Below, in pieces: positions 1 through 64,000 of a DNA stretch of 64,000 bases. Position numbers and translations under genes: made by a program. The stretch comes from Ignavibacteriaceae bacterium. GTDB lineage: Bacteria; Bacteroidota; Ignavibacteria; Ignavibacteriales; Ignavibacteriaceae. Numbering within the stretch: position 1 is the stretch's first letter; every line of letters begins with the position of its first letter. The DNA lies in assembly GCA_013360295.1 (NCBI GenBank), contig JABWCL010000033.1:1-64000 (forward strand), read 5' to 3'. A model generated the notes under the pieces. The model worked only from the letters and a program-made list of their open reading frames with translations. It did not search any database and was not told where the DNA came from.

Positions 1-92
1 CCGCAGCATTTAAAAAGATAAAGGCGCGGTTTGCGCCGCGCCTCTTTCATTTAAGTTCTGATCCGGTATTTACTTAAGCAGCATAAGCTTTC
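1..92. repeat. 92-base direct repeat, copy A
   Basis: Bases 1-92 are identical to 2360-2451. The unit covers the last codons and stop of the 70-1563 gene plus its terminator hairpin. The identity stops at base 93, where the two genes diverge. Because the window begins exactly where the match begins, the repeat may extend further left or may mark a sequence-assembly boundary. Confidence 0.95.
12..43 (-). terminator. Rho-independent terminator of the 70-1563 gene
   Basis: An 8-bp GC-rich stem, AGGCGCGG at 22-29 and CCGCGCCT at 36-43, closes a 6-base loop. Read on the minus strand it lies 27 bases past the stop codon and is followed by a T-rich run. Confidence 0.85.
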
Positions 93-1563
93 TTGTCTGT
101 ACAAAACTCCCAGCCTGCAATTTATAAAGATATACTCCGCTGGCTAGTTTTGAAGCATCTAAACTTACTTCATGATAACCCGGGGGTTTATCTTCATTTA
201 CAAGTTGAGCAACCTCGTTGCCAAGCATATCATATACAAACAGCTGCACCCTCCCCCCGGCCTTTAAGCGATAAGCAATAACCGTAGAAGTATTAAACGG
301 ATTTGGGAAATTAGCAAATAATGCATTTTCTTCTTTATTTTCCTCGTTCGATACACCCGTTGGGTTTACAACGAAGTAATACAATGAACCTGAATTAGAG
401 AGCCCTCTCTTATCCTGCGGGGAGCCAACTTGAAATTTATTACCCGAGAAATCCACATACTGACCAAACGCCTGGCCAAACAGGTGGTCGGTTGGTTTCA
501 GCGAGAGTACCGGGATATCGGTGCCCGTGCTTAGTTTATATAGAAATGCATAACCGTCTGCCTGAACATCACCGCCACCCAGCGCCCCTACGAACAGCGT
601 ATCGCTCCTGAGTTTAATTGAATTGCCAAATCCCCGGATTGACCTTACAGGTGCGGATAACTTCCGCCGGAGTTTAAAGGGCGGAAAACTATCATATATG
701 TAAACCAGGCCGGTATAATCATCCGGTGCGCCAATCCCGCCTGGTGCGCTGATTATGAGCTGCGATTCATTGGTGGCTATTTCAGTTCCATACATTGTGC
801 TGTTCGCAGGGGTATCAGGTAAAAGCGTCGTGATGTAGGTTAACGTCCCTCCAGAATCTCGGAATATATCTACTGCACCGACGAATAGCGCAATATCCTG
901 CGCTTGCGGGGCGCCCACAAAGAGATACCCGTTGTTCAGACTAACCGCAGCACCAAAATTCTCAGCTTTTTGGGGAACCCGTCTGAACAGCACTGTATCC
1001 TCTACTAGGGTAGAATCAGTTACGGTAAATGCCATCACCGCTCCGCTATACATCGTTTGTGTATAAAAGGCGGTTCTTGATCCAATAACTAATCTGGCCC
1101 CCTTTTTATCAATGTCACTCCCGAAATAACGAGCTCTGGGATAGTTGCTAATAATTCTTCCCAGATATCTTAACGAATCGCCCTCCGGTTTATAACAATA
1201 AACCGCTCCTCTATCTGCCGTACTACCGTTTGCCGAATCGCGCACCGCAGATATATATACAATATCATCAATAAAATGTATCCAGAACCCAAAAAATGCG
1301 TTGGCATGTCTGGTAGGGGGTATTATTATCCTAGGTGAGGACTGAAGAGAGTTTGAGTTAAAGAGAAATGCCGCCCCGGTGTTCTCTCCGTACTTATCAT
1401 ATTGGGGCGAACCGGCAATAAAAAGGTTATTGACAAATACCGGTGACACCCCAAAAAAATCGTTCTCGTGTGCCGGGTTCAGCCGGAATTTATACTGCTG
1501 TATTACCTGAGCATAATAGTTCCCGGTCAACAGAAAAAGGATTAGTATAGCAATCAGTCGCAT
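70..1563 (-). CDS. Secreted FG-GAP-like repeat protein with T9SS type A sorting domain
   Basis: A 497-aa exported protein. Residues 1-19 form a signal peptide ending at a YAQ cleavage site. The middle is made of repeated segments with GAAFLF, GAVYCY, GAVMAF and GLVYIYD strands, which resemble FG-GAP/beta-propeller blades found in extracellular adhesion or binding proteins. Residues from about 410 form a type IX secretion sorting domain, with NFPNPFN, YDMLGNEV, SGVYLYKLQAG and a basic end RKLMLLK. The protein is therefore expected to cross the outer membrane and be attached to the surface or released. No catalytic motif was seen, so the ligand is unknown. The gene ends in copy A of the 92-base repeat. 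The next gene upstream (1587-1979) points the same way, 23 bases away, and could be cotranscribed. Confidence 0.85.
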   Translation of the reverse strand: MRLIAILILFLLTGNYYAQVIQQYKFRLNPAHENDFFGVSPVFVNNLFIAGSPQYDKYGENTGAAFLFNSNSLQSSPRIIIPPTRHANAFFGFWIHFIDDIVYISAVRDSANGSTADRGAVYCYKPEGDSLRYLGRIISNYPRARYFGSDIDKKGARLVIGSRTAFYTQTMYSGAVMAFTVTDSTLVEDTVLFRRVPQKAENFGAAVSLNNGYLFVGAPQAQDIALFVGAVDIFRDSGGTLTYITTLLPDTPANSTMYGTEIATNESQLIISAPGGIGAPDDYTGLVYIYDSFPPFKLRRKLSAPVRSIRGFGNSIKLRSDTLFVGALGGGDVQADGYAFLYKLSTGTDIPVLSLKPTDHLFGQAFGQYVDFSGNKFQVGSPQDKRGLSNSGSLYYFVVNPTGVSNEENKEENALFANFPNPFNTSTVIAYRLKAGGRVQLFVYDMLGNEVAQLVNEDKPPGYHEVSLDASKLASGVYLYKLQAGSFVQTRKLMLLK

Positions 1564-1586
1564 ATAATTCTTAACTTAGATTACAA

Positions 1587-1979
1587 CTACCTGGCGATGA
1601 CAAAACGAGAAAAGTATTTCTCACTTCCGGCAATTAACTTATAGAAGTATACTCCTGGTCTTAAATCTCCGCAGTCAACCTTAAGATAATGCTCTCCTGT
1701 TGAATATTCTTTAGTTCCGAATTTCTTCAAAAGTGAGTTCCCCTGAATGCTTATATCTTTGGTACTGTAATTACGGGGAGCAATGGCAGAATGGGCACAT
1801 ACAGTCGCCAAATTAGCATATGTGCCACTGAGTCTGATCGGAGAATTTGAATTCGGAACTTCGTATAGAACAAACTTGGTAACTTTAGAGGATGTAGAGT
1901 TAAAGGTTTGGAAACACAATTCCACCTCTGGTGCTTGTTCCTGGGAGAAACCGTTAGAGGGGCAAAAAACGAAAATCAT
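1587..1979 (-). CDS. Small secreted T9SS-type protein, signal peptide out of frame
   Basis: This 130-aa frame ends in a short T9SS-like tail: GVYFYKLIAGSEKYFSRFVIAR shows the usual GVYFYKL...F pattern. Its own first ATG at 1979 has no ribosome binding site and leaves only half a signal peptide (MIFVFCPSNGFSQ). An excellent start lies 40 bases upstream in another frame: an ATG at 2017-2019 preceded by AGGAT, encoding MLLLKRSVIYI. A (TA)7 tract lies between them. One more TA unit, or two fewer, would join the halves into a complete signal peptide ending at a FSQ cleavage site. As written, the protein is probably made poorly or not exported. The function of the mature part is unknown. Confidence 0.6.
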   Translation of the reverse strand: MIFVFCPSNGFSQEQAPEVELCFQTFNSTSSKVTKFVLYEVPNSNSPIRLSGTYANLATVCAHSAIAPRNYSTKDISIQGNSLLKKFGTKEYSTGEHYLKVDCGDLRPGVYFYKLIAGSEKYFSRFVIAR

Positions 1980-1982
1980 TGT

Positions 1983-1996
1983 TATATATATATATA
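1983..1996. repeat. (TA)7 dinucleotide tract inside a signal-peptide coding region
   Basis: Seven TA units sit between a well-placed ATG at 2017-2019 (minus strand, with an AGGAT ribosome binding site) and the long reading frame starting at 1979. The offset is 40 bases, so the two are out of phase; eight or five TA units would put them in phase. Such tracts change length by polymerase slippage. Confidence 0.85.
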
Positions 1997-2019
1997 ACGG
2001 ATCTTTTCAGCAGTAACAT

Positions 2020-2359
2020 AAGTATATCCTTTTTTATTTATTTATTGTTTTCCGCTTTATCAGCGGCTTTATAAACGCTTTTTAAGCATAGATAAAGAGA
2101 ACAATGGAACAGACTGCATTTTATCTCCTGAAAAATAATAAAATTGCATTCCAAAAGCAATTGCGAAAAAATCATTCTTTACAGCAAATTTATCTCCCAC
2201 TTATCACCCGATATTTGCCGGGATTCTTCGCGGCGGTAAATTTATTCTCAATTATGGCAACCCTTATATTGATCTCCGCCTTTTTAGTTTCCTTAACCCG
2301 GCAGCAGAATGTCTTCAGCCATTTGCGTCATTGCATCAATTTATTTATCTCTGATAATT
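2020..2359. other. Intergenic region between two minus-strand T9SS genes
   Basis: About 340 AT-rich bases. On the minus strand the segment next to 2019 has the ribosome binding site AGGAT (2026-2030) and a small hairpin CCGCT/AGCGG at about 2051-2065, probably in the 5' leader of the small secreted gene. A hydrophobic open frame exists on the plus strand but runs into the repeat and terminator, and is not considered a gene. Confidence 0.5.
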
Positions 2360-2451
2360 CCGCAGCATTTAAAAAGATAAAGGCGCGGTTTGCGCCGCGC
2401 CTCTTTCATTTAAGTTCTGATCCGGTATTTACTTAAGCAGCATAAGCTTTC
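2360..2451. repeat. 92-base direct repeat, copy B
   Basis: Identical to bases 1-92. It overlaps the last 14 codons of the amylase gene, in a frame different from that used by the gene at 70-1563, and carries the same terminator. Confidence 0.95.
2371..2402 (-). terminator. Rho-independent terminator of the amylase gene
   Basis: The same hairpin as at 12-43: stem arms 2381-2388 and 2395-2402, followed on the minus strand by a T-rich run. Confidence 0.85.
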
Positions 2452-5214
2452 AGCATCAAAGGTTACTTCATACAATCCCGCGGCTTTTTCACCTTTCGCA
2501 AGTTCCGCTATTTCATTGCCAAGCATATCATATATTTTCAGCGATACTTCTCCCGCTGCCGGCAAACTGTATAAAATCACGGTCGAAGGATTAAACGGAT
2601 TCGGGTAATTCTGGAATAACTTGTAATCAGCGACGGTAATGTCCGCGTATTCCTCCTCAATACCGGTCAATAATCCCGGTTCAGGTGCAGGCAGGCGCGA
2701 GGATGTATATAGCTTGAACTCACCGGGCTGAAGATAAATATTTGCCGCTGTGTTAGACACATTAATACTGTCCGCGTTAAAGTAGTCATACCACCAGCCT
2801 GTTGACTGGAAGTTCGGTTGTATGTTTGCACCCACAACATCAAAATTACCGAGCACGACCGCGTTCATTGAACCGTGATTAAGATGAATCCGTTTCATCG
2901 CGCTATTAGCTGCAATTGTAAAATTATCCGTCTTGAAAACCGGATAAGTTTTTTTAAGATTTATAAGTGTTGACCACGTGCGATACACTTTCGCGCGCCT
3001 TGCATCGAGGGCATAATCCCACCGGATTGGTTTTTTATCCGTGCGGCTCGCGCTTGTGCCGGTAGGATAGTTTATCGAAAAATCATATCCCAGTTCTCCA
3101 AACTGCCAGATCATCTTAGGGCCGGGAATCGTGAAGAAGAATGCCCCCGTCAGCTTAACCCTGTTCAATGCCTGCGCAAGCTGCTTAATATTATAGTTAC
3201 CGGCAGAATTTCCATACTGAAGGTTTTTATACATCACCCTTTCTTCATCGTGGCTTTCCATATACCCGATGACGTGAGGATTGTTCCACCCTCTGTTCTT
3301 GTAAGAAATCCAGGAGAAATCTGATTTACCGTTATCGTGATAGCCCATAGCCGCCTCGCTGTAAGCGTGATTATGATTTCCCCAAAGCATCATTCCGTAA
3401 TTGGCGAGCACGGTTTCTTCGCTGTTATCCGCGAAGTGTTCAAGGATAACATATGAACCCGGCGCGACCTCCCACATCCTGTCAGCTATTCTCTTCAGGA
3501 TGTTAATTCTGGACTGGTCATACTGCCCCCACGCTCCGACGTTTCCAAGAGTATAATTCTGAGTAAAACCTTTGCTCAGGTCAAAACGGTAACCGTCAAC
3601 TTTATACTCAGTAACCCAGAACTGCACTACTCTGTCAACAAAATCCTTGGTTGCCTGACTCTCGTGGTTGAAATCATAGCCGACATTATAATCGTGTTTC
3701 GGCGATTGATTGAACCAGGGATTGTTCGCGGCCGGGCGGTTGTTTGCCGCATCCCAGTACTGGCGTACCATCGAGGAGTTGCCAAAAGAATGATTAAGTG
3801 TAATGTCAAGGACAACAGCTATACCATTCTGATGGCACTCATCAATAAATTTCTTAAGCATATTTTTATTGCCATAATACTTATCGGGCGCGAAATAAAA
3901 TATTGCATTGTATCCCCAGCTCTCATTCCCTTCGAACTCGTGTATCGGCATTAGCTGTATGGCATTAACACCGAGGCGCTTGAGGTATCCGAGCGTATCA
4001 AGTATTGACTGGTATGTATGCGCGTTCGAAAAATCCCTGAGCAGCAGTTCATATATAACCAGGTCGGTTTTCTGGGGGCGGTTGAAATTGGGAACCTGCC
4101 AGTTATATGCTGCCTGGGCTGTTTGCAGCACGCTAACCAGGTGAGTTGTTTTTCCTGTCGGGTATGGTTTAAGATTCGGGTAAGTAATACTTTGAATGTA
4201 TTTGTCATTCCACGGATCAAGAATTTTCTCCGTATATGGATCCGCCAGCCTGAGTGAGCCGTCAACAAAATACTGATAAGCATATTCAGTCCCCGGCGCG
4301 AGATTATTAATTTCTACCCACAACCGTTTCCCGTCACTTGTTCTTTTCATATAATGAGCCGGATCAACTTCCCAGTTATTAAAGTCGCCGATCACGTAAC
4401 CAAACTGTTTTTCCGGGGCGTAAAGAACAAGGGTCGCGGAAGTAACACTGGTATAATTTATGCCATCCTTGATTCCCACGGGGAGGTCCTGCGTAGCAAC
4501 CGCCGGCCTTACAACAAAATAAACTGAATCTGCCTTATACTGAGCCGAGGAATTTGTTGCCGCGGCGCGTATGTATTTTTTTCCGGTGGTGGTCGCGGTA
4601 TAATTGACTGTTAGCGTAGTGTTGGTTGTCTGATTTATAAGCTGATTATCAACATATATGGCAAGATTATTTGAGCCGGTGGAAACAGCAGTGATCTGTA
4701 TAGTTTCCCCGTTTGTCATAATTATCGGACGGTTCTCAGGAAGCGTAATCGCAACATTCAGCCCGCCTGTGGCAAGAGGCATATAAATGTCTCCCCCCTC
4801 GGCAGTCTTAGCTTCCCGGTAAGGTGAGGTAGCGCTTCTGAAAACAAAGGCAACCTGCAGTATGGTCTCTGAACCCGGTACTCCATAGAATGAGCGGACA
4901 CTCGGTTTTATCTTGAATTCATATAAGTCCGTGCCGATCCTTGTAAGTTTAGTCTCGGGAGTATTTACTCCCCAGTTTGTTTTAACGTATTTCCAGTCAG
5001 AGCCGGAAGAGCTTAAGTTTGTTATAACTCCGGTATGGGCATAAACATCCCCGGTATAACCCATCAATCCCTGGTTCCCCAACGCCGCGTTAAAAATGAT
5101 CGTAACAGAGTCGGTGTGAGTGGGGAAATAGGGATTCCAGGTAATAAGCTGCGAGTATCCCGTGATACCAAAAAGAACAAATAGCAGCAAAAATTTTTTA
5201 ATATTTTTCATCAT
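2410..5214 (-). CDS. Secreted GH13 alpha-amylase family enzyme with damaged T9SS signal
   Basis: A 934-aa secreted glycoside hydrolase expected to act on alpha-1,4-glucans outside the cell. The order is: signal peptide (about 1-21, ending GYSQ), an N-terminal beta-rich module, a CBM48/E-set-like region (about 250-330, with VIGDFNNWE), then the GH13 barrel (about 365-760). The conserved barrel motifs are all present: DITLNH, DGYRFDLSKG with the nucleophile Asp near 543, ILEHFAD with the acid/base Glu near 592, and ESHDEER near 654. The C-terminus starts as a T9SS sorting domain (YPNPFNPSTV, YDMLGNEIAEL) but stops making sense after FDAESL and ends CCLSKYRIRT. About 20 residues seen at the end of the 70-1563 protein are missing. 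A deletion at a short GAAAGC homology, combined with a frame change, explains this. Catalysis should be intact but anchoring by T9SS may fail. Confidence 0.88.
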   Translation of the reverse strand: MMKNIKKFLLLFVLFGITGYSQLITWNPYFPTHTDSVTIIFNAALGNQGLMGYTGDVYAHTGVITNLSSSGSDWKYVKTNWGVNTPETKLTRIGTDLYEFKIKPSVRSFYGVPGSETILQVAFVFRSATSPYREAKTAEGGDIYMPLATGGLNVAITLPENRPIIMTNGETIQITAVSTGSNNLAIYVDNQLINQTTNTTLTVNYTATTTGKKYIRAAATNSSAQYKADSVYFVVRPAVATQDLPVGIKDGINYTSVTSATLVLYAPEKQFGYVIGDFNNWEVDPAHYMKRTSDGKRLWVEINNLAPGTEYAYQYFVDGSLRLADPYTEKILDPWNDKYIQSITYPNLKPYPTGKTTHLVSVLQTAQAAYNWQVPNFNRPQKTDLVIYELLLRDFSNAHTYQSILDTLGYLKRLGVNAIQLMPIHEFEGNESWGYNAIFYFAPDKYYGNKNMLKKFIDECHQNGIAVVLDITLNHSFGNSSMVRQYWDAANNRPAANNPWFNQSPKHDYNVGYDFNHESQATKDFVDRVVQFWVTEYKVDGYRFDLSKGFTQNYTLGNVGAWGQYDQSRINILKRIADRMWEVAPGSYVILEHFADNSEETVLANYGMMLWGNHNHAYSEAAMGYHDNGKSDFSWISYKNRGWNNPHVIGYMESHDEERVMYKNLQYGNSAGNYNIKQLAQALNRVKLTGAFFFTIPGPKMIWQFGELGYDFSINYPTGTSASRTDKKPIRWDYALDARRAKVYRTWSTLINLKKTYPVFKTDNFTIAANSAMKRIHLNHGSMNAVVLGNFDVVGANIQPNFQSTGWWYDYFNADSINVSNTAANIYLQPGEFKLYTSSRLPAPEPGLLTGIEEEYADITVADYKLFQNYPNPFNPSTVILYSLPAAGEVSLKIYDMLGNEIAELAKGEKAAGLYEVTFDAESLCCLSKYRIRT

Positions 5215-5296
5215 TCAACTTTCCTATTATGGCCTGAACTATTAAGATAATCATTTAGGTTTTGTAATAAAATTCATATTGGTTTCACCGTACCGG

Positions 5297-5722
5297 TCAT
5301 TTCATACCTGTAAATTGCAGGACGATTTCCCTGCGCCTCGCCCTGTTGTCAAAATCAATAAAAATCACCTGCTGCCAGGTCCCGAGCAGCAGCCTCCCCC
5401 CCGAAAAGGGAACTGTAAGAGACGGCCCCTGAAGCGCAGCCCTCAGGTGCGAGTGCCCGTTTCCGTCGTGCCAGGTGTTATCGTGTTCGTAATCCGCTTT
5501 TGACGTAATTAGCCGCTCCATAAGCCGGGGATAGTCCTTAAGCAGCCCCGGTTCGTACTCGATGGTTGTCACCGCGGCGGTGGACCCTACCACAAATATC
5601 AAAACATTTCCCTCCCTCATTCCGGTTCCGTTAAGTTCTTTTTCAATATCCTCTGTGATATCAATAATATCCGTATTGCCTGAAGTGGATTTAATTATTC
5701 TGGTTGTTTTTATCTCTGTCAT
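5297..5722 (-). CDS. yjbQ: YjbQ family protein (UPF0047)
   Basis: A 141-aa cytoplasmic protein that matches the YjbQ/UPF0047 family over its full usual length. Recognisable segments are STAAVTTIEYEPGLL, the metal-site region DYEHDNTWHDGNGHSHLRAAL (His and Asp cluster near residues 78-92) and the end GTWQQVIFIDFDNRARRREI. Family members show weak thiamine-phosphate synthase activity and their physiological role is unsettled. It is transcribed divergently from the muramidase gene at 5861. The amylase gene downstream is separated by 82 bases and reads in the same direction. Confidence 0.88.
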   Translation of the reverse strand: MTEIKTTRIIKSTSGNTDIIDITEDIEKELNGTGMREGNVLIFVVGSTAAVTTIEYEPGLLKDYPRLMERLITSKADYEHDNTWHDGNGHSHLRAALQGPSLTVPFSGGRLLLGTWQQVIFIDFDNRARRREIVLQFTGMK

Positions 5723-5794
5723 TTCTTTGCCGAAATTAATCTGAATTAAAATATAAATATACTCATCACCGCAATGACGGGAATAAATTTTCCC

Positions 5795-5817
5795 GAACCG
5801 TTCAGTGAACCGTTCAC
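5795..5817. promoter_or_regulatory. GAACCGTTCA direct repeat with dyad between divergent genes
   Basis: GAACCGTTCA occurs at 5795-5804 and again at 5807-5816. The second copy forms a perfect dyad GTGAAC-C-GTTCAC at 5805-5817. It lies in the 138-base gap between yjbQ (minus) and the muramidase gene (plus), a natural place for an operator. No binding protein is known from the sequence. Confidence 0.35.
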
Positions 5818-5860
5818 TTGACCGTGCATCCCTGTTTTTGTTTCTTTGGAGTAAAAAAAT

Positions 5861-6496
5861 ATGAAACCACTATTAACAAATGACCAGATAAAGTCAGCCG
5901 CTTTCCGTCTGAATTGCGAACCCGAAGCCCTGGAAGCCGTAATATTAACCGAATCCAACGGCAATGGATTTCTGCCGGACGGCAAACCTAAGATATTGTA
6001 TGAGCCTTTTGTTTTTGGCAGGCTTACAAAAGGGCGTTATAACGGAGTTAAGCTCAGATTCAATAATATTCTTTTTCCACTGTCGCTTACGGGGAAATGG
6101 GTCAGGACTCTTGCGATGTACGGACCGGAAAGTATTCAGCATATTAAACTCGCGGAAGCGGTTAAACTAGACAGAGACTCTGCATATAAGGCCTGTTCGT
6201 GGGGTAAATTCCAGATCCTGGGATTGAATTATGAGTTATGCGGATACAGTGCGTTAGAAGAATTCGTAACTGATATGTGTCTTTCCGAGGAAAAGCACCT
6301 TGAGGCATTTATAAACTATGTTCTTTCCATGGGACTCGATGTTCTATTACGGAAGAAGGACTGGAAAGGTTTTGCCGTTAAGTATAACGGAAGTTTTCAG
6401 CGCCTCAATAACTACAGCGGGAAACTTTTGGACCATTACAATAGGCTAAAAAAAGCAGGGGATGAGCATCGTGATAAAGCGCTGAGTGGGGCTTAA
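5861..6496 (+). CDS. N-acetylmuramidase family protein (phage endolysin type, DUF3380)
   Basis: A 211-aa protein with the layout of N-acetylmuramidases (PF11860): VILTESNGNGF with the likely catalytic Glu31, ILYEPFVFGRLT, SWGKFQILGLNYELCGY, and a C-terminal KYNGSFQRLNNYSGKLLDHY. Members cleave the glycan strand of peptidoglycan and are common as phage lysins or tailocin components. No signal peptide or membrane segment is visible, so release would need a holin or lysis, and no holin gene is adjacent. GGAG just upstream of the ATG supports the start. It stands alone between non-phage genes and may be a domesticated phage gene. Confidence 0.85.
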   Translation: MKPLLTNDQIKSAAFRLNCEPEALEAVILTESNGNGFLPDGKPKILYEPFVFGRLTKGRYNGVKLRFNNILFPLSLTGKWVRTLAMYGPESIQHIKLAEAVKLDRDSAYKACSWGKFQILGLNYELCGYSALEEFVTDMCLSEEKHLEAFINYVLSMGLDVLLRKKDWKGFAVKYNGSFQRLNNYSGKLLDHYNRLKKAGDEHRDKALSGA

Positions 6497-6637
6497 GCCG
6501 CTGAACGCATATAAAATTATTTTGCCGCTTATCATATAAAATTCACGATTAAATAGTAAATTCATATAATAGTAACGTAAATAATTTTAACCGGTAGAAC
6601 CATTAAAAGAATTTTAAATAATCTCCATAAAATATAT

Positions 6638-7708
6638 ATGAGCGAACTGAGTTATTCCGACATTGAGAAGCTCATTAAAAAAGACGCGCCCGGAATATAC
6701 CAGTATTATCTGAGCGAAGTGAAACCGCGCGGCATACACCGGAGCCGGTTCACCCTTCCATTCTATATGGCAAAAGATCTTTTTATGGTCTTCCTGATGA
6801 AACTTACACCGCTGCGAAGGCTTTTTTACACAGCCGCTCTCGTACTCTTTCTCTACTCAATGTGGGTTAACCACTGGAACCTCGCATTTCTTTCATTTCT
6901 AATGTTCAATGTGCTTCTTGCGTTTGAACTGGCGGATAAACTGACAGCAAAGGATGAACTTGATACCGCAAGGCGCATTCAGATGAACCTTATGCCGACG
7001 CTCCCGGCTCGGATAAATGACTTTGAGACGGTCTGCCACGCCGAAACAGCCAAAGACGTCGGAGGTGATTACTGCAATTTCATTCAAGCGGCAAACGGAC
7101 ATAAAGATTTTATAATGATCGGCGACATCTCCGGTAAAGGAATGAGCGCGGCTCTTCATATGGTTCAGATGCACACAATCGTTAATCATCTTTCGAAAGA
7201 AGTGAATGATTCGGGGGAACTGCTGAAGGGTTTGAACAAAGAAGCTGTGGGGATACTTGGGAAAGAAGGATTTTTCACGGCATCAGTTCTTACACTTAGT
7301 GAGACCCCGGTTGTAAACATCCGCCGCGCGGGACACCTACCGGTTATCCATTATTCAGTAGCTGAAAACACCGTAAAGGAGATCAAGCCTGCCGGTATCG
7401 GATTAGGCCTGGCGGCAAACGGAATTTTTGACCGGACTCTGGAATCGCTTGATATAGAAGTCGGAAGCGGAGATATCATACTCCTTTATACAGACGGAAT
7501 CTCCGAAGCTATGAGCATAAATAAAGAAATGTTCGGTTCGCAAAGGTTAATAGAGATAATCTCAAAGAACAGCCACAAATCCCTGACAGAAATTAAAAAC
7601 CGTATTATCCACGCGGTAAAAACATTTTCCGAAAACGACACGTTCGAAGACGACCTAACGATGATACTGCTGAGATATCTGCCGGAGGATGGAAGTAAAA
7701 AGGGGTGA
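6638..7708 (+). CDS. Membrane-linked PP2C/SpoIIE-type serine phosphatase
   Basis: A 356-aa signalling protein. Two membrane segments lie at about residues 68-100 (LFYTAALVLFLYSMW and the following hydrophobic stretch), followed by a short linker helix (DELDTARRIQMNLMP), typical of RsbU/SpoIIE-type phosphatases. The metal-binding motifs are present: GGDYCNF, IGDISGKGMSAAL, LLYTDGISEA and the C-terminal EDDLTMILLRY. It should dephosphorylate a phosphoserine on an anti-sigma-factor-antagonist-like partner, or act in a related partner-switching path; no such partner is encoded nearby. It has no sensor domain apart from the membrane part. It is 141 bases after the muramidase gene and probably has its own promoter. 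Confidence 0.88.
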   Translation: MSELSYSDIEKLIKKDAPGIYQYYLSEVKPRGIHRSRFTLPFYMAKDLFMVFLMKLTPLRRLFYTAALVLFLYSMWVNHWNLAFLSFLMFNVLLAFELADKLTAKDELDTARRIQMNLMPTLPARINDFETVCHAETAKDVGGDYCNFIQAANGHKDFIMIGDISGKGMSAALHMVQMHTIVNHLSKEVNDSGELLKGLNKEAVGILGKEGFFTASVLTLSETPVVNIRRAGHLPVIHYSVAENTVKEIKPAGIGLGLAANGIFDRTLESLDIEVGSGDIILLYTDGISEAMSINKEMFGSQRLIEIISKNSHKSLTEIKNRIIHAVKTFSENDTFEDDLTMILLRYLPEDGSKKG

Positions 7709-8019
7709 GTATTTTAGAATTTAAAGTTAAGAGTTAAAAATTAAAAGTTAATACAACTTTCACTCCTCCGATTATTACACTTCTCCCAAAAGGTAATTAA
7801 GATACACGGTTTCACAGAAGGTTGCGAAGTACAGGGTTGTCGTAACAAGGAGCTTTTTGGCCTGTATTCAATAATTCCAGAGACGCAAGCACATATGCTA
7901 TGCAGTCACGATTTTTTTTCCTCATAAAAGCAGGAAAAGCTTGGATAGTTTTTTATTCCACTGATTTTCCCCTCTTCCCCTAGATTTTTCCGTTTATAAA
8001 CACGTCTCAAAATAATCTA
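7709..8019. other. Intergenic region with AGTTAAAAGTTAA-type repeat
   Basis: About 310 bases between the convergent phosphatase and ATPase genes. Bases 7721-7753 are a run of short TTAA-centred units (AGTTAAGAGTTAAAAATTAA), the same family seen at 12565, 12937, 15353 and 52916. No gene or clear terminator was recognised in the rest. Confidence 0.5.
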
Positions 8020-9153
8020 TTAAATATTTAAAAATTCCCGTGCGAACCATATCTTAAAGAGCGGATCAGTAAATTCGAATTTATTTCCGTTGATTTCAAT
8101 AATTTCCTTTTTAACCAGAGATTTCTTCAGCCGGCTGACATTTGCTGATGTGCCCAATTTATACCGGTTTATAGTCTCTACCGAACTCAGATTACTGACG
8201 TTATTACATATCGCCCTTAGAAAATTTACCTGTGAATTCGTAAGCGAATCTGTTTCTCTTTGAAAGAGGATAGTATTCTGCAGAAGTAGCTGTTCGAGGG
8301 CATTTGCGATCAGCTCATCAGAACATTTATGATTCGTCAGGTTCCAAACAGTATGCGCAAACTGCTGAACAAAATAAGGATGGTTTTCAACCGTAAGGGC
8401 AATATTCGATGCAGCTTCATGATTAATGATTTTCCCTGTCCTCCCGAATGCAGACACGATGAATGCACGCCAGTATTTTTTCGGAATTTTCTCAAGGAAT
8501 ATGATGTCCCCGAATTTATAAAAGGGCATTGACTTGCTTTCAAACAATTCAGTCATCATATGCTGCTTGCTGCCATATAAGCAGTAGTTGGCTAAGTTAT
8601 GTTTCTGCCAGTTGGAGCGGAGTTTTTTCTGAAATGCAAGGGGGTCATCGAAGAATGCGATATTCTGGAATTCATCAACACAGACCACGATTTTTACATT
8701 GAGTTTTTTGCTGACCGTTTCGGGTAAATTAAGGATTTCATCCGGTGATCTTTGGATTTCATTCCAGTCAAAACTCAAACTAAATTCTTCTGCCGGTGCG
8801 CTGCTTATGGTTATCCTGGGGGAAATATGACGAAAGAACCTCCCCAATGCTTCAAGCCGCTCTTTCCATTTGGGATAGGCAACACGAAGTACTTCTCTGG
8901 CTAAAACAGAATAAAACTCCGCTTCGCTGCGGATGTTAAATAGGTCAATGAAGCAAAACCTGAATTCAGACTGTTTGCGGGATAAAGTCTGTGAGACTCT
9001 AAACACAAGCGATGATTTTCCCAGACGCCGGGGAGATATGAGAATGCTGTTGATACCCGAATTAATATTGGCGGATAGGCGCTGCTGCTCCTGTTCGCGG
9101 TCGATAAAGGAATTACCGGAAGCTATTTTGCCGTAAATAAATGGATTTTTCAT
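8020..9153 (-). CDS. AAA-type ATPase of the archaeal/prokaryotic ATPase family with C-terminal winged helix
   Basis: A roughly 377-aa ATPase. FIYGKIASGNSFIDREQE near the start is typical of the PF01637 ATPases. The Walker A loop is ISPRRLGKSS and Walker B is KIVVCVDEFQNI. The C-terminal third (residues about 295-375) looks like a winged helix that would bind DNA (LTNSQVNFLRAI, LGTSANVSRLKKSL, FEFTDPLFKIWF). These proteins are stand-alone, of unsettled role, and often found in accessory DNA. An in-frame TTG at 9163-9165 would add four residues, but the ATG at 9151-9153 with GAGAG upstream is preferred. The leader carries repeated GTTAGTTA half-sites. Confidence 0.8.
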   Translation of the reverse strand: MKNPFIYGKIASGNSFIDREQEQQRLSANINSGINSILISPRRLGKSSLVFRVSQTLSRKQSEFRFCFIDLFNIRSEAEFYSVLAREVLRVAYPKWKERLEALGRFFRHISPRITISSAPAEEFSLSFDWNEIQRSPDEILNLPETVSKKLNVKIVVCVDEFQNIAFFDDPLAFQKKLRSNWQKHNLANYCLYGSKQHMMTELFESKSMPFYKFGDIIFLEKIPKKYWRAFIVSAFGRTGKIINHEAASNIALTVENHPYFVQQFAHTVWNLTNHKCSDELIANALEQLLLQNTILFQRETDSLTNSQVNFLRAICNNVSNLSSVETINRYKLGTSANVSRLKKSLVKKEIIEINGNKFEFTDPLFKIWFAREFLNI

Positions 9154-9181
9154 AGTTACTCTCAATTTACTTACACAAATG

Positions 9182-9230
9182 TAACTAACTACTTCATAAC
9201 TAACAAACCTGTTAGTTACATCTTTGTTAG
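9182..9230. promoter_or_regulatory. Array of ACTAAC/GTTAGT half-sites upstream of the AAA ATPase
   Basis: Within about 50 bases there are four near-identical half-sites: ACTAAC at about 9184 and 9198 on the plus strand, and GTTAGT at 9211 and 9225, giving both direct and inverted pairs. GTAACTAAC (9181-9189) and GTTAGTTAC (9211-9219) form a perfect inverted repeat. This sits in the likely promoter region of the ATPase, suggesting an operator for self-regulation or another dimeric regulator. Confidence 0.45.
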
Positions 9231-9276
9231 TTTTTTAAAGGCAATTGAATCAGGAATACTGAAGGAGGATGTCCTC

Positions 9277-10551
9277 TCAATCCGGGTTTAGATACTCCCA
9301 CCAACCATAGTTTATAATATGAACAATGTCAAACACCATTAGTCCGTCTGTTTTTTCGAGGCACATCTTCATCGCGCGCCTGAACTGCTCGGGATGGCCT
9401 TTGTACTGCTCTACGTATAATCCGCCTATAACCGGTACAGCGCCGTCAATCACCTCCATCGCGATTTCCGCTGAGCCCTCCACCGAGTACCAGTATTCTT
9501 TCCCTTTCCCCATTCCTGCTTCGGTACGTTCGGCTTCTTTATTCAGGTTTTCAACTTCCTGTTTTGTAACTTCAAAGAAATAACAGCCTGTTGTGTAAAA
9601 GTCCAGAAGTCCTGCGTAGCCGTAGTTCCTGTATTCCGGCAGCGCCCAGTCATATTCCGCTGAGGGATCGTAACTCTTGCTAGCCCAGTTTACCCCAACC
9701 TCATAGTAAAGTGGATACCAGGCACCGGTATAATCGCCATAAGAGATGGAAGGATTAATTTTCTTTACTTCCCTGCGCGCTTCATCAAAAAATTCATAAA
9801 TAATTTTTACTCTCCACAGAAGCCATTGCCTGTAATACTTCCCCTCTTTTCTCTGTTTGTTGCCGCTGCTGTCTTTCACCCATTCATAAATATCTTCCGG
9901 GAACCGTTTGATCTCTTCCCCGATGAAGTTCTCGAACAGCTCTTTTGAAAGCGGGCTGAAATCCGCTTCAATCCCATCATACCTGACGCGGTCAAGAATA
10001 ATTCCGTCAAGACCTTTATAGTTTTCAACCAGCTCTTTTATGATACTCAGTTCGTGAAGCTGGACTTCGCGGTTCGCGGGATTCGTCATAGCGGAATATT
10101 TGTGTCTGAGTTTTGTTATCGGTACAATACCTGAATCGGTGTAATTATATGACTGCCAGGAGGCACGCCCGTTATAAACCAGCCCACGGTCAAAATAGTT
10201 ATGTCCCGCCGCAAATACATTCAGCGAAGCGTGAATTTTCAATCCCCGTTTCTTACATTCGGTTATAAAGAAGCTGACAAAATCAAGCGAATCGCCCCGC
10301 GAAAATCCGCCCCATTCTCTCATTTGCGGAGCGTAGCTGCTTTTATAAAGCACTTCTCCCGTTATTGGTTTAACATCCAGAGCTATGTCCGTAAATCCTG
10401 CCTCTTTTGTTTTATCCAGGTAGTATTTAATTGAATCGGGATAACTGAATCTCTGGAAATTGGCAGTAGCATCAAACCAAAGGAGCTTTGTCTGGGCGGG
10501 AGTAAAAAATCCGAATGAAAGAAATATTATGAGTGTGAAGAATGGTCGCAT
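9277..10551 (-). CDS. GHL10-type secreted glycoside hydrolase (PF02638-like)
   Basis: A 424-aa protein with a signal peptide (about 1-19, ending TPAQ) and a single TIM-barrel-like domain. Family-like segments are KLLWFDATANFQRF, ITDIALDVKP-type strand, HASLNVFAAG, MTNPANREVQ and DGIILDRVRYD. In GHL10/DUF187-type proteins such Asp/Glu-rich strands line the active site, and the substrate is usually unknown. The C-terminus does not carry a T9SS sorting domain, so the protein is probably periplasmic. It begins just 16 bases after a hairpin that ends the DUF4920 gene and has no good ribosome binding site, so expression may rely on read-through or an overlapping promoter. Confidence 0.75.
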   Translation of the reverse strand: MRPFFTLIIFLSFGFFTPAQTKLLWFDATANFQRFSYPDSIKYYLDKTKEAGFTDIALDVKPITGEVLYKSSYAPQMREWGGFSRGDSLDFVSFFITECKKRGLKIHASLNVFAAGHNYFDRGLVYNGRASWQSYNYTDSGIVPITKLRHKYSAMTNPANREVQLHELSIIKELVENYKGLDGIILDRVRYDGIEADFSPLSKELFENFIGEEIKRFPEDIYEWVKDSSGNKQRKEGKYYRQWLLWRVKIIYEFFDEARREVKKINPSISYGDYTGAWYPLYYEVGVNWASKSYDPSAEYDWALPEYRNYGYAGLLDFYTTGCYFFEVTKQEVENLNKEAERTEAGMGKGKEYWYSVEGSAEIAMEVIDGAVPVIGGLYVEQYKGHPEQFRRAMKMCLEKTDGLMVFDIVHIINYGWWEYLNPD

Positions 10552-10555
10552 TGTT

Positions 10556-10590
10556 TAAAATAAAAATGGGGATGCTTAATCGGCATCCCC
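10556..10590 (-). terminator. Hairpin terminator after the DUF4920 gene
   Basis: A perfect 8-bp stem GGGGATGC (10568-10575) and GCATCCCC (10583-10590) with a 7-base loop. On the minus strand it is followed by ATTTTTATTTT. It sits between the DUF4920 gene and the GHL10-type gene. Confidence 0.85.
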
Positions 10591-10606
10591 TGTTAAAAAA
10601 CTAAAA

Positions 10607-11098
10607 TTATTTTTTTGTGTCGGCTTTTTTATCTGCAGGTAAATCAATTACCGCGCCGAGTCCTTTTATCTGGTATAAGGTAACGGGTCCTGTGACAGTA
10701 GAAGGATCAAATTTCGTTCCCTGCTCTTCGGCGATGTGCTCGTAGTATTCAATCGCATCTTCCTGGGAAAGCTTCAGTTCATAAACCATTCCTTCTGCTT
10801 TGATTTTTTGTCCTTTAGATTTCTTTGGGAATACTATTTCACCGTCCTTTACCTTTACTCTTATCTTCCTTGCGCTTTCGTCAGAAACTTCAATCCAGCA
10901 TCCGGCTTTCTGGCAAACGTCAGCGACTTCGCCTTCCACCATAACTGTTTTTCCAAGAAAGTCTACCGGTTTATCTAATATAGCCGATATCTGTGTGCTC
11001 TCCTTCAGGGTTACGCCCTTTCCGAACTTTTTATCTTTAGCAATGGCAGAGCTGCCTAAGATAAGAACTGCAAGAAGCGATAAAAATAAATTTCTCAT
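10607..11098 (-). CDS. DUF4920 domain exported protein
   Basis: A 163-aa protein with a signal peptide (about 1-20, ending AIA) and a DUF4920 domain over the rest. The domain shows a small OB-like pattern: FLGKTVMVEGEVADVCQKAGCWIEVSD, then IRVKVKDGEIVFPKKSKGQKIKAEG. The CxxxxCW pair could bind a metal or form a disulfide. Family function is not established. It is divergent from the symporter gene at 11226 and followed by a strong hairpin. A Lys/Asp-rich tail ends the protein. Confidence 0.85.
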   Translation of the reverse strand: MRNLFLSLLAVLILGSSAIAKDKKFGKGVTLKESTQISAILDKPVDFLGKTVMVEGEVADVCQKAGCWIEVSDESARKIRVKVKDGEIVFPKKSKGQKIKAEGMVYELKLSQEDAIEYYEHIAEEQGTKFDPSTVTGPVTLYQIKGLGAVIDLPADKKADTKK

Positions 11099-11225
11099 AA
11101 AATCCTTTTGATTATTTAATAAATTGTTAAAAAATACTATTTTCGGGGATAAAATACTTAAACTGATGAATTTTCCAAATACTTTTTCTCTTCATTAAAT
11201 TTTACACATCTTAAAAGGACGATTA

Positions 11226-12563
11226 ATGCAGTACCTTGAAAACATCCTGAACGAAATAAGCAGCTTTGTATGGGGCCCCCCTATGCTCGTACTTCTATTT
11301 GGCACACATATCTTCCTGACTTTCAGGCTTAAGTTGATTCAGAGATTTATAGGTAAGGCGATTAAAATTTCTCTCGAACGGAAGAAAGAAGGAACGGGCG
11401 ATGTTTCACAGTTCGGAGCAATGACAACCGCCCTCGCCGCCACTATCGGTACCGGGAACATCGTAGGTGTAGCGACTGCAATAGCTGCCGGAGGTCCGGG
11501 CGCTGTTTTATGGATGTGGCTTACCGGCGTATTTGGTATCGCGACTAAATATTCCGAGGCCCTTCTCGCCGTAAAATACCGCGTAACTATGCCTGACGGC
11601 ACGATGGCAGGCGGACCGATGTATGTGCTTGAGCGCGGTTTGAAAATGAAATGGCTGGGCACAATTTTTGCGGCGCTGACTGCCGTAACTGCATTCGGTA
11701 TCGGCAATATGGTGCAGGCTAATTCTATCTCATCACTCGCTGAACACAGTTTGAATATTCCCCCTTACATTACCGGTATTCTCCTTGCGGCTTTAACCGC
11801 GGTGGTAATCCTCGGCGGAATTAAATCAATAGCTAAATGGTGTGAGAAACTTGTTCCGTTTATGGCTATCTTTTATGTTCTTGGTTGTCTGTATCTGCTG
11901 GCAACCAATTTGAGTGCTCTTCCAAATACTTTAAGCCTGATTTTCAACGGAGCGTTCAGCGGCACTGCGGTCGTCGGAGGCTTCCTCGGCGCCGGTATGA
12001 AAGAGGCAATCCGGTTTGGCATTGCACGAGGACTATTTTCTAATGAATCCGGACTCGGCAGCGCACCTATTGTAGCCGCCGCTGCCCAGACCAAAAACCC
12101 CGTCCGACAGGCGCTTGTTTCTTCGACCGGCACCTTCTGGGATACCGTTGTCGTTTGCGCGCTTACCGGACTTGTAATTGTTAATTCGGGAGACTGGACT
12201 AAGGGTTTAAAAGGAGCACAGCTTACAAACGCAGCGTTCGGTGAAATTCCGATTGTCGGGCCGTTCATTCTGACAGTTGGATTACTTACGTTTGTATTTT
12301 CAACCATACTCGGCTGGTCATACTACGGTGAAAAATCCATTGAGTACCTCGTCGGGACAAAAGCCGTAAAACCTTACAGGATCCTTTGGGTAGTATTCGT
12401 TTTCGTCGGGTCAATGCTCTCTCTTCCTGTCGTGTGGACATTTGCCGACATCACGAACGCCCTGATGGCCATTCCCAACCTCGTCGCCCTCCTGCTGCTT
12501 TCGGGAGTTATTGTGAATGAAACAAAAAAATATCTGTGGGATGATAAGTTAGATGAAGAGTGA
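11226..12563 (+). CDS. Alanine/glycine:cation symporter (AGCS family)
   Basis: A 445-aa inner-membrane transporter of full family length with about ten hydrophobic segments. The AGCS hallmarks are clear: MTTALAATIGTGNIVGVATAIAAGGPGA near residues 65-95, WMWLTGVFGIATKYSEALLA, MAGGPMYVLERG and GLFSNESGLGSAPIVAAAA. Members take up alanine or glycine with sodium or protons. It has an independent position, divergent from DUF4920, and is followed by a repeat-bearing gap. The exact substrate cannot be told from the sequence. Confidence 0.93.
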   Translation: MQYLENILNEISSFVWGPPMLVLLFGTHIFLTFRLKLIQRFIGKAIKISLERKKEGTGDVSQFGAMTTALAATIGTGNIVGVATAIAAGGPGAVLWMWLTGVFGIATKYSEALLAVKYRVTMPDGTMAGGPMYVLERGLKMKWLGTIFAALTAVTAFGIGNMVQANSISSLAEHSLNIPPYITGILLAALTAVVILGGIKSIAKWCEKLVPFMAIFYVLGCLYLLATNLSALPNTLSLIFNGAFSGTAVVGGFLGAGMKEAIRFGIARGLFSNESGLGSAPIVAAAAQTKNPVRQALVSSTGTFWDTVVVCALTGLVIVNSGDWTKGLKGAQLTNAAFGEIPIVGPFILTVGLLTFVFSTILGWSYYGEKSIEYLVGTKAVKPYRILWVVFVFVGSMLSLPVVWTFADITNALMAIPNLVALLLLSGVIVNETKKYLWDDKLDEE

Positions 12564-12967
12564 AAGAATTAAAAATTAAGAATATTTTGAGTTAAAAGTT
12601 AAGAGTTAAAAGTTAATATTATTTTTAGTGTATTTAAAGTGATCACATTACTTGGAATTGCTTCAAGCGGATTGCTCACAATTGCATAAATACTATTACC
12701 GTAATTTTGCTAACAACTAATAATATAGCAGAAAACTCAAAAGGACTTTGTATATCGTAACATCAAACGCCAAACTTAATCAATCATAGTCCACATAAAC
12801 ACCCCTCGGAGTGGCAAGTCCATTCCTCTATTTATGTAAATCTGTGATCATCCGCTTCATCTGTGTCACCCGTGGTCCATCACAGCAGATTAAACAGGAA
12901 GGATTATTTACTTTATCAAATTTATTTGTAGCCCCCTTTTAACTCTTCACTTTTAACTATTAACTAT
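12564..12967. repeat. 404-base gap flanked by inverted TTAA-type repeats
   Basis: AGTTAAAAGTTAA-type units run at 12565-12615, and the same family in the opposite orientation (TTTTAACTCTTCACTTTTAACT) occupies 12937-12968. Between them are a small hairpin CACCCCTCGGAGTG near 12792 and a stretch with ATCTGTG/GTGTCACCCGTGGTCC words near 12840-12885. No gene was seen. It resembles a composite intergenic repeat element. Confidence 0.6.
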
Positions 12968-14395
12968 TTACCCTTCCCAAAACGCCTCCGCCCCAACGAC
13001 TGCTTCAAGTTCCCCCGCCGCCAGCATATCATCTACATATTCGATATTCCTCATTCCGATAAGAGTGGCTGAAACCTGCGGAAGTGAATTAAGCATCGCG
13101 ACTGCCTTCCGGCTGAGAGGCTGGCCGCTGTAGATACCTCCAGTCGCTTTGTCAATTTCTTTATGGTAAGCCTTTAGTTTTTTATTGTGCTGCCCCGCCA
13201 GTATACTCCGAAACGAATCCAGTAATATCTGCACTTCTACTCCGTAAGAATTCAGTTTTTTCCTTAATGAATCCGAATCATACTTTTTATCAAGTTCGCT
13301 GAGCACATAATTGATTTTAGGTATCAGGAACTGGCTGTTAATTTCATTGAAGTGTGTTACACCGTGGAATGATTTTTTATGCTCAGCCAGCAGTGACGCT
13401 GTTGAAAGGCAATCAACAAAAGCGCGTTTTTCACTCGGCTCTGCCTGCAGCGGAACGACATATTCCGATTTAAGTTCTATCTCTTTTGCCTTCACTGATT
13501 CAATCAGCAGGTCAACTTCTTCTTCAGTTCTGTCCTCCGTCACTTCAAATTCAGCCAGACGGAAAAGCCTGTCCTTTTTAATACCGTTAAGCGGACGGTT
13601 TATCAGAACGCCAAGATTATTTTCAGCCGCGAGTGTGAGGACGTTCTTGGTTCCTCCTGCCTGATTGAGATTAGCCCATCCTCCCCTCTCCATCAGATTC
13701 ATCGAAAACTGTATGACCGAAAAATTCTTTATGATTTCCGAATGATGAGCCAAACTTAAAATTCTTTCGAGGGAAGTAAAATCACCCTCATTAGCAGGAA
13801 CGCCAAAAGTATTTGAAGAAATACCATAACTCCTTATCCTGCCGCGGGCGACTTCAGCCTCCAGATACTCAAAGGCTTTTTGTATCCGGTAGTAATATTC
13901 GTTTAACTGTTCGCCTTCATCATCGTAAACGGAATAATTCAGAAAATATTCCGGATTATGAAGAAGATAAACATCAATGTAATCCATCTTCAGGCGTTCA
14001 AGCGAATGGCTGATCTGGTCATTGAGAAAATCAGGATGGATACAATGCCAGAGGTCGGGAGCGCATACAACTACTTCCGAGTAAGGATTCCCCGCTATTT
14101 CTCTGTCCCGCGCTGATTCAAGATTACCCCCTTGAAGGTACCCGCCTTTACTTACAATAACGAGATCCTCCCTTTTCACTTCACCCTCAACAACCATTTT
14201 ATTTACAACATTCCCGATCAGCATTTCACTGCCGCCGTCGGTATAGTTAGCTGAGGTATCAATTAAATTTACCCCGTTACTTAGAGCGCGGGTAAGAGCC
14301 TCTTCGTGGCTCCTCACCATATATGAAACCCGGTATGTGCCAAATCCGGTAACAGAAATTTTCCTGCCGGTCTTTCCCAGTGTTTTATAATTCAT
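12968..14395 (-). CDS. Aldo/keto reductase family oxidoreductase, extended
   Basis: A 475-aa cytoplasmic protein. The first 300 residues follow the aldo/keto reductase barrel: MNYKTLGKTGRKISVTGFG, DTSANYTDGGSE with Asp46 and Tyr51, VSKGG with Lys83, and CIHPDFLNDQISHSLERLKMDYIDVYLLHNPE. It should reduce or oxidise a carbonyl/alcohol with NADP(H). A large insertion and C-terminal region (about 285-430) makes it longer than the usual 300-330 residues. The end, LNSLPQVSATLIGMRNIEYVDDMLA, is the normal cofactor-binding tail of the family, so it is a genuine long form. Substrate unknown. A single gene, in no clear operon. Confidence 0.85.
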   Translation of the reverse strand: MNYKTLGKTGRKISVTGFGTYRVSYMVRSHEEALTRALSNGVNLIDTSANYTDGGSEMLIGNVVNKMVVEGEVKREDLVIVSKGGYLQGGNLESARDREIAGNPYSEVVVCAPDLWHCIHPDFLNDQISHSLERLKMDYIDVYLLHNPEYFLNYSVYDDEGEQLNEYYYRIQKAFEYLEAEVARGRIRSYGISSNTFGVPANEGDFTSLERILSLAHHSEIIKNFSVIQFSMNLMERGGWANLNQAGGTKNVLTLAAENNLGVLINRPLNGIKKDRLFRLAEFEVTEDRTEEEVDLLIESVKAKEIELKSEYVVPLQAEPSEKRAFVDCLSTASLLAEHKKSFHGVTHFNEINSQFLIPKINYVLSELDKKYDSDSLRKKLNSYGVEVQILLDSFRSILAGQHNKKLKAYHKEIDKATGGIYSGQPLSRKAVAMLNSLPQVSATLIGMRNIEYVDDMLAAGELEAVVGAEAFWEG

Positions 14396-14492
14396 TTATA
14401 ACTTTCATTTATATTAAACAGAAAGGATGTAATTATTCCGTGTGCCTAAGTTAAGGAACAGAGAGTGATGAAGAAGTGAAAAAATCAGAGTA

Positions 14493-15260
14493 TCAGATGG
14501 CTCTGATATATTCCAGGCGGATGCCCCTGTCGGCAGCGCCGGGCGACCATTTTTTATTACTTAAAATGTCGCGCAGATCCAGGCCAAGCGTGAATCCTAC
14601 GCCGGGAGTCCAGCGCACGCCAAAGTTCATATAGCCGTTCCCTTTTCCGTAGGCGGTTTTGGAATCATCATTCAGGGCGAAATCATATTCTGCCATTACG
14701 GAAACCTGCTTGCCGATTGTCTTCTCGACCCCGACAGTAAGATTTACAAAATTATCGCCGTCCGATTTTTCAAAAGAGTAGTTGAGGCTGCCGTGGACAG
14801 AAAGAAAACCCCAGAAGGCAAAATTCTTTGAGCCGGCTACGAACAATCCGGGTGACTTGATTGCATACCGGTCAGTGGAATCAAAGTATTCCCCTTTTCC
14901 CTGTGTATCAAATCCGAGTGTGAGGGATGGATAGAGAAGGGACTCCTGCATTATTCTGTACTTAATATTTGCCGCAGGGAGTTCATACCATCTCGGTGAC
15001 CCGCTCCCGATAATATTAGCGCCGCCGTAGGAGATGCCGAAACTTACGCTTTCAAAAACTCCGACTTCTATCCTGGCAATAAGAATGCCGTAGGGAAGCA
15101 CATCGCTCGAAACGCCGACAAAGCCCTTCTTCAGCACACCGGCTGTAGGCATATCAATAAGGTACCTGTGCTCATAATTAGCGTCTTCACCGGCTGTTCC
15201 CTGTGAAAATCCCGGGACAGTTAAAAGCAACAAAACGACAAAAAACAGAAGTTTTTTCAT
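14493..15260 (-). CDS. Putative outer-membrane beta-barrel protein
   Basis: About 255 aa from the ATG at 15258-15260 (residue 14 of the longer frame), chosen because AGG precedes it and it begins a clean signal peptide MKKLLFFVVLLLLTVPGFSQ. The mature part alternates short amphipathic strands with glycines (GVLKKGFVGVSSDVLP, ESVSFGISYGGANIIG, YMNFGVRWTPGVGFTLGLDLRD), typical of 10-14-strand barrels. No porin or transport family was recognised. The terminal residue is Ile rather than Phe. Function unknown. Confidence 0.75.
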   Translation of the reverse strand: MKKLLFFVVLLLLTVPGFSQGTAGEDANYEHRYLIDMPTAGVLKKGFVGVSSDVLPYGILIARIEVGVFESVSFGISYGGANIIGSGSPRWYELPAANIKYRIMQESLLYPSLTLGFDTQGKGEYFDSTDRYAIKSPGLFVAGSKNFAFWGFLSVHGSLNYSFEKSDGDNFVNLTVGVEKTIGKQVSVMAEYDFALNDDSKTAYGKGNGYMNFGVRWTPGVGFTLGLDLRDILSNKKWSPGAADRGIRLEYIRAI

Positions 15261-15352
15261 AGCGCCTCGAAAATGAAAATCAAACTTAACATTTAACAAA
15301 ATAATCTTAGACAGACCTCCATAATATACAACTTTAACTCAAATTATCTAAA

Positions 15353-15440
15353 CAATTAAGAATTAAGAGTTAAGAGTAAAAAATTAAAAATTAATCCCTT
15401 GTGGGACAGGAAATTAAACACTCCTCTCCGAGGTGTGGGT
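15353..15440. repeat. TTAA-type intergenic repeat with hairpins
   Basis: A run of AATTAAGAATTAAGAGTTAA-type words (15353-15393) is followed by AATCCCTTGTGGGA and by CTCCTCTCCGAGGTG, both of which can fold. The same modules are seen at 12565-12970 and 52916-53165. This marks the left edge of the accessory island. Confidence 0.55.
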
Positions 15441-15827
15441 CAATTTTCGGTGGGAATTAACACTGTTTTCGCCTTGCTCTCTGCTATCGATGCAATTACT
15501 AATCGAATAGAGAACAACGTCGAGCGCGTCAATGATAAGCGGATCGGCTTCGAGTGAGAGGTGCAAGTGCCCGCCGAGGGAGAGACGTCCTGGTAAGGAC
15601 CGGCGAAAAGGTCGAGGTCACGCTTTCGAGTAGCCATACTCAAGCACGATTTTGATTTTTGCGGTAAGATATAGAGGACTCTCTGAGAATCCGGACCTCA
15701 GTTCTGCAATATTCTCACTGCCATCTAATCCGAATGAGGAATTTTGTTTGAAGTAATGGTAAACGGGTACGTAACGGCCCTCTCGCCTGCAAAGCAGCTC
15801 AGGATCGCACCCGATGGTGAATGACAT
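15422..15827 (-). pseudogene. Decayed phage-type COOH-NH2 ligase (amidoligase) fragment
   Basis: A good ribosome binding site (AAGGAG) precedes an ATG at 15825-15827. The first 69 residues (TIGCDPELLCRREGRYVP, FGLDGSENIAELRSGFSESP) look like the N-terminus of the putative phage COOH-NH2 ligase type 2 family (PF14395). A TGA at 15618-15620 stops the frame. In the same frame beyond the stop come LSLGGHLHLSLEADPLIIDALD, where GGHLH matches the family's GGHxH motif. The body between is far too short for a whole amidoligase. I read it as a remnant with an internal deletion and a stop. The family call is from memory of its motifs. Confidence 0.55.
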
Positions 15828-15886
15828 AAGAACTCCTTAGTTTTATTTGTACTAAGTTTCCTATGCCAAATATTTAATCTATCCGC

Positions 15887-17053
15887 CTATGATAGGAGTT
15901 TATATATTTTTACAAAATACTCTCTTAAAGGATTCTGTATATCATAACCAAAAATTGATTTAAGCTCACCATCTGAACAAATAATCGGAGGGCATCCAAA
16001 TGAGTTCATAAAAGCAAAAAAATCTTTCTGATTCATTTGAGCATTATAAAAGTAGAGTTTATTCGAATTTACAGCATTCGAAATCGCAACCACTCGTTTA
16101 ATAAAGTCATGAATAAGAATTCTTTCTTGCGGCACTAAATACTTCGAATGCTCAAGCATAATATCGTTTAAATATTCCTGCATATTTGGAACATTATAAT
16201 TATCATTAAAGAAAACATCGGTAGTGCAAGATTGTAGGAACACTTCCATTTTTTTGGGGTTTAGTGAGCGTAACATATCAAACAAGTGCTTTAATGCATC
16301 TCCCGGGAGGCGACACAATAATGATATTTGACAAATTGCAATCGTCCAGGCTGATATGTCTTCAGTATCTGGCAATATTTTCTTTATCTCGTCATGGACA
16401 CATACATATATGACTTCACCAGTATTATTTCTTAGAGAATCAATAATTTCTGTATCCGGACGGTAAATTAGATTTTCCTGTCTTTGATTATTAAATTGAA
16501 GATAATTTCTCTGAATCTGTCTTGCCATATTTTCATATATTACTCTCTCACTTAGAGGAACATAGTATTTACTGCCTAAAAATTCTGCCAAGATATGCGG
16601 ATAAACATGTGACGTATTTCGAGATTTTGAAAATACTTTATCATAAACAAAAAGCTCCGGGTCATGACTGGTCACAGGAAATGGTTCTCCAGCAGTAATT
16701 ATTTCATACTCCTCCATCAGATCCTCATGATCTTTCTTAATATCAGAGTTAATCAGTATGTAGGGTGATGCATTCGTTATCAAATCCCTGATATTTAAAT
16801 TATCAATTTGGGAAGGTACATTCGGCCCATACCTTATAAAAATACTTGCACGCAAAAGTGAAGTAATTATATTCTTAAGAAATATTCTTCCAAAGGTTGA
16901 TGACAGCTGTTGGCAATAGTGTATATATTCATGAATTAAAACAGACTGAGCATAAACTTCATTTTCTACTTGATCTTTCGTAAATTCGGGTAAATAAATT
17001 GTCCATTCGAAGAGATCGAAGTGGTTATATGACTGAGATGAATTATTGAGCAT
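15887..17053 (-). CDS. Uncharacterised protein with HExxH zinc-protease motif
   Basis: A 388-aa protein of no recognised family. Near its N-terminus it has SVLIHEYIHYCQQ (His41, Glu42, His45), the HExxH signature of zinc metallopeptidases embedded in a hydrophobic helix. The rest is mixed alpha and beta with no signal peptide or membrane segment, so it is probably cytoplasmic. It is the last gene of the restriction/ADP-ribosylation operon, 52 bases after the YgjP-type gene. That gives two putative metallopeptidases in succession. It may take part in the defence system or be a passenger. The third zinc ligand was not identified. Confidence 0.65.
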   Translation of the reverse strand: MLNNSSQSYNHFDLFEWTIYLPEFTKDQVENEVYAQSVLIHEYIHYCQQLSSTFGRIFLKNIITSLLRASIFIRYGPNVPSQIDNLNIRDLITNASPYILINSDIKKDHEDLMEEYEIITAGEPFPVTSHDPELFVYDKVFSKSRNTSHVYPHILAEFLGSKYYVPLSERVIYENMARQIQRNYLQFNNQRQENLIYRPDTEIIDSLRNNTGEVIYVCVHDEIKKILPDTEDISAWTIAICQISLLCRLPGDALKHLFDMLRSLNPKKMEVFLQSCTTDVFFNDNYNVPNMQEYLNDIMLEHSKYLVPQERILIHDFIKRVVAISNAVNSNKLYFYNAQMNQKDFFAFMNSFGCPPIICSDGELKSIFGYDIQNPLREYFVKIYKLLS

Positions 17054-17105
17054 TATATGGAACCCTCTTATCTGGTAATTCTTTTGACTGTATTATTGAA
17101 TTTGT

Positions 17106-17780
17106 TCATAGCTCCTCTTCCAGCATCCCGCCATTTTCTTTTAGCCAGCGTTTTGCCTTATTGTATTCCGGCACTTGAACGCCTACTATATTCCAAAACT
17201 CAGCGGAATGGTTTAGCTCAATTAAATGAGCAAGTTCGTGTACTATTATATAGTTAATGACGTATATCGGAGCCCGGATTAGTTTCCAATTTAGCGTAAT
17301 GGTCTTGTTCGGTGAACAAGAACCCCAACTATATTTTAAGTTCCGAATCACAACTTTAACCGGATTGACACCCAAAGTGATTGAGTACAATTCAACTTTT
17401 TCCTGGAACAACTTTTTTGCCTGAGACAAATACCAATTATACAGCAATTCCTGAGCTTCACTTTTATTGAGAATCGATACAGTAAACTTGTTACTAAAAA
17501 TAACGCCTTCAATAATATCATTCGAGAGTATAAGTTTGTATTTGTGGCCAAGGTACATCAACGACTCACCCGAAACTGTTTCTTTCGATTTCGTATCTAA
17601 CGGGTATTTTGTTTTTGTCTTCAGTTTATTAAAAATCCATAGTTTTTTCTTCTCGACTACAGCATTTATATCGGAAGCAGGCATACCCTTTGGCGCAGTA
17701 AGATGAATCTTATTATTCCGGTCTATAGTGATATTCAGGGTTTTTCGATTTGAATACTTTATCGTGTAATCAATTTTCAT
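17106..17780 (-). CDS. YgjP-type M48-like metallopeptidase (DUF45)
   Basis: A 224-aa cytoplasmic protein matching the YgjP/DUF45 family: WGSCSPNKTITLNWKLIRAP followed by INYIIVHELAHLIELNHSAEFW, where HELAH plus the downstream His/Glu form the zinc site (about residues 178-192). Such genes very often sit beside type I restriction genes, though their substrate is unknown. The start codon overlaps the end of hsdR by 11 bases, which indicates translational coupling and a shared job or regulation. Confidence 0.9.
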   Translation of the reverse strand: MKIDYTIKYSNRKTLNITIDRNNKIHLTAPKGMPASDINAVVEKKKLWIFNKLKTKTKYPLDTKSKETVSGESLMYLGHKYKLILSNDIIEGVIFSNKFTVSILNKSEAQELLYNWYLSQAKKLFQEKVELYSITLGVNPVKVVIRNLKYSWGSCSPNKTITLNWKLIRAPIYVINYIIVHELAHLIELNHSAEFWNIVGVQVPEYNKAKRWLKENGGMLEEEL

Positions 17781-20700
17781 CTTTACCTGTCAGTATGTCT
17801 GTCCGTACTCTTGCAGTCTCCATAGTTCTGGATACCAGTTCGGAATACTTCGATTTCATATTCTGTATAATGATGAATCGCTCAGAGAGGAAAAGTGCCT
17901 GAAGCTCACCTTTGAGCTTATTTTGTGCTGGGATGCTATCCCAAAAACCAACCATTTTTAGCTCAAGACTAAGCATATTGGTTAAATTTTGTGTTAGATC
18001 AACCAAAATTGCAATACCATTTTCATCTAATGGATGTTCTCCGAACAATTCTTTTTTTAATATTCTGAAAAAAGGCATCTGCTTTTTCCGGCTCAGACCA
18101 TAAGTCTCTTCTTTTTCGCGATCTCTGATTTTCTTTCGTAGTTTTTCTAACTCTTCATAGATTTTTTGCCATTGCCCCTTAAATTCCTCAAGAATTTTTT
18201 GCAAAGCTTCTGCAAAGGAGGCAAACAGTTCGGGGTCATCCTCCATATTTATATCAATATAGCTTTTTATGGCATGTTCAATTTCGGCGGCTTTTGTTTT
18301 TGTCCTCGTTTTAGCTTCGACATTTTGATAAAATTCATCATCCATAATAGATATGGGAGTGATTTTCTGCTCAATCCCCCTGGACTTCAAATACTCATCC
18401 GCGATCATCCTTAATTTCTCCGGAATGCCTTTCATGCTCATTCGGCTATCGCAGAGGTGCTTGGAAGCGAGCAGATTAATTTCCAGGAATTTCTGATAAT
18501 CTGAGAAATACTCCAGAGCAGCAGGATGCGGAAGTACTTTATTGAATGCCTGAGTAAGCTTTTTGAATAGAAGGATATATTCGAAACGAATATCTTCGTC
18601 ATAGAATAAATCATAAAAGGCATCCGGGTCTCCAAAATCCGTGCAGCCATATTTTCTTAAAAATTCCCAAAGCTGTCTGTGAATATCAATGAGCTCATTA
18701 ATTTCATTTTGGTTATCGCCAAGCGCATCGAGAATCTCTTTCTGTTCGCGAAGAGAGTATGCATCCAAAGCTCTTTTTACATGATGCCCAATACCAACAT
18801 AATCAACAATAAAACCCGCATCTTTTCCATCTGGGCCAATTCTGTTAACCCTTGCAATTGCCTGAAGCAGGTTATGGTCGGTTATTATTCGATCAAGATA
18901 CATCACCTGTTCAACCGGGGCATCGAAACCGGTCAATAACATTTCATTGACAATGATAATCCCGATGTTTCCGTCCAAATCGCCTTCAGATTTACCAAAT
19001 TGTAACTTAAATCGTTTGATCTGAGTTTTGTGAGTATCCGAATTGGTGTAGCCATTAAATCTAGGCGGGTCATTATGAGCGTGTGAAATAATCACAGCCG
19101 TTTCTAACTTTTTCAAATCTGCAAGAAAGGAATCCTTTATATTATTAGCCTCATATTCTGATATTTTAGTATTTATGACTTTTCTAATAGATTCCTCGTA
19201 CCGGATTGCAGCCTCTCTGGTAACGGCAACTACCTGGGCTTTTAGTCTATTGGGGAACACGTATCCCAGAAAATGATTCACCAAATCTTCGGATTTTGCC
19301 ATGATTGTGGTTTCAGCTTCTAGATATGCTTCCCGTGTTCCAAAGCCAAGTATTTGTAAACGCTGCTGGATGTTATAATCGCTGAAAACATCGGCAAATT
19401 TTGTATCCATTCCTTTGGCATCATCTACTTCGGCATTGTGAGTTCTTCCTTCGTAAACAATCTTAAGAGTCACTCCATCTTCAATTGATTGCCGCATCGT
19501 GTATTTATCAATATAATCCCCAAAATGCTGCTCCGTTTGATCAATGGGCGTACCTGTGTAGGCAATATGAGTGGCGTTCGGGAGTCCTCTCCGCAAATTC
19601 GCACCTAACATTTTGTATTGTGTTCGATGTGCCTCATCAGTCATTACAAGTATATTTGGACTTGAATTCAGAACCGGAAATATCTCATTCAAATCCCTCT
19701 CCTGGAATTTGTGTATCATTCCCATAACTAAATCAGGGGACGGATTTTGCAGTAGCCTTTTGAGATTATCAATACTTGAGGCTGGATTAACAGTATAGCC
19801 AATACTCTGTGTCGCTTCTGACAACTGCTCTTCTAACTGCGTTCTATCAGTCACAAAAAGTACTTTCCATGAAAGCAATTCAACGTGCTTACGCATTTCA
19901 CGAACCATAAACACCATAGTGTAGGATTTTCCAGAGCCTTGTGTGTGCCAGATTATCCCTCCTCTTTCACGGGCGTTTTTCCCCACAAGTAATTTGTTTA
20001 TAGATTTCTTAACTGCACGGAACTGTTGGTATCTGCCAACAATCTTTATCGTTTTTCCTTTGTCATCCGTTGCAAATATTGTAAAGGTTCGTATTAAATC
20101 AAGCAAGTTTTGTTTCACAAGCATTCCTGCGATCAGTCGCTGCTGGTCATTTGGCGAAGTGCCTGTCTTAGTCTGGAGCTCTTCCAAAGTTTGTGGATAT
20201 GGGTCTGACCATCTATAGAAATATTTCTCAACTTGTGTTGTGATAGTGCCAAATTTGGCCTTCAGTTTATCGGTTACAATTAATAGCTGATTGTAATAAA
20301 AAAGAATCGGGTTGCCTTCAATCCCAACATTCCTTTGCTGAGAATACCGCATTAATTGATCTATAGCTTCGGCAATTGAATCTTTTACCTTCGGCGATTT
20401 GCACTCAATAACAACGAGAGGGATACCATTCACAAAGAGGATGATATCCGGGATTATATGATTTTCAGTACCTAAAACCCTCAATTTGAACTGACTTACG
20501 GCGAGATAGCTATTTAACTCAAGTTTGTCCGTTTCGAACTCAATGAACCGAACGGTGGGGTCACTTTCTCCGGTTTCGAGGTTATTAGAAACTGTTGTTC
20601 CTTTTAATAGAAACTCCAAAACTCTTTGATTGTTTTCAAGAAGGTTTTCCCTGTCAAAGGTTGTAAACTTGCGCACAACTTCATCAATCTGCCCCTCCGT

Positions 20701-20931
20701 TAAAAATGTATTTATCTTCTTCAGAGCATTTTTTAACTCAGGTAATATTATTACTTCATTGAAACTAGTTCTCCCCGAGCCAGAAGGTTCTGATTTGTTA
20801 TCAAGTCTTAAGACCTGCCACCCCTGATTTTCTAGTTGTTTTAGGAAGGGCTCCTCAACGTAATTTTTCTCATCAAGCTTTAGAGACTTTCCAATTTCGC
20901 CTTTATACCGGTTGTCATTTGATAGAATCAT
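17770..20931 (-). CDS. hsdR: Type I restriction enzyme R subunit
   Basis: A 1053-aa HsdR, the ATP-driven translocase and nuclease of a type I restriction enzyme. The nuclease core lies at about residues 160-180 (PDIILFVNG...VVIECKSP, a PD-(D/E)xK site). The helicase motor follows: Walker A QGSGKS near 332, DEAH near 430 (MTDEAHRTQ), then LLTGFDAP and QAIARVNRIGP in the second RecA domain. The C-terminal helical part binds the methyltransferase. All key motifs are intact, so it should be active. A 133-base gap separates it from hsdS; the following gene overlaps it. Confidence 0.95.
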   Translation of the reverse strand: MILSNDNRYKGEIGKSLKLDEKNYVEEPFLKQLENQGWQVLRLDNKSEPSGSGRTSFNEVIILPELKNALKKINTFLTEGQIDEVVRKFTTFDRENLLENNQRVLEFLLKGTTVSNNLETGESDPTVRFIEFETDKLELNSYLAVSQFKLRVLGTENHIIPDIILFVNGIPLVVIECKSPKVKDSIAEAIDQLMRYSQQRNVGIEGNPILFYYNQLLIVTDKLKAKFGTITTQVEKYFYRWSDPYPQTLEELQTKTGTSPNDQQRLIAGMLVKQNLLDLIRTFTIFATDDKGKTIKIVGRYQQFRAVKKSINKLLVGKNARERGGIIWHTQGSGKSYTMVFMVREMRKHVELLSWKVLFVTDRTQLEEQLSEATQSIGYTVNPASSIDNLKRLLQNPSPDLVMGMIHKFQERDLNEIFPVLNSSPNILVMTDEAHRTQYKMLGANLRRGLPNATHIAYTGTPIDQTEQHFGDYIDKYTMRQSIEDGVTLKIVYEGRTHNAEVDDAKGMDTKFADVFSDYNIQQRLQILGFGTREAYLEAETTIMAKSEDLVNHFLGYVFPNRLKAQVVAVTREAAIRYEESIRKVINTKISEYEANNIKDSFLADLKKLETAVIISHAHNDPPRFNGYTNSDTHKTQIKRFKLQFGKSEGDLDGNIGIIIVNEMLLTGFDAPVEQVMYLDRIITDHNLLQAIARVNRIGPDGKDAGFIVDYVGIGHHVKRALDAYSLREQKEILDALGDNQNEINELIDIHRQLWEFLRKYGCTDFGDPDAFYDLFYDEDIRFEYILLFKKLTQAFNKVLPHPAALEYFSDYQKFLEINLLASKHLCDSRMSMKGIPEKLRMIADEYLKSRGIEQKITPISIMDDEFYQNVEAKTRTKTKAAEIEHAIKSYIDINMEDDPELFASFAEALQKILEEFKGQWQKIYEELEKLRKKIRDREKEETYGLSRKKQMPFFRILKKELFGEHPLDENGIAILVDLTQNLTNMLSLELKMVGFWDSIPAQNKLKGELQALFLSERFIIIQNMKSKYSELVSRTMETARVRTDILTGKDEN

Positions 20932-21064
20932 TTATTATTCAAATAGGTTGTTAATATTTTATAGAATATCCTGTTTCACACTTCGATGATTATCATACTC
21001 CCTAGTACTATTTAGACACACTTTCTTCTGCCAAAGATCTCCAATCTCATAGATATTGCCTGGG

Positions 21065-22291
21065 TTATTCAACAAGCACCTCCGGTGAAACTCTTACTTT
21101 ACCTGTCAGCAAATCCTGCATTAAACCGTTTTTTAAGCGAGTGTACTTATTCAACCGTAATTTCTGTTCCTTGATCTGTTTACTCTGAAGAGATAATACC
21201 TCGATTATCCGCTCTTGTTCTTTTATTGATGGAAGCACTATGGCAGCATTTTTAATAGCTCCTTGGCTTAATCCGAAGCGAGTAGATCCTGTTGCCAATG
21301 CTCCAAAATATTTCTTGTAAAAACTCATTTGCAGCAGTTTATTTAGAAATTCACCGATTAGGAATGAGGGTTTGGGTCTTATCAATGCTAAATGGTAACC
21401 GCATACTAAATCATCAATATCAGCATTAACATAGGCAGGAATAGCAATATCATCGGGCGTTTCCGAGTCCTTTGTTATAATTACATCACCTTTTTTAAGG
21501 CTAAATTTATTAATCTCATCTCGTGTAGCTGAAGCAAGCATAAACGACAATTTCTCACTAATTTCTTCATTTGAGTAAACATCCATATAATTGCATAATT
21601 GCACGGGGATCTCTGATGCATGATATTTTTTGTCAACATTACTTATTACAACATTACTGCATTCATCTAATCGCTTAATGTTCCACTCTATCGGAATTCT
21701 CCCAACCGGGCTATCCTTAAACTTGTGCGTTTTTTCTGAGCGTATATTGCCATTTTCATCAATCCCCTTTGTAAGCAAGTCCTGCATAAGACCTGTTTTT
21801 AATCGTTGGTATTTGGAGATTAAATTATTAATACTAATTATATAATCATCAACATTACTCAGTATTCTTGCGATGTTACCTTGTTCATGAAGTTCAAATG
21901 GTGGAATCTCAAGCTCACCCAATAATTTTTTGTCCACGTGTGGAATTCCACTTCCGGAAGTTGCAGATTTAATACCCCCTTCCTGGTTTTTCAATAAATA
22001 GTATAAAAAAGTCTTATCTATTGGTTTTACAATTATCAACTTTACCATTGTAGAAGAAAGAACACCATATTTTGCATAAAATACCTCTCCCGCATTGGAA
22101 CCATCCCATAGCAATATTAAATCTCCATTTTCAACTATGATTGAATTTTGCGATACTCGACACATGGTTGCTGAATCGGCATTTCTTAAATACTCAGGTG
22201 TAAGATAGGGCGCTTCGAACGTCATACTATCATTGCTAACAATAGGAGGTTTCCCTTTTTTAAGCAAAATATATTTGTGTAGTTTTTCCAA
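21065..22291 (-). CDS. hsdS: Type I restriction enzyme specificity subunit
   Basis: A 408-aa HsdS with two target-recognition domains and two conserved spacer helices. The first half ends LISKYQRLKTGLMQDLLTKGI and the second ends LNKYTRLKNGLMQDLLTGKVRV, so the internal repeat typical of HsdS is visible. Each recognition domain should read half of a bipartite DNA site. The start is TTG at 22289-22291, with GAGA upstream, 10 bases after the stop of the HsdM fusion. The recognition sequence cannot be predicted by eye. Confidence 0.93.
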   Translation of the reverse strand: MEKLHKYILLKKGKPPIVSNDSMTFEAPYLTPEYLRNADSATMCRVSQNSIIVENGDLILLWDGSNAGEVFYAKYGVLSSTMVKLIIVKPIDKTFLYYLLKNQEGGIKSATSGSGIPHVDKKLLGELEIPPFELHEQGNIARILSNVDDYIISINNLISKYQRLKTGLMQDLLTKGIDENGNIRSEKTHKFKDSPVGRIPIEWNIKRLDECSNVVISNVDKKYHASEIPVQLCNYMDVYSNEEISEKLSFMLASATRDEINKFSLKKGDVIITKDSETPDDIAIPAYVNADIDDLVCGYHLALIRPKPSFLIGEFLNKLLQMSFYKKYFGALATGSTRFGLSQGAIKNAAIVLPSIKEQERIIEVLSLQSKQIKEQKLRLNKYTRLKNGLMQDLLTGKVRVSPEVLVE

Positions 22292-22301
22292 TTATCTCTT
22301 T

Positions 22302-25300
22302 CTATGTAATATATATTTTCCCCAATGCTTTTTGCATAGAAGCCTTAGTATTGTCAATACTCGCAAGAAGATCGGCTATACAAACTAAATACTTCTCGAA
22401 TATGTGAATAATTAAATCAAAAACTTTCTGTTTTTCAAGGTTGATATACTTTTCATGATAGTTCATAACAAGATCATTGTGTTTGCGTAGAATCAGCATT
22501 TTGCATTCATCAGTGCTAATAATGCCTCCAATCTGAACTAATTCCTTTTCCAGCTTGGATATTTTTGCTTTAAGACTCAAAATATCCTTCTCGATTTTTA
22601 TCCGTTTCTTGTTATCTTTTTCAGTAAGGGCAACTAATTCGGTTTCTGCAAGCGCAATCAGTTCTCTGTACTCCTGCTTCTTCTCTTCAACGCCGTATTT
22701 TTTAAGCATAACTTTAAGTTTTAATTCGGATTCCTTTTCCTGAATTGCTTTTTTGATGGCTTTAATACCCGACTCTTTCGCCTGAATCTCGCTCAATAGC
22801 TTCTTTAGTCCGTCAATTTCAACCAGGTCTGAACTTTCCTCTATGGAATTAGCTAATTGTTCCTTAATATGCTTTGGAGTTATTTCTTCCCCTTCATCCG
22901 GTTCATATTCGATTTGCTCCTGGGCTTTTTCGACAAGCTCATTCAACTCATTTTCAAGAGCCGAAAATCTACCCGTCAGATCCTCGATTTGACTTTTATC
23001 AGCCTGGAAGAATTCCTGAATGATGTATTCATCCGGTATTAAGCCGGGCATCCAGCCGTTTTGCATGATGGTCTTCAAATCGTATTTAATGTTATCCCAC
23101 CAGTTTACAAAAACGCCGGCGATCTGAAATTCATTCAGAATATTCAGTGGAAGCAATTTCTCCTTAAGAGTTCGTAAAAGTTCATCGCGAACCTTGGGCA
23201 GATTTTTACCGGAAGGGCGTACAAAAGCCTGCAATGATTCACCAACCCTATCTGAAGAAATTTCGTTAGTAGGCGATAAAGATGCAAAATCTATTTGCGC
23301 GAGAACCCACCAACTATCCAATGCCTTTTGAGCATCAACAAATACTTTAAGCAGTTTTTCATTATTTTCTAATATCTCCCTGATGGATTCTTTTGAGGTA
23401 ATATTATCCCTGAAGTCATAATAGTTCGCGTCTCTGTTCTTGAAGATTAATTCTGGAGTGAGTCCAAACTTCTCATAAAGAACCGCATTGTCGGCGATTT
23501 CTTTTTTCGGTACACCGCCAATAAGATGCGCCCTCACATCTTCAGGTTCGGGATCGGGGGTATTGTCAACATATCGCCGGATGTTCAGATTGAATTCGTT
23601 GGCTTCAATTTCGCTCAGCCCAACAGTTCTTGAGTATTTATTCACTTCGATTTTGTTTGTGAATATGTAATCAATCTTCTCGATATCTTCCGGCCTCAGG
23701 GAGTTTTGGTTTTTCCCTTCTGCAAATTCCGCATCTGCATTGATGAAGAAAATCTTTTCTCTCAGGTCATCCGGCTTATTCTTGTTGATGATGAGGATAC
23801 AGGCAGGAATACCCGTCCCATAGAATAATTTTGGCGGCAGACTAATAATTCCTTCTATGACATCACTCGTGATAAGTTTTACCCGAATATCTTTTTCTTT
23901 ACTGCCTCTGAAAAGTACTCCGTGAGGCATAACCACCGCTATTTTTCCCGATGACTTACAACTGGCTATCATGTGCTGAACGAACATGAGATCAGCTTTT
24001 TTACCTTTTTCAGCGCAAAACCCGTAAGCAAAGCGCTCTGTGTGTGTAAGATTGGTTTTTGAATAATTCTGCGAAAAGGGGGGATTTGCAAGCACCCGGT
24101 CAAAATGCCGTATTCTGCCATCGTTGTCAGTATTCATTGGCTCAGTAAGAACATCTCCAAAGTCAATTTTATACTTAGTGATGTTATGTAATATCATATT
24201 CATTTTGGCTATCGCAACAACCGTTGGGTCACTATCCTGGCCATGCAGATCTAAGTTGGTAGCATTGCCATTTTGTTCCTGAATATATTGAATGGACTGA
24301 ATCAGCATACCACCGGAACCCACGGTCGGATCATAAATGGTCATTCCTTCAGCGGGTTTAAGGAGCTGCACCATCAAACGTACAACCTGGGGCGGAGTAT
24401 AAAATTGTCCGCCTTTTTTTCCGGCGCTATCTGCAAAAAATTTAATCAAATACTCATAAGCTGCACCGAGGAGATCGGGGAACTCGAAGTTCTCGTTTAG
24501 CAGGGGTGGAAAATTTGTAAAGTGGTCAATCAAATCCTTCAGGTCTTTATCCTTCAGAATCTTTTTCCCGTCAACTTCTTTGTTAAACGATATCCTTCCC
24601 TTTAGAACTCCCGTCAAAGTATCGTTGGATTCTTCAAGTGCATATAGCGCTTTATCGAGCATCTCACCGATGTTCTCATGCAAATCCTTAATGCAAGGTT
24701 GTGGCTTCCCATTGTCGTCAATAAAACCTTCGAACCATCGGGCACGGGAGGGAACGAAAAAGGTATCACCGTATGTAGTGCGGTCATTAAATAATTTTGT
24801 AAGAAATTCCTCATCTTTAATGTGAGAGTATTTTGTTTTCTTTATTACTTCACGTTTCTCATCAAAAACATCAGATAAACGTTTTAGAAAGAGTAAACCA
24901 AAAATGTATTCTTTATATTCAGATGCATCCATTTTTCCCCATAAAATGTCGCAAGCCCTGAATAGGTGACTCTCTAACTGAGATAAGGTAATTTTGGTAT
25001 TTTTTGAATTACTCTTAGGTTTCGTGAGGCTGGTCGCTGTTACGGATGAGCTTGTAGAATTATTCACATTATCGAATAACGGATTTGTATACTGTCCAAT
25101 AGCCGAGCCCGGTTTAGTAACAGGAGCTTGCTGCGCAGCGGTGTTATCTTGTAATACAGGTTTTTTGTCAGTCACATCTTTTGAATTCTGCACTGTATCC
25201 TGTTGCTGCTTTGTAATATAGATAGTCTGCCCAACCTCAGTATGAATCTTCCAACAGGTGTGTTTCCATTTCTTTACAATTGATTTGTACTGGTACTTAT

Positions 25301-26537
25301 CAAGGATTGAAGAATTTCCAAAAGTTCCTAAATTAATCGAACCACCTTTATTGCTTTGTAACAGATTCTGAATAGTTTCTTCATTATTTTTCGCATTCCA
25401 TCGAGGAATATTTATTTCGCTTTGAATTTTGCGATCGAATTTAACATTCGCCAATCCTTGTGCCAATACTTTCACATACTCAGCATCCTGAAATTCCGTC
25501 CATTCCGGGTGTATCCATTGTTTACCCCAGAAACACCCAAACAATGCCCCGGTTAAAGACGCTAAAGTATCAGTGTCAGCTCCTCTCGCGAATGCCAGTT
25601 CCAGCATTCCTGTATGCTGATTATTCGTATAGTGCGAGAATACAAATACTGAAGCAAGAAGAGCGACAACGCCTGATCCATTCGTCGAGTACTCAAGCGC
25701 TCCAATTTTATTTAGAAAATTTGCTGTTGAAGCTAATGCACCTTCGTCTAAAGTTTTCTTACAAATAAGTAGGCCGTGTACGATCTCTTCAACCGTATTT
25801 TCCCAGAGTGCTTCATATTTAAACTTATAAAATATGTTTGCTGATCGCGTCCATTCATCATAAGTGTTCTGCCAAGGCCGGACCTTCGACCAAAGATTTT
25901 TAGAATCCAACAAATATGTGATTAGTTCGCCATACTCAAGCTTGTTGTTTTTCATCAGGAGATAACGTGCCGCTAATGAAAAAACCAGCGCACTGAGAAT
26001 GGCTCTAGGGTGTCCATGCGTTAAGACACTGTTTAACATCACCTGGTCAAGTATCTCATCCTCATTCAGTTCAGGAAGCAGAGCATGAGGCAAAACTCTC
26101 ATAACGGCGCCATTGGCTCCGGATTGAAAATAAAGTTCCAGTATTTTACTATTCTCTTTCCACGGGGCAATACCTTTTGCCCAGGAATCTGCGGCTTGTG
26201 AAATTGTTCTACCGGCGCCTCTTTCATATAATAACCAGAGGGGGAACTCTTGCCCGACGAGATAACGGCTCCAAAGGTTGCCTTTTAGCAAACTTCTGGC
26301 AGTAGCTAACATTAATTGCGAATCATCACTATATTCACCAGGTAAAAGTTCTTCAACAAAAGCATTAAATCGAGTACCTCCGCGGCGAGTCCATTTTTTA
26401 AAGGAGTATCTGGAATCATTTTTGGAAGATTTGTCAATTCTTTTATCCGGCCTTTCCTGTGGCCATCCTAAGGCGTCGCCAATAATAGAGCCTGCCAACG
26501 CGCCTTCAATTTTATTTATATCAATATTTGCGATCAT
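22302..26537 (-). CDS. ADP-ribosylglycohydrolase fused to type I DNA methyltransferase HsdM
   Basis: A single 1411-aa frame with two enzymes. Residues 1 to about 390 are an ADP-ribosylglycohydrolase (PF03747): [10 protein letters not shown] (Asp21), YSDDSQ (Asp71, Asp72), THGHPRA and [18 protein letters not shown] (Asp321, Asp323). These are the binuclear metal ligands of the family, all present. Residues about 445-515 are a Ser/Thr/Gln/Asn-rich linker. From about 517 follows Hsd[30 protein letters not shown] near 708, [10 protein letters not shown] near 735 (SAM site) and NPPF near 817, then a long coiled-coil C-terminus. HsdM normally stands alone, so the N-terminal domain is an addition. 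The start has AAGG upstream, overlapping the stop of the DarT-like gene 8 bases away. Together with that gene it suggests an antidote built into the methyltransferase. Confidence 0.9.
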
Positions 26538-26545
26538 TGTTTACC

Positions 26546-27247
26546 TTAACTAAAATCTACTATTTTTTCGCGTGGATATTTTCCTGCTTTAATCAAATTT
26601 ACCCAGCTGCCATCGAACATATGCGGAGCTATTATAAAGGAAATATGCTCCAATTTGATTTTGAGTATATCCAGTCTATTTTTTTCTTCGTTTGCTTGTT
26701 CCTCGGTAGTAACTGCGATTTGTAATATGTCTTGCTTAGGTATCACTTCTTTTACTAATACTTCAGCTTGCACATCCGTGGGGCAGGATGCTAATTGCAC
26801 ATTTGTGCGAGTAAACGTCATACCGGCGGATCCTGTAACCGAGGGTGCAAATATTTTAGCAAATGCTTGATAGCCCGATCCAATTGGTGTTGGGCGTGAT
26901 GCCGCATTACGATAGCTGTACTTATTTTCAACTTTCCATATTATTTCCGGTTTGATAATAAGTACAACCCAGTCCTTAAAGATTTTCTCCCTTGATGCTG
27001 CCTGTCTGAAAAAATAACTATTTGGAAATTCTACAGAGCAACAGATATGATTTGGCTGTCCGTCTAACCTCAGCGGGTCATTTTTATCAACGATATCCGG
27101 CCGCAGTGATTCAAGCGAATCAATTGAATATATTCCTTGCAAGTCTCCTAAAATATGAGGCAATTTTCTGGACTGTGTAAAATGACATAACCTCGATATT
27201 CTACGATTATTCACTTCTTGTTTAATCAATTCAATCTCTTTTGTCAT
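26546..27247 (-). CDS. DarT-like ADP-ribosyltransferase (PF14487/DUF4433 type)
   Basis: A 233-aa protein that fits the DarT fold family. It has RLCHFTQSRKLPHIL (residues 19-33; NAD-site region), DPLRLDGQPNHICCSVEFPN, DWVVLIIKPEIIW, YRNAAS (112-117) and TDVQAEVLVKEVIP with the likely catalytic Glu162. DarT enzymes add ADP-ribose to bases in single-stranded DNA and act as toxins or anti-phage effectors, normally restrained by a macrodomain (DarG) or NADAR partner. No macrodomain is present here; the next gene supplies an ADP-ribosylglycohydrolase domain instead. It is 1 base after the helicase gene and 8 bases before the fusion gene, so all are cotranslated. Target base is unknown. Confidence 0.82.
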   Translation of the reverse strand: MTKEIELIKQEVNNRRISRLCHFTQSRKLPHILGDLQGIYSIDSLESLRPDIVDKNDPLRLDGQPNHICCSVEFPNSYFFRQAASREKIFKDWVVLIIKPEIIWKVENKYSYRNAASRPTPIGSGYQAFAKIFAPSVTGSAGMTFTRTNVQLASCPTDVQAEVLVKEVIPKQDILQIAVTTEEQANEEKNRLDILKIKLEHISFIIAPHMFDGSWVNLIKAGKYPREKIVDFS

Positions 27248-27248
27248 T

Positions 27249-28649
27249 TTACATTTCCATTAAATTGTAAAATGCTGAACTGGCTGGTAGTAATGCCGTA
27301 ACAGTTTGAGTATAACTTATTATTAAACCCGTTTTGGCACGGGTAACACCAACATACAATAATCTAATATCCTCGACGGAAGTATCTTCTTCCCCAATCT
27401 CGCTAATTCTTTCCGGGCTTGGCCAAATGGAAGATGTACAGAAAGGCATTATTACTGTATCAAATTCCAAGCCTTTGGCAGAGTGATACGTTCCCACCAT
27501 TATTCCGCGTTCAGGTAAATATTCTCCTCGTTGATCATGTAGTTCCTCAATAGGTATCTGATTAGTCCGAGATTTGAGCTGTCCAATAATTTGCCTAACC
27601 AAGTCCCTCTTTCTTACCAGAATCGCGAGTTGCTGGTTTTGTGCCAGATTAATCGCAATATTCAGAACTTCAGAAAATTCATCTTTGTTTTTAAACTTTA
27701 CTAATGTCGGTTTTGCCGAGGCGGCTTTAACGATATTTGGCGCAACTATATCCGGTTCGTCGCTAAAATATTTTGATTTTGTAATTTCAAGAGCCAGATC
27801 TGCGATTTCTTTAGAATTACGATAATTCTCCTTGAACTCCCAAACCTTGGGTGGTCTTAAGCCAGCATCCTTCCAAGATATTCTTGAACCGTATATTTGC
27901 TGCGCAACATCACCAAAAAAGGTTAAGCTTCCCTGTTGGGGTAGTCCGGCAGAAATGCTCTTAATCATTGCGGGAGTAAAATCTTGTCCTTCGTCAATAA
28001 TGATATGTTTGTATCCAAGATCAGAATTATTTGATCTCAGTATATCTTCAACAAATATCGGGGCATCATCCCAATCCACATTAAAACCGGAATTTGCTCT
28101 CCGGTTTTTATAATCTTCATAAACATACCAAATATATTTTCTTTTTTCACGGTTTATTCTCGTCCCTTTTCTGCCAGTTCGCTGTGTGGTCTCGTATTCT
28201 TGCAAGGTTCTGATTCCGAAAGATTGTATCCATTTTATTTCTTCGAAAAAAACCATATAATCGCGTTTAAGCAAAGCATCTGAATGCATTTGTGCGACAG
28301 TATTCTTCGAAATTTCAATTAGCTGTTTCTTGCGATTTGAGTCTAAGTAGCCATTGGACATAAGATTTTTAGAGGAAAGAACACGATAGGCAACCTTATA
28401 ATAGCTATTTATTGAAAATGAAGCGGTACGGAACTCTTCAAATGAACTCATATACGAAATGAGCATTTTGTTGTATGTCAGAACCAGCGTCTTTTCATTT
28501 TCACGACAATGAGTATTTTGAAGATGGATGGCTCGAAGCATGGCCATACTGGTTTTTCCGCTCCCGGCAGTACCAAGGACTACGGTATGTCCTTTTTCCG
28601 GCAAATAAACGACCTCTTGTTGTCTTCCTTTTGGCGTTGGCAGTTTCAT
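27249..28649 (-). CDS. Short UvrD-like superfamily 1 helicase/ATPase
   Basis: A 466-aa protein with all SF1A motifs: Walker A LGTAGSGKTS (26-34), HIIIDEGQDFTP near 219, LTFFGDVAQQIYG, EFKENYRNS, GTYHSAKGLEFDTVIMPF and LLYVGVTRAK. It is shorter than housekeeping UvrD (about 700 residues), lacking most of the accessory domains, as is common in defence operons. It may unwind or scan DNA for the neighbouring effector; single-stranded DNA from its action would be a natural DarT substrate (inference). 17 bases after the 96-aa gene and 1 base before the DarT-like gene. Confidence 0.9.
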   Translation of the reverse strand: MKLPTPKGRQQEVVYLPEKGHTVVLGTAGSGKTSMAMLRAIHLQNTHCRENEKTLVLTYNKMLISYMSSFEEFRTASFSINSYYKVAYRVLSSKNLMSNGYLDSNRKKQLIEISKNTVAQMHSDALLKRDYMVFFEEIKWIQSFGIRTLQEYETTQRTGRKGTRINREKRKYIWYVYEDYKNRRANSGFNVDWDDAPIFVEDILRSNNSDLGYKHIIIDEGQDFTPAMIKSISAGLPQQGSLTFFGDVAQQIYGSRISWKDAGLRPPKVWEFKENYRNSKEIADLALEITKSKYFSDEPDIVAPNIVKAASAKPTLVKFKNKDEFSEVLNIAINLAQNQQLAILVRKRDLVRQIIGQLKSRTNQIPIEELHDQRGEYLPERGIMVGTYHSAKGLEFDTVIMPFCTSSIWPSPERISEIGEEDTSVEDIRLLYVGVTRAKTGLIISYTQTVTALLPASSAFYNLMEM

Positions 28650-28666
28650 AATAACCCTAAGTTTTA

Positions 28667-28957
28667 TTATTTAAAATCTTGATGCCACGGTAAATAACTG
28701 AAATCAAACAACCACTGTTCTTGTTCTGGTTTTAGGTGCTTGCACAGACGACCTATCACTTTTCCTTCATCGAAACTACGAAAATACTTTCGTTCTTCTG
28801 TTGTATTAAACTGCAGCAACGGCTGAGGCCATAGTTTATGGGAGTTGAAGTACTCTTCAACAGCCAGGCGGATCCTGGGATCCGCAATATCCAGAAAGCT
28901 GGAGATATACTTTGAGTATTTTCCTATAAACTGGTTATGAACATTAAATATATTCAT
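28667..28957 (-). CDS. Small protein resembling the N-terminus of DEAD/DEAH helicases
   Basis: A 96-aa protein, first gene of the restriction/ADP-ribosylation operon. KYISSFLDIADPRIRLAVEE followed by LWPQPLLQFN and a Phe/Gly-spaced end resembles, from memory, the N-terminal extension of large DEAD/DEAH helicases found in some accessory loci. No helicase motor follows: the frame ends and the UvrD-like gene begins 17 bases later. It is either a stand-alone adaptor or the leftover of a lost helicase. No catalytic residues seen. Confidence 0.6.
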   Translation of the reverse strand: MNIFNVHNQFIGKYSKYISSFLDIADPRIRLAVEEYFNSHKLWPQPLLQFNTTEERKYFRSFDEGKVIGRLCKHLKPEQEQWLFDFSYLPWHQDFK

Positions 28958-29363
28958 TCGATTCTTATTTTTAATCGGCCACTTTTTATTTATGGTATTG
29001 TATCTTGATTACGATTTAGAGTTCATTCAATTCCAATTTATTCAACTAATAGTAAGTGCAGTGAACCTTACCCTTTGTTCCCCGCAAAAATAAAATCCCT
29101 GAAAACTTCCTTAAAAATACAAAATATTATAATACATCAATCCCCTGCCGGGGACAATTAAATAACTGCGTGCTTGCCGGGTTAAAACTTATACGCAATA
29201 GAACGCCAACAAACGGTATAATGACTCTTGGGAAGCTGAACTTTTTGAATAGAGTGGATTTCATGTCTGATGTTTTTGCAAAAACAAGAAAATAACTGTA
29301 TTGTAACACATATATTTAGCTGAATTTATGTATTATAATACAAATTTTATGGATTTTTAGGCT
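28958..29363. other. Intergenic leader of the defence operon
   Basis: About 400 AT-rich bases between the divergent defence operon and the ATPase remnant. It must hold the operon promoter; no convincing consensus was recognised. ATTATAATAC words occur near 29127 and 29331. No gene seen. Confidence 0.4.
29329..29342. promoter_or_regulatory. Perfect 14-base palindrome TGTATTATAATACA
   Basis: A perfect dyad 22 bases upstream of the ATPase remnant. A related word (ATATTATAATACAT) lies at about 29125-29138, so a regulator could bind at both ends of the 200-base segment. AT-rich palindromes also arise by chance. Confidence 0.3.
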
Positions 29364-29570
29364 ATGATTACCAGAATAGTCGAAAACAGGATAAAATCTG
29401 ACCTCTTTATGGGGAAGACTATCATAGTGTATGGTGCCAGGCAGATCGGAAAAACTACTCCGGTAAGGAAGGTGGTATCTGATTTTGGCTACGCCGAATC
29501 CAAAACGGCGGTACAGGTAAAAACAGTCAGATATGTAATAATAACTCCTGAGGATACCCTTATTTCTTGA
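29364..29570 (+). pseudogene. Internally deleted DUF4143-type AAA ATPase
   Basis: The 68-aa frame starts like this ATPase family (MITRIVENRIKSDLF, then IVYGARQIGKTT, a Walker A loop). After about residue 45 it jumps to VRYVIITPEDTLIS, which resembles the extreme C-terminus of the same proteins (VITPENYLEFL-type). The usual 380 or so residues between are missing. I read it as a large in-frame deletion. The Walker A Thr-Pro after GKTT is also unusual. Confidence 0.6.
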
Positions 29571-29820
29571 GGCCTTTTTCTGCTTTTAGCCGGTGATAAC
29601 GTGCCTTTGCCCTTCGGATTGTAGCTGCTCTGTATTCCGGGTCTTCATGATACCGTCTTAGTGCTCTGTTCTTGGTTGCCTTTTTATAGGCTGGGTCCTT
29701 ATGGTACCTCTCTCTTGAAATTTTTTTAAGATTATTACGATATTCTTCATTTAATTGATAGCATCTATTTTTTGGTTTCTTAGTCTGAATTTTCTTTGAG
29801 TCTACGGTTTTGTTTTTCAT
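29560..29820 (-). CDS. Small basic protein with YHxDPEY repeats
   Basis: An 86-aa, very Lys/Arg-rich protein built from a repeated unit: RERYHKDPAYKKATK, LRRYHEDPEYRAATI and ARYHRLKAEKG. The Tyr-His-x-Asp-Pro-x-Tyr spacing is about 18 residues. Similar RYHEDPEY proteins are found in phages and mobile elements, where they may bind nucleic acid; function unknown. Its last codons overlap the end of the ATPase remnant on the other strand by 11 bases. There is no clear ribosome binding site. Confidence 0.55.
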   Translation of the reverse strand: MKNKTVDSKKIQTKKPKNRCYQLNEEYRNNLKKISRERYHKDPAYKKATKNRALRRYHEDPEYRAATIRRAKARYHRLKAEKGLKK

Positions 29821-29889
29821 AGGATTAAAATTTTAGTTCTCATTTTTCTCTCAAAGACACTCATTACGGTCGCATAAACATAGAAAATT

Positions 29890-30282
29890 CTACGCATAAT
29901 TCGGCAGTATATGCACCACAAACTTCGTCGGGAAGAGACTCTTTTCCGGTTTCACGATTATCTCCACTTCGCCGGTTTTTTGCTGAGAACGTATAACCAG
30001 TTTTCCGTTTTCGCGGTCTTCGAGAATTACGTCTATCAGTTCCTTCCCTCTCTCAAATGTGAAAACCGTTCTTACATTACGGAACGGGACTTTGAATCCC
30101 AGCCCGTTTACGGGTACCACTTCAATTGTAAATGTGGAGGCGCCGTCGGCGTATATCTTCGTATCTGTTGTTTTATAATCTACCTCGTAAATATTAAACA
30201 CATAATTATAAACGAGGAACGCGAGGACGGGGATCAGTATTATCAGTATGTACAACAATGTTTTACCGTGTGCTTCCTTCAA
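29890..30282 (-). CDS. Membrane-anchored protein with Ig-like domain
   Basis: A 130-aa protein with one N-terminal membrane anchor (residues about 9-30, LLYILIILIPVLAFLVYNYVF) and an exported beta domain (YADGASTFTIEVVPVNGLG...VRTVFTFERG...GEVEIIVKP) like bacterial Ig folds. It overlaps the ATP-grasp gene by 4 bases (ATGA), so the two are coupled. Unknown role. Confidence 0.7.
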   Translation of the reverse strand: MKEAHGKTLLYILIILIPVLAFLVYNYVFNIYEVDYKTTDTKIYADGASTFTIEVVPVNGLGFKVPFRNVRTVFTFERGKELIDVILEDRENGKLVIRSQQKTGEVEIIVKPEKSLFPTKFVVHILPNYA

Positions 30283-31196
30283 ATTTTCAGTTTCCTTTTG
30301 ATCTGTTTGACCTTCTTCATCATATTATAACTTATCTGCGAAACGATCCTGTCAGGCACGCCGTCATAATGAAGCGACTTAAGCCGCAGGTCGCACTGAT
30401 CGTTCACGTAGTCAATTGCAAGGAACCTGCCGTCACCGGTTAATACAATTTCCGTGGAGAAGAAATCCAGCTGTATCAGCTTCGCGATCACTTTTGTGAG
30501 GTTGAATATCCCTTTTAGTTTATAGTGGTCAACTTCTTCTGTGGTCATTTCAGTATACAGGTGGGTCTGGTCATCCCACCACGCGGGGATTACTGTGCCA
30601 AACGCCCAGAACGCCCTGAACCACGCCCTTCTTCCGTCAAGTATCGCGGGATAAATTTTTTCCTGAAGTATATACTTATCCTCCAGGTTCGACATTCTTT
30701 CTTTCAATACCTCCTGCAGCGTTTCGGCGCCGGTAACTACTCCGACTCCTCCGCCGGTTGTGTTGCACGGCTTTATTATGAATGGGCGCCCGAGCCTTGC
30801 AAGATCGGCAAAGGAGATATAGAGTTCCTGCTTTTCGGTCACGGGGGGAATAATAATTGAATATGGCACATTAATACCGGAGGTAATGAACTCGAGGTGC
30901 ATTGTAGCCTTATCTATCGCGTGCAGAACCTGTCTATAAGGATTAAAAAACCTTGTCTTCCTCCGGTTCAGCATCGCTCCCAGTTCCCCGAATTCGTCAT
31001 TCACATCCCAGGCGCGGTCAAGGTAGAAGTTGAAGTGTAATTTTTTGGATTGAATCATCTCCCGCACTTCCCATATATTGTGCTCGCCTATAATAAAGGT
31101 GGTAAGGTTATTCTGGTGGAAAAGCCGCTCGGTAAGGTCAATAAAATCCTGGTCGTATTCCCACACATACGCAAGCCCGAGGTCAAATTTTTCCAT
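30279..31196 (-). CDS. ATP-grasp domain protein
   Basis: A 305-aa cytoplasmic protein with an ATP-grasp fold: FIIKPCNTTGGGVGVVTG (glycine-rich loop near residues 138-155), KYILQEKIYP, and FLAIDYVNDQCDLRLKS with the Mg-binding Asp/Asn pair near 265. It would join a carboxylate to an amine or thiol using ATP. The N-terminal part (DLGLAYVWEYDQDFIDL) resembles a pre-ATP-grasp domain. It is divergent from the TPR lipoprotein gene, with only 51 bases between the two starts, and coupled to the Ig-like membrane protein. Substrate unknown. Confidence 0.8.
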   Translation of the reverse strand: MEKFDLGLAYVWEYDQDFIDLTERLFHQNNLTTFIIGEHNIWEVREMIQSKKLHFNFYLDRAWDVNDEFGELGAMLNRRKTRFFNPYRQVLHAIDKATMHLEFITSGINVPYSIIIPPVTEKQELYISFADLARLGRPFIIKPCNTTGGGVGVVTGAETLQEVLKERMSNLEDKYILQEKIYPAILDGRRAWFRAFWAFGTVIPAWWDDQTHLYTEMTTEEVDHYKLKGIFNLTKVIAKLIQLDFFSTEIVLTGDGRFLAIDYVNDQCDLRLKSLHYDGVPDRIVSQISYNMMKKVKQIKRKLKI

Positions 31197-31247
31197 TAAA
31201 TTTCCTTATTTTAAATGATTTACATTTACACATACTATAAGTTTTAA

Positions 31248-33065
31248 TTGATAAGAAATTCATTTGTAATAATTTATATTGCATCGCTCCTCCTTCTTTC
31301 AGGTTGTTTCCCCGGCGGGGATAACGCAACAGACAAAGAGAGCGAATTAAAAAAGGTAAAGATCCGGGAAATTCAGAAAAAAGCCGCATTGGATAAATTC
31401 ATAAACGGTATGGCGGCAGAATCACGCGGGGACTTCGCCACCGCTATTCTTGAATTCCAGGAGGCCGCAACTCTCGACCCTTCCGCGGGAATCTTTTATT
31501 CTTTAGCCAAAAATTACGGATATTTACGAAAGTATCCGCAGGCTTTAACAAATATTAAGAAGGCTGTTCAGGAAGATCCGGCTAATATTGAGTTCCTCTA
31601 CCTTTACCAGGAACTTCTTTCCGATACCCGTCAACCCGACAGCGCGGTAAATGTACTTAATAAAATAATCGGCCTCGATTCTTCAGAAGTCAACGCTTAT
31701 TATAAACTTGCCCTCATCCTTGAGAAGGATAAACCTATCAAGGCAATCGAGATATATAATAAAATAAACCACCGCATCGGGGATGAATGGAGCGTTCTTG
31801 TCAGAATAGTCGAACTGTATGAACGGCTTGGTAAATATGACCTGGCAGCGGAGAGCGTGGAAGGGCTGTTAAAACTTGATCCCTCAAATGTGGGACTGCA
31901 GAAACTGCTTATCGAAATGAAAACCCGCGATAAGAAATATGACGAGGCATTTAAATTAATTGACGATATCCTTCGTTATTACCCCGATGATTTTGACGCT
32001 TTACAAAGGAAGGCTGCAATTTATCTGGCGCAGGATGACTGGAAAGCCGCCGCGGGTATTTTTTCAAAACTCCTGACGGATCCTTCGGTTCCGAAAGAAA
32101 TTAAGATCGGAGTCGGCGCGGATTATTTTAACCGCTCGCTTAAAGATACAACTCTTCTCCCTGTGGCAAAGTCGCTCTTTGAACAACTCGATAAAGATTC
32201 CACTTACTGGGAAGTAAAACTTTATCTCGGCGCGATCGCTTCAATGGAGGGGAACGATTCACTCGCTACGGAATATCTGACACTGGTAACCGAACTTGCC
32301 CCGTGGAATGCGGACGCGTGGATAAGGCTCGGCGGTGTTTACTTTGACAGCGGAAAATACGAACAGGCTATACGGGTGCTGGGAGTTGCGATTGAAAAAT
32401 TCCCCGAAGAGTTCGCTGTAAATTTTCTGCTCGGCATATCCTATATGCAAAGCGAGCAGCACGAGTCCGCCGTAAAATACCTCGGGAAAGCGGTAACCAT
32501 CAATTCATCAGACATTAACGCCCTCTCCGCTTACGGCTATTCACTTTCACGCGTCAAAGAGAATGACAAGGCAATTCAGTTCCTCACCCAAGCGCTGAGG
32601 ATTGATCCGGGGAACGTAAACATAATGGGTACGCTGGGACTGATCTACGACTCGCAGGAAAACTGGAGAATGTGCGACAGCATTTATTCTGCAGCGCTTG
32701 CCGTTGATCCGGATAATTCGATTGTAAATAATAATTATGCCTATTCCCTCTCGAAGCGCGGAACAGACCTTGAAAAAGCCCTGAGGATGGCAAAGAAAGC
32801 CATCGAACTTGAACCGTATAACTCATCCTTCCTGGATACAATCGGCTGGGTCTATTTCAAGATGGGCGATTATAACCAGGCAAGAGAGTATATACAAAAA
32901 TCACTTGAGGTCGGCGGCGAGAAAGCGGTCATTCTTGACCACCTTGGCGACGTCGAGTATAGATCAGGCAATAAAGAAAAAGCATTAGAACTTTGGAATA
33001 AAGCCCTCGGGCTTGACCCTTCAGATAAATCCATTCAGGCAAAAATTGAGAAAGGCGGACTTTGA
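31248..33065 (+). CDS. TPR-repeat lipoprotein
   Basis: A 605-aa protein starting with TTG and a lipoprotein signal (LLLLSGCF, lipidated Cys near 19). Residues 50-600 are consecutive tetratricopeptide repeats (for example WIRLGGVYFDSGKYEQAIRV, SFLDTIGWVYFKMGDYNQAREY), with an estimated dozen or more units. Such proteins act as scaffolds on the periplasmic face of a membrane. It heads a long, tightly packed operon; the next gene overlaps it by 4 bases. No ATG alternative lies upstream. Confidence 0.88.
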   Translation: MIRNSFVIIYIASLLLLSGCFPGGDNATDKESELKKVKIREIQKKAALDKFINGMAAESRGDFATAILEFQEAATLDPSAGIFYSLAKNYGYLRKYPQALTNIKKAVQEDPANIEFLYLYQELLSDTRQPDSAVNVLNKIIGLDSSEVNAYYKLALILEKDKPIKAIEIYNKINHRIGDEWSVLVRIVELYERLGKYDLAAESVEGLLKLDPSNVGLQKLLIEMKTRDKKYDEAFKLIDDILRYYPDDFDALQRKAAIYLAQDDWKAAAGIFSKLLTDPSVPKEIKIGVGADYFNRSLKDTTLLPVAKSLFEQLDKDSTYWEVKLYLGAIASMEGNDSLATEYLTLVTELAPWNADAWIRLGGVYFDSGKYEQAIRVLGVAIEKFPEEFAVNFLLGISYMQSEQHESAVKYLGKAVTINSSDINALSAYGYSLSRVKENDKAIQFLTQALRIDPGNVNIMGTLGLIYDSQENWRMCDSIYSAALAVDPDNSIVNNNYAYSLSKRGTDLEKALRMAKKAIELEPYNSSFLDTIGWVYFKMGDYNQAREYIQKSLEVGGEKAVILDHLGDVEYRSGNKEKALELWNKALGLDPSDKSIQAKIEKGGL

Positions 33066-33853
33066 GAAGTCTTTATGTTTTATTATTAATAATCACCGGC
33101 GCGGCCTCGGTAGTGTTTTTTAACGGCTGCGCATCCACTCCTTCAACAGAACGCGCGGAGATCCTTTCACCGGAACGGTTAGTGAACCGTATGGAAGCAA
33201 ACCGGAGAAAAATAAAAAATTTCCAGGGAAGTGGCACACTCTCGGTTAAGACCCCCTCTTTCAGCAACAGCGCTTCTTTTACAGTCACTATGATCAAACC
33301 GGACTCGATCAATCTTCAGATACGCGGCCCTTTTGGTATTGAGCTTGCGAACATACTGGTAACAAAAAATGACTTCCATTTTTACGAAGCGCTGAACAAT
33401 ACTGTTTACCGCGGCAAACTGAACGAAGATATACTTAGAGAAATATTCAAAGTGAATCTTTCATTCAGCGACCTGATAGACGCGTTCACCGGCGCCGTGA
33501 ACCTTACCAACAAATTGTACAGAGAACCTTCGGACTTCCAGGTGCTTTATGACAGGTACTTTATGGCATACGCTGATTCGGCAAACAGGACTAAAAGCGC
33601 ATTCTACATAAACATCTCCGATCTCGCGATCACCGAGTACCGCGTTACGGATTTCAGGAATAATCCCTACTTCGAATCTTTTTATTCCTCCTTCAATGTT
33701 CTTGAAGGGCTGCCCGTTCCGTACCAGATCAAGACAGAAAATAAAAGTGAGAAACAACTACTCACTATAGAATACAAGGACATAAAAACTAATATCGCGA
33801 ACCTTAATATTATTTTTGATGTCCCGGAGGACGCAGACATACAGGAATGGTAA
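33062..33853 (+). CDS. DUF4292 lipoprotein (LolB-like fold)
   Basis: A 263-aa lipoprotein (VVFFNGCAS, lipidated Cys near 23) with a DUF4292 domain: NRRKIKNFQGSGTLSVKTPS, SINLQIRGPFGIELANILV and FYEALNNTVYRGK. The fold is of the LolA/LolB-like type, which carries lipid, suggesting a role in outer-membrane lipoprotein or lipid traffic. TTG start overlapping the TPR gene's TGA; it overlaps the next gene by 7 bases. Confidence 0.88.
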   Translation: MRSLYVLLLIITGAASVVFFNGCASTPSTERAEILSPERLVNRMEANRRKIKNFQGSGTLSVKTPSFSNSASFTVTMIKPDSINLQIRGPFGIELANILVTKNDFHFYEALNNTVYRGKLNEDILREIFKVNLSFSDLIDAFTGAVNLTNKLYREPSDFQVLYDRYFMAYADSANRTKSAFYINISDLAITEYRVTDFRNNPYFESFYSSFNVLEGLPVPYQIKTENKSEKQLLTIEYKDIKTNIANLNIIFDVPEDADIQEW

Positions 33854-35088
33854 TAAATCCAAAAGGAATATTATTACTGATACTGCTCGCCGCCAACGCG
33901 GTGTTATTACCGCAGGCGAAAGTTAGCGAGCAGAATAAGGAACTCGATAAACTAAAAACCGAGATCCGTCAGCTTGAGCGTGATATAAGCAAAGCGAAAA
34001 GCGAAGAGAAGAAAACCTACGAACTCATTCAAAAATTAAACCGCAGGAACTACCTCCTCTCACGGCTTGTGGGAAACCTCCGTTCCGAGCACAGGCGGCT
34101 CCAGGAACAAATAGACACCACCGAAGCGGCAATCACTCAACTCGAAAAGGAAATTAAAGCGCTTAAAGATAACTATGCCCGTTCGGTTAAAGCGATGTAC
34201 AAAAACAGCTTTAAGAGCAAATGGCGATATGTACTTGATTCTGAGTCATTCCAGGCGGCAATTCTGCGCTATAAATATTTTGAGAGCTTCAGCGCGCGGC
34301 GCAAAAAGGATTTCGCGGAGCTAAAGACCAAGAGCGAAGAACTGCTCGCGCTCCGGAGCAGCTTGGGCGATGAAAGCAATAAAAAACAGATCATTATTGC
34401 CGAAAAAGACAAAGAAGAACAAAACCTCAGGAACCAGATCGGTGAGAAGACACGCACGCTCACCGAAGTGAGGAACGATAAAAAGAACCTCGAGAAAGAA
34501 CTTGATGAAAAAAGGGTAGCTGAAAAAAAGATAAAGCGGATGATTGAGGATCTGATCGCCAAAGAAATTGAAAATAAGCGAAGGCAGCGGCTGGAGGAGG
34601 AAGAAGCCCGCCGCAGAACCGCAGCCGGGAAAGAGGCTCAGCCCCCGATAAAAGAAAGATCCTGGGTGGAAACTGACGGCTCAGTCTTCGCGAGGCTTAA
34701 AGGGAGGCTTAACTGGCCGGTCAGCGCGGGAAGGATTATCCGGGGTTCCGGCGAATCAAAAAATAAAGAACTAAACACAGTCACATTAAGTTACGGAGTT
34801 GACATTAAAACCACCGGAAGCGCGAGTGTTAAGACCGTGGCTGACGGTGTTGTATCGGCTGTTGATTATGTGCCGGGATTTGGCAGTATTGTCATTGTTT
34901 CGCACGCCGGCGACTACCGGACAGTCTACGGACATCTTTCCGAGATCAACGTAAGGGAGAACGACCGCGTAAAGGCAGGCGCTTCGATCGGGACTGTAGG
35001 AGAAAGCCTGGAAGGATATGTCCTCCATTTCCAGATATGGAAAGAGCGTAGTTACCTTAAACCGGAAACCTGGTTATCCTCCAGGTAA
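33847..35088 (+). CDS. EnvC-like murein hydrolase activator (degenerate LytM)
   Basis: A 413-aa exported protein: signal peptide (about 1-23), long coiled coil (about 25-255), then a LytM/M23 domain (about 280-413). The active-site motifs of M23 enzymes are incomplete: the usual HxGxD is SYGVD and the usual HxH is LHFQ with one His. This fits EnvC-type activators, which regulate amidases rather than cut peptidoglycan themselves. It follows a lipoprotein of LolB type and precedes the glycan export genes. Confidence 0.88.
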   Translation: MVINPKGILLLILLAANAVLLPQAKVSEQNKELDKLKTEIRQLERDISKAKSEEKKTYELIQKLNRRNYLLSRLVGNLRSEHRRLQEQIDTTEAAITQLEKEIKALKDNYARSVKAMYKNSFKSKWRYVLDSESFQAAILRYKYFESFSARRKKDFAELKTKSEELLALRSSLGDESNKKQIIIAEKDKEEQNLRNQIGEKTRTLTEVRNDKKNLEKELDEKRVAEKKIKRMIEDLIAKEIENKRRQRLEEEEARRRTAAGKEAQPPIKERSWVETDGSVFARLKGRLNWPVSAGRIIRGSGESKNKELNTVTLSYGVDIKTTGSASVKTVADGVVSAVDYVPGFGSIVIVSHAGDYRTVYGHLSEINVRENDRVKAGASIGTVGESLEGYVLHFQIWKERSYLKPETWLSSR

Positions 35089-35098
35089 GGGAAAGAGT

Positions 35099-36355
35099 TT
35101 GCAAAGAATCACCTTACAGATCAGGGAACTGATTAACCTATTCTTAAAAGGGAGATACGTGCTATTCTCAAATATGCTTGAGAAAGTCACCTTCTTTCTC
35201 CTCTTCATTATAATCGCACGGACTTACTCAAAGGATATTTACGGCAGTATAGTCGCGCTCTTCGCGCTCTTTAACATAATCATGTCCTTTTTCGATTTTG
35301 GGTTTAATATATATTTCCAGCGTGAAAGTGCGCTTGAAAAGAAGGATATCTCGGAAGAAATCGCTAACGGATTAACTGTAAGGCTCCTCTCCCTCTTTCC
35401 CTATTTCCTCATTGCCTTTACCTATTTCTTAATCACCGGGGGAGCAAATCAACTGCTCAATTACCTGCTCGGCGCGGGAGTTTTTATATTCGGAATCAAT
35501 AACCTCCTCAACTCGATCCTCTTCGGGCGGAAACTGTTCGAGGCATCTTTCCGGTTACTACTCCTGGCCCGGATAGTACTGATGGCGGGAATCCTGATCA
35601 CCTCTTTCTCCGGTTTTGCAATTGAGTGGACGATAATGGTATTCATCCTTTCAGGAGTAATTCATTTCCTCTCCCTGAGCATATACCTCAGCCGTACCGC
35701 GATAGCCGGATTATCCTTATCCCTTAATCCCGTCCTCCTGAAGAAAATTTTCCGGTCCTCGATCCCCTTAGGTCTTGGAGTAATAATGGGCTGGCTGTAT
35801 GACCGGGTGGACGTACTTATCCTGAAGGAGTATATGGGTGAGGCATCGGTGGCAATTTACGCGGTAGCCTACTCCCTTTACAAGTTCCCGCAGTCCTTTG
35901 CCAACGGGATATTCACCCCCCTGTTCTCAAACCTGAGCCGGGCATTTTCAATGAACGGATATTTAACCTTTACCGACATCAAAAAAACTCTTAAATTCCT
36001 GTTGGTTTATTCTGCTGTTGTAATAGCGGTAGTCCTGACCCTTGGCGACCAGTTAGTCCACTTACTCTATGGGAGTAAGTATACGGAGTCATGCCTTTTT
36101 CTGCCGTATCTAATGATCGCACTGCCGTTTTTGCTGCTGAATAATATGACGGGGATGATCCTGAACGCGTGCTACAAAGAATATTACGCGACAATGTCGG
36201 TGGTGATTGCGGCGGGGGTGAATGTGGCGGGGAATGTGATGTTAATTCCTGTTTTAGGAGTAACCGGGGCTGTGCTCGCTACTATTCTTACCGAAATTTC
36301 CATTCTTACTGTTCAATTATTTTTCATTTTCAGGTTTAAGCTAATCAATAAATGA
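35099..36355 (+). CDS. Wzx-like polysaccharide flippase (MOP superfamily)
   Basis: A 419-aa inner-membrane protein with about 12 hydrophobic segments, typical of the oligosaccharide/lipid-linked glycan flippases (YVLFSNMLEKVTFFLLFIIIARTYSKDIYG near the start; YDRVDVLILKEYMGEASVAIYAVAYSLY). It should move lipid-linked glycan units across the membrane. I place the start at the TTG 35099-35101 with a purine-rich AAGGGAAAGAG just ahead, 10 bases after the EnvC-like stop; a longer frame would overlap that gene by 71 bases. Overlaps the next gene by 4 bases. Confidence 0.85.
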   Translation: MQRITLQIRELINLFLKGRYVLFSNMLEKVTFFLLFIIIARTYSKDIYGSIVALFALFNIIMSFFDFGFNIYFQRESALEKKDISEEIANGLTVRLLSLFPYFLIAFTYFLITGGANQLLNYLLGAGVFIFGINNLLNSILFGRKLFEASFRLLLLARIVLMAGILITSFSGFAIEWTIMVFILSGVIHFLSLSIYLSRTAIAGLSLSLNPVLLKKIFRSSIPLGLGVIMGWLYDRVDVLILKEYMGEASVAIYAVAYSLYKFPQSFANGIFTPLFSNLSRAFSMNGYLTFTDIKKTLKFLLVYSAVVIAVVLTLGDQLVHLLYGSKYTESCLFLPYLMIALPFLLLNNMTGMILNACYKEYYATMSVVIAAGVNVAGNVMLIPVLGVTGAVLATILTEISILTVQLFFIFRFKLINK

Positions 36356-37431
36356 GAGTTGCCTTAATTGGTGATTTTTCAAAATCCGATTCTCCTACGG
36401 GTCCAAAATTTTTTGCATCTGAGTTTTTACAGGAAATAAACAAGCATTATGAGGCTTGGTTTTACAGGTATAATTGCTCAGAAAGGCCCTGTAAATGGAA
36501 GCAGAAGCTTACCGGAAGAATAGAAACTGACCACGAAAATAAAATTATCACTGGCGGATTACTGCCCCTGTTAATACACTTTATCAGAAATAAATACGAG
36601 ATCGTCCATATAGTTAACTACATCAGAGTATCGATTCCATTTCTTTTATGGGCTAAATTTTCAAAGACGAAGATTCTTTATACTTTGCACGGTGTTGTTG
36701 CTAATGAGATGAAATATTCGAATAATACGGGGTTGGGTTACAAGCTAAAAAATTTGCTTGCGGAAAAATTGATATCTCTGCTTGCTGATAATATTACCGG
36801 AGTGTCCAGATCAGTGTGCAATAAATTCAGGGAATATTATCCTGTGAAAATCGATAAATTCAAGTTTTTACCCCCGGGCTTAAACATTAATTGTTTTCCC
36901 CATCGCCAGAAAAGAAAAGACCAAAAAATCAGAATAATTACTCTTAAGGGTATGAATGCTAATTATAAATTTCTAAGCAATTTAGAAGATATCGTGGGTA
37001 AAGAAGGAGAAAGGTTCCAGCTTACTATTATTGGTGATGCGGATGAGAGCAAATCAACAGATAATATCCGGTACAAGACCAGACTCTCACGCAACGAATG
37101 GATTTCAGAACTTACTCAACACGATATCTTCATCAACATATCCCGATCGGAAACTTTTTCACTGGCTGCCCTTGAGGCTTTCGCAATCGGCCTTACACTT
37201 TTCCTTCACACAGATATTGGGATAACCGAGTATCTTAATCCCGGGTATGATTATAATTCCTACAACCAGAATGATTTAACCAGCCTTCAAGCCGCACTTC
37301 AATCAATAGCTCCGACTGATGAGAAAATAAACGAGGTGATAGAAGCCAGAGAATGTAAACTCAAAAATTTCAGCATTCAGGAAGTCGGCAACGAGTACAT
37401 TCTTCAATACACTTCTTTGGTAAAACGCTGA
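36352..37431 (+). CDS. Glycosyltransferase family 4 (GT-B fold)
   Basis: A 359-aa GT-B enzyme of the family 1/4 type: MRVALIGDFSKSDSPTGP..FFASEF opens, and the donor-binding C-terminal region reads ITELTQHDIFINISRSETFSLAALEAFA-type with the E(x7)E pattern. It should transfer a sugar from a nucleotide-sugar to a lipid-linked glycan. ATGA overlap with the flippase. Sugar and linkage unknown. Confidence 0.82.
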   Translation: MRVALIGDFSKSDSPTGPKFFASEFLQEINKHYEAWFYRYNCSERPCKWKQKLTGRIETDHENKIITGGLLPLLIHFIRNKYEIVHIVNYIRVSIPFLLWAKFSKTKILYTLHGVVANEMKYSNNTGLGYKLKNLLAEKLISLLADNITGVSRSVCNKFREYYPVKIDKFKFLPPGLNINCFPHRQKRKDQKIRIITLKGMNANYKFLSNLEDIVGKEGERFQLTIIGDADESKSTDNIRYKTRLSRNEWISELTQHDIFINISRSETFSLAALEAFAIGLTLFLHTDIGITEYLNPGYDYNSYNQNDLTSLQAALQSIAPTDEKINEVIEARECKLKNFSIQEVGNEYILQYTSLVKR

Positions 37432-38492
37432 AAAAACAGAAACGCATTTTAATATTAGTAAACGAACTTAATATAACCTGCGGAATTAGTTCCGCTTTAT
37501 ATTCTTTTCTCAATAATATCCCCTCGGATTCCGATTTTAACTTTCATATTGGTTGTGGGGGTGGTGACGCTGTAGAGAAATTCAAACCATTGGTAAAAGA
37601 TATTTTTGTTTACGATTATTTCAAACACGAGAACAGATCAATTGGCAATTTTGTTAAGTCAGTGTGGAAAACATTTTCTATATGTAAACGTAACAAGATT
37701 AATATAATTCATTCGCACTCACATTATGCCGCTAATTTCGCACATCTGGCGTCCAGACTGCTCGGCATTAAGACAATCCAGAGCATTCACGGAATAATTC
37801 CTGTCACAGGCAGATTACCACATTATAAGGCTGACAAATTCATTGCGGTGAATGAGCATATCATCTCATACATAGGCACTTGTTATCCCAATATAATCGG
37901 CAAAATTCATCTTGTCAATGTCGGCTATAATTTCCCGGAGGAATTACCAAAAAAATCTTATGATAACGTAAGGATTATCGCTGGCTCACGTTTATCTCGC
38001 GAAAAGGGAATTGACACTTTTATCGAAGCAGTGAAATACCTTCCAGAGGAAATTAAAAAATCGTGCAGCTTTTTAATTGCCGGCACGGGTCCCGAGGAGT
38101 CAGAATTCAGAAATATGGCTATTGGCACGCCAATACAGTTCCTTGGAGTTGTGCATAATTTCGAACAGCTTCTTGCTACCACCCACATCTTTGTAATACC
38201 CAGCAGGTCCAAAGCTGAAGGGTTCCCCACTGCAATTATTCAGGCTGCAAAGACGGGGAATTTAATTATTTCTTCGAATTTTTGGGGATCTGAATCAATA
38301 TTAAAAAACAACTCCAACGCGCTGATATTTGATAAGGATAGTTTCAGGTCTCTTGCAGAGCTTATGATTAAAACAGCAACAAATCTAAGCAATTTCACAG
38401 GATTAGTAAATAATTGTTTTACTGAGTTTAAGGATAAATTCGACTCCACTAAATCTACTACTGAACTAATGCGTTTGTACAAAGAATTATGA
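37428..38492 (+). CDS. Glycosyltransferase family 4, probable CTG start
   Basis: About 354 aa if translation begins at the CTG at 37428-37430. The first conventional start (TTG at 37590) would cut off the N-terminal Rossmann strand. From CTG the protein reads KKQKRILILVNELNITCGIS, a perfect beta-strand and glycine opening for a GT4 enzyme, and CTGA overlaps the preceding stop by 4 bases just as the other junctions do. The C-terminal half has GSRLSREKGIDTFIEA, FLIAGTGPEE, FLGVVHNFEQLL and PSRSKAEGFPTAIIQAAKTG. Donor and acceptor unknown. Confidence 0.75.
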   Translation: MKKQKRILILVNELNITCGISSALYSFLNNIPSDSDFNFHIGCGGGDAVEKFKPLVKDIFVYDYFKHENRSIGNFVKSVWKTFSICKRNKINIIHSHSHYAANFAHLASRLLGIKTIQSIHGIIPVTGRLPHYKADKFIAVNEHIISYIGTCYPNIIGKIHLVNVGYNFPEELPKKSYDNVRIIAGSRLSREKGIDTFIEAVKYLPEEIKKSCSFLIAGTGPEESEFRNMAIGTPIQFLGVVHNFEQLLATTHIFVIPSRSKAEGFPTAIIQAAKTGNLIISSNFWGSESILKNNSNALIFDKDSFRSLAELMIKTATNLSNFTGLVNNCFTEFKDKFDSTKSTTELMRLYKEL

Positions 38493-39463
38493 GGGATATT
38501 TCTAATGTGACTGTTCTGATGACAGTTTATAACGGGGCAGAGTATGTTTCCCGGGCTATACATAGTATACTGATTCAAACCTACAAGGAATTTCAATTTC
38601 TTATTATTGATGATGGTTCTACTGACAACACAAAAGAAGTTATTCATTCTTTTAAAGACCCTAGAATAAACTATCATTATATTCCGAATTCCGGTTTGGG
38701 CACAGCCTTGAATTATGGACTCGGGATCGCAAAGTATGATTGGATTGCCCGGATGGATGCTGATGACATATCACATCCTCAGCGCCTGGAAAAACAAATT
38801 ATGATTGCTGTCAGAAATGACTTTGATGTTATCTCCTGTCAATATGCTGTATTCGAAGAGGAAAGAATCCGTTATGTCATCCTGTCATCAGAACACCACC
38901 CAGACATAAAAAAACGGCTTGCGATACACAATGAAATCTCGCATCCGGGTGTTTTGTTTAATAGACAAACCATTATAAACAGTGGCGGATACTACCCGGG
39001 TGTTTTTGAAGATTTCGAGCTATGGCTCCGGATAAAAGACAGAGTAAAATTCTACATTTTACCGGAGGTATTGATTTTCCTTAATCTCCGTATGAATTCA
39101 TATTCAAGAACAGACTCTGAATTACGCAGAAAAGAAGTATACGATATTCTTGCGCCTTATTATAATTCCGACCTTACAAAAGAGTTCGGTATAAAGCAGG
39201 AAGAGAATAATATTATTAGAGGGTGGAGAGAATTTATCTATGGAGATAAAATAAAAGCCAGAGAATATTGGTCAAGTACACCTTTTAATTATCTTGGACT
39301 CAGAATACTTACGGCTTATATGCTCACCTTTTTTCCAACAAATTTCATCCTGAAATTTCAGAAATGCAACTTGCGTTTCAGGATCAATTATCTCATTTCA
39401 TACTTCTACCGGCACAACAGAAGCCTACGCCGCACATTTTTTGGCCTTATAAATATTTCCTAA
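38489..39463 (+). CDS. Glycosyltransferase family 2
   Basis: A 324-aa GT-A enzyme: VTVLMTVYNGAEYVSRAIHSIL, FLIIDDGSTDNT and the metal-binding DADDISHPQRLEKQ are all present, followed by HPGVLFNRQTI. It should add a sugar to the growing surface glycan on the cytoplasmic side. ATGA overlap with the preceding gene; 1 base before the next start. Confidence 0.88.
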   Translation: MRDISNVTVLMTVYNGAEYVSRAIHSILIQTYKEFQFLIIDDGSTDNTKEVIHSFKDPRINYHYIPNSGLGTALNYGLGIAKYDWIARMDADDISHPQRLEKQIMIAVRNDFDVISCQYAVFEEERIRYVILSSEHHPDIKKRLAIHNEISHPGVLFNRQTIINSGGYYPGVFEDFELWLRIKDRVKFYILPEVLIFLNLRMNSYSRTDSELRRKEVYDILAPYYNSDLTKEFGIKQEENNIIRGWREFIYGDKIKAREYWSSTPFNYLGLRILTAYMLTFFPTNFILKFQKCNLRFRINYLISYFYRHNRSLRRTFFGLINIS

Positions 39464-39464
39464 T

Positions 39465-40547
39465 TTGGCAAAGCCCATAAGAGTTCTTCATATATCCCCC
39501 GACTTTGACTACTCCTGCGGCGTAAGCAGGTACCTTTCTCTGATTTTCAAACACCTCGCCATCAACCGCAATATCGAACTTCACTTCATAACAAATAGAG
39601 GTGATGCGTTGGAAAGGATTTCCGGGCTCGATGTAAAGTTGACGCTCGTTCCTTTCACTAAAGGTTTGAGAAACATTTTTTATTTGTATTCTTTCACGAA
39701 TTTCCTGAAAAACTATATCCGGAAAAATCATATTGATATTGTACACACACATCATCGGTTCCCGGAATATATCGTTAACCGTATTAAAAAGGAGTGTGGC
39801 ATTTTCACAATTACTACGGCGCATAGCTTGACAAGAAAATACAAAGCGATGAGTTTTCATTCCGATGTAATTCTTGCTGTGAGCCAGACCGTAAAAAATC
39901 ATCTTATGGAGAGATATAATATTTCTGAAAATCGAATACTGCAAATTTATAACCCGGTCGCAGATCTGGAACCCGCCTGTTCACGTGAGGTGGCGAGGAA
40001 AAAACTGGGTATTCAGGGTAACAGAAAAGTGATTTTGTTCATTGGGACTATCTCCCGAGAGAAAGGGTTTGATGTTTTAATTGATGCTTTCAGACAAGCA
40101 AACGCGAAAATCAGCCACTGTATGTTATTGGTTGCAGGAAAATGGAAGGGATCCAACCGTTATGCTTTCACTTCAAATGCAGACATACTGGCTTTACCCT
40201 CACAGGCTGAAGTCTCACCTCTTTATGCTGCCGCAGATCTTGTGGTTTTACCCTCGCGCGCTGATTCATTTCCTTTTACTATGCTCGAAGCGGGAGTTTT
40301 TCAAAAACCTTTTATTGGCAGCGCGGTCGGAGGTATTAAAGAATTTATTGAACATAATAAAGATGGATTATTGATTGAGCCGGAATCTGTAACGGAATTG
40401 GTAAAGTCTATGACGCATCTTTTGGAATCCCCCGAATTTGCTGCCAGGCTCGCAGAAAATCTGAGGGTCAAAGTCAAAAACCTTAACAGCGCTGAAGAAT
40501 ATTGCAATAATCTTATCGAAATATACGAAAGTGTGACTAATGACTGA
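39465..40547 (+). CDS. Glycosyltransferase family 4
   Basis: A 360-aa GT4 enzyme beginning at TTG: RVLHISPDFDYSCGVSRYL, IVHTHHRFPEYI, VILFIGTISREKGFDVLIDAFRQA and LPSRADSFPFTMLEAG show the complete family pattern with the E(x7)E-like acidic pair. One of three GT4 enzymes in the operon, not a duplicate of its neighbours. Overlaps the WecB gene by 8 bases. Confidence 0.88.
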   Translation: MAKPIRVLHISPDFDYSCGVSRYLSLIFKHLAINRNIELHFITNRGDALERISGLDVKLTLVPFTKGLRNIFYLYSFTNFLKNYIRKNHIDIVHTHHRFPEYIVNRIKKECGIFTITTAHSLTRKYKAMSFHSDVILAVSQTVKNHLMERYNISENRILQIYNPVADLEPACSREVARKKLGIQGNRKVILFIGTISREKGFDVLIDAFRQANAKISHCMLLVAGKWKGSNRYAFTSNADILALPSQAEVSPLYAAADLVVLPSRADSFPFTMLEAGVFQKPFIGSAVGGIKEFIEHNKDGLLIEPESVTELVKSMTHLLESPEFAARLAENLRVKVKNLNSAEEYCNNLIEIYESVTND

Positions 40548-41295
40548 CCAAATATCCACACTTCCTTATTTCACTTTTCGTCACGTAGAACTTACTGATA
40601 TAAAAAGCTTAACCGAGAAGGCTATAAGCGAGCAAAACAAATTCTCCATCCTTTATCTTAATCACCATATTTATAATCTCTGCCTGAAAAACAAGGAATT
40701 AAGAGACGCTATATCTTCTTCAACTTCTGTTCATCTTGATGGCATAGGCATCTGGCTGGGATTAAAAATGCTTGGGAGCAAAGACTTAACCCGGTTTAAC
40801 TGGACGGACAACGCAAAAAATTATTTGAAGCATTGTGCTGTTAAGAACTATTCCCTCTTTTTCTATGGAGGAGAGCAAGCCACATTAAGGATTGCAGAAA
40901 AAACCCTGAGAGATACTATTCCGGGTTTGCATATCAAAGGGATGATTGATGGATACACATCCCTCTCCGATGATGAAATAGTCGCCCGTATTAATGAAGC
41001 AAAACCAAATGTTCTTTGGGTAGGATTAGGTTCTCCCAGACAGGAATTATGGATTTTCAGAAATATAGATAGGTTGAATATTAATATCATTCAGAGCACA
41101 GGAGATATAATGAGTGAATTAGCCGGCATAAAAAAACGTGGTCCGAAGTATCTCCAGAAAGCCGGATTTGAATGGGTGGTGCGATTAATTTATAATCCCG
41201 TAAAGTATTGGAAGAGATATTTAATCGGGATTCCCCATTTTTTTCTCAATCTACTCGGAATTAAGTTCAGACAATTTATGGGGGGTAAACATTAA
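40540..41295 (+). CDS. WecB/TagA/CpsF family glycosyltransferase (GT26)
   Basis: A 251-aa enzyme of the family that transfers N-acetylmannosaminuronic acid or similar sugars to lipid-linked glycans. Typical stretches are HLDGIGIWLGLKMLG, FFYGGEQATLRIAEKTL, GYTSLSDDEIVARIN and VLWVGLGSPRQELWI. Together with the flippase it points to a polyprenyl-linked repeat-unit pathway. A C-terminal basic, aromatic tail (YWKRYLIGIPHFFLN) probably contacts the membrane. Confidence 0.9.
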   Translation: MTDQISTLPYFTFRHVELTDIKSLTEKAISEQNKFSILYLNHHIYNLCLKNKELRDAISSSTSVHLDGIGIWLGLKMLGSKDLTRFNWTDNAKNYLKHCAVKNYSLFFYGGEQATLRIAEKTLRDTIPGLHIKGMIDGYTSLSDDEIVARINEAKPNVLWVGLGSPRQELWIFRNIDRLNINIIQSTGDIMSELAGIKKRGPKYLQKAGFEWVVRLIYNPVKYWKRYLIGIPHFFLNLLGIKFRQFMGGKH

Positions 41296-43009
41296 GTTAA
41301 CAGGCAAAATATTTGCAGAGAGAGTACAATGGAATAATTGCCTGTTTTGCAAATTATTCTTCATTCTCCTTGTCCCTATCACGATATTTTTCCAGATCGC
41401 ACCCTTGATTTTTGGATTCCACTTTCTTTCAGATGATTATATGAATATTTCCGCGGCGATTCGAAATCCATTACCGCTTGCATCGGACTTTAGAGGAGGA
41501 TTTGATGGGTTTTATTACCGTCCTTTAATTTCGTTATCATTGTACCTGAATTATTTTTTTGGCGGATTTAATCCCGCCGGTTTTTTTGCAGTGAATATTA
41601 TAATTAATATTCTCAATTCTATCTTAACATTATTTCTCCTTAGCAAAATGGTTAGAATGGATTTTTTTACCGGTGCACTCCTGGCTGGATTATTCGTTTC
41701 TGTCCCCCAGGCTGTTTCAAACGTGTATTGGATTTCAGGTCGTACTGACTTACTCGCATTTAGTTTAGCAATAACTTCAACCTTCTTCGCCGTCAGATAT
41801 TTCACTCAAAAATCTACGCTTGACTTATGTGCAACAGGTATCTTTCTTATCTTGGGACTCAGCGCCAAAGAAACCGCCATACTCTCGGCGGTATATATTT
41901 CAATGATCTATTTACTATTCTTTCACAGGAAAAGAGCGAAAGAAACATTCAAGGATGAAATCCCACTTTTCATTCTGGTCTTTTTTATTGTCAGTGTTTA
42001 TTTTATTCTCCGTTACAGTATTTTTGGAGTATTCTTTACCGTAAACAGCAGTGAGTTGCAGACGGCTCCCGAATCTCTGATCTCGTGGATAGCGGGAGGG
42101 ATTTTGTCAGTTTATCTGCCGTCTGATCCGGTTGATCTGTTCTCCATAATTAATTTCTCTGAGTCTTTTTTTTACAGTGCGGTTGTCCTGCTAATAACTT
42201 CTTTCTTCTTGATTACCAGGGGTTTTAGGAATATGACCAGCGACCAAAGACAACTCATAATTAAATTTGTTTTCATTTCATTCATCTCCCTAGGGGTTTA
42301 TATATTCACAATCCCACAACTCCGCCTGGCATATTTTACGCTCCCTTTTTCAATCGGAACAGTTGTTTTAATTTTTAAGTATAATAAAAGTTTAGCTTCG
42401 GCCAAAATTCTATTATCATTATATCTTCTGCTCGTGATAGCATCCTCAGCATCACAAGTATACAAACATATTACAATCTCAAAAATGCAGCGCCAGATAG
42501 AAGCAGTTTTAGATCAGAACAGAATGGATAAGGATACATTATTTATAGTCGGGCAAGTTGGAAGAATCGGTCAGACCTGGGTTTCTTCTTCCGATGCTTT
42601 CCTTCTGCCCCCATCTGAGGTGGTAAAAGGCAGTACCAGGAAGACACGAGAACTATTTTACCTCCCTGCTTTTGAGGGTCACGTCTTGACAGATCTGAAG
42701 AATCCATATTTAATTGAATTTAACGCCGATACTTTGATCCTTACATCGAATAGCCTGACATCAGGTTTCGTACCCCTGCCAGCTTATAAGTATCCGCAAC
42801 ACGGCTTATACGTTCAAAAAGGGTTGAAGCATAAGCCGGTAGTTTTTATACCCAAAAGAAGAGGTATTGCCCATAAGATTAAGATCTACCCGCTCCCGCA
42901 TACTGATGCTCCCACAGTTTATTATTACAATGATAGTTTCAGAATTGAACCATTTTCTGAATTTAGGGCCCGCTTTACTTCAAAGGGTAAACCTACCAAT
43001 ACAGAATGA
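41291..43009 (+). CDS. Multi-spanning membrane protein, GT-C-like, probable ATT start
   Basis: Open frame extends upstream of the first conventional start (TTG 41405) through a well-formed first membrane segment (FILLVPITIFFQIAPLIFGF) to ATT at 41291, which overlaps the previous stop. That gives about 572 aa. About 10 membrane segments; FLSDDYMN early and LGLSAKETAIL in a loop resemble GT-C glycosyltransferases, which carry Asp pairs in the first loop. It may add or modify sugars on the outer side, with a polyprenyl-phosphate sugar donor. The soluble C-terminal 130 residues are unknown. Confidence 0.65.
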   Translation: MKLTGKIFAERVQWNNCLFCKLFFILLVPITIFFQIAPLIFGFHFLSDDYMNISAAIRNPLPLASDFRGGFDGFYYRPLISLSLYLNYFFGGFNPAGFFAVNIIINILNSILTLFLLSKMVRMDFFTGALLAGLFVSVPQAVSNVYWISGRTDLLAFSLAITSTFFAVRYFTQKSTLDLCATGIFLILGLSAKETAILSAVYISMIYLLFFHRKRAKETFKDEIPLFILVFFIVSVYFILRYSIFGVFFTVNSSELQTAPESLISWIAGGILSVYLPSDPVDLFSIINFSESFFYSAVVLLITSFFLITRGFRNMTSDQRQLIIKFVFISFISLGVYIFTIPQLRLAYFTLPFSIGTVVLIFKYNKSLASAKILLSLYLLLVIASSASQVYKHITISKMQRQIEAVLDQNRMDKDTLFIVGQVGRIGQTWVSSSDAFLLPPSEVVKGSTRKTRELFYLPAFEGHVLTDLKNPYLIEFNADTLILTSNSLTSGFVPLPAYKYPQHGLYVQKGLKHKPVVFIPKRRGIAHKIKIYPLPHTDAPTVYYYNDSFRIEPFSEFRARFTSKGKPTNTE

Positions 43010-44193
43010 GAATTAACTTCCTTTCCTATTACATTAAAATCAACAAAAAAGCATTTTATCTCGCAGCATTTTTATCTGCATTAGCTTTGACGATGTTAGT
43101 GATAAATACAGGGAAAATGGATTATTCGCACCCTGATTTTTCACAGAACTGGGACCATCACAACTACATCTCAATGGCACAAAATAGTGTGGGGGAATAT
43201 AATATTGCTCCCTTCTGCTGGAGAATCCTAAATCCTTTGCTTGCCGGATTGCTTCCTTTTGAACAAAGTACTTCTTTCCTGATTATGAGTATCGCTAGCC
43301 TCTGGCTTGCTTCATTATTAATGTATCTGATTATTCTTAAACTTGGTTTTTCAGAAATTTTCTCCATCGCAGGAATACTATTTTTTCTCTCTCTATCCTG
43401 GATCACAAAATATAATATTTATAATTTCTGGTTAACTGATCCGCTCTCCTATTTCTTCATTCTGGCTGTAATTCTAAGTATTTTAATCGGAAACGATACT
43501 TCCTTCGCGATATTCTTAACTTTAGGCGTACTTGCGAAGGAGAGTGTTTTGTTTTTCGCACTACTCTATTTTACACTGAACAATGATGGAGTGCTGTCAG
43601 GTAAACTTTGGCTGAGAGGGACGCTTCTGATTTTACCCGCAATCGCGTTGCTGATTTTTTTACGAGTTTCAATCCCAGCACTCAATAATGATCCGGAATA
43701 CGTTGCGAAAGTCTCGCCTTTCATTAATCCTGTGCCCGTCTATGGTCTAATGACTTTTTTGAAGGAAATAGGATTTCCCCGAATTGCAAATTTCTCACTT
43801 CAGGAACTCCCTTCATATTCCTATGGAGTGTTTGGACTTACTCTTTCTTTTTTTTCGGTTGTAAATCTGCGTGAAAATTTCGGCATCTTTCTTAAATATT
43901 TTCCGGTTGTAACCTTAGTTTATCTATCATTGCTATTTGTGGTCAACACTGAAAGAGCCGTGGTGATATTTTTCCCCCTGATGATCATAATGGCCCTCCG
44001 GGGGATGAAGTACTTATCTGTCCGTTTGCAGGTTACAGAAACACCTTTCCTGGTATTACCATCAGTTTTATTACTTTACCTAATATTAAAAAATTATTAT
44101 ACACCTCTTTCGCCCCTCTATGAGGCAGTATTATTAATAGTGTTCCTGGGGGGCATCATAATTTTCAGAAAACATAAATTTATAAAGTGTTAA
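43006..44193 (+). CDS. Multi-spanning membrane protein, GT-C-like
   Basis: A 395-aa inner-membrane protein with about 11 hydrophobic segments. HPDFSQNWDHHNY..PFCWRILNPLLAGLLPF and LGVLAKESVLFF match the pattern of the 49724 protein (KPFVYRALIPLA, INKETSIL). Both belong to an uncharacterised family with a YRxLxP loop and a KE motif, seen in surface-glycan clusters. ATGA overlap with the preceding gene. Last gene of the operon. Confidence 0.65.
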   Translation: MRINFLSYYIKINKKAFYLAAFLSALALTMLVINTGKMDYSHPDFSQNWDHHNYISMAQNSVGEYNIAPFCWRILNPLLAGLLPFEQSTSFLIMSIASLWLASLLMYLIILKLGFSEIFSIAGILFFLSLSWITKYNIYNFWLTDPLSYFFILAVILSILIGNDTSFAIFLTLGVLAKESVLFFALLYFTLNNDGVLSGKLWLRGTLLILPAIALLIFLRVSIPALNNDPEYVAKVSPFINPVPVYGLMTFLKEIGFPRIANFSLQELPSYSYGVFGLTLSFFSVVNLRENFGIFLKYFPVVTLVYLSLLFVVNTERAVVIFFPLMIIMALRGMKYLSVRLQVTETPFLVLPSVLLLYLILKNYYTPLSPLYEAVLLIVFLGGIIIFRKHKFIKC

Positions 44194-44345
44194 CCGGGTC
44201 AATAGTCTTAATTCCAGATGTGTTTTATGGGGATTCTGACGTTATTCAATTTTTGATATTGTTTTATTTACCCGCATATAGTTAGCTTAAGAAAAAAGAA
44301 ATTTTATTTTATTCCGCTTTTAGTAGCCTAAACATAAAAACAACA

Positions 44346-47300
44346 ATGCGACTTATTATTCCACTTATTCTAATATTAAACATCCTCATAACCGGGTCGG
44401 TAAATAAACCCGAAATTTCGGCCGGGGCAGGGTATTTTATAATTACTTATAAAGAACTTAACTATAAGTCATCAGTTAAAAGATTTGGAAATCTGACCAT
44501 AAGGGATTATACCGAATACACAGATGAATCGTCGGCGGGTAATTATAAGTTACCAAAAGCCAGCCTGATTATTGCGCTTCCCCGGGAGATTAAACCGGAG
44601 TTTGAACTAAAAATTGCTTCCACCAGGGTTTATGAATCGGAAATACCCGCGCTTAATCCTTCAATGACCCAAAACAATGATTCGGCATTTACTTTGGAGG
44701 AAGTATTTGATTATGCTGCCGCACAAAGAAATTACACAGAAAAACTAATCACAGTAAAAAAATATTTCTGGTTGAGAAATTACTATTGTGCCGAAGTTGA
44801 GGTAAGCCCGGTTATTTTCAATGCAGCAGATAATAAACTCACAGAAATCACTGCGTATAGTATAATAATTAGGCATCCCTCCCTTCAGAATATCCAATTA
44901 TCAAGTCCTGTAAAAATTGAATCTGACTTTGATAATGTCCTTTCATCGGTAATATCAAATCACTCAATAGCGGGACAGTTCAGGTCTCTGCCGCCTTTGC
45001 CGGAAAATGATACTACAGGTAACTGGATAAATTACTCCGCCGACTATGTTAAAGTAGGAATCGCCAAAGATGCCGTTTATCGTATAACCAGGCAAGACTT
45101 TGAACAATTAACTATTTCAATAGCTTCTATTGATCCAAGGACATTCAGACTATATTATCGTGGAACAGAAACTGGAATCTTTGTGAAGGGCGAGGAGGAC
45201 GGTTCTTTTGATCCTAATGATTACATTGAATTTTCCGCAAGGATGAACTATACCGGAGGTGATGAACGCAGAGCAAATAGTTCTCAGGAACCGTACGCAA
45301 ATTTTATGGACCTCTACACAGACACCACCTATTTCTTTCTCACTTGGGGAAACGGTACCGGGAAACGAATCAGAATTCAATCACAGCAGGCATCAGGTTT
45401 AACTGATACTCTGAATTACTATACTTTCTTTGCTCATATCGAACAAAATAATATGTACCAACCGCTTTCATTAAGTACGGTTACAAACCAGGACCCTGAC
45501 TGGACATCAACAAATGCCTGGGTATGGCAATGGTATGGTACTAATACATTGAATTACACAATAAATATTACAGACCCGATCCCGAATAGAAATGCAGCTT
45601 TTTATTTCAAGGCCATTAGCGGAGCGTCTAGTATACCGTCTAATTCCCACAACATTGCCCTGCGGGTCAACCAGAATCTTGTAGACACTGCTGTATTTAA
45701 TCGCAATGAAGTGATTTTTATTGGAAAAACTTACAACTCCAGCATATTAACGAGCGGAAACAATACTTTAACCATCCAGAATCACTCCAATGGGACTTCT
45801 TCTAATCTTCTGGCAATGGACTGGTATGAATATGAATACCCCAGATTACTTCGTGCCTACGGAGACTCTCTGATATTTGAAATCCGCGATAGCATTTCAA
45901 GAGCTCACAGAATCATCAGAATTGAAGGTGTTTCTCAGTCTCAGCTTTCATTATACAAGTGGGGGATTAATCCGAAGAAAATTGAGAATTATTTACTGAC
46001 TGGCAGCTCGATGATTTTCTCAGATACGGTTGGAAGCGGGGACATATATATGCTGATGCCGGATTCTAAGATTCTCAAACCACAATTTTTGCAAAAAAAG
46101 AATTTCATCAATCTCAGAAGCAACCTGAGATCAGCCGAGTATATTACTCTTACAAATAAAGTTTTTAAGACAGAAGCGGAAGAATACTCAGACTTTATCA
46201 AGAATAGTTATCAACTCAACACGACAACAATTTTTGTTAACGATATTTTCGATGAATTCAATTTCGGATATCCCGATCCCGCAGCTATTCGCCTCTTTTT
46301 ACGCACAAGTTATTCAAATTGGCAAGCTCCAAAACCCTCTTATTTGTTCATAATAGGTTCAGCTTCCTACGACTATAAGAGGTATGTGTTTAAGTCGAGA
46401 GGGTATGAACTCAATCAAAACTGGGTAATTTCCTACGGAGAGCCAGTGAGTGATGTTTACTATACTATGTTTGATTCAAACCAGCCATTGATACCGCAAA
46501 TGTATTGCGGACGTCTGCCCGCCAAAGAAAAATCGCACATTACAAATTACCTTGGCAAACACAGTAATTATCTTTCTCAGCGTTACGATCAATGGAATAA
46601 AAAAGCAATCTTTTTCTCCGGTGGTGACGCAAACGACCCATCGCAGTTAGTTCAGTATAAATCTATTAACGATGCAATCATCTCACAGTATGCAACCGTC
46701 CCCCCATATTCACTGAATCATGATCATTTTTATAAAACCGCTAATCCCCAGAGTGATTTTGGACCGTACGATCCAATTTATATTAAAAATTCAATTGATG
46801 AGGGAGGCGTATTCATATCCTATATTGGGCACAGCGGCACACGCACGTGGGATAATTCAATTGCCGACCCGAATCAATTACTTAATAAAGTAAACAAGAG
46901 CCCGCTCGTAACGGACTTTGGCTGCAGCACGGTGAAGTTTGCGGAACCTGATGTTGAAGCTTTTGGAGCGCTTTTTGTAAATACCGGACAGACTATCGGA
47001 TATATCGGCAATACCTCTCTTGGGTTTACATCAACCTCAACGATCCTTCCGGGATATTTTTATGGAAATATTTTATCAGATTCGATTCTTCAGATCGGTG
47101 TGGCATCCACACAGTCTAAACTAAAAATGTTCGGCACTCTCGGAAGCACTGGTACATACAGAATATTCGCTTATACAAATACGTTAATGGGAGATCCGAT
47201 AATCAAATTGGCTCTTCCGTCAATGCCGAACCTTAAATTATCGAATTCTGATTATGAAATCTTAAACAGCAATCCAAATGACTCCGATGATTCTCTAACA

Positions 47301-49682
47301 ATTAAAATTCGCTATTTCAATATAGGCAGTTTCAGAGAGGATTCAATATCCATTTCTGTCATCAGCAAAGTTGGAAGTATTTTAACGAACCAGCAAGTCG
47401 TTAAAGTGCGTTTACCGGAGTTTTCCGGGGAGGCGACATTTTCACTCCCCATCAAAAATCGTCCGGGCAGACATTCTGTAACATTCATACTCGATGAATC
47501 AAACATCATTAATGAAATTTATGAGGATGATAATAAAATCGAATTCACTTTTAATGTTGCGTCACTATCTCTACGGGATTATGGCAGGAATCTGCTTGCA
47601 TCTTATTCCTCACCGAATGTAAAACTTATTAACAATACTCTGATTGCGTCCGGAAATCCCGGGGAGATTATCGCCGAAATAGATACCTTAACAAGTTTTA
47701 ATTCAGCAAATTCAATAATAAAGCCTATTGATACATTTTTCACAAAAATTACTTTTAACGGTCTTCAAAACGGTAAAAGATATTATGTGCGGACCAGATA
47801 TAATCAAACTGATACATTATGGGGTTTTACAAATTCAGTTATGTCCTCATTAAGGGACTTTCGTTTTTATCTTAATGATTCTTACAGTCTGCTTAATCAG
47901 GAACTTACAGGAACCAAGTTAGATGATCCGGGAATTTTACTTTTGACAGACTCATTACAGATTTCCGTAATGTCTGGCAGCGGGAATTACAGCAAATTCG
48001 GAAGTGTGACCCGGAATGGAATTAATGTTCTGCCAAATACATTTTCCTGGGGCTTTGGGATCGCTGTTTTTGATCTCAGTGATTTTTCACTTGATACAGC
48101 AATGTCTTACTGGTCCGGGGCAAGTATTGATGAAGCAGTTGCACTGACTAATCTGATAAACTCAGTTGATACCGGAAAACTTGTTGCAATGTGTGTAATA
48201 GATGATGGTGCCTCCAATCTGAATGCAAACCTGAAATCAGCGATTAAAACTCTCGGCTCGACGAAGGTTGACAGTATAAAATTCAGGACCCCCTGGACTC
48301 TTATTGGAATAAAAGGAGGCGCCCCTGGTTCAGCAAAGGAAGAGGTCAGATCCAGTACGTACCAGGGAATTCTCACTATTGATACTATGTTTCTCCGGGA
48401 CAGAGCGAGAGGTACTTTATTAACCCAGGAACTAACTGATGCGGCCTCCTGGGGATCGGTACATTTGGTAAAAACACAACCGGAAGGCTCGCAAATAAAA
48501 GTACGCCCAGTTGGTATTAAGGCGGATGGTTCCGCGGATACATTGGGCTATTTAAGTTTTAGCTCTGACTCCGCTTCAATTACGGGTCTGAGTGTTAAAA
48601 CATATCCATCGTTCAGATTCCTTATTGAATTGGAGAAAGGAAGCAGTCCCACTTCCCCGGTTCTCCATTCATTCGGTGTCAACTATGACCTAAAACCGGA
48701 AATAGGAGTAAACTACCAGACCGTCAGTGAAACAAAGGATACTGTGTTTAGCGGAGAAACTATCACTCTCAATTTTAAAGTTTATAATGCTGGAGATTAC
48801 AAGGCAGATAGCTTTAAAGTCTTGGTGGATATTGTCAATCCGGATAATTCGCGAAACCGGATTTTCGATACATTAGTTACAACTTTAGGGGCTGAACAAA
48901 ACCGGGCGTTCTCGCTGGATTACACTCCTCTCGTCGGCGCTTCGCAAAGGAAGTTTTCCATTCAGATTGATCCGGATAACAGAGTGGATGAATTCTATAA
49001 GGATAACAACACTTATGAAATTCCTTTTGTCATAAAGCCTGATACAAGCGACGCATTCATCGTGTTAAAAAATCAGGGAGGGGAGTTTTTTGATGATGAG
49101 TTCCTCCCATCACGCCCCAATATTAGAATTGAATTGCACGATCCTTCGCTTCTCCCCGTTAATGACACTTCAAATATCAGGATAGAACTAAACGGTGAAA
49201 GAGTCTACTATAATCCGGGCGAGTTAAGTTATTCATTTAGCAATAATAACCCCAAAATGGTAGCAGAGTATACCCCGAGTTTATCAGCAGGTGAGTATGA
49301 ACTTAATGTGAAAGCTAAAAATGCATTGGGTGTTCTTCTCGATTCAACCGGTATTACCAAAAGATTTATCGTTTCGGATGAAGCAAAACTAATGAGTGTC
49401 TATCCCTATCCAAATCCATCCAATGGCCCAACTAACTTTACATTCATTCTTCCTGCCGTACCCGAAGAACTCAAAATAAAAATCTTCACAATCTCCGGAA
49501 GGTTAATAAAAGAAATCTCCCGTTCCGGCGCCGAGCTTAAACATAACTTTAACTATATCCCCTGGGATGGTCGCGACGAAGACGGTGATGAGGTGGCGAA
49601 CGGAGTTTATTTATATAAGATCTATATACGAAAAGACGGAAAACTATACTCTGAGACTCACAAGCTTGCCATCGTGCGATAA
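44346..49682 (+). CDS. Gingipain-family C25 cysteine peptidase (PorU-like), with CARDB and FlgD-like regions
   Basis: A 1778-aa exported protein. Signal peptide about 1-17. N-terminal prodomain-like region to about 600. The C25 peptidase domain follows, with ISYIGHSGTRTW (His829) and PLVTDFGCSTV (Cys860) as the likely catalytic pair. Then CARDB-type beta domains (about 985-1080 and 1460-1560: DSISISVISKVGS, DTVFSGETITLNFKVYNAGDYKADSF), and a C-terminal FlgD-like/T9SS sorting domain (YPYPNPSNGPTNF, WDGRDEDGDEVANGVYLYKI). PorU in Bacteroidota is the sortase that removes T9SS signals; PorU itself has a similar C25 domain. Either sortase or secreted protease is possible; large size favours a secreted C25 enzyme. 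Isolated gene. Confidence 0.85.
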   Translation: MRLIIPLILILNILITGSVNKPEISAGAGYFIITYKELNYKSSVKRFGNLTIRDYTEYTDESSAGNYKLPKASLIIALPREIKPEFELKIASTRVYESEIPALNPSMTQNNDSAFTLEEVFDYAAAQRNYTEKLITVKKYFWLRNYYCAEVEVSPVIFNAADNKLTEITAYSIIIRHPSLQNIQLSSPVKIESDFDNVLSSVISNHSIAGQFRSLPPLPENDTTGNWINYSADYVKVGIAKDAVYRITRQDFEQLTISIASIDPRTFRLYYRGTETGIFVKGEEDGSFDPNDYIEFSARMNYTGGDERRANSSQEPYANFMDLYTDTTYFFLTWGNGTGKRIRIQSQQASGLTDTLNYYTFFAHIEQNNMYQPLSLSTVTNQDPDWTSTNAWVWQWYGTNTLNYTINITDPIPNRNAAFYFKAISGASSIPSNSHNIALRVNQNLVDTAVFNRNEVIFIGKTYNSSILTSGNNTLTIQNHSNGTSSNLLAMDWYEYEYPRLLRAYGDSLIFEIRDSISRAHRIIRIEGVSQSQLSLYKWGINPKKIENYLLTGSSMIFSDTVGSGDIYMLMPDSKILKPQFLQKKNFINLRSNLRSAEYITLTNKVFKTEAEEYSDFIKNSYQLNTTTIFVNDIFDEFNFGYPDPAAIRLFLRTSYSNWQAPKPSYLFIIGSASYDYKRYVFKSRGYELNQNWVISYGEPVSDVYYTMFDSNQPLIPQMYCGRLPAKEKSHITNYLGKHSNYLSQRYDQWNKKAIFFSGGDANDPSQLVQYKSINDAIISQYATVPPYSLNHDHFYKTANPQSDFGPYDPIYIKNSIDEGGVFISYIGHSGTRTWDNSIADPNQLLNKVNKSPLVTDFGCSTVKFAEPDVEAFGALFVNTGQTIGYIGNTSLGFTSTSTILPGYFYGNILSDSILQIGVASTQSKLKMFGTLGSTGTYRIFAYTNTLMGDPIIKLALPSMPNLKLSNSDYEILNSNPNDSDDSLTIKIRYFNIGSFREDSISISVISKVGSILTNQQVVKVRLPEFSGEATFSLPIKNRPGRHSVTFILDESNIINEIYEDDNKIEFTFNVASLSLRDYGRNLLASYSSPNVKLINNTLIASGNPGEIIAEIDTLTSFNSANSIIKPIDTFFTKITFNGLQNGKRYYVRTRYNQTDTLWGFTNSVMSSLRDFRFYLNDSYSLLNQELTGTKLDDPGILLLTDSLQISVMSGSGNYSKFGSVTRNGINVLPNTFSWGFGIAVFDLSDFSLDTAMSYWSGASIDEAVALTNLINSVDTGKLVAMCVIDDGASNLNANLKSAIKTLGSTKVDSIKFRTPWTLIGIKGGAPGSAKEEVRSSTYQGILTIDTMFLRDRARGTLLTQELTDAASWGSVHLVKTQPEGSQIKVRPVGIKADGSADTLGYLSFSSDSASITGLSVKTYPSFRFLIELEKGSSPTSPVLHSFGVNYDLKPEIGVNYQTVSETKDTVFSGETITLNFKVYNAGDYKADSFKVLVDIVNPDNSRNRIFDTLVTTLGAEQNRAFSLDYTPLVGASQRKFSIQIDPDNRVDEFYKDNNTYEIPFVIKPDTSDAFIVLKNQGGEFFDDEFLPSRPNIRIELHDPSLLPVNDTSNIRIELNGERVYYNPGELSYSFSNNNPKMVAEYTPSLSAGEYELNVKAKNALGVLLDSTGITKRFIVSDEAKLMSVYPYPNPSNGPTNFTFILPAVPEELKIKIFTISGRLIKEISRSGAELKHNFNYIPWDGRDEDGDEVANGVYLYKIYIRKDGKLYSETHKLAIVR

Positions 49683-49723
49683 AAATCAATTTGACAGTAG
49701 TTCTGTGAGATTCATCTAATATT

Positions 49724-50764
49724 ATGAGTAGTTATTCTGGAAATAATCTGCAATTAAGGTTGTCTTACTGGATTTTACTCCCGGTGATATCCGCAATGGT
49801 TTTAGGTTCGTTCATCAGAACAGGTATTGACGGTTACGAAAGAGCAATGTTCAGCGAAATGATAGACGGCACGGCGCATAAACCGTTTGTTTACAGAGCA
49901 CTGATTCCTCTAGCTGTTAAGTCTATTACTTATGCAATCCCGGATAATATTGAAGCCCTTATTGACAAATGGGGGTATGAAAAAATTAATTTTGTAAAAA
50001 AGAGGGAAGGTGTCCGGTTAACAGAAATTTCAATCGTATTATTTTTTAGTTATTTATCAATTATGGGATTTGCCTGGAGCCTGCATATATTGGGCAAGCA
50101 CTTTTATAACTTCAAAGAAATCACCGGATATATAATTTCATTAACTGCAGTAGCCGGTATCCCCGTCTTTTTTCAGTATTACAGTTATATGTATGATCTG
50201 CCCCAACTTTTTCTTTTTACACTCTCCTTATATTATTTAGCAAAAGAGAGATGGAGTTATTTCCTGGCCCTTTTCACAATAACCACAATAAATAAAGAGA
50301 CATCGATACTCCTGATTTTAATTTTCTTTATTCATTACCGTCAAATTTTACCTATAAGTGAATTCAGGAAACTGCTTGCGTTACAGTTCTCAATCTTTGC
50401 GATAATTAAACTAACGCTAACTTCGCTTTTCTGGGAGAATAATGGAACTTTTGTTGAGTTTCATTTAAAACATAATTTATTTTTAGCCCCGTTTACCATC
50501 TCGCAATTCGTTTCTTTTATCCTTATCGGTATCGGATTATCATATGCCTGGAACAATAAACCAAAGTTCCTTCGCAACTCACTTTTTATATTGATACCAC
50601 TTCTAGGTTTGACTTTTTTTCTTGGGTTGTTAGATGAGTATCGAGACTACTATGAGAGCTACCCGATAATAGTACTTTTAATTTATCCCAGTATTCATTC
50701 TTTATTTAACAACTCCTCAGGCCTAATGAAGAACCTCCCGGAAACACTCCGGAAGGCTGTTTGA
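49724..50764 (+). CDS. Multi-spanning membrane protein, paralogue of the 43006 gene
   Basis: A 346-aa protein with about 9 membrane segments. SEMIDGTAHKPFVYRALIPLAVKSI and FTITTINKETSILLI share layout with the 43006-44193 product. Placed downstream of the C25 gene by 41 bases; may belong to the same transcription unit. Possibly a membrane glycosyltransferase for decorating surface proteins, but no function can be assigned. Confidence 0.65.
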   Translation: MSSYSGNNLQLRLSYWILLPVISAMVLGSFIRTGIDGYERAMFSEMIDGTAHKPFVYRALIPLAVKSITYAIPDNIEALIDKWGYEKINFVKKREGVRLTEISIVLFFSYLSIMGFAWSLHILGKHFYNFKEITGYIISLTAVAGIPVFFQYYSYMYDLPQLFLFTLSLYYLAKERWSYFLALFTITTINKETSILLILIFFIHYRQILPISEFRKLLALQFSIFAIIKLTLTSLFWENNGTFVEFHLKHNLFLAPFTISQFVSFILIGIGLSYAWNNKPKFLRNSLFILIPLLGLTFFLGLLDEYRDYYESYPIIVLLIYPSIHSLFNNSSGLMKNLPETLRKAV

Positions 50765-50904
50765 GTACAAAACTGATTCCCCAAATTATTTAAGAGGAAA
50801 TCAGCGGATAGTGATATAAAGTTCAACAGCAATCTCACAATAATTTTAAGTTTTCTAACACTATTTTTTCTTAACTTTAGAAGTTAATTTTTAAGGATTT
50901 AATT

Positions 50905-52213
50905 ATGAAAAAACTTACTCTCGCTCTTTTTGTTCTTTTTACTGCCTTTTCCGTTTTCCCTCAGACTTTCACTCAGGATAAGACTGGGTATGAATTTTAT
51001 TGACGGGAAAAGCTATTTCGCTTTCCGTTTCACCCCTGAGTTCTCTCTATCCAAGGTGGGTGTCGGGCTGGACCTTAATCTTGAAGTCGGGACTGACGGT
51101 AAGATCAGGAAGGAAAACTTCAATGAGACTTCTGATTATCTCAGCATCATCAGGTATGTCCGTTATGGCAATAAAAAAGAACCGGTGTTTGTAAAAGTTG
51201 GTGCTATCGACGGCTACACGCTCGGTCACGGCAGTATTATGTACCTCTATAATAACAGCCCAAGTTTTGATGCGCGCAAGATTGGCCTTGTGGTTGATAT
51301 TGAATTTGATAAATGGGGATTTGAATCAATTTACAGCGACTTCAGCCAGGGCGGTATCTTCGGCGCGCGTGGTTATACAAAACCTCTGCGCTTCACTCCG
51401 CTTGCCAGCGTTCCGGTAATTGGTAATCTTGAGGTCGGAGCTACTTTTGCTTCCGATTTTAATAAATATGCTGGCGTAAGAAGCGGTATCACTAATGCTT
51501 CCGGTGAATTTGAGGCGGTGGTTGATGATAAGTCCGTAAGCGTTATCGGTTTTGATATGGGTCTGCCGCTTTTCACTACTTCGTTCGCGAACTCAATGCT
51601 CTATCTTGATTTTGTAAAATTCGCAAACGCAGGTTCAGGCACCTCTGCCGGTGTTATCTTTAATCTTGGCGCGGGCGGTATGCTTTCTGCTTCTGTAAAA
51701 CTCGAGAGAAGGCTTAACGGCTCTGAGTTCATCCCCTCTTACTTCAACGCTCTGTATGAACTGGAAAGATTCAAATTTATCAGCGCTGCAAATACTGTCG
51801 TTAGTAAATACAATGCACTCAAAGCTTCGACCACATCTGATAACGGTTATTTCGGCGGACTCGGCGTGAATGTACTTAACCTCCTTACTGTTAACGGAAG
51901 CTATCAGAGGCTGGACAAAGACGCAAAGAGCGGCTTGCTCCATATCTCAGCCGACCTTGTGCCAAAAGACCTTCCATTTATAGCACGCGCCGGATATGAT
52001 AAAGTGAATATTCAGTCTGAGTCTGATATGTTTAAACTGGATGACCGTTCAGTGCTCTATGCTGAAACAGGCTATAAGCCTTACTCCTGGATGCTCGTTA
52101 CAATGGTCTATCAGTGGACATACACTCCGCAAAGGGACGGATCCGATAACATCATCGGCTTTGTTCCCCAGAAAAAAGTTGAACCGAGAGTTTATTTTAT
52201 CTACCCGTTCTGA
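50905..52213 (+). CDS. Outer-membrane-type protein with frameshift after signal peptide
   Basis: AAGGA followed by ATG at 50905 begins MKKLTLALFVLFTAFSVFPQ, a textbook signal peptide, but this frame stops at 51001-51003. The large body (about 405 aa; NFIDGKSYFAFRFTPEFSLSKVG, YLSIIRYVRYG, GHGSIMYLYNNSPSFDARKIGLV) is in the next frame and has no good start of its own. One base lost or two gained between 50965 and 51000 would join them. The body is glycine-rich with alternating beta strands, like outer-membrane barrels of unknown role. It could be a true frameshift, a programmed event or a sequence error. Confidence 0.7.
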
Positions 52214-52225
52214 TAAACTGATTTT

Positions 52226-52915
52226 ATGAATAAAAAGATACTCGTTGTCGAAGATGAACCTTCAATGCGGCTTGGGCTGACCGATAACCTTGAATTCGAA
52301 GGTTATGAGGTTGAGACAGCCTCTGACGGCAAAGAGGGCCTAAAAAAAATCCTCGACAATGAGTATCATCTTGTTCTTCTGGATGTGATGCTGCCGCAGA
52401 TGTCCGGTTTTGACGTTTGTAAATCCGTTAGAAATGCCGGCAAAACAACCCCGATAATTATGCTTACTGCTAAAGGGGAAGAAGTTGATAAAGTTATCGG
52501 GCTTGAGTTGGGAGCAGATGATTACATTACTAAACCCTTCAGCCTGCGTGAATTAATTGCACGTGTGAAAGCAATGCTGAGAAGAACCGATGCAGCATCC
52601 TCCCCCGTCCCCACGGATGACATCAGGATAGGAAAGCTGACTGTCAATTTCACGAGTTATACGGCGCACGAGGGGAAAAAAGAAGTTCAGCTTTCACATA
52701 AAGAGTTCGAAATACTTAGCTATTTGTTTAAGCACCGCAATTCCACCGTTAGCCGCGACGACCTTCTCACAAATATATGGGGATACGACGAAAGCCCCAC
52801 CACCCGTACTGTTGATAATTTTATTTTACGCTTAAGACAAAAGATCGAAACCGATTCCGAAAACCCAAGGATCATAATCACCGTCCACGGCGTTGGCTAC
52901 AAAATGCTCTTTTGA
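52226..52915 (+). CDS. OmpR/PhoB-type response regulator
   Basis: A 229-aa regulator. Receiver domain 1-115: KILVVEDEPSM (acidic pair), phospho-Asp in LLDVMLPQMSGFD (Asp53), IMLTAKG (Thr) and ADDYITKPFSLREL (Lys). Winged-helix DNA-binding domain 130-229: LSHKEFEILSYLFKHRN and RTVDNFILRLRQKIE. It activates or represses genes after phosphorylation. No histidine kinase gene is adjacent, so the partner is elsewhere. It is 12 bases after the outer-membrane-type gene and probably cotranscribed with it. Confidence 0.93.
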   Translation: MNKKILVVEDEPSMRLGLTDNLEFEGYEVETASDGKEGLKKILDNEYHLVLLDVMLPQMSGFDVCKSVRNAGKTTPIIMLTAKGEEVDKVIGLELGADDYITKPFSLRELIARVKAMLRRTDAASSPVPTDDIRIGKLTVNFTSYTAHEGKKEVQLSHKEFEILSYLFKHRNSTVSRDDLLTNIWGYDESPTTRTVDNFILRLRQKIETDSENPRIIITVHGVGYKMLF

Positions 52916-53165
52916 GAATTAAGAATTAAAAATTAAGAATTATGAATTAAAACTATTCAACTCAAAATCCCACTAGGGATTAAGAATTGTAATTAGCATC
53001 TACTCCACTCAAAATCCCATAGGGGATTAAGAATTAAAACTTTTCAACTCAAAATCCCACTAGGGATTAAGAATTGTAATTAACATCTACTACACTCAAA
53101 ATCCTATAAGGGATTACGAATTCAACCCATTCAACTCAAAATCCCATAAGGAATTTGGAATTTCC
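52916..53165. repeat. 87-base tandem repeat of paired hairpins after the regulator gene
   Basis: TTAA-type words (52916-52955) lead into five copies of CTCAAAATCCC-ACTA-GGGATT-type units starting at 52961, 53008, 53048, 53095 and 53135. The spacing alternates 47 and 40, so the higher-order unit is 87 bases with two hairpins each (AATCCC/GGGATT, 6-bp stems). The intervening sequences are also repeated (TAATTAGCATCTAC / TAATTAACATCTAC). Confidence 0.85.
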
Positions 53166-53253
53166 CCCTTCGCTCTCACCTCGCCCCCTCCCCTTCCTTA
53201 ACCCATAAAAGTATAACAAACAAAAACCCTAACCCAACAACCTTTACTCTACC

Positions 53254-53413
53254 TGCAACTGTGACTGTTACCGTAACTGTTACTGATACTATTACTGTTA
53301 CTGTCACTGCACTCTTTTCCCTGTTCCCTCTTCTCTGTTCCCTCTTCTCTGCTCTCTGTTCCCTGAAAAAACTTTGATCATTGATCATTGATCATTGTTC
53401 ATTGATAATTGTT
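53254..53413. repeat. Three consecutive simple-sequence tracts
   Basis: ACTGTTACTG-type hexamers at about 53254-53314, CTGTTCCCTCTTCT-type units at about 53314-53365, and TGATCAT-type heptamers at about 53375-53410. They sit between the hairpin repeats and the HEAT-repeat gene. All are imperfect, so they look old rather than freshly expanded. Confidence 0.8.
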
Positions 53414-53415
53414 TG

Positions 53416-53462
53416 GTGACATCTTTTTACATCTGTTTACTTCACCGTGACACCTTTTACAT
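53416..53462. promoter_or_regulatory. GTGACA(T/C)CTTTTTACA direct repeats upstream of the HEAT-repeat gene
   Basis: GGTGACATCTTTTTACA at about 53415 and CGTGACACCTTTTACA at about 53447 are 32 bases apart, about three helical turns. They are about 70-115 bases ahead of the ATG at 53531, where a regulator could act. A further TGTGACAATT pair lies at 53984-54003 before the next gene. Confidence 0.3.
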
Positions 53463-53530
53463 ATTCCCCCTGTAATTTAGCATCAGAAATTAATTCAATT
53501 TTCTTTAATGCTATTTGAAAGGATACTACG

Positions 53531-53977
53531 ATGTGTACAAGAAGAAGTTCGGTTTTTGACTACCAGCCTTTAACGGTTGTGACCCTTATGTTTGTCCTGG
53601 TTCTTTTTTCCTCCGCTTTTGCCCAGAAGCCCGCTGCGGTTAAAATGAGCAACGCGGCGATAGGTAACCTGGTAAACGCCCTGAATTCAGAGAATGACGG
53701 GCTGAGAAGAAGCGCGATCTACCTCGCCGGAAAAAACAAGGTTAAAGAGGTGGTTGATGTGCTGATTGAAAGACTGAATAAGGAGAAGGAAGCTGGAATG
53801 AAGATCCTCACCGCGCTCAGCTTATATAACATCGGCGACAACCGCGGTATGGAAAAAGTTCATTTAGCAGCTGTTACCGACCCGGATCTCCGTGTAAGAA
53901 GAATGTGCACCGCGATTTTCAGCGAGTACCTGAGCGATAATAATTACAACAGCGCGAATTTGCTCAACGAGTTTTAA
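53531..53977 (+). CDS. Exported HEAT-repeat-like protein
   Basis: A 148-aa protein with a signal peptide (about 1-32, ending AFAQ) and three short HEAT-like helix pairs: IGNLVNALNSENDGLRRSAIYLAG, VKEVVDVLIERLNKEKE and MEKVHLAAVTDPDLRVRRM. HEAT repeats mediate protein contacts. AAAGGA precedes the ATG. Conserved small proteins of this kind are found in Ignavibacteria genomes; function unknown. Confidence 0.75.
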   Translation: MCTRRSSVFDYQPLTVVTLMFVLVLFSSAFAQKPAAVKMSNAAIGNLVNALNSENDGLRRSAIYLAGKNKVKEVVDVLIERLNKEKEAGMKILTALSLYNIGDNRGMEKVHLAAVTDPDLRVRRMCTAIFSEYLSDNNYNSANLLNEF

Positions 53978-54064
53978 TAATCCTGTGACAATTTGTGACA
54001 ATTCATTACCTGATGTTACAGTTAAAGAGTTTATATTCTAAATAAATATTAAAAATTTATCACC

Positions 54065-55126
54065 GTGCTTAACAGTATATTAAATAAAATAATCCTGATT
54101 ACCGCTCTCGGAATTTCTTTCATAGCGGCCCAGGAGTGGGAACGGATATCGAACCTCAAAGGTTACTGGAAATTCGCCATCGGCGATGATACAGAATGGT
54201 CATTACCCGGTTACAATGACAAGAATTGGGATGAGATATTCGCTCCCTCCCCCTGGGAAAATCAAGGCTTCGCGGGCTATAATGGCTACGGCTGGTACAG
54301 GACGAAAGTACTGGTGCCGCAGTCAGCCGCGGGTTCATCACTCCTCCTGAAGATGGGTTATATTGACGATGTGGATGAAGTTTATTTTAATGGTAAACTG
54401 ATTGGCAGAAGCGGTGAATTCCCCCCTTCATTTATCACAGCATATAACCAGTTCAGGGAATATACTGTTCCCTCTTCGTTCGTAAACTACGGGAAAGAGA
54501 ATTCAATAGCGGTAAGGGTATATGACATACAGATTGAAGGAGGAATAGTCGGCGGCGAAGTTGCCCTCTACGGAAGAAAAAATATGCTCCGCGTTAACCA
54601 GAATTTCGAGGGGGAATGGAAATTCATTCCCGGCGATGCTCCTAAGTTCAGCCGTAAAGATTTTGATGATTCAAAATGGAAAAACATAATTGTCCCTTCT
54701 TACTGGGAAAGCGAAGGATATAATTATGACGGGGTCGCCTGGTACAGAAAAGAGTTCAGGCTTTCACCGGAACTGTATGACAAAAACCTTGTGCTTGTAA
54801 TGGGAAAGATTGATGACCTTGATGAAGTATACCTGAACGGTAAACTTGTGGGAAGTACCGGAATAATTAAAGATGATCCGTCACGCAGCGATCTCGGGGA
54901 TAACTGGATGAGTCTGCGCGGATACTTCATCAATAAATCTGACCTAAATAAAAACGGAACCAATGTGATCGCTGTAAGAGTATACGACGGATATATCAAC
55001 GGTGGTATTTATGACGGTCCGCTGGGACTAACCACCCAGGAAAAGTATACCCAGTATTGGAAGCAGGTTAAGGATAGGGAAAAAGCAAAAAAGAAAGATT
55101 CATTCTGGGACATATTCTGGAGGTAA
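54065..55126 (+). CDS. Exported protein with two GH2-type sugar-binding jelly rolls
   Basis: A 353-aa exported protein starting at GTG. It contains two tandem copies of the galactose-binding-like domain found at the N-terminus of GH2 enzymes: residues about 27-165 (GYWKFAIGDD...PSPWENQG...YGWYRTKV...DDVDEVYFNGKLIGRSG) and about 180-335 (GEWKFIPGDA...VPSYWESEG...VAWYRKEF...DDLDEVYLNGKLVGSTG). No catalytic barrel follows, so it is a binding module rather than an enzyme. A basic tail (KQVKDREKAKKKD) ends it. Probably binds cell-wall or surface glycan. Confidence 0.85.
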   Translation: MLNSILNKIILITALGISFIAAQEWERISNLKGYWKFAIGDDTEWSLPGYNDKNWDEIFAPSPWENQGFAGYNGYGWYRTKVLVPQSAAGSSLLLKMGYIDDVDEVYFNGKLIGRSGEFPPSFITAYNQFREYTVPSSFVNYGKENSIAVRVYDIQIEGGIVGGEVALYGRKNMLRVNQNFEGEWKFIPGDAPKFSRKDFDDSKWKNIIVPSYWESEGYNYDGVAWYRKEFRLSPELYDKNLVLVMGKIDDLDEVYLNGKLVGSTGIIKDDPSRSDLGDNWMSLRGYFINKSDLNKNGTNVIAVRVYDGYINGGIYDGPLGLTTQEKYTQYWKQVKDREKAKKKDSFWDIFWR

Positions 55127-55276
55127 AAGCAGGTCAAAATTCCCAACCGAGCACTTTCCTTTCACCTGCTTCAGATTAAGGTACTTTGGTCTTTCAATAC
55201 TCCTTTTACCGGCAACAATATTTGTTTTATCTGCTTATATTTAAGCATATAATATTTGATTAATTTGAGGTTCGGA

Positions 55277-58273
55277 ATGACCAAAAAATTTTTATTACCG
55301 TTTCTTCTCTTATTCATGCTCCCCAATTTTGTTTCCGGTTTTTCCCCCACCCGGTTCCCGTATAGCAGTGAACTTTTTTTGTTCAGTGACGGACAACTAT
55401 TAAAACTACATGACGGAAGAATTCAATTCTATTTCAATACCGGTGGTTTTACAACCACAGATACGATCAAATTAACTGAATCTACGGATGAAGGAGTTAC
55501 CTGGAGTATACCCAGGAGATTATTTATCGTGCCGGGAACCCAGGCGGATTCAATTAAAATGTCAGTGGAGGTAATGCCCGGCGGAAGGATTTGTATCGTT
55601 TACGCTAAGCAAGGCTCTCTTACCTACAGCAGGTTTTACCGTTCCTTCTCTGAAGATAACGGGCTTAACTGGACAGTGCCAGCGGTTTTCGGATCAGGAC
55701 TTGGTGTCTACGGCAAAGGCGCATATATTAAAACTATCGGAAACCGTGTATTTCTTTTTTATTCATCAAGCACGAATACAGTGAAATACCGGATAAGCCC
55801 CGATAGCGGCAAAACCTACAGCGCGGAAAAGTCCTTTTTTGCATCTGCAATAAGCTACAGAAAATTTAATGGTTTGGCGGCACTGGCTAACGGAAAAATT
55901 TACTCATTCTTCGCTGACGACCGCGGCGGGCAGGTTAATATATATTCCTCCGCGAGCGCTGATAACGGAGAAACCTGGGGACAGGAAAATCTTTTACTTT
56001 CCGACTCCTCCGGTATTTTTGATTGTACTTTACTTGGGAACGGCCAGAATGAAATTTATTTGCTTTATAGTAAAAAAATCAAAAGCAAACATCGAAATCT
56101 TCCGCAGTCTGAGATTTTTTATTCAAAATTTTCCGACCAGGATACAGCCGCACTGGCACCTCAAAGATACACTAAATTCGCCGGAAATGATATTAAACCC
56201 GTAGCCTGCTATGCTCTGGGTGAACCTTTAATATTTTTTCTCAGTTCACGAGGGGGGAATACTGCTTCATCAAACACCGGATATTTATATTATTCCAGGC
56301 TACTCTCCGGCCCTGATATATCCGCGCCCCCTTTTCTCATATCTTCATCACATACAGAACCTTTGCCAAATCAGCCTGTCTGGGTTACGGCTGTCGCGGA
56401 AGATGAAGCAGAAATAACTTCTGTAGTATGCGCGGTTAATGCAAACGGGTCTGTAAATAATTTGCCTTTATTCGATGACGGATTACATAACGACGGCGCT
56501 GCCAATGATTATGTTTGGGGTGGGCTTATCGGTTCATTCAGCTATGGTACAACCGTAAATTACAGTTTTGTTATCACTAATACTGTATCCGGACCAAAAA
56601 CGTTTTACGATAATGGATTCTTCCAGATTCCTACTTCGATCCCGGTTGTACACATTCTTGACGAAAATAAAATTTATTTCCCGCTGGATAACAAGGGTGT
56701 ACTTGGTGACGCAGGTACATCGGCGGGAGTTAAACTTGACGGACAACCCCTGTTTTTCAGCGGCGGTTTTTTCCTCTCCGGTTACAAGCAGGATACGCTA
56801 TGGTCAACAGCTCAGTTCTCCTCTTCCCGCCTGAATGATTACCTGCCCGGTAGCGTTGGGTCTGATCCTAACAGTCTCGATTTCGGGCTGTACGTAGTAA
56901 ACGCGGGTGATAGTGCGTTTAGCCACTCGTGGCAACGGTGGCAGAGAGCAGTTGATTTTGGCGCTTCTTTTTATGATGGTAATAGCGACGGTATTTATAC
57001 TCCCGTTGACCTAAACTCTAATGGTGTATGGGATCCAAATGAAGACAAACCGGATATACTGGGAAACGAAACCGCGTGGTGCATATATAACGATGGCCAG
57101 CCGCCTCCACTCCGCCGCTACAATAATATGATCCCGAGAGGTATAGAAATCTCGCAGACAGTCTTTGCGTTCCGCAATTCCGAATACTCACTAAAAAACG
57201 TTGTTTTTATTCGTTACAGAATATCTAACAAAAGTGATAATGATTACGACTCGGTATATTTTTCTATTGTATCGGATCCGGATATCGGAGTAAACTATAG
57301 CGATGACTACACAGGTTCAGATACATTACTTTCGTCTGGTTTTGCATACAAAAAAACAGCAGATGCTGGCGGATTCGGAGCTAATCCACCCGCCGCGTTC
57401 AACACACTGCTCCAGGGCCCCGCGGCGTTTATCCCCGGTGAGACTTTTACGGACGTGAATTTAAACGGCGAATATGACGAAGGCACGGATATACCTCTTA
57501 TGAACGCGCTTAATTACCGCGGGCCTCAGCTTGGTACAGACACAATAAAGGGAGCAAAGAATCTGGAAATGAATGCCTTTACTTTCTATATGGGGTCACA
57601 CCCAACTTTCGGCGATCCCAATACTGCTTCCGAGATGCGATATTACCAGCTTGGCGGAGTAGACAAAAATGGTATCCCTGTTAACGTTTGTACTTTTGCT
57701 TTCGGAAACGGAAGTTCACTTAGTAACTGCAGTACAATTAATCCTAAGCACTTCTTCTCCGGCGACCCTGTTGCCCCTTCCGGTTGGCTGAATACAACTT
57801 CCGGTGATATGCGCCTGAACCTCAGTACGGGTCCGTTCAGACTGAAACGTAATGTGCCTCAGTACATTATCACCGCTTATTCTGCTGTCAGGGGGTCTTC
57901 GCCGCTTAATAGTGTGGCTCTTTCCCGTCAGGCAGTAAATGAGATAACACAGGGTTTCAGGAATAATTTACCGGTAGTTGTGGGTGTTAAAGAAAAAGAT
58001 ACACGGCAGTTTCTTAATTCACTAAACCAGAACTATCCTAATCCGGCAAGTGAGAAGACTATGATCAGATATACTATCGCAAATTCAGGGCGGGTATCAA
58101 TCAAAGTTTACGATCTGCTCGGCAACACTGTGAAAATACTAACGGATGAATCGAAGCTTCCCGGCAGTTATGACCTGGTACTCGATACCCGTTCCCTCGC
58201 TGTCGGAATCTATTTTTATGAGATGAGAACAGCAGAGCAAAATATCGTTAAGAAATTTGTTGTAGTAAGGTAA
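55277..58273 (+). CDS. Secreted BNR-like repeat protein with T9SS sorting domain
   Basis: About 998 aa from the ATG at 55277, which has GAGG 7 bases upstream; a TTG seven codons earlier is less likely. Signal peptide to about residue 22 (MLPNFVSG). The next 380 residues show sialidase/BNR-type Asp-box strands (STDEGVTWSIPR, SEDNGLNWTVP, SPDSGKTYSA, ADNGETWGQE). Beta domains follow. The C-terminus is a T9SS domain (LNQNYPNPASEKTMIRY, YDLLGNTVKIL, VGIYFYEMRTAEQNIVKKFVVVR). It would be a surface-bound protein that may bind glycans; no sialidase Arg triad was verified. Confidence 0.85.
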   Translation: MTKKFLLPFLLLFMLPNFVSGFSPTRFPYSSELFLFSDGQLLKLHDGRIQFYFNTGGFTTTDTIKLTESTDEGVTWSIPRRLFIVPGTQADSIKMSVEVMPGGRICIVYAKQGSLTYSRFYRSFSEDNGLNWTVPAVFGSGLGVYGKGAYIKTIGNRVFLFYSSSTNTVKYRISPDSGKTYSAEKSFFASAISYRKFNGLAALANGKIYSFFADDRGGQVNIYSSASADNGETWGQENLLLSDSSGIFDCTLLGNGQNEIYLLYSKKIKSKHRNLPQSEIFYSKFSDQDTAALAPQRYTKFAGNDIKPVACYALGEPLIFFLSSRGGNTASSNTGYLYYSRLLSGPDISAPPFLISSSHTEPLPNQPVWVTAVAEDEAEITSVVCAVNANGSVNNLPLFDDGLHNDGAANDYVWGGLIGSFSYGTTVNYSFVITNTVSGPKTFYDNGFFQIPTSIPVVHILDENKIYFPLDNKGVLGDAGTSAGVKLDGQPLFFSGGFFLSGYKQDTLWSTAQFSSSRLNDYLPGSVGSDPNSLDFGLYVVNAGDSAFSHSWQRWQRAVDFGASFYDGNSDGIYTPVDLNSNGVWDPNEDKPDILGNETAWCIYNDGQPPPLRRYNNMIPRGIEISQTVFAFRNSEYSLKNVVFIRYRISNKSDNDYDSVYFSIVSDPDIGVNYSDDYTGSDTLLSSGFAYKKTADAGGFGANPPAAFNTLLQGPAAFIPGETFTDVNLNGEYDEGTDIPLMNALNYRGPQLGTDTIKGAKNLEMNAFTFYMGSHPTFGDPNTASEMRYYQLGGVDKNGIPVNVCTFAFGNGSSLSNCSTINPKHFFSGDPVAPSGWLNTTSGDMRLNLSTGPFRLKRNVPQYIITAYSAVRGSSPLNSVALSRQAVNEITQGFRNNLPVVVGVKEKDTRQFLNSLNQNYPNPASEKTMIRYTIANSGRVSIKVYDLLGNTVKILTDESKLPGSYDLVLDTRSLAVGIYFYEMRTAEQNIVKKFVVVR

Positions 58274-58292
58274 GAAAAAGAAAATTATTATT

Positions 58293-58337
58293 CCCCTCTC
58301 CCGCAGGGCAGGCGCCCTGCAGGATTGAGGGGATTTT
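58293..58337. terminator. Bidirectional terminator between convergent genes
   Basis: Inner stem GCAGGGC (58303-58309) and GCCCTGC (58314-58320) inside an outer stem CCCCTC (58293-58298) and GAGGGG (58327-58332), followed by ATTTTTATTT on the plus strand and by an AT-rich run on the minus strand. It lies between the 58273 stop and the 58337 stop. Confidence 0.9.
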
Positions 58338-59587
58338 TATTTCGAATAATCAAACTTATACCGGCTAAGGTCGGGTTTATTTTCCCTCCCCCTTTTCAGC
58401 TCGTAATTATAAATAACTCTTCCTAGTTTTTCAAGAAACGGGAACGCAACTTCATCATATTCATATTTACTGTCATTAAAAATATCATCGCTGTTAGCGT
58501 GAACATACGCGGAAAGGATAAACTCGACACCATTATCGAAGTCGCAGATGTAAGCGTTATCGATAAGGTAGCCGTATGAAAGCCCAATCTTATTAAATAT
58601 CCTGATATTTTCTTTTATGGTATCCTTTTTATTCCCGTACATTAAAAATTTAACATGAGCATCGTAATACTCATTATAATCAGTATAAGAAGGATAATCA
58701 GATTCGCGCGGCAGCATACTCATATACTTATACAGGAACGCGTAATCTTCTTCCGTCAGCTCAAATCTTTTTTCGGGCGGGAAAGCTTCGGGGAACATCA
58801 GCCTCTTCAGAAACTCGTGCTGCTCAGATAGCGGATAGGAATTAAGATATGTAAAATCCATCGGTTCATTAATCAGGGAGTCATTCCTGTCAAGATGCCC
58901 CTTTCCCTGCTTCAGGCGGTATATTTCATTCTTCATATCAGTTTCATTATACTGTGCCGGCTCCGTGTAAATAAGCTTATCTCCCTCTTTGAAGTATACC
59001 GGATTTGTATGTTTATTTTGTTCCCGTGTAAAACCAACAGCAAGCCTGGTGAACATTTTCGTTTCAGTGAATCCCTTTCTCCACAACTCCTCGTTGAAGT
59101 ATTTTTGCCCCATAAATTCGAACAGCCTGTTGTGAGCGTCATTATCACTCACAAGCAGGATTTTTTTTATGTAATGAGCTATCGAGGGAAGTCTGTTCTC
59201 TGAAGATGAATCATACAGTACTCGGGTCTGCCTTTCATAGGCGCTGTCGGTAAACATCGGTGTATACTTGTTCAGACCTTTAATATTGAGCTGATTCAGT
59301 TTTTGCAGCGCCATTACTGCTGCCGGAAGTTTAACAGTACTTGCAGGATAAAAATACAGGCTGTCGTTCAGGTTATAAGTAAATGTTTTGAAGGAAGGGA
59401 AATTCCTTTTATCGCGATCAATCTGTGTGTATATGATCTGCACCTTGTGATCGTCTGGTTTGCTCAGGACAGACTGGAAGAGGCTGTCATTAATATTGAG
59501 CAGTTTATTTAAAAATTCAGTGTTTTGCTGAGCTGAAGTAGAAAGAGTAAAAATAAAAACAAAAAATAATTGTAATAGTCTTTTCAT
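58337..59587 (-). CDS. Class A beta-lactamase-like serine hydrolase
   Basis: A 416-aa exported protein. Signal peptide about 1-20 (ending STSAQ). The beta-lactamase2 fold has PASTVKLP with the nucleophile Ser83 and Lys86, and VSDNDAHNRLFE with Ser147-Asp148-Asn149. The third motif (KTG) is replaced by FNKIGLSYGY. It is 120 residues longer than class A enzymes. It may be a penicillin-recognising enzyme of the cell wall rather than a resistance enzyme. Follows uvrA by 13 bases in the same direction. Confidence 0.8.
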   Translation of the reverse strand: MKRLLQLFFVFIFTLSTSAQQNTEFLNKLLNINDSLFQSVLSKPDDHKVQIIYTQIDRDKRNFPSFKTFTYNLNDSLYFYPASTVKLPAAVMALQKLNQLNIKGLNKYTPMFTDSAYERQTRVLYDSSSENRLPSIAHYIKKILLVSDNDAHNRLFEFMGQKYFNEELWRKGFTETKMFTRLAVGFTREQNKHTNPVYFKEGDKLIYTEPAQYNETDMKNEIYRLKQGKGHLDRNDSLINEPMDFTYLNSYPLSEQHEFLKRLMFPEAFPPEKRFELTEEDYAFLYKYMSMLPRESDYPSYTDYNEYYDAHVKFLMYGNKKDTIKENIRIFNKIGLSYGYLIDNAYICDFDNGVEFILSAYVHANSDDIFNDSKYEYDEVAFPFLEKLGRVIYNYELKRGRENKPDLSRYKFDYSK

Positions 59588-59600
59588 AATAAATTATAAA

Positions 59601-62429
59601 TCAGGTTAATAGTTCTTTCCGTAAAAAATGTCCCGTAAGGCTTTTCTTTTTCTTAATAATTTCCTCCGGAGTACCCTCTGCAATTATCTGTCCCCCCGCT
59701 TCACCGCCCCCCGGGCCAAGGTCAATGATGTGATCCGCCGTCTTAATAACATCCATATTATGCTCTACAATAACGACCGTATTTCCAAGGTCAACCAGTT
59801 TATTCAGTACTTTCAGAAGCACATTTACATCTTCGAAGTGCAAACCCGTAGTGGGTTCATCCAGGAAATAAATGGTTTTTCCCGTGCTCACCTTGCTGAG
59901 TTCGGTTGCAAGTTTCACTCTTTGCGCCTCCCCGCCGGAGAGAGTCGTAGCCTGCTGTCCGAGTTTAATATATCCCAAACCCACATCATTGATCGCTTTG
60001 ATCTTCCTCTTTATTCTGGGATGATCTTCAAAGAAATCAAGCGCCTCCTCAACGGTCATATCCAGTACATCCGATATAGATTTCCCTTTATAGAGCACAT
60101 CAAGCGTTTCACGGTTATAGCGCTTCCCCTTGCACACATCACAGGTAATATAAACATCTGGAAGAAAATTCATTTCGATCTTCTTCAAACCGTCACCCCC
60201 GCACGCCTCGCACCTGCCGCCTGTGACGTTAAAACTGAACCTCCCGATAGCATACCCGCGCATTTTCGATTCCGGCAGAAGCGCGTATAAATCTCTTATG
60301 AAAGTAAACAACCCCGTATATGTCGCGGGGTTGGAGCGAGGTGTCCTCCCAATCGGGGACTGGTCAATCTCTATCACTTTGTTTACATTCTTAAGCCCGT
60401 CGATCTTCTCATACTTAAGCGGGACATCCATCGTCTTGTAGAACTCACGCATCAGTATTTTTACAAGAGTTTCATTCACCAGCGATGATTTACCGGATCC
60501 GCTCACGCCGGTGATGGCTATCAGTTTACCTAACGGCAGATTCAGTGTTACTTTCTTAAGATTATTCCCCGACGCTCCTGTGAGCGTTAGAAACTGCCCG
60601 TTCCCCTTTCTTCGCTCGGCGGGAACATTAATTTTCATTTTATCATTTATGTACGCCAGCGTTAGTGATGCCGATTTATTTTTCTTATCCTTAAGCACCT
60701 TATCAAGTTTACCTGCTATGCATACCTCGCCGCCGTGCGCGCCCGCCGCGGGGCCGAGATCAACAAGGTAGTCAGAACTTTCAATTGTCTCCCTGTCGTG
60801 CTCAACAACAATTACCGTATTTTCAAGATCACGAAGACGTTTAAGAGAACTTATCAGCTTCACATTATCACTCTGGTGAAGGCCGATACTCGGCTCATCC
60901 AGCACATAAAGAACGCCTGCCAGTTGCGTCCCGATCTGTGTGGCCAGTCTAATCCTCTGCGACTCTCCGCCTGAAAGTGTACGCGCGCTCCGGTTAAGTG
61001 TAAGGTAATCCAGCCCTACATTAAGCAGGAAGTCAAGGCGCGAGTTGATCTCTTTTAATATCGGTTTTGCGATGATCGCGTCTCTCCCTTTAAGGGTAAC
61101 TTTGTCAAAGAATTCTTTCGTCCTAAGAATGGATAGGCCTGAAACTTCTGAAATATTCAGGCTGCTAAATTTCACGGCCAGCGATTCCCTTTTAAGCCTT
61201 CCTCCGTTACACTCCGAACAGGTCTTGGTACTCATAAATGATTCCGCCCACTCACGCACCTTGTTTGAACTTGTATTAACAAAATATGAGTTTATATGCC
61301 CGAATATGCCGGAGAACCTGTGATGATAACTAACGCTCCTCCCCCCTGCGATGGAATATGTAAAGTGCATCTTCTCCTTAGAACCGTGAAGAAGAAGCTT
61401 AAATTGTTCGGCGGAAAGTTTATTCAGGGGCGTATCAAAGGTGAAACCGTAATTCGCCGCGACGGTTCTTAATTGATTAAATATCCAGTTATTCCTTGGC
61501 TTGCCAAGCGCGACTATTCCTTCGTTGTTAATTGACTTCCGTTTGTCAGGTATTATCAGGCTCTCCTCGAGGTCTTTCTTTTCGCCAAGCCCGTCGCAGA
61601 CAGCGCACGCGCCGTAGGGGGAGTTAAAAGAAAATGAGTTGGGTGCAAGTTCCTGGTAGTTTATACCGCAGTCGAGGCAGGCGAGGTGGCGGCTGTAAAT
61701 CTTGTCTGACTCGCCGTCGTGCACAATAAGCGTACCGGCACCGTAATTCAAGGCGACATCTACCGATGCATTCAGCCGGGTGCTGTTCTCTTTATTAACG
61801 GTTATCCTGTCAACAACAATTTCTATATTATGAACCTGATACCTGTTCGCCTGGAATCCTTTATACAGCTCTTTATACTCGGCGTCAACCCTCACCCGCA
61901 GAAAACCATCACTCATTATCTCTTCGAATAATTCCCTGTAGTGCCCCTTTCTTCCTCTCACCACCGGGGCGAGCACTGAGACTTTCTTCCCAGCGTACTC
62001 TTTTTCAATATTTTCTATGATTTGGGACGGGGATTGTTTGCTCACAGGCTTGCCGCAATTATAGCAGGATACTACTCCTGTTCTGGCATAGAGGAGCCTC
62101 AGATAGTCATATATCTCGGTTATGGTTCCTACAGTTGACCTTGGGTTTCCGGAGGTTACCTTCTGCTCGATAGATATCGCAGGACTTAGCCCCTCGATCT
62201 GATCAACATCAGGCTTTTCCAGCATATCAAGGAACTGCCTGGCGTATGCCGAGAGCGATTCAATATACCTGCGCTGCCCTTCGGCATAGATAGTGTCAAA
62301 TGCAAGAGATGATTTCCCTGAGCCGGAGAGCCCGGTGATTACGGTTAGTGTATTTCTCGGTATTTCAATATCGATATTTTTCAGGTTATGCTGACGGGCG
62401 CCCCTGATAATTATTTTATCCTGTTCCAA
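59601..62429 (-). CDS. uvrA: Excinuclease ABC subunit A
   Basis: A 942-aa UvrA, the damage sensor of nucleotide excision repair, which loads UvrB on DNA. Two ABC modules are complete: Walker [10 protein letters not shown] near 31 and GVSGSGKSS near 640; signatures LSGGESQRI near 486 and LSGGEAQRV near 826; two zinc-binding Cys groups (CYNCGKP...CLDCG and CEACGGDG...CDVCKGK). Full family length. Read in the same direction as the beta-lactamase-like gene. Confidence 0.97.
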
Positions 62430-62538
62430 ACTTTAATTTATTCAATCGGGATTAATTTTTACAGTAGAAAACTTTAATACTTTAATTGTGTAATTTAACA
62501 CTCAACTTAAACAATTTTCCGGAAAAAATTTTTTCACA

Positions 62539-63153
62539 TTGGAAGAAAAACCGCTAAAAATCACTGTTCTGAAAAGTGCGTCTGAGTATGAGTTAAGGGA
62601 AAAATCTTCCCTGTTTATCGCGGCGGCATTCCCGGTTTATGGTGAAGATGATTTTGATACCCGGCTGCAGGCTGTAAAGAAGGAGCACTACAAAGCCCGT
62701 CATCATTGTTATGCATTCAGGCTACCGGCAGGTGAGAGATATTCCGACGCGGGAGAACCTTCAGGTACCGCGGGGATACGAATACTCAACACGATTGATC
62801 ACTTTAAGCTTCAGTATACCGGAGTAATAGTCACGAGATATTTCGGCGGAATTAAACTGGGAGCCGGCCCTCTTGGCAAGGCATATTATGAGGCGGCGTA
62901 CGGAGCAATAGCCGACGCAACAAAAAAAGAACTGACCCTTTGCGTGAAGTTAACCATCTCAGCGCCGCTGGAAGAACAGCACAATATTTACAATTTACTC
63001 TCACGTTTTCAGGGAAGGAACATCGAAACCCACTTCGGTGAAGAAGTGATCTTTCAGTTCGTGCTATTAAAGGAACGGCACGCTGAATTTAATAGAGCGG
63101 TTACAGATATGTATAAAATAAGATTAACGGCCGGAGAAGAGTTCTATGCCTGA
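62539..63153 (+). CDS. yigZ: YigZ/IMPACT family protein
   Basis: A 204-aa protein with the UPF0029 pattern: KEHYKARHHCYAFRL, GEPSGTAGIRIL, VIVTRYFGGIKLGAGPLGKAYYEAA and a C-terminal ferredoxin-like domain. Members relate to IMPACT, a translation-stress regulator in eukaryotes; the bacterial role is not settled. The start is TTG at 62539. It converges on and overlaps the next gene by 10 bases. Confidence 0.88.
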   Translation: MEEKPLKITVLKSASEYELREKSSLFIAAAFPVYGEDDFDTRLQAVKKEHYKARHHCYAFRLPAGERYSDAGEPSGTAGIRILNTIDHFKLQYTGVIVTRYFGGIKLGAGPLGKAYYEAAYGAIADATKKELTLCVKLTISAPLEEQHNIYNLLSRFQGRNIETHFGEEVIFQFVLLKERHAEFNRAVTDMYKIRLTAGEEFYA

Positions 63154-63584
63154 GCCGCTTTCCCCCTTCTCACGTCGTTCAGATATCTTTTAGCCCAGTC
63201 AAGATCACTGATCAGTGTTTTAGTATTCATCATCGCTTCCGGTGAAAGGTCGAGGAACTTCCTCTGGAATTCTCTCTTCAGGTTTTCCTCGAGCGTCGCG
63301 GTAATTGAACCGAGAATATCCCGTAACAAACCAAAATTGTGAGTGAAATCTTCCCTGATCTGCTCAGTGTTTGACACCTCTGAATTCTGTGACGCCGCGG
63401 TGAATACATTCATCAGCCCCTTAAGATACTTGGCCTTGAATATCAGTTCCTCAAACTTTTCAGCGTCGTTTGCCTGAGCGAAATACTCTACAATAACGCA
63501 TAGTTCATCCCTCAGTTGTATTTTCTTTCCCGAAAACTCATCAACCGCTTTTACAAAATTTCTGGTCTGTTCTGAAATCAGCAT
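63144..63584 (-). CDS. Conserved hypothetical helical protein
   Basis: A 146-aa, mostly helical, charged protein without signal peptide, membrane segment or recognised motif. Overlaps the 3' end of yigZ by 10 bases tail to tail. Likely cytoplasmic. Function unknown. Confidence 0.6.
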   Translation of the reverse strand: MLISEQTRNFVKAVDEFSGKKIQLRDELCVIVEYFAQANDAEKFEELIFKAKYLKGLMNVFTAASQNSEVSNTEQIREDFTHNFGLLRDILGSITATLEENLKREFQRKFLDLSPEAMMNTKTLISDLDWAKRYLNDVRRGKAAQA

Positions 63585-63649
63585 AAATTTTTCTGATTAG
63601 TTCAATAATTGATAATATTTAACCGGATCCGGTGTGTTGAATACAAATA

Positions 63650-63709
63650 TAATAAAAAACCTCACCGGATTATAAACCGCAGGAGCGGAATACAATACAG
63701 GTGAGGTTT
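63650..63709 (-). terminator. Terminator of the T9SS gene entering from the right
   Basis: Outer stem AAACCTCACC (63657-63666) and GGTGAGGTTT (63700-63709), 10 perfect pairs, with an inner CCGC/GCGG hairpin (63677-63688). On the minus strand it is followed by TTTTTTATTATA. Confidence 0.85.
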
Positions 63710-63727
63710 ATAAACCTGAAGTTAAAA

Positions 63728-64000
63728 TTACTTCAGCAGGGTCATCTTGCGCGTAAACGTCTGGCCGTTCACATTCAGGCGGTAAATGTATGTACCGCTC
63801 GAAAGATCGCTGCCTTCAACTTTCACGCTGTAGCTGCCGCTCTCTCTGTATTCATTTACGAGAGTCATTACCCTTTGTCCCAATAAATTGTATACTGCAA
63901 GATCAACTACGCCGCTTTCGGGCAGGTAGAAAGCGATCTGCGTATTAGGATTGAATGGGTTAGGATAATTCTGGGTCATATAATAATTACCGGGAACAGC
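63728..64000 (-). CDS. T9SS type A sorting domain of a protein continuing beyond the window
   Basis: The frame is open to the window edge, so only the last 90 codons are here. They encode QNYPNPFNPNTQIAF, YNLLGQRVMTLVNE, SGTYIYRLNVNGQ and RKMTLLK, a complete type IX secretion sorting signal. The protein's main domain lies to the right of the window. Confidence 0.9.
   Translation of the reverse strand, partial: AVPGNYYMTQNYPNPFNPNTQIAFYLPESGVVDLAVYNLLGQRVMTLVNEYRESGSYSVKVEGSDLSSGTYIYRLNVNGQTFTRKMTLLK

Follow-up and report, generated by a model that had tools for sequence, protein, structure and literature searches.

The window analysed here (the whole stretch of 64,000 nucleotides from an Ignavibacteriaceae bacterium, contig JABWCL010000033.1) carries on its minus strand a putative seven-gene operon in which a type I restriction-modification (R-M) system stands together with a DarT-like DNA ADP-ribosyltransferase, and which closes with two genes for HExxH proteins. 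Its features, with the genes given in operon order, are the following:

15207..29892, no strand assigned: inserted island containing the operon; in a genome from the same family (L081), 273 bases separate the flanking genes
27249..28649, minus strand: UvrD-like helicase, 466 aa (UvrD_C, 7.2e-22), first large gene of the operon, 1 base from darT
26546..27247, minus strand: DarT-like DNA ADP-ribosyltransferase, 233 aa (PF14487, 5.9e-20)
22302..26537, minus strand: ADP-ribosylglycohydrolase domain (residues 12-344) fused to HsdM (residues 521-993 and on), 1411 aa (PF03747, 5.8e-41; HsdM_N, 3.1e-29; N6_Mtase, 1.2e-103)
21065..22291, minus strand: HsdS specificity subunit, 408 aa (Methylase_S, 8e-27)
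17770..20931, minus strand: HsdR, type I restriction subunit, 1053 aa (HSDR_N, 9.6e-38; SWI2_SNF2, 2e-69)
17106..17780, minus strand: YgjP-like (SprT-type) metallopeptidase, 224 aa (PF01863, 1.6e-54), with HELAH at 17226-17240
15887..17053, minus strand: ORF for a gluzincin-like protein of 388 aa, assigned to an unnamed family by profile and hhalign
16919..16933, minus strand: HEYIH of the 388-aa protein (translation; residues 41-45), with predicted ligands His41 and His45 and predicted catalytic Glu42, followed by invariant Gln48 (18/18 rows of alignment A3)
16523..16534, minus strand: ENMA of the 388-aa protein (residues 174-177), the predicted 'glutamate helix' ExxA with Glu174 as third ligand; E174, M176 and A177 are invariant in A3, the motif aligns with ESMA in hhalign and falls in helix 169-187 of the window model

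The intergenic gaps computed from the ORF coordinates are, in operon order, 1, 8, 10, 133, -11 and 52 bases. YgjP shares 11 bases with the 3' end of hsdR, and 52 bases past YgjP the 388-aa gene begins, so that the coordinates, reading frames and spacing which the first-pass annotation had described for a HELAH protein overlapping hsdR and a HEYIH protein right after it are all confirmed. A purine-rich AGAGGG lies just 5' of the start codon of the 388-aa gene, and neither of the two terminator-like sites listed for positions 15400-18200 falls at the YgjP/388-aa junction; we infer co-transcription of the operon with the 388-aa gene included. The glycohydrolase domain at the HsdM N-terminus sits right behind the DarT gene (22302-26537, minus strand). 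Immediately upstream of the operon there is a 96-aa ORF (28667-28957, minus strand), a candidate small regulator, and at the island edge (15618-15827, minus strand) a 69-aa piece has a sub-cut-off Pfam resemblance to the beginning of a COOH-NH2 ligase and is perhaps a remnant.

The genes flanking the operon are 273 bases apart in another genome of the family (G545) as against 14.7 kb in the window, and the operon can therefore be regarded as a 14.7-kb insertion. Among its seven genes, that of the 388-aa protein is the lowest in both G+C (0.327) and GC3 (0.278), and it was not found in G631, the one genome of the same genus that was searched. Of the type I systems seen, the most closely related lies on a Runella plasmid (L063) and comprises an HsdM without the glycohydrolase domain, HsdS, HsdR and, as its last gene, YgjP, with neither DarT nor the 388-aa gene. 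It follows that the 388-aa gene is dispensable for R-M of the Runella type, and that DarT, the fused glycohydrolase and the 388-aa gene are add-ons to a standard hsdMSR-ygjP unit. Its base composition, its last place in the operon, its absence from the sister Runella system and from the genome G631, and the highly varied neighbours of its family elsewhere would all fit an independent defence or island gene that travels at the 3' edge of the island with no working tie to R-M, DarT or YgjP. We hold this to be unlikely, since the gene shares its strand with the operon, is separated from YgjP by those 52 bases and has the purine-rich stretch before its start codon, and since its relatives in other genomes are tightly packed with defence genes, twice inside or right behind type I genes.

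The penultimate protein needs little comment. It scores 185.5 bits against PF01863 (curated cut-off 26; E 1.6e-54), and its HELAH, at residues 181-185, is followed by the third histidine of the HExxHxxxxxH arrangement (HELAHLIELNH). YgjP adjoined hsdR in all six plasmid loci opened, lying immediately downstream of it in the same orientation in five of them and tail to tail with it in the sixth, these six having been picked by hand and not at random from 562 plasmid records matched by tblastn. In the bacterium's own genome three of the four PF01863 matches come after an hsdR, one of the matches being a 105-aa short form. The earlier statement that YgjP is a known companion of type I genes thus holds, and the protein of the window is, judged by its sequence and neighbours, an ordinary companion of hsdR. 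It was also right that the operon ends with two different HExxH proteins, which are mutually unrelated, the 388-aa protein having no PF01863 match at E <= 0.1. The further suggestion that a second HExxH protein beside YgjP is unusual is true in a mild sense only, with no clear excess: HExxH occurs in 4/60 ORFs adjoining relatives of the 388-aa protein versus 9/281 background ORFs, and the idea of a special pairing was dropped on these counts.

An HExxH motif by itself is weak evidence. Among 200,000 composition shuffles of the 388-aa protein it appeared in 1.9%, and HExxHxx[QEND] in 0.46%. The protein gave no match above cut-off in Pfam, PADLOC (0 families at E <= 0.1), NCBIfam, PHROGs or PDB sequences. 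Three identities were considered and discarded: a second YgjP/SprT protein (no Pfam match), AbiEi (E 0.097 across 24 residues, below cut-off) and a phage protein (no PHROG). With its sequence as query, 72,556 plasmid records and 50,697 phage records gave no match, and 395 genomes of the phylum gave the protein itself plus a 37-residue match in G292 (E 0.0086) that was taken for chance. A motif-pattern search started from it returned 27 stretches in genome_contigs and 7 in viral_contigs, none of them confirmed. The literature yielded no name for its family, which offers no name to search by.

Access to the family came solely through a degenerate DNA pattern of the motif region. This pattern was drafted from a general impression of such proteins, and it is its matches, not the impression, that we take as evidence. 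It retrieved six viral contigs and two further genomes among the 395 of the phylum, its reversed control retrieving none, and a narrower form, run on a collection covering 84,980 species, matched 16 contigs; the full-length proteins behind these matches align end to end. Two pattern or profile matches were dropped, a 133-aa phage ORF matched by the pattern only (L008) and L062; partial or broken ORFs (L003, L006, L013, L015, L016, L026) were left out of the alignments, L009 and L010 out of the structure alignments, and L020 and L021, being sister loci, were not counted as independent. On one viral contig (L006/L040) the relative is split across three ORFs and looks broken.

Membership of the 388-aa protein was assessed with profiles built without it. 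A first profile of 17 relatives gave 34.8 bits, a score reached by 2/2000 shuffles that kept the motif, so that most of it was carried by the motif. A profile of 23 relatives aligned to the protein as one domain (residues 28-358, 32.4 bits); for residues 58-388, past the motif, it still gave 22.1 bits, above all 5000 shuffles (best 11.5), and for residues 185-388 it gave 20.9 bits (best shuffle 7.9). In hhalign the window sequence matched the same 23-relative family over residues 35-363 with a probability of 97.8 (E 1.1e-12). Identity to single relatives is 13-19%. By profile and alignment, the 388-aa protein is a divergent member of this unnamed family, and such membership raises its motif above chance.

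The family is recognised by HE[YW]xH[YF]xQ, by a glutamate in E-x-x-A about 110-130 residues further on, and by C-x3-L-x(4)-P. Residues H41, E42, H45, Q48, E174, M176, A177, Y216, C241, P250 and P355 (window numbering) are invariant in 18/18 aligned rows, the invariance of HExxH being partly built in because most of these rows were found by the motif pattern. Among the 11 relatives found by tblastn or HMM with no motif filter, 10 retain HExxH, the remaining one (L062, in G577) having been judged by eye a CapA-like chance match and not a member; homologues lacking the motif, named beforehand as a possible refutation, did not turn up. E-x-M-A is present in 4/10 of the unfiltered relatives and is replaced elsewhere by EGQA (four rows of A5), EIQA (L047) and EFFC (L058); as these share one column, the glutamate itself is kept in divergent members. 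Another divergent member (L037) has ESAE at this place. A sister subfamily with HExxHWWQH matches in hhalign with a probability of 97.0 (E 1.1e-10, 200 columns), and with a probability of 95.7 across the motif region only when alignment A4 is used. The gluzincin signature has been described as HExxH plus (E,H)xx(A,F,T,S,G) on two helices (in the part of PMC7213743 consulted), and judged by sequence, by model and by this description the two helix-borne motifs of the family constitute such a signature, EFFC of L058 departing from it at the last position. The search for a third zinc ligand, which the first-pass annotation had proposed, points to Glu174, invariant in A3, as the likely and so far predicted candidate.

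The predicted structures agree with this placement. The model of the 388-aa protein is poor (pLDDT 54.6, pTM 0.58), with the motif helices (26-51 and 169-187) among its better parts, and that of one relative (L025) is confident (pLDDT 87.7, pTM 0.89), with HExxH within helix 38-56 and Glu163 within helix 158-173. Foldseek comparison of the L025 model with PDB and BFVD returned nothing at E <= 0.001 (best PDB E 1.3), and a VIA search gave a best Z of 3.7 (rmsd 4.8 over 59 residues). The fold search with the window model found unrelated helical proteins only (best Z 4.6, rmsd 6.5 over 168), and an 18-row profile found no credible match among PDB sequences (best E 0.06, a designed bundle). A missing PDB match does not prove a new fold for the predicted L025 structure. 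It can nonetheless be asked whether HExxH and the glutamate hold a metal for some other reaction, or whether the protein works by binding alone, in view of the confident L025 model, in which no peptidase fold was recognised, and of the existence of HExxH enzymes of other kinds, such as the alpha-ketoglutarate-dependent HEXXH enzymes of RiPP pathways (as given in the consulted part of PMC12636437). ArdC, an HExxH protein countering HsdRMS, likewise works without its protease activity according to the sections consulted of PMC7213743, and cautions against equating the motif with a function. We nevertheless regard this alternative as improbable, because both gluzincin motifs are conserved with their helices placed as expected and because neither nine relatives nor the window protein scored above cut-off with an NCBIfam model for some other class of HExxH enzyme. 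Metal binding and peptidase activity of the 388-aa protein are what we infer.

Relatives lie in or beside loci of type I R-M (two further genomes), of Type ISP and Wadjet, both counted here as defence systems, and of AIPR and PHP-AAA. In a genome of the same class (L046), an hsdM (holding an N), hsdS and hsdR are followed 32 bases on by a relative, then by AIPR and a PHP-AAA-like protein whose PHP part was assigned by eye. In L059 (G084) the order is hsdM, GmrSD, relative, hsdS, four further genes and hsdR. The L058 relative lies 155 bases past a Type ISP enzyme and precedes a kinase, and HsdR-like, helicase and Mrr genes surround that of L042. Elsewhere the relative stands beside Wadjet JetA (DUF3375) and SMC-like genes (L049), 23 bases after a PHP-AAA protein (L019) or 23 bases from a PHP-AAA or AAA/SMC-like gene (L023). 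On plasmids it directly follows an ImmA/IrrE peptidase, with AbiE genes nearby (Spirosoma), lies 14 bases past the AAA ATPase in the series SNF2, AAA, relative, DNA methyltransferase, helicase (Hymenobacter, L044), or is found near HipA, ThiF and Mov34 (Aliarcobacter, L045). L034 and L036 are prophage-like regions, and the stretches read of L047, L048, L050, L060 (one AAA gene), L061, L017, L018 and L025 had no clear defence neighbour.

Three of these loci deserve a further remark. The stretch 4123-16731 of L046 joins type I genes, relative, AIPR and a PHP-AAA/SMC-like protein, and the L019 relative also comes after PHP-AAA. In L059 (1581-14012) a GmrSD (type IV-like) gene and the HExxHWWQH protein are inserted between hsdM and hsdS. 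In L049 a second HExxH protein, of 330 aa with YHEVGH and no Pfam match (11249-12241), begins 11 bases after the relative, divergent from the Wadjet-like genes.

An hsdR would stand within 10 kb of a randomly chosen gene 1.34% of the time (29 HSDR_N matches, 11 genomes, 43.2 Mb), and among the non-window genomic loci (L046-L050, L058-L061) this was so in 2/9. The probability of two or more such loci, 0.0048 computed for n=8 and about 0.006 for n=9 by hand arithmetic, refers to loci retrieved with several profiles, the window protein being part of some of these, and places hsdR proximity modestly above chance. The family does not specifically track hsdR loci, a point that the first-pass annotation had wished to see checked, because its partners are many and different. 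Judged by sequence and gene context, it is a real, conserved, unnamed and gluzincin-like family with repeated defence neighbours, and these suggest that the 388-aa protein may help control or carry out defence.

Carrying out defence would imply an effector, a peptidase activated by infection that cleaves a host or phage protein and so stops phage growth. The Lit peptidase of E. coli stops phage growth by infection-triggered cleavage of this sort. Relatives that do without an R-M system, beside Wadjet genes (L049), in prophage-like regions (L034, L036), near HipA and ThiF/Mov34 (L045) or next to kinases, ADP-ribosylglycohydrolase and DarT (L083), would be consistent with such a role. We judge it somewhat unlikely for the window protein, in which neither a sensor domain nor a fused partner was seen and whose place behind a complete R-M operon suits an accessory better than an autonomous effector.

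The seven operon proteins have Pfam matches to an ADP-ribosylglycohydrolase domain but to no macrodomain of the DarG antitoxin type, and as the usual DarG macrodomain is missing, the HsdM-fused domain may, on its sequence, be the DarT antidote. DarT together with ADP-ribosylglycohydrolase is thus a feature of the window operon that also recurs in Prevotella, where L083 holds, in order, a helicase, a 312-aa gene, ADP-ribosylglycohydrolase (6.8e-30), two kinases, the relative, 4 bases before a further kinase, DUF6939 and DarT (1.6e-34). Of the three protein kinases of this locus (5528-15827), at least one has LRR repeats. In its sister L020, also Prevotella, the glycohydrolase (4e-29) is two genes from the relative and DarT about 7 kb off on the same contig. 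DarT is near the relative in 2/13 non-window loci (L083 and L020), the chance of finding it within 10 kb being 0.3% per locus (hand arithmetic; 7 DarT matches, 14 genomes, 46.8 Mb); as these two are sisters, they amount to one event plus the index case. The association is suggestive, a lead and no proof. DarTG has been described as often inserted in type I operons (consulted part of PMC8883491). It is tempting to speculate that the family marks a recurring ADP-ribosylation defence module of DarT, ADP-ribosylglycohydrolase and peptidase, in which cutting of toxin or antidote by the peptidase would confine the release of DNA ADP-ribosylation to times of need; in the window, the antidote would have been transferred to HsdM and the toxin thereby coupled to the methylation state that the type I enzyme senses. 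We consider this distinctly improbable.

The closest system described is the phage-protective RRDM island of enteropathogenic E. coli, made up of RptR, a type I R-M system, DarTG2 and an M48 metallopeptidase (consulted sections of PMC12255303). Going by those sections, both islands unite DarT with type I R-M and place a predicted metallopeptidase gene after hsdR. They differ in gene order, DarTG lying between hsdS and hsdR in RRDM; in the antidote, a macrodomain protein (DarG) in RRDM versus a glycohydrolase domain fused to HsdM in the window; and in the number of metallopeptidases, one in RRDM and two in the window operon. RptR, whose repressor gene heads the RRDM operon, was not recognised in the window, where a candidate small regulator, the 96-aa ORF, lies just upstream of the operon. 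We would guess that the M48 protein is YgjP-like; the sections consulted of the same report give no function for it. YgjP/SprT-type proteins (PF01863) are HExxH proteins at the ends of hsd operons, and the window YgjP is a plain member. The 388-aa protein bears no detectable relation to them, having HExxHxxQ with a distant ExxA in place of HExxHx5H and being, to judge by its relative's model, mostly helical. With ArdC and other gluzincins (as described in the consulted part of PMC7213743) it shares the two-helix signature given above; it differs from them in having no sequence similarity that we could find, no recognised ssDNA-binding domain, 128 residues between its two motifs and, in its relative, a fold without PDB match.

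A cell has to restrain its type I restriction enzymes from attacking its own chromosome, and to our knowledge the ClpXP case is the main one in which the means are understood. We tentatively favour, as a possible rather than a probable reading, that the 388-aa protein is a conditional regulatory peptidase cutting one of its operon partners. Operon order, family membership, conservation of the two motifs and defence-type neighbours can be read from the sequences themselves. The protein would be a divergent, probably cytoplasmic, zinc-dependent gluzincin-like peptidase of a defence-associated family, its metal held by His41, His45 and Glu174 and its water activated by Glu42, and its gene would have joined, at the 3' end, a type I operon already ending in YgjP. 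One partner, either the HsdR motor, DarT or the ADP-ribosylglycohydrolase-HsdM antidote, would be cut, and this cleavage would release or limit defence following infection or DNA damage; which substrate it is, and when it is cut, is a guess on our part. The regulatory reading is favoured by family membership, by the gluzincin signature in the L025 model and in the better parts of the window model, by relatives packed against different defence enzymes, and by precedents for proteolysis of a defence component, namely ClpXP, which degrades HsdR in restriction alleviation (consulted part of PMC3874165), and CapP, which acts on CapH in CBASS (consulted part of PMC12255303). These proteases resemble the 388-aa protein in the proposed mode of action, the proteins themselves being unrelated. 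The same reading is weakened by the poor model of the window protein itself, by the Runella system (L063), which does without the gene, and by ArdC, whose protease activity is not needed; moreover, partners so varied make no single conserved partner-substrate evident.

A peptidase-like family without an entry in the libraries searched that is found repeatedly at type I, Type ISP and other defence loci is a candidate for a dedicated protease. Its signature, HE[YW]xH[YF]xQ ... ExMA, lets annotators recognise proteins now called hypothetical. Should the target of the 388-aa protein be the DarT antidote, defence by DNA ADP-ribosylation would gain a proteolytic step.
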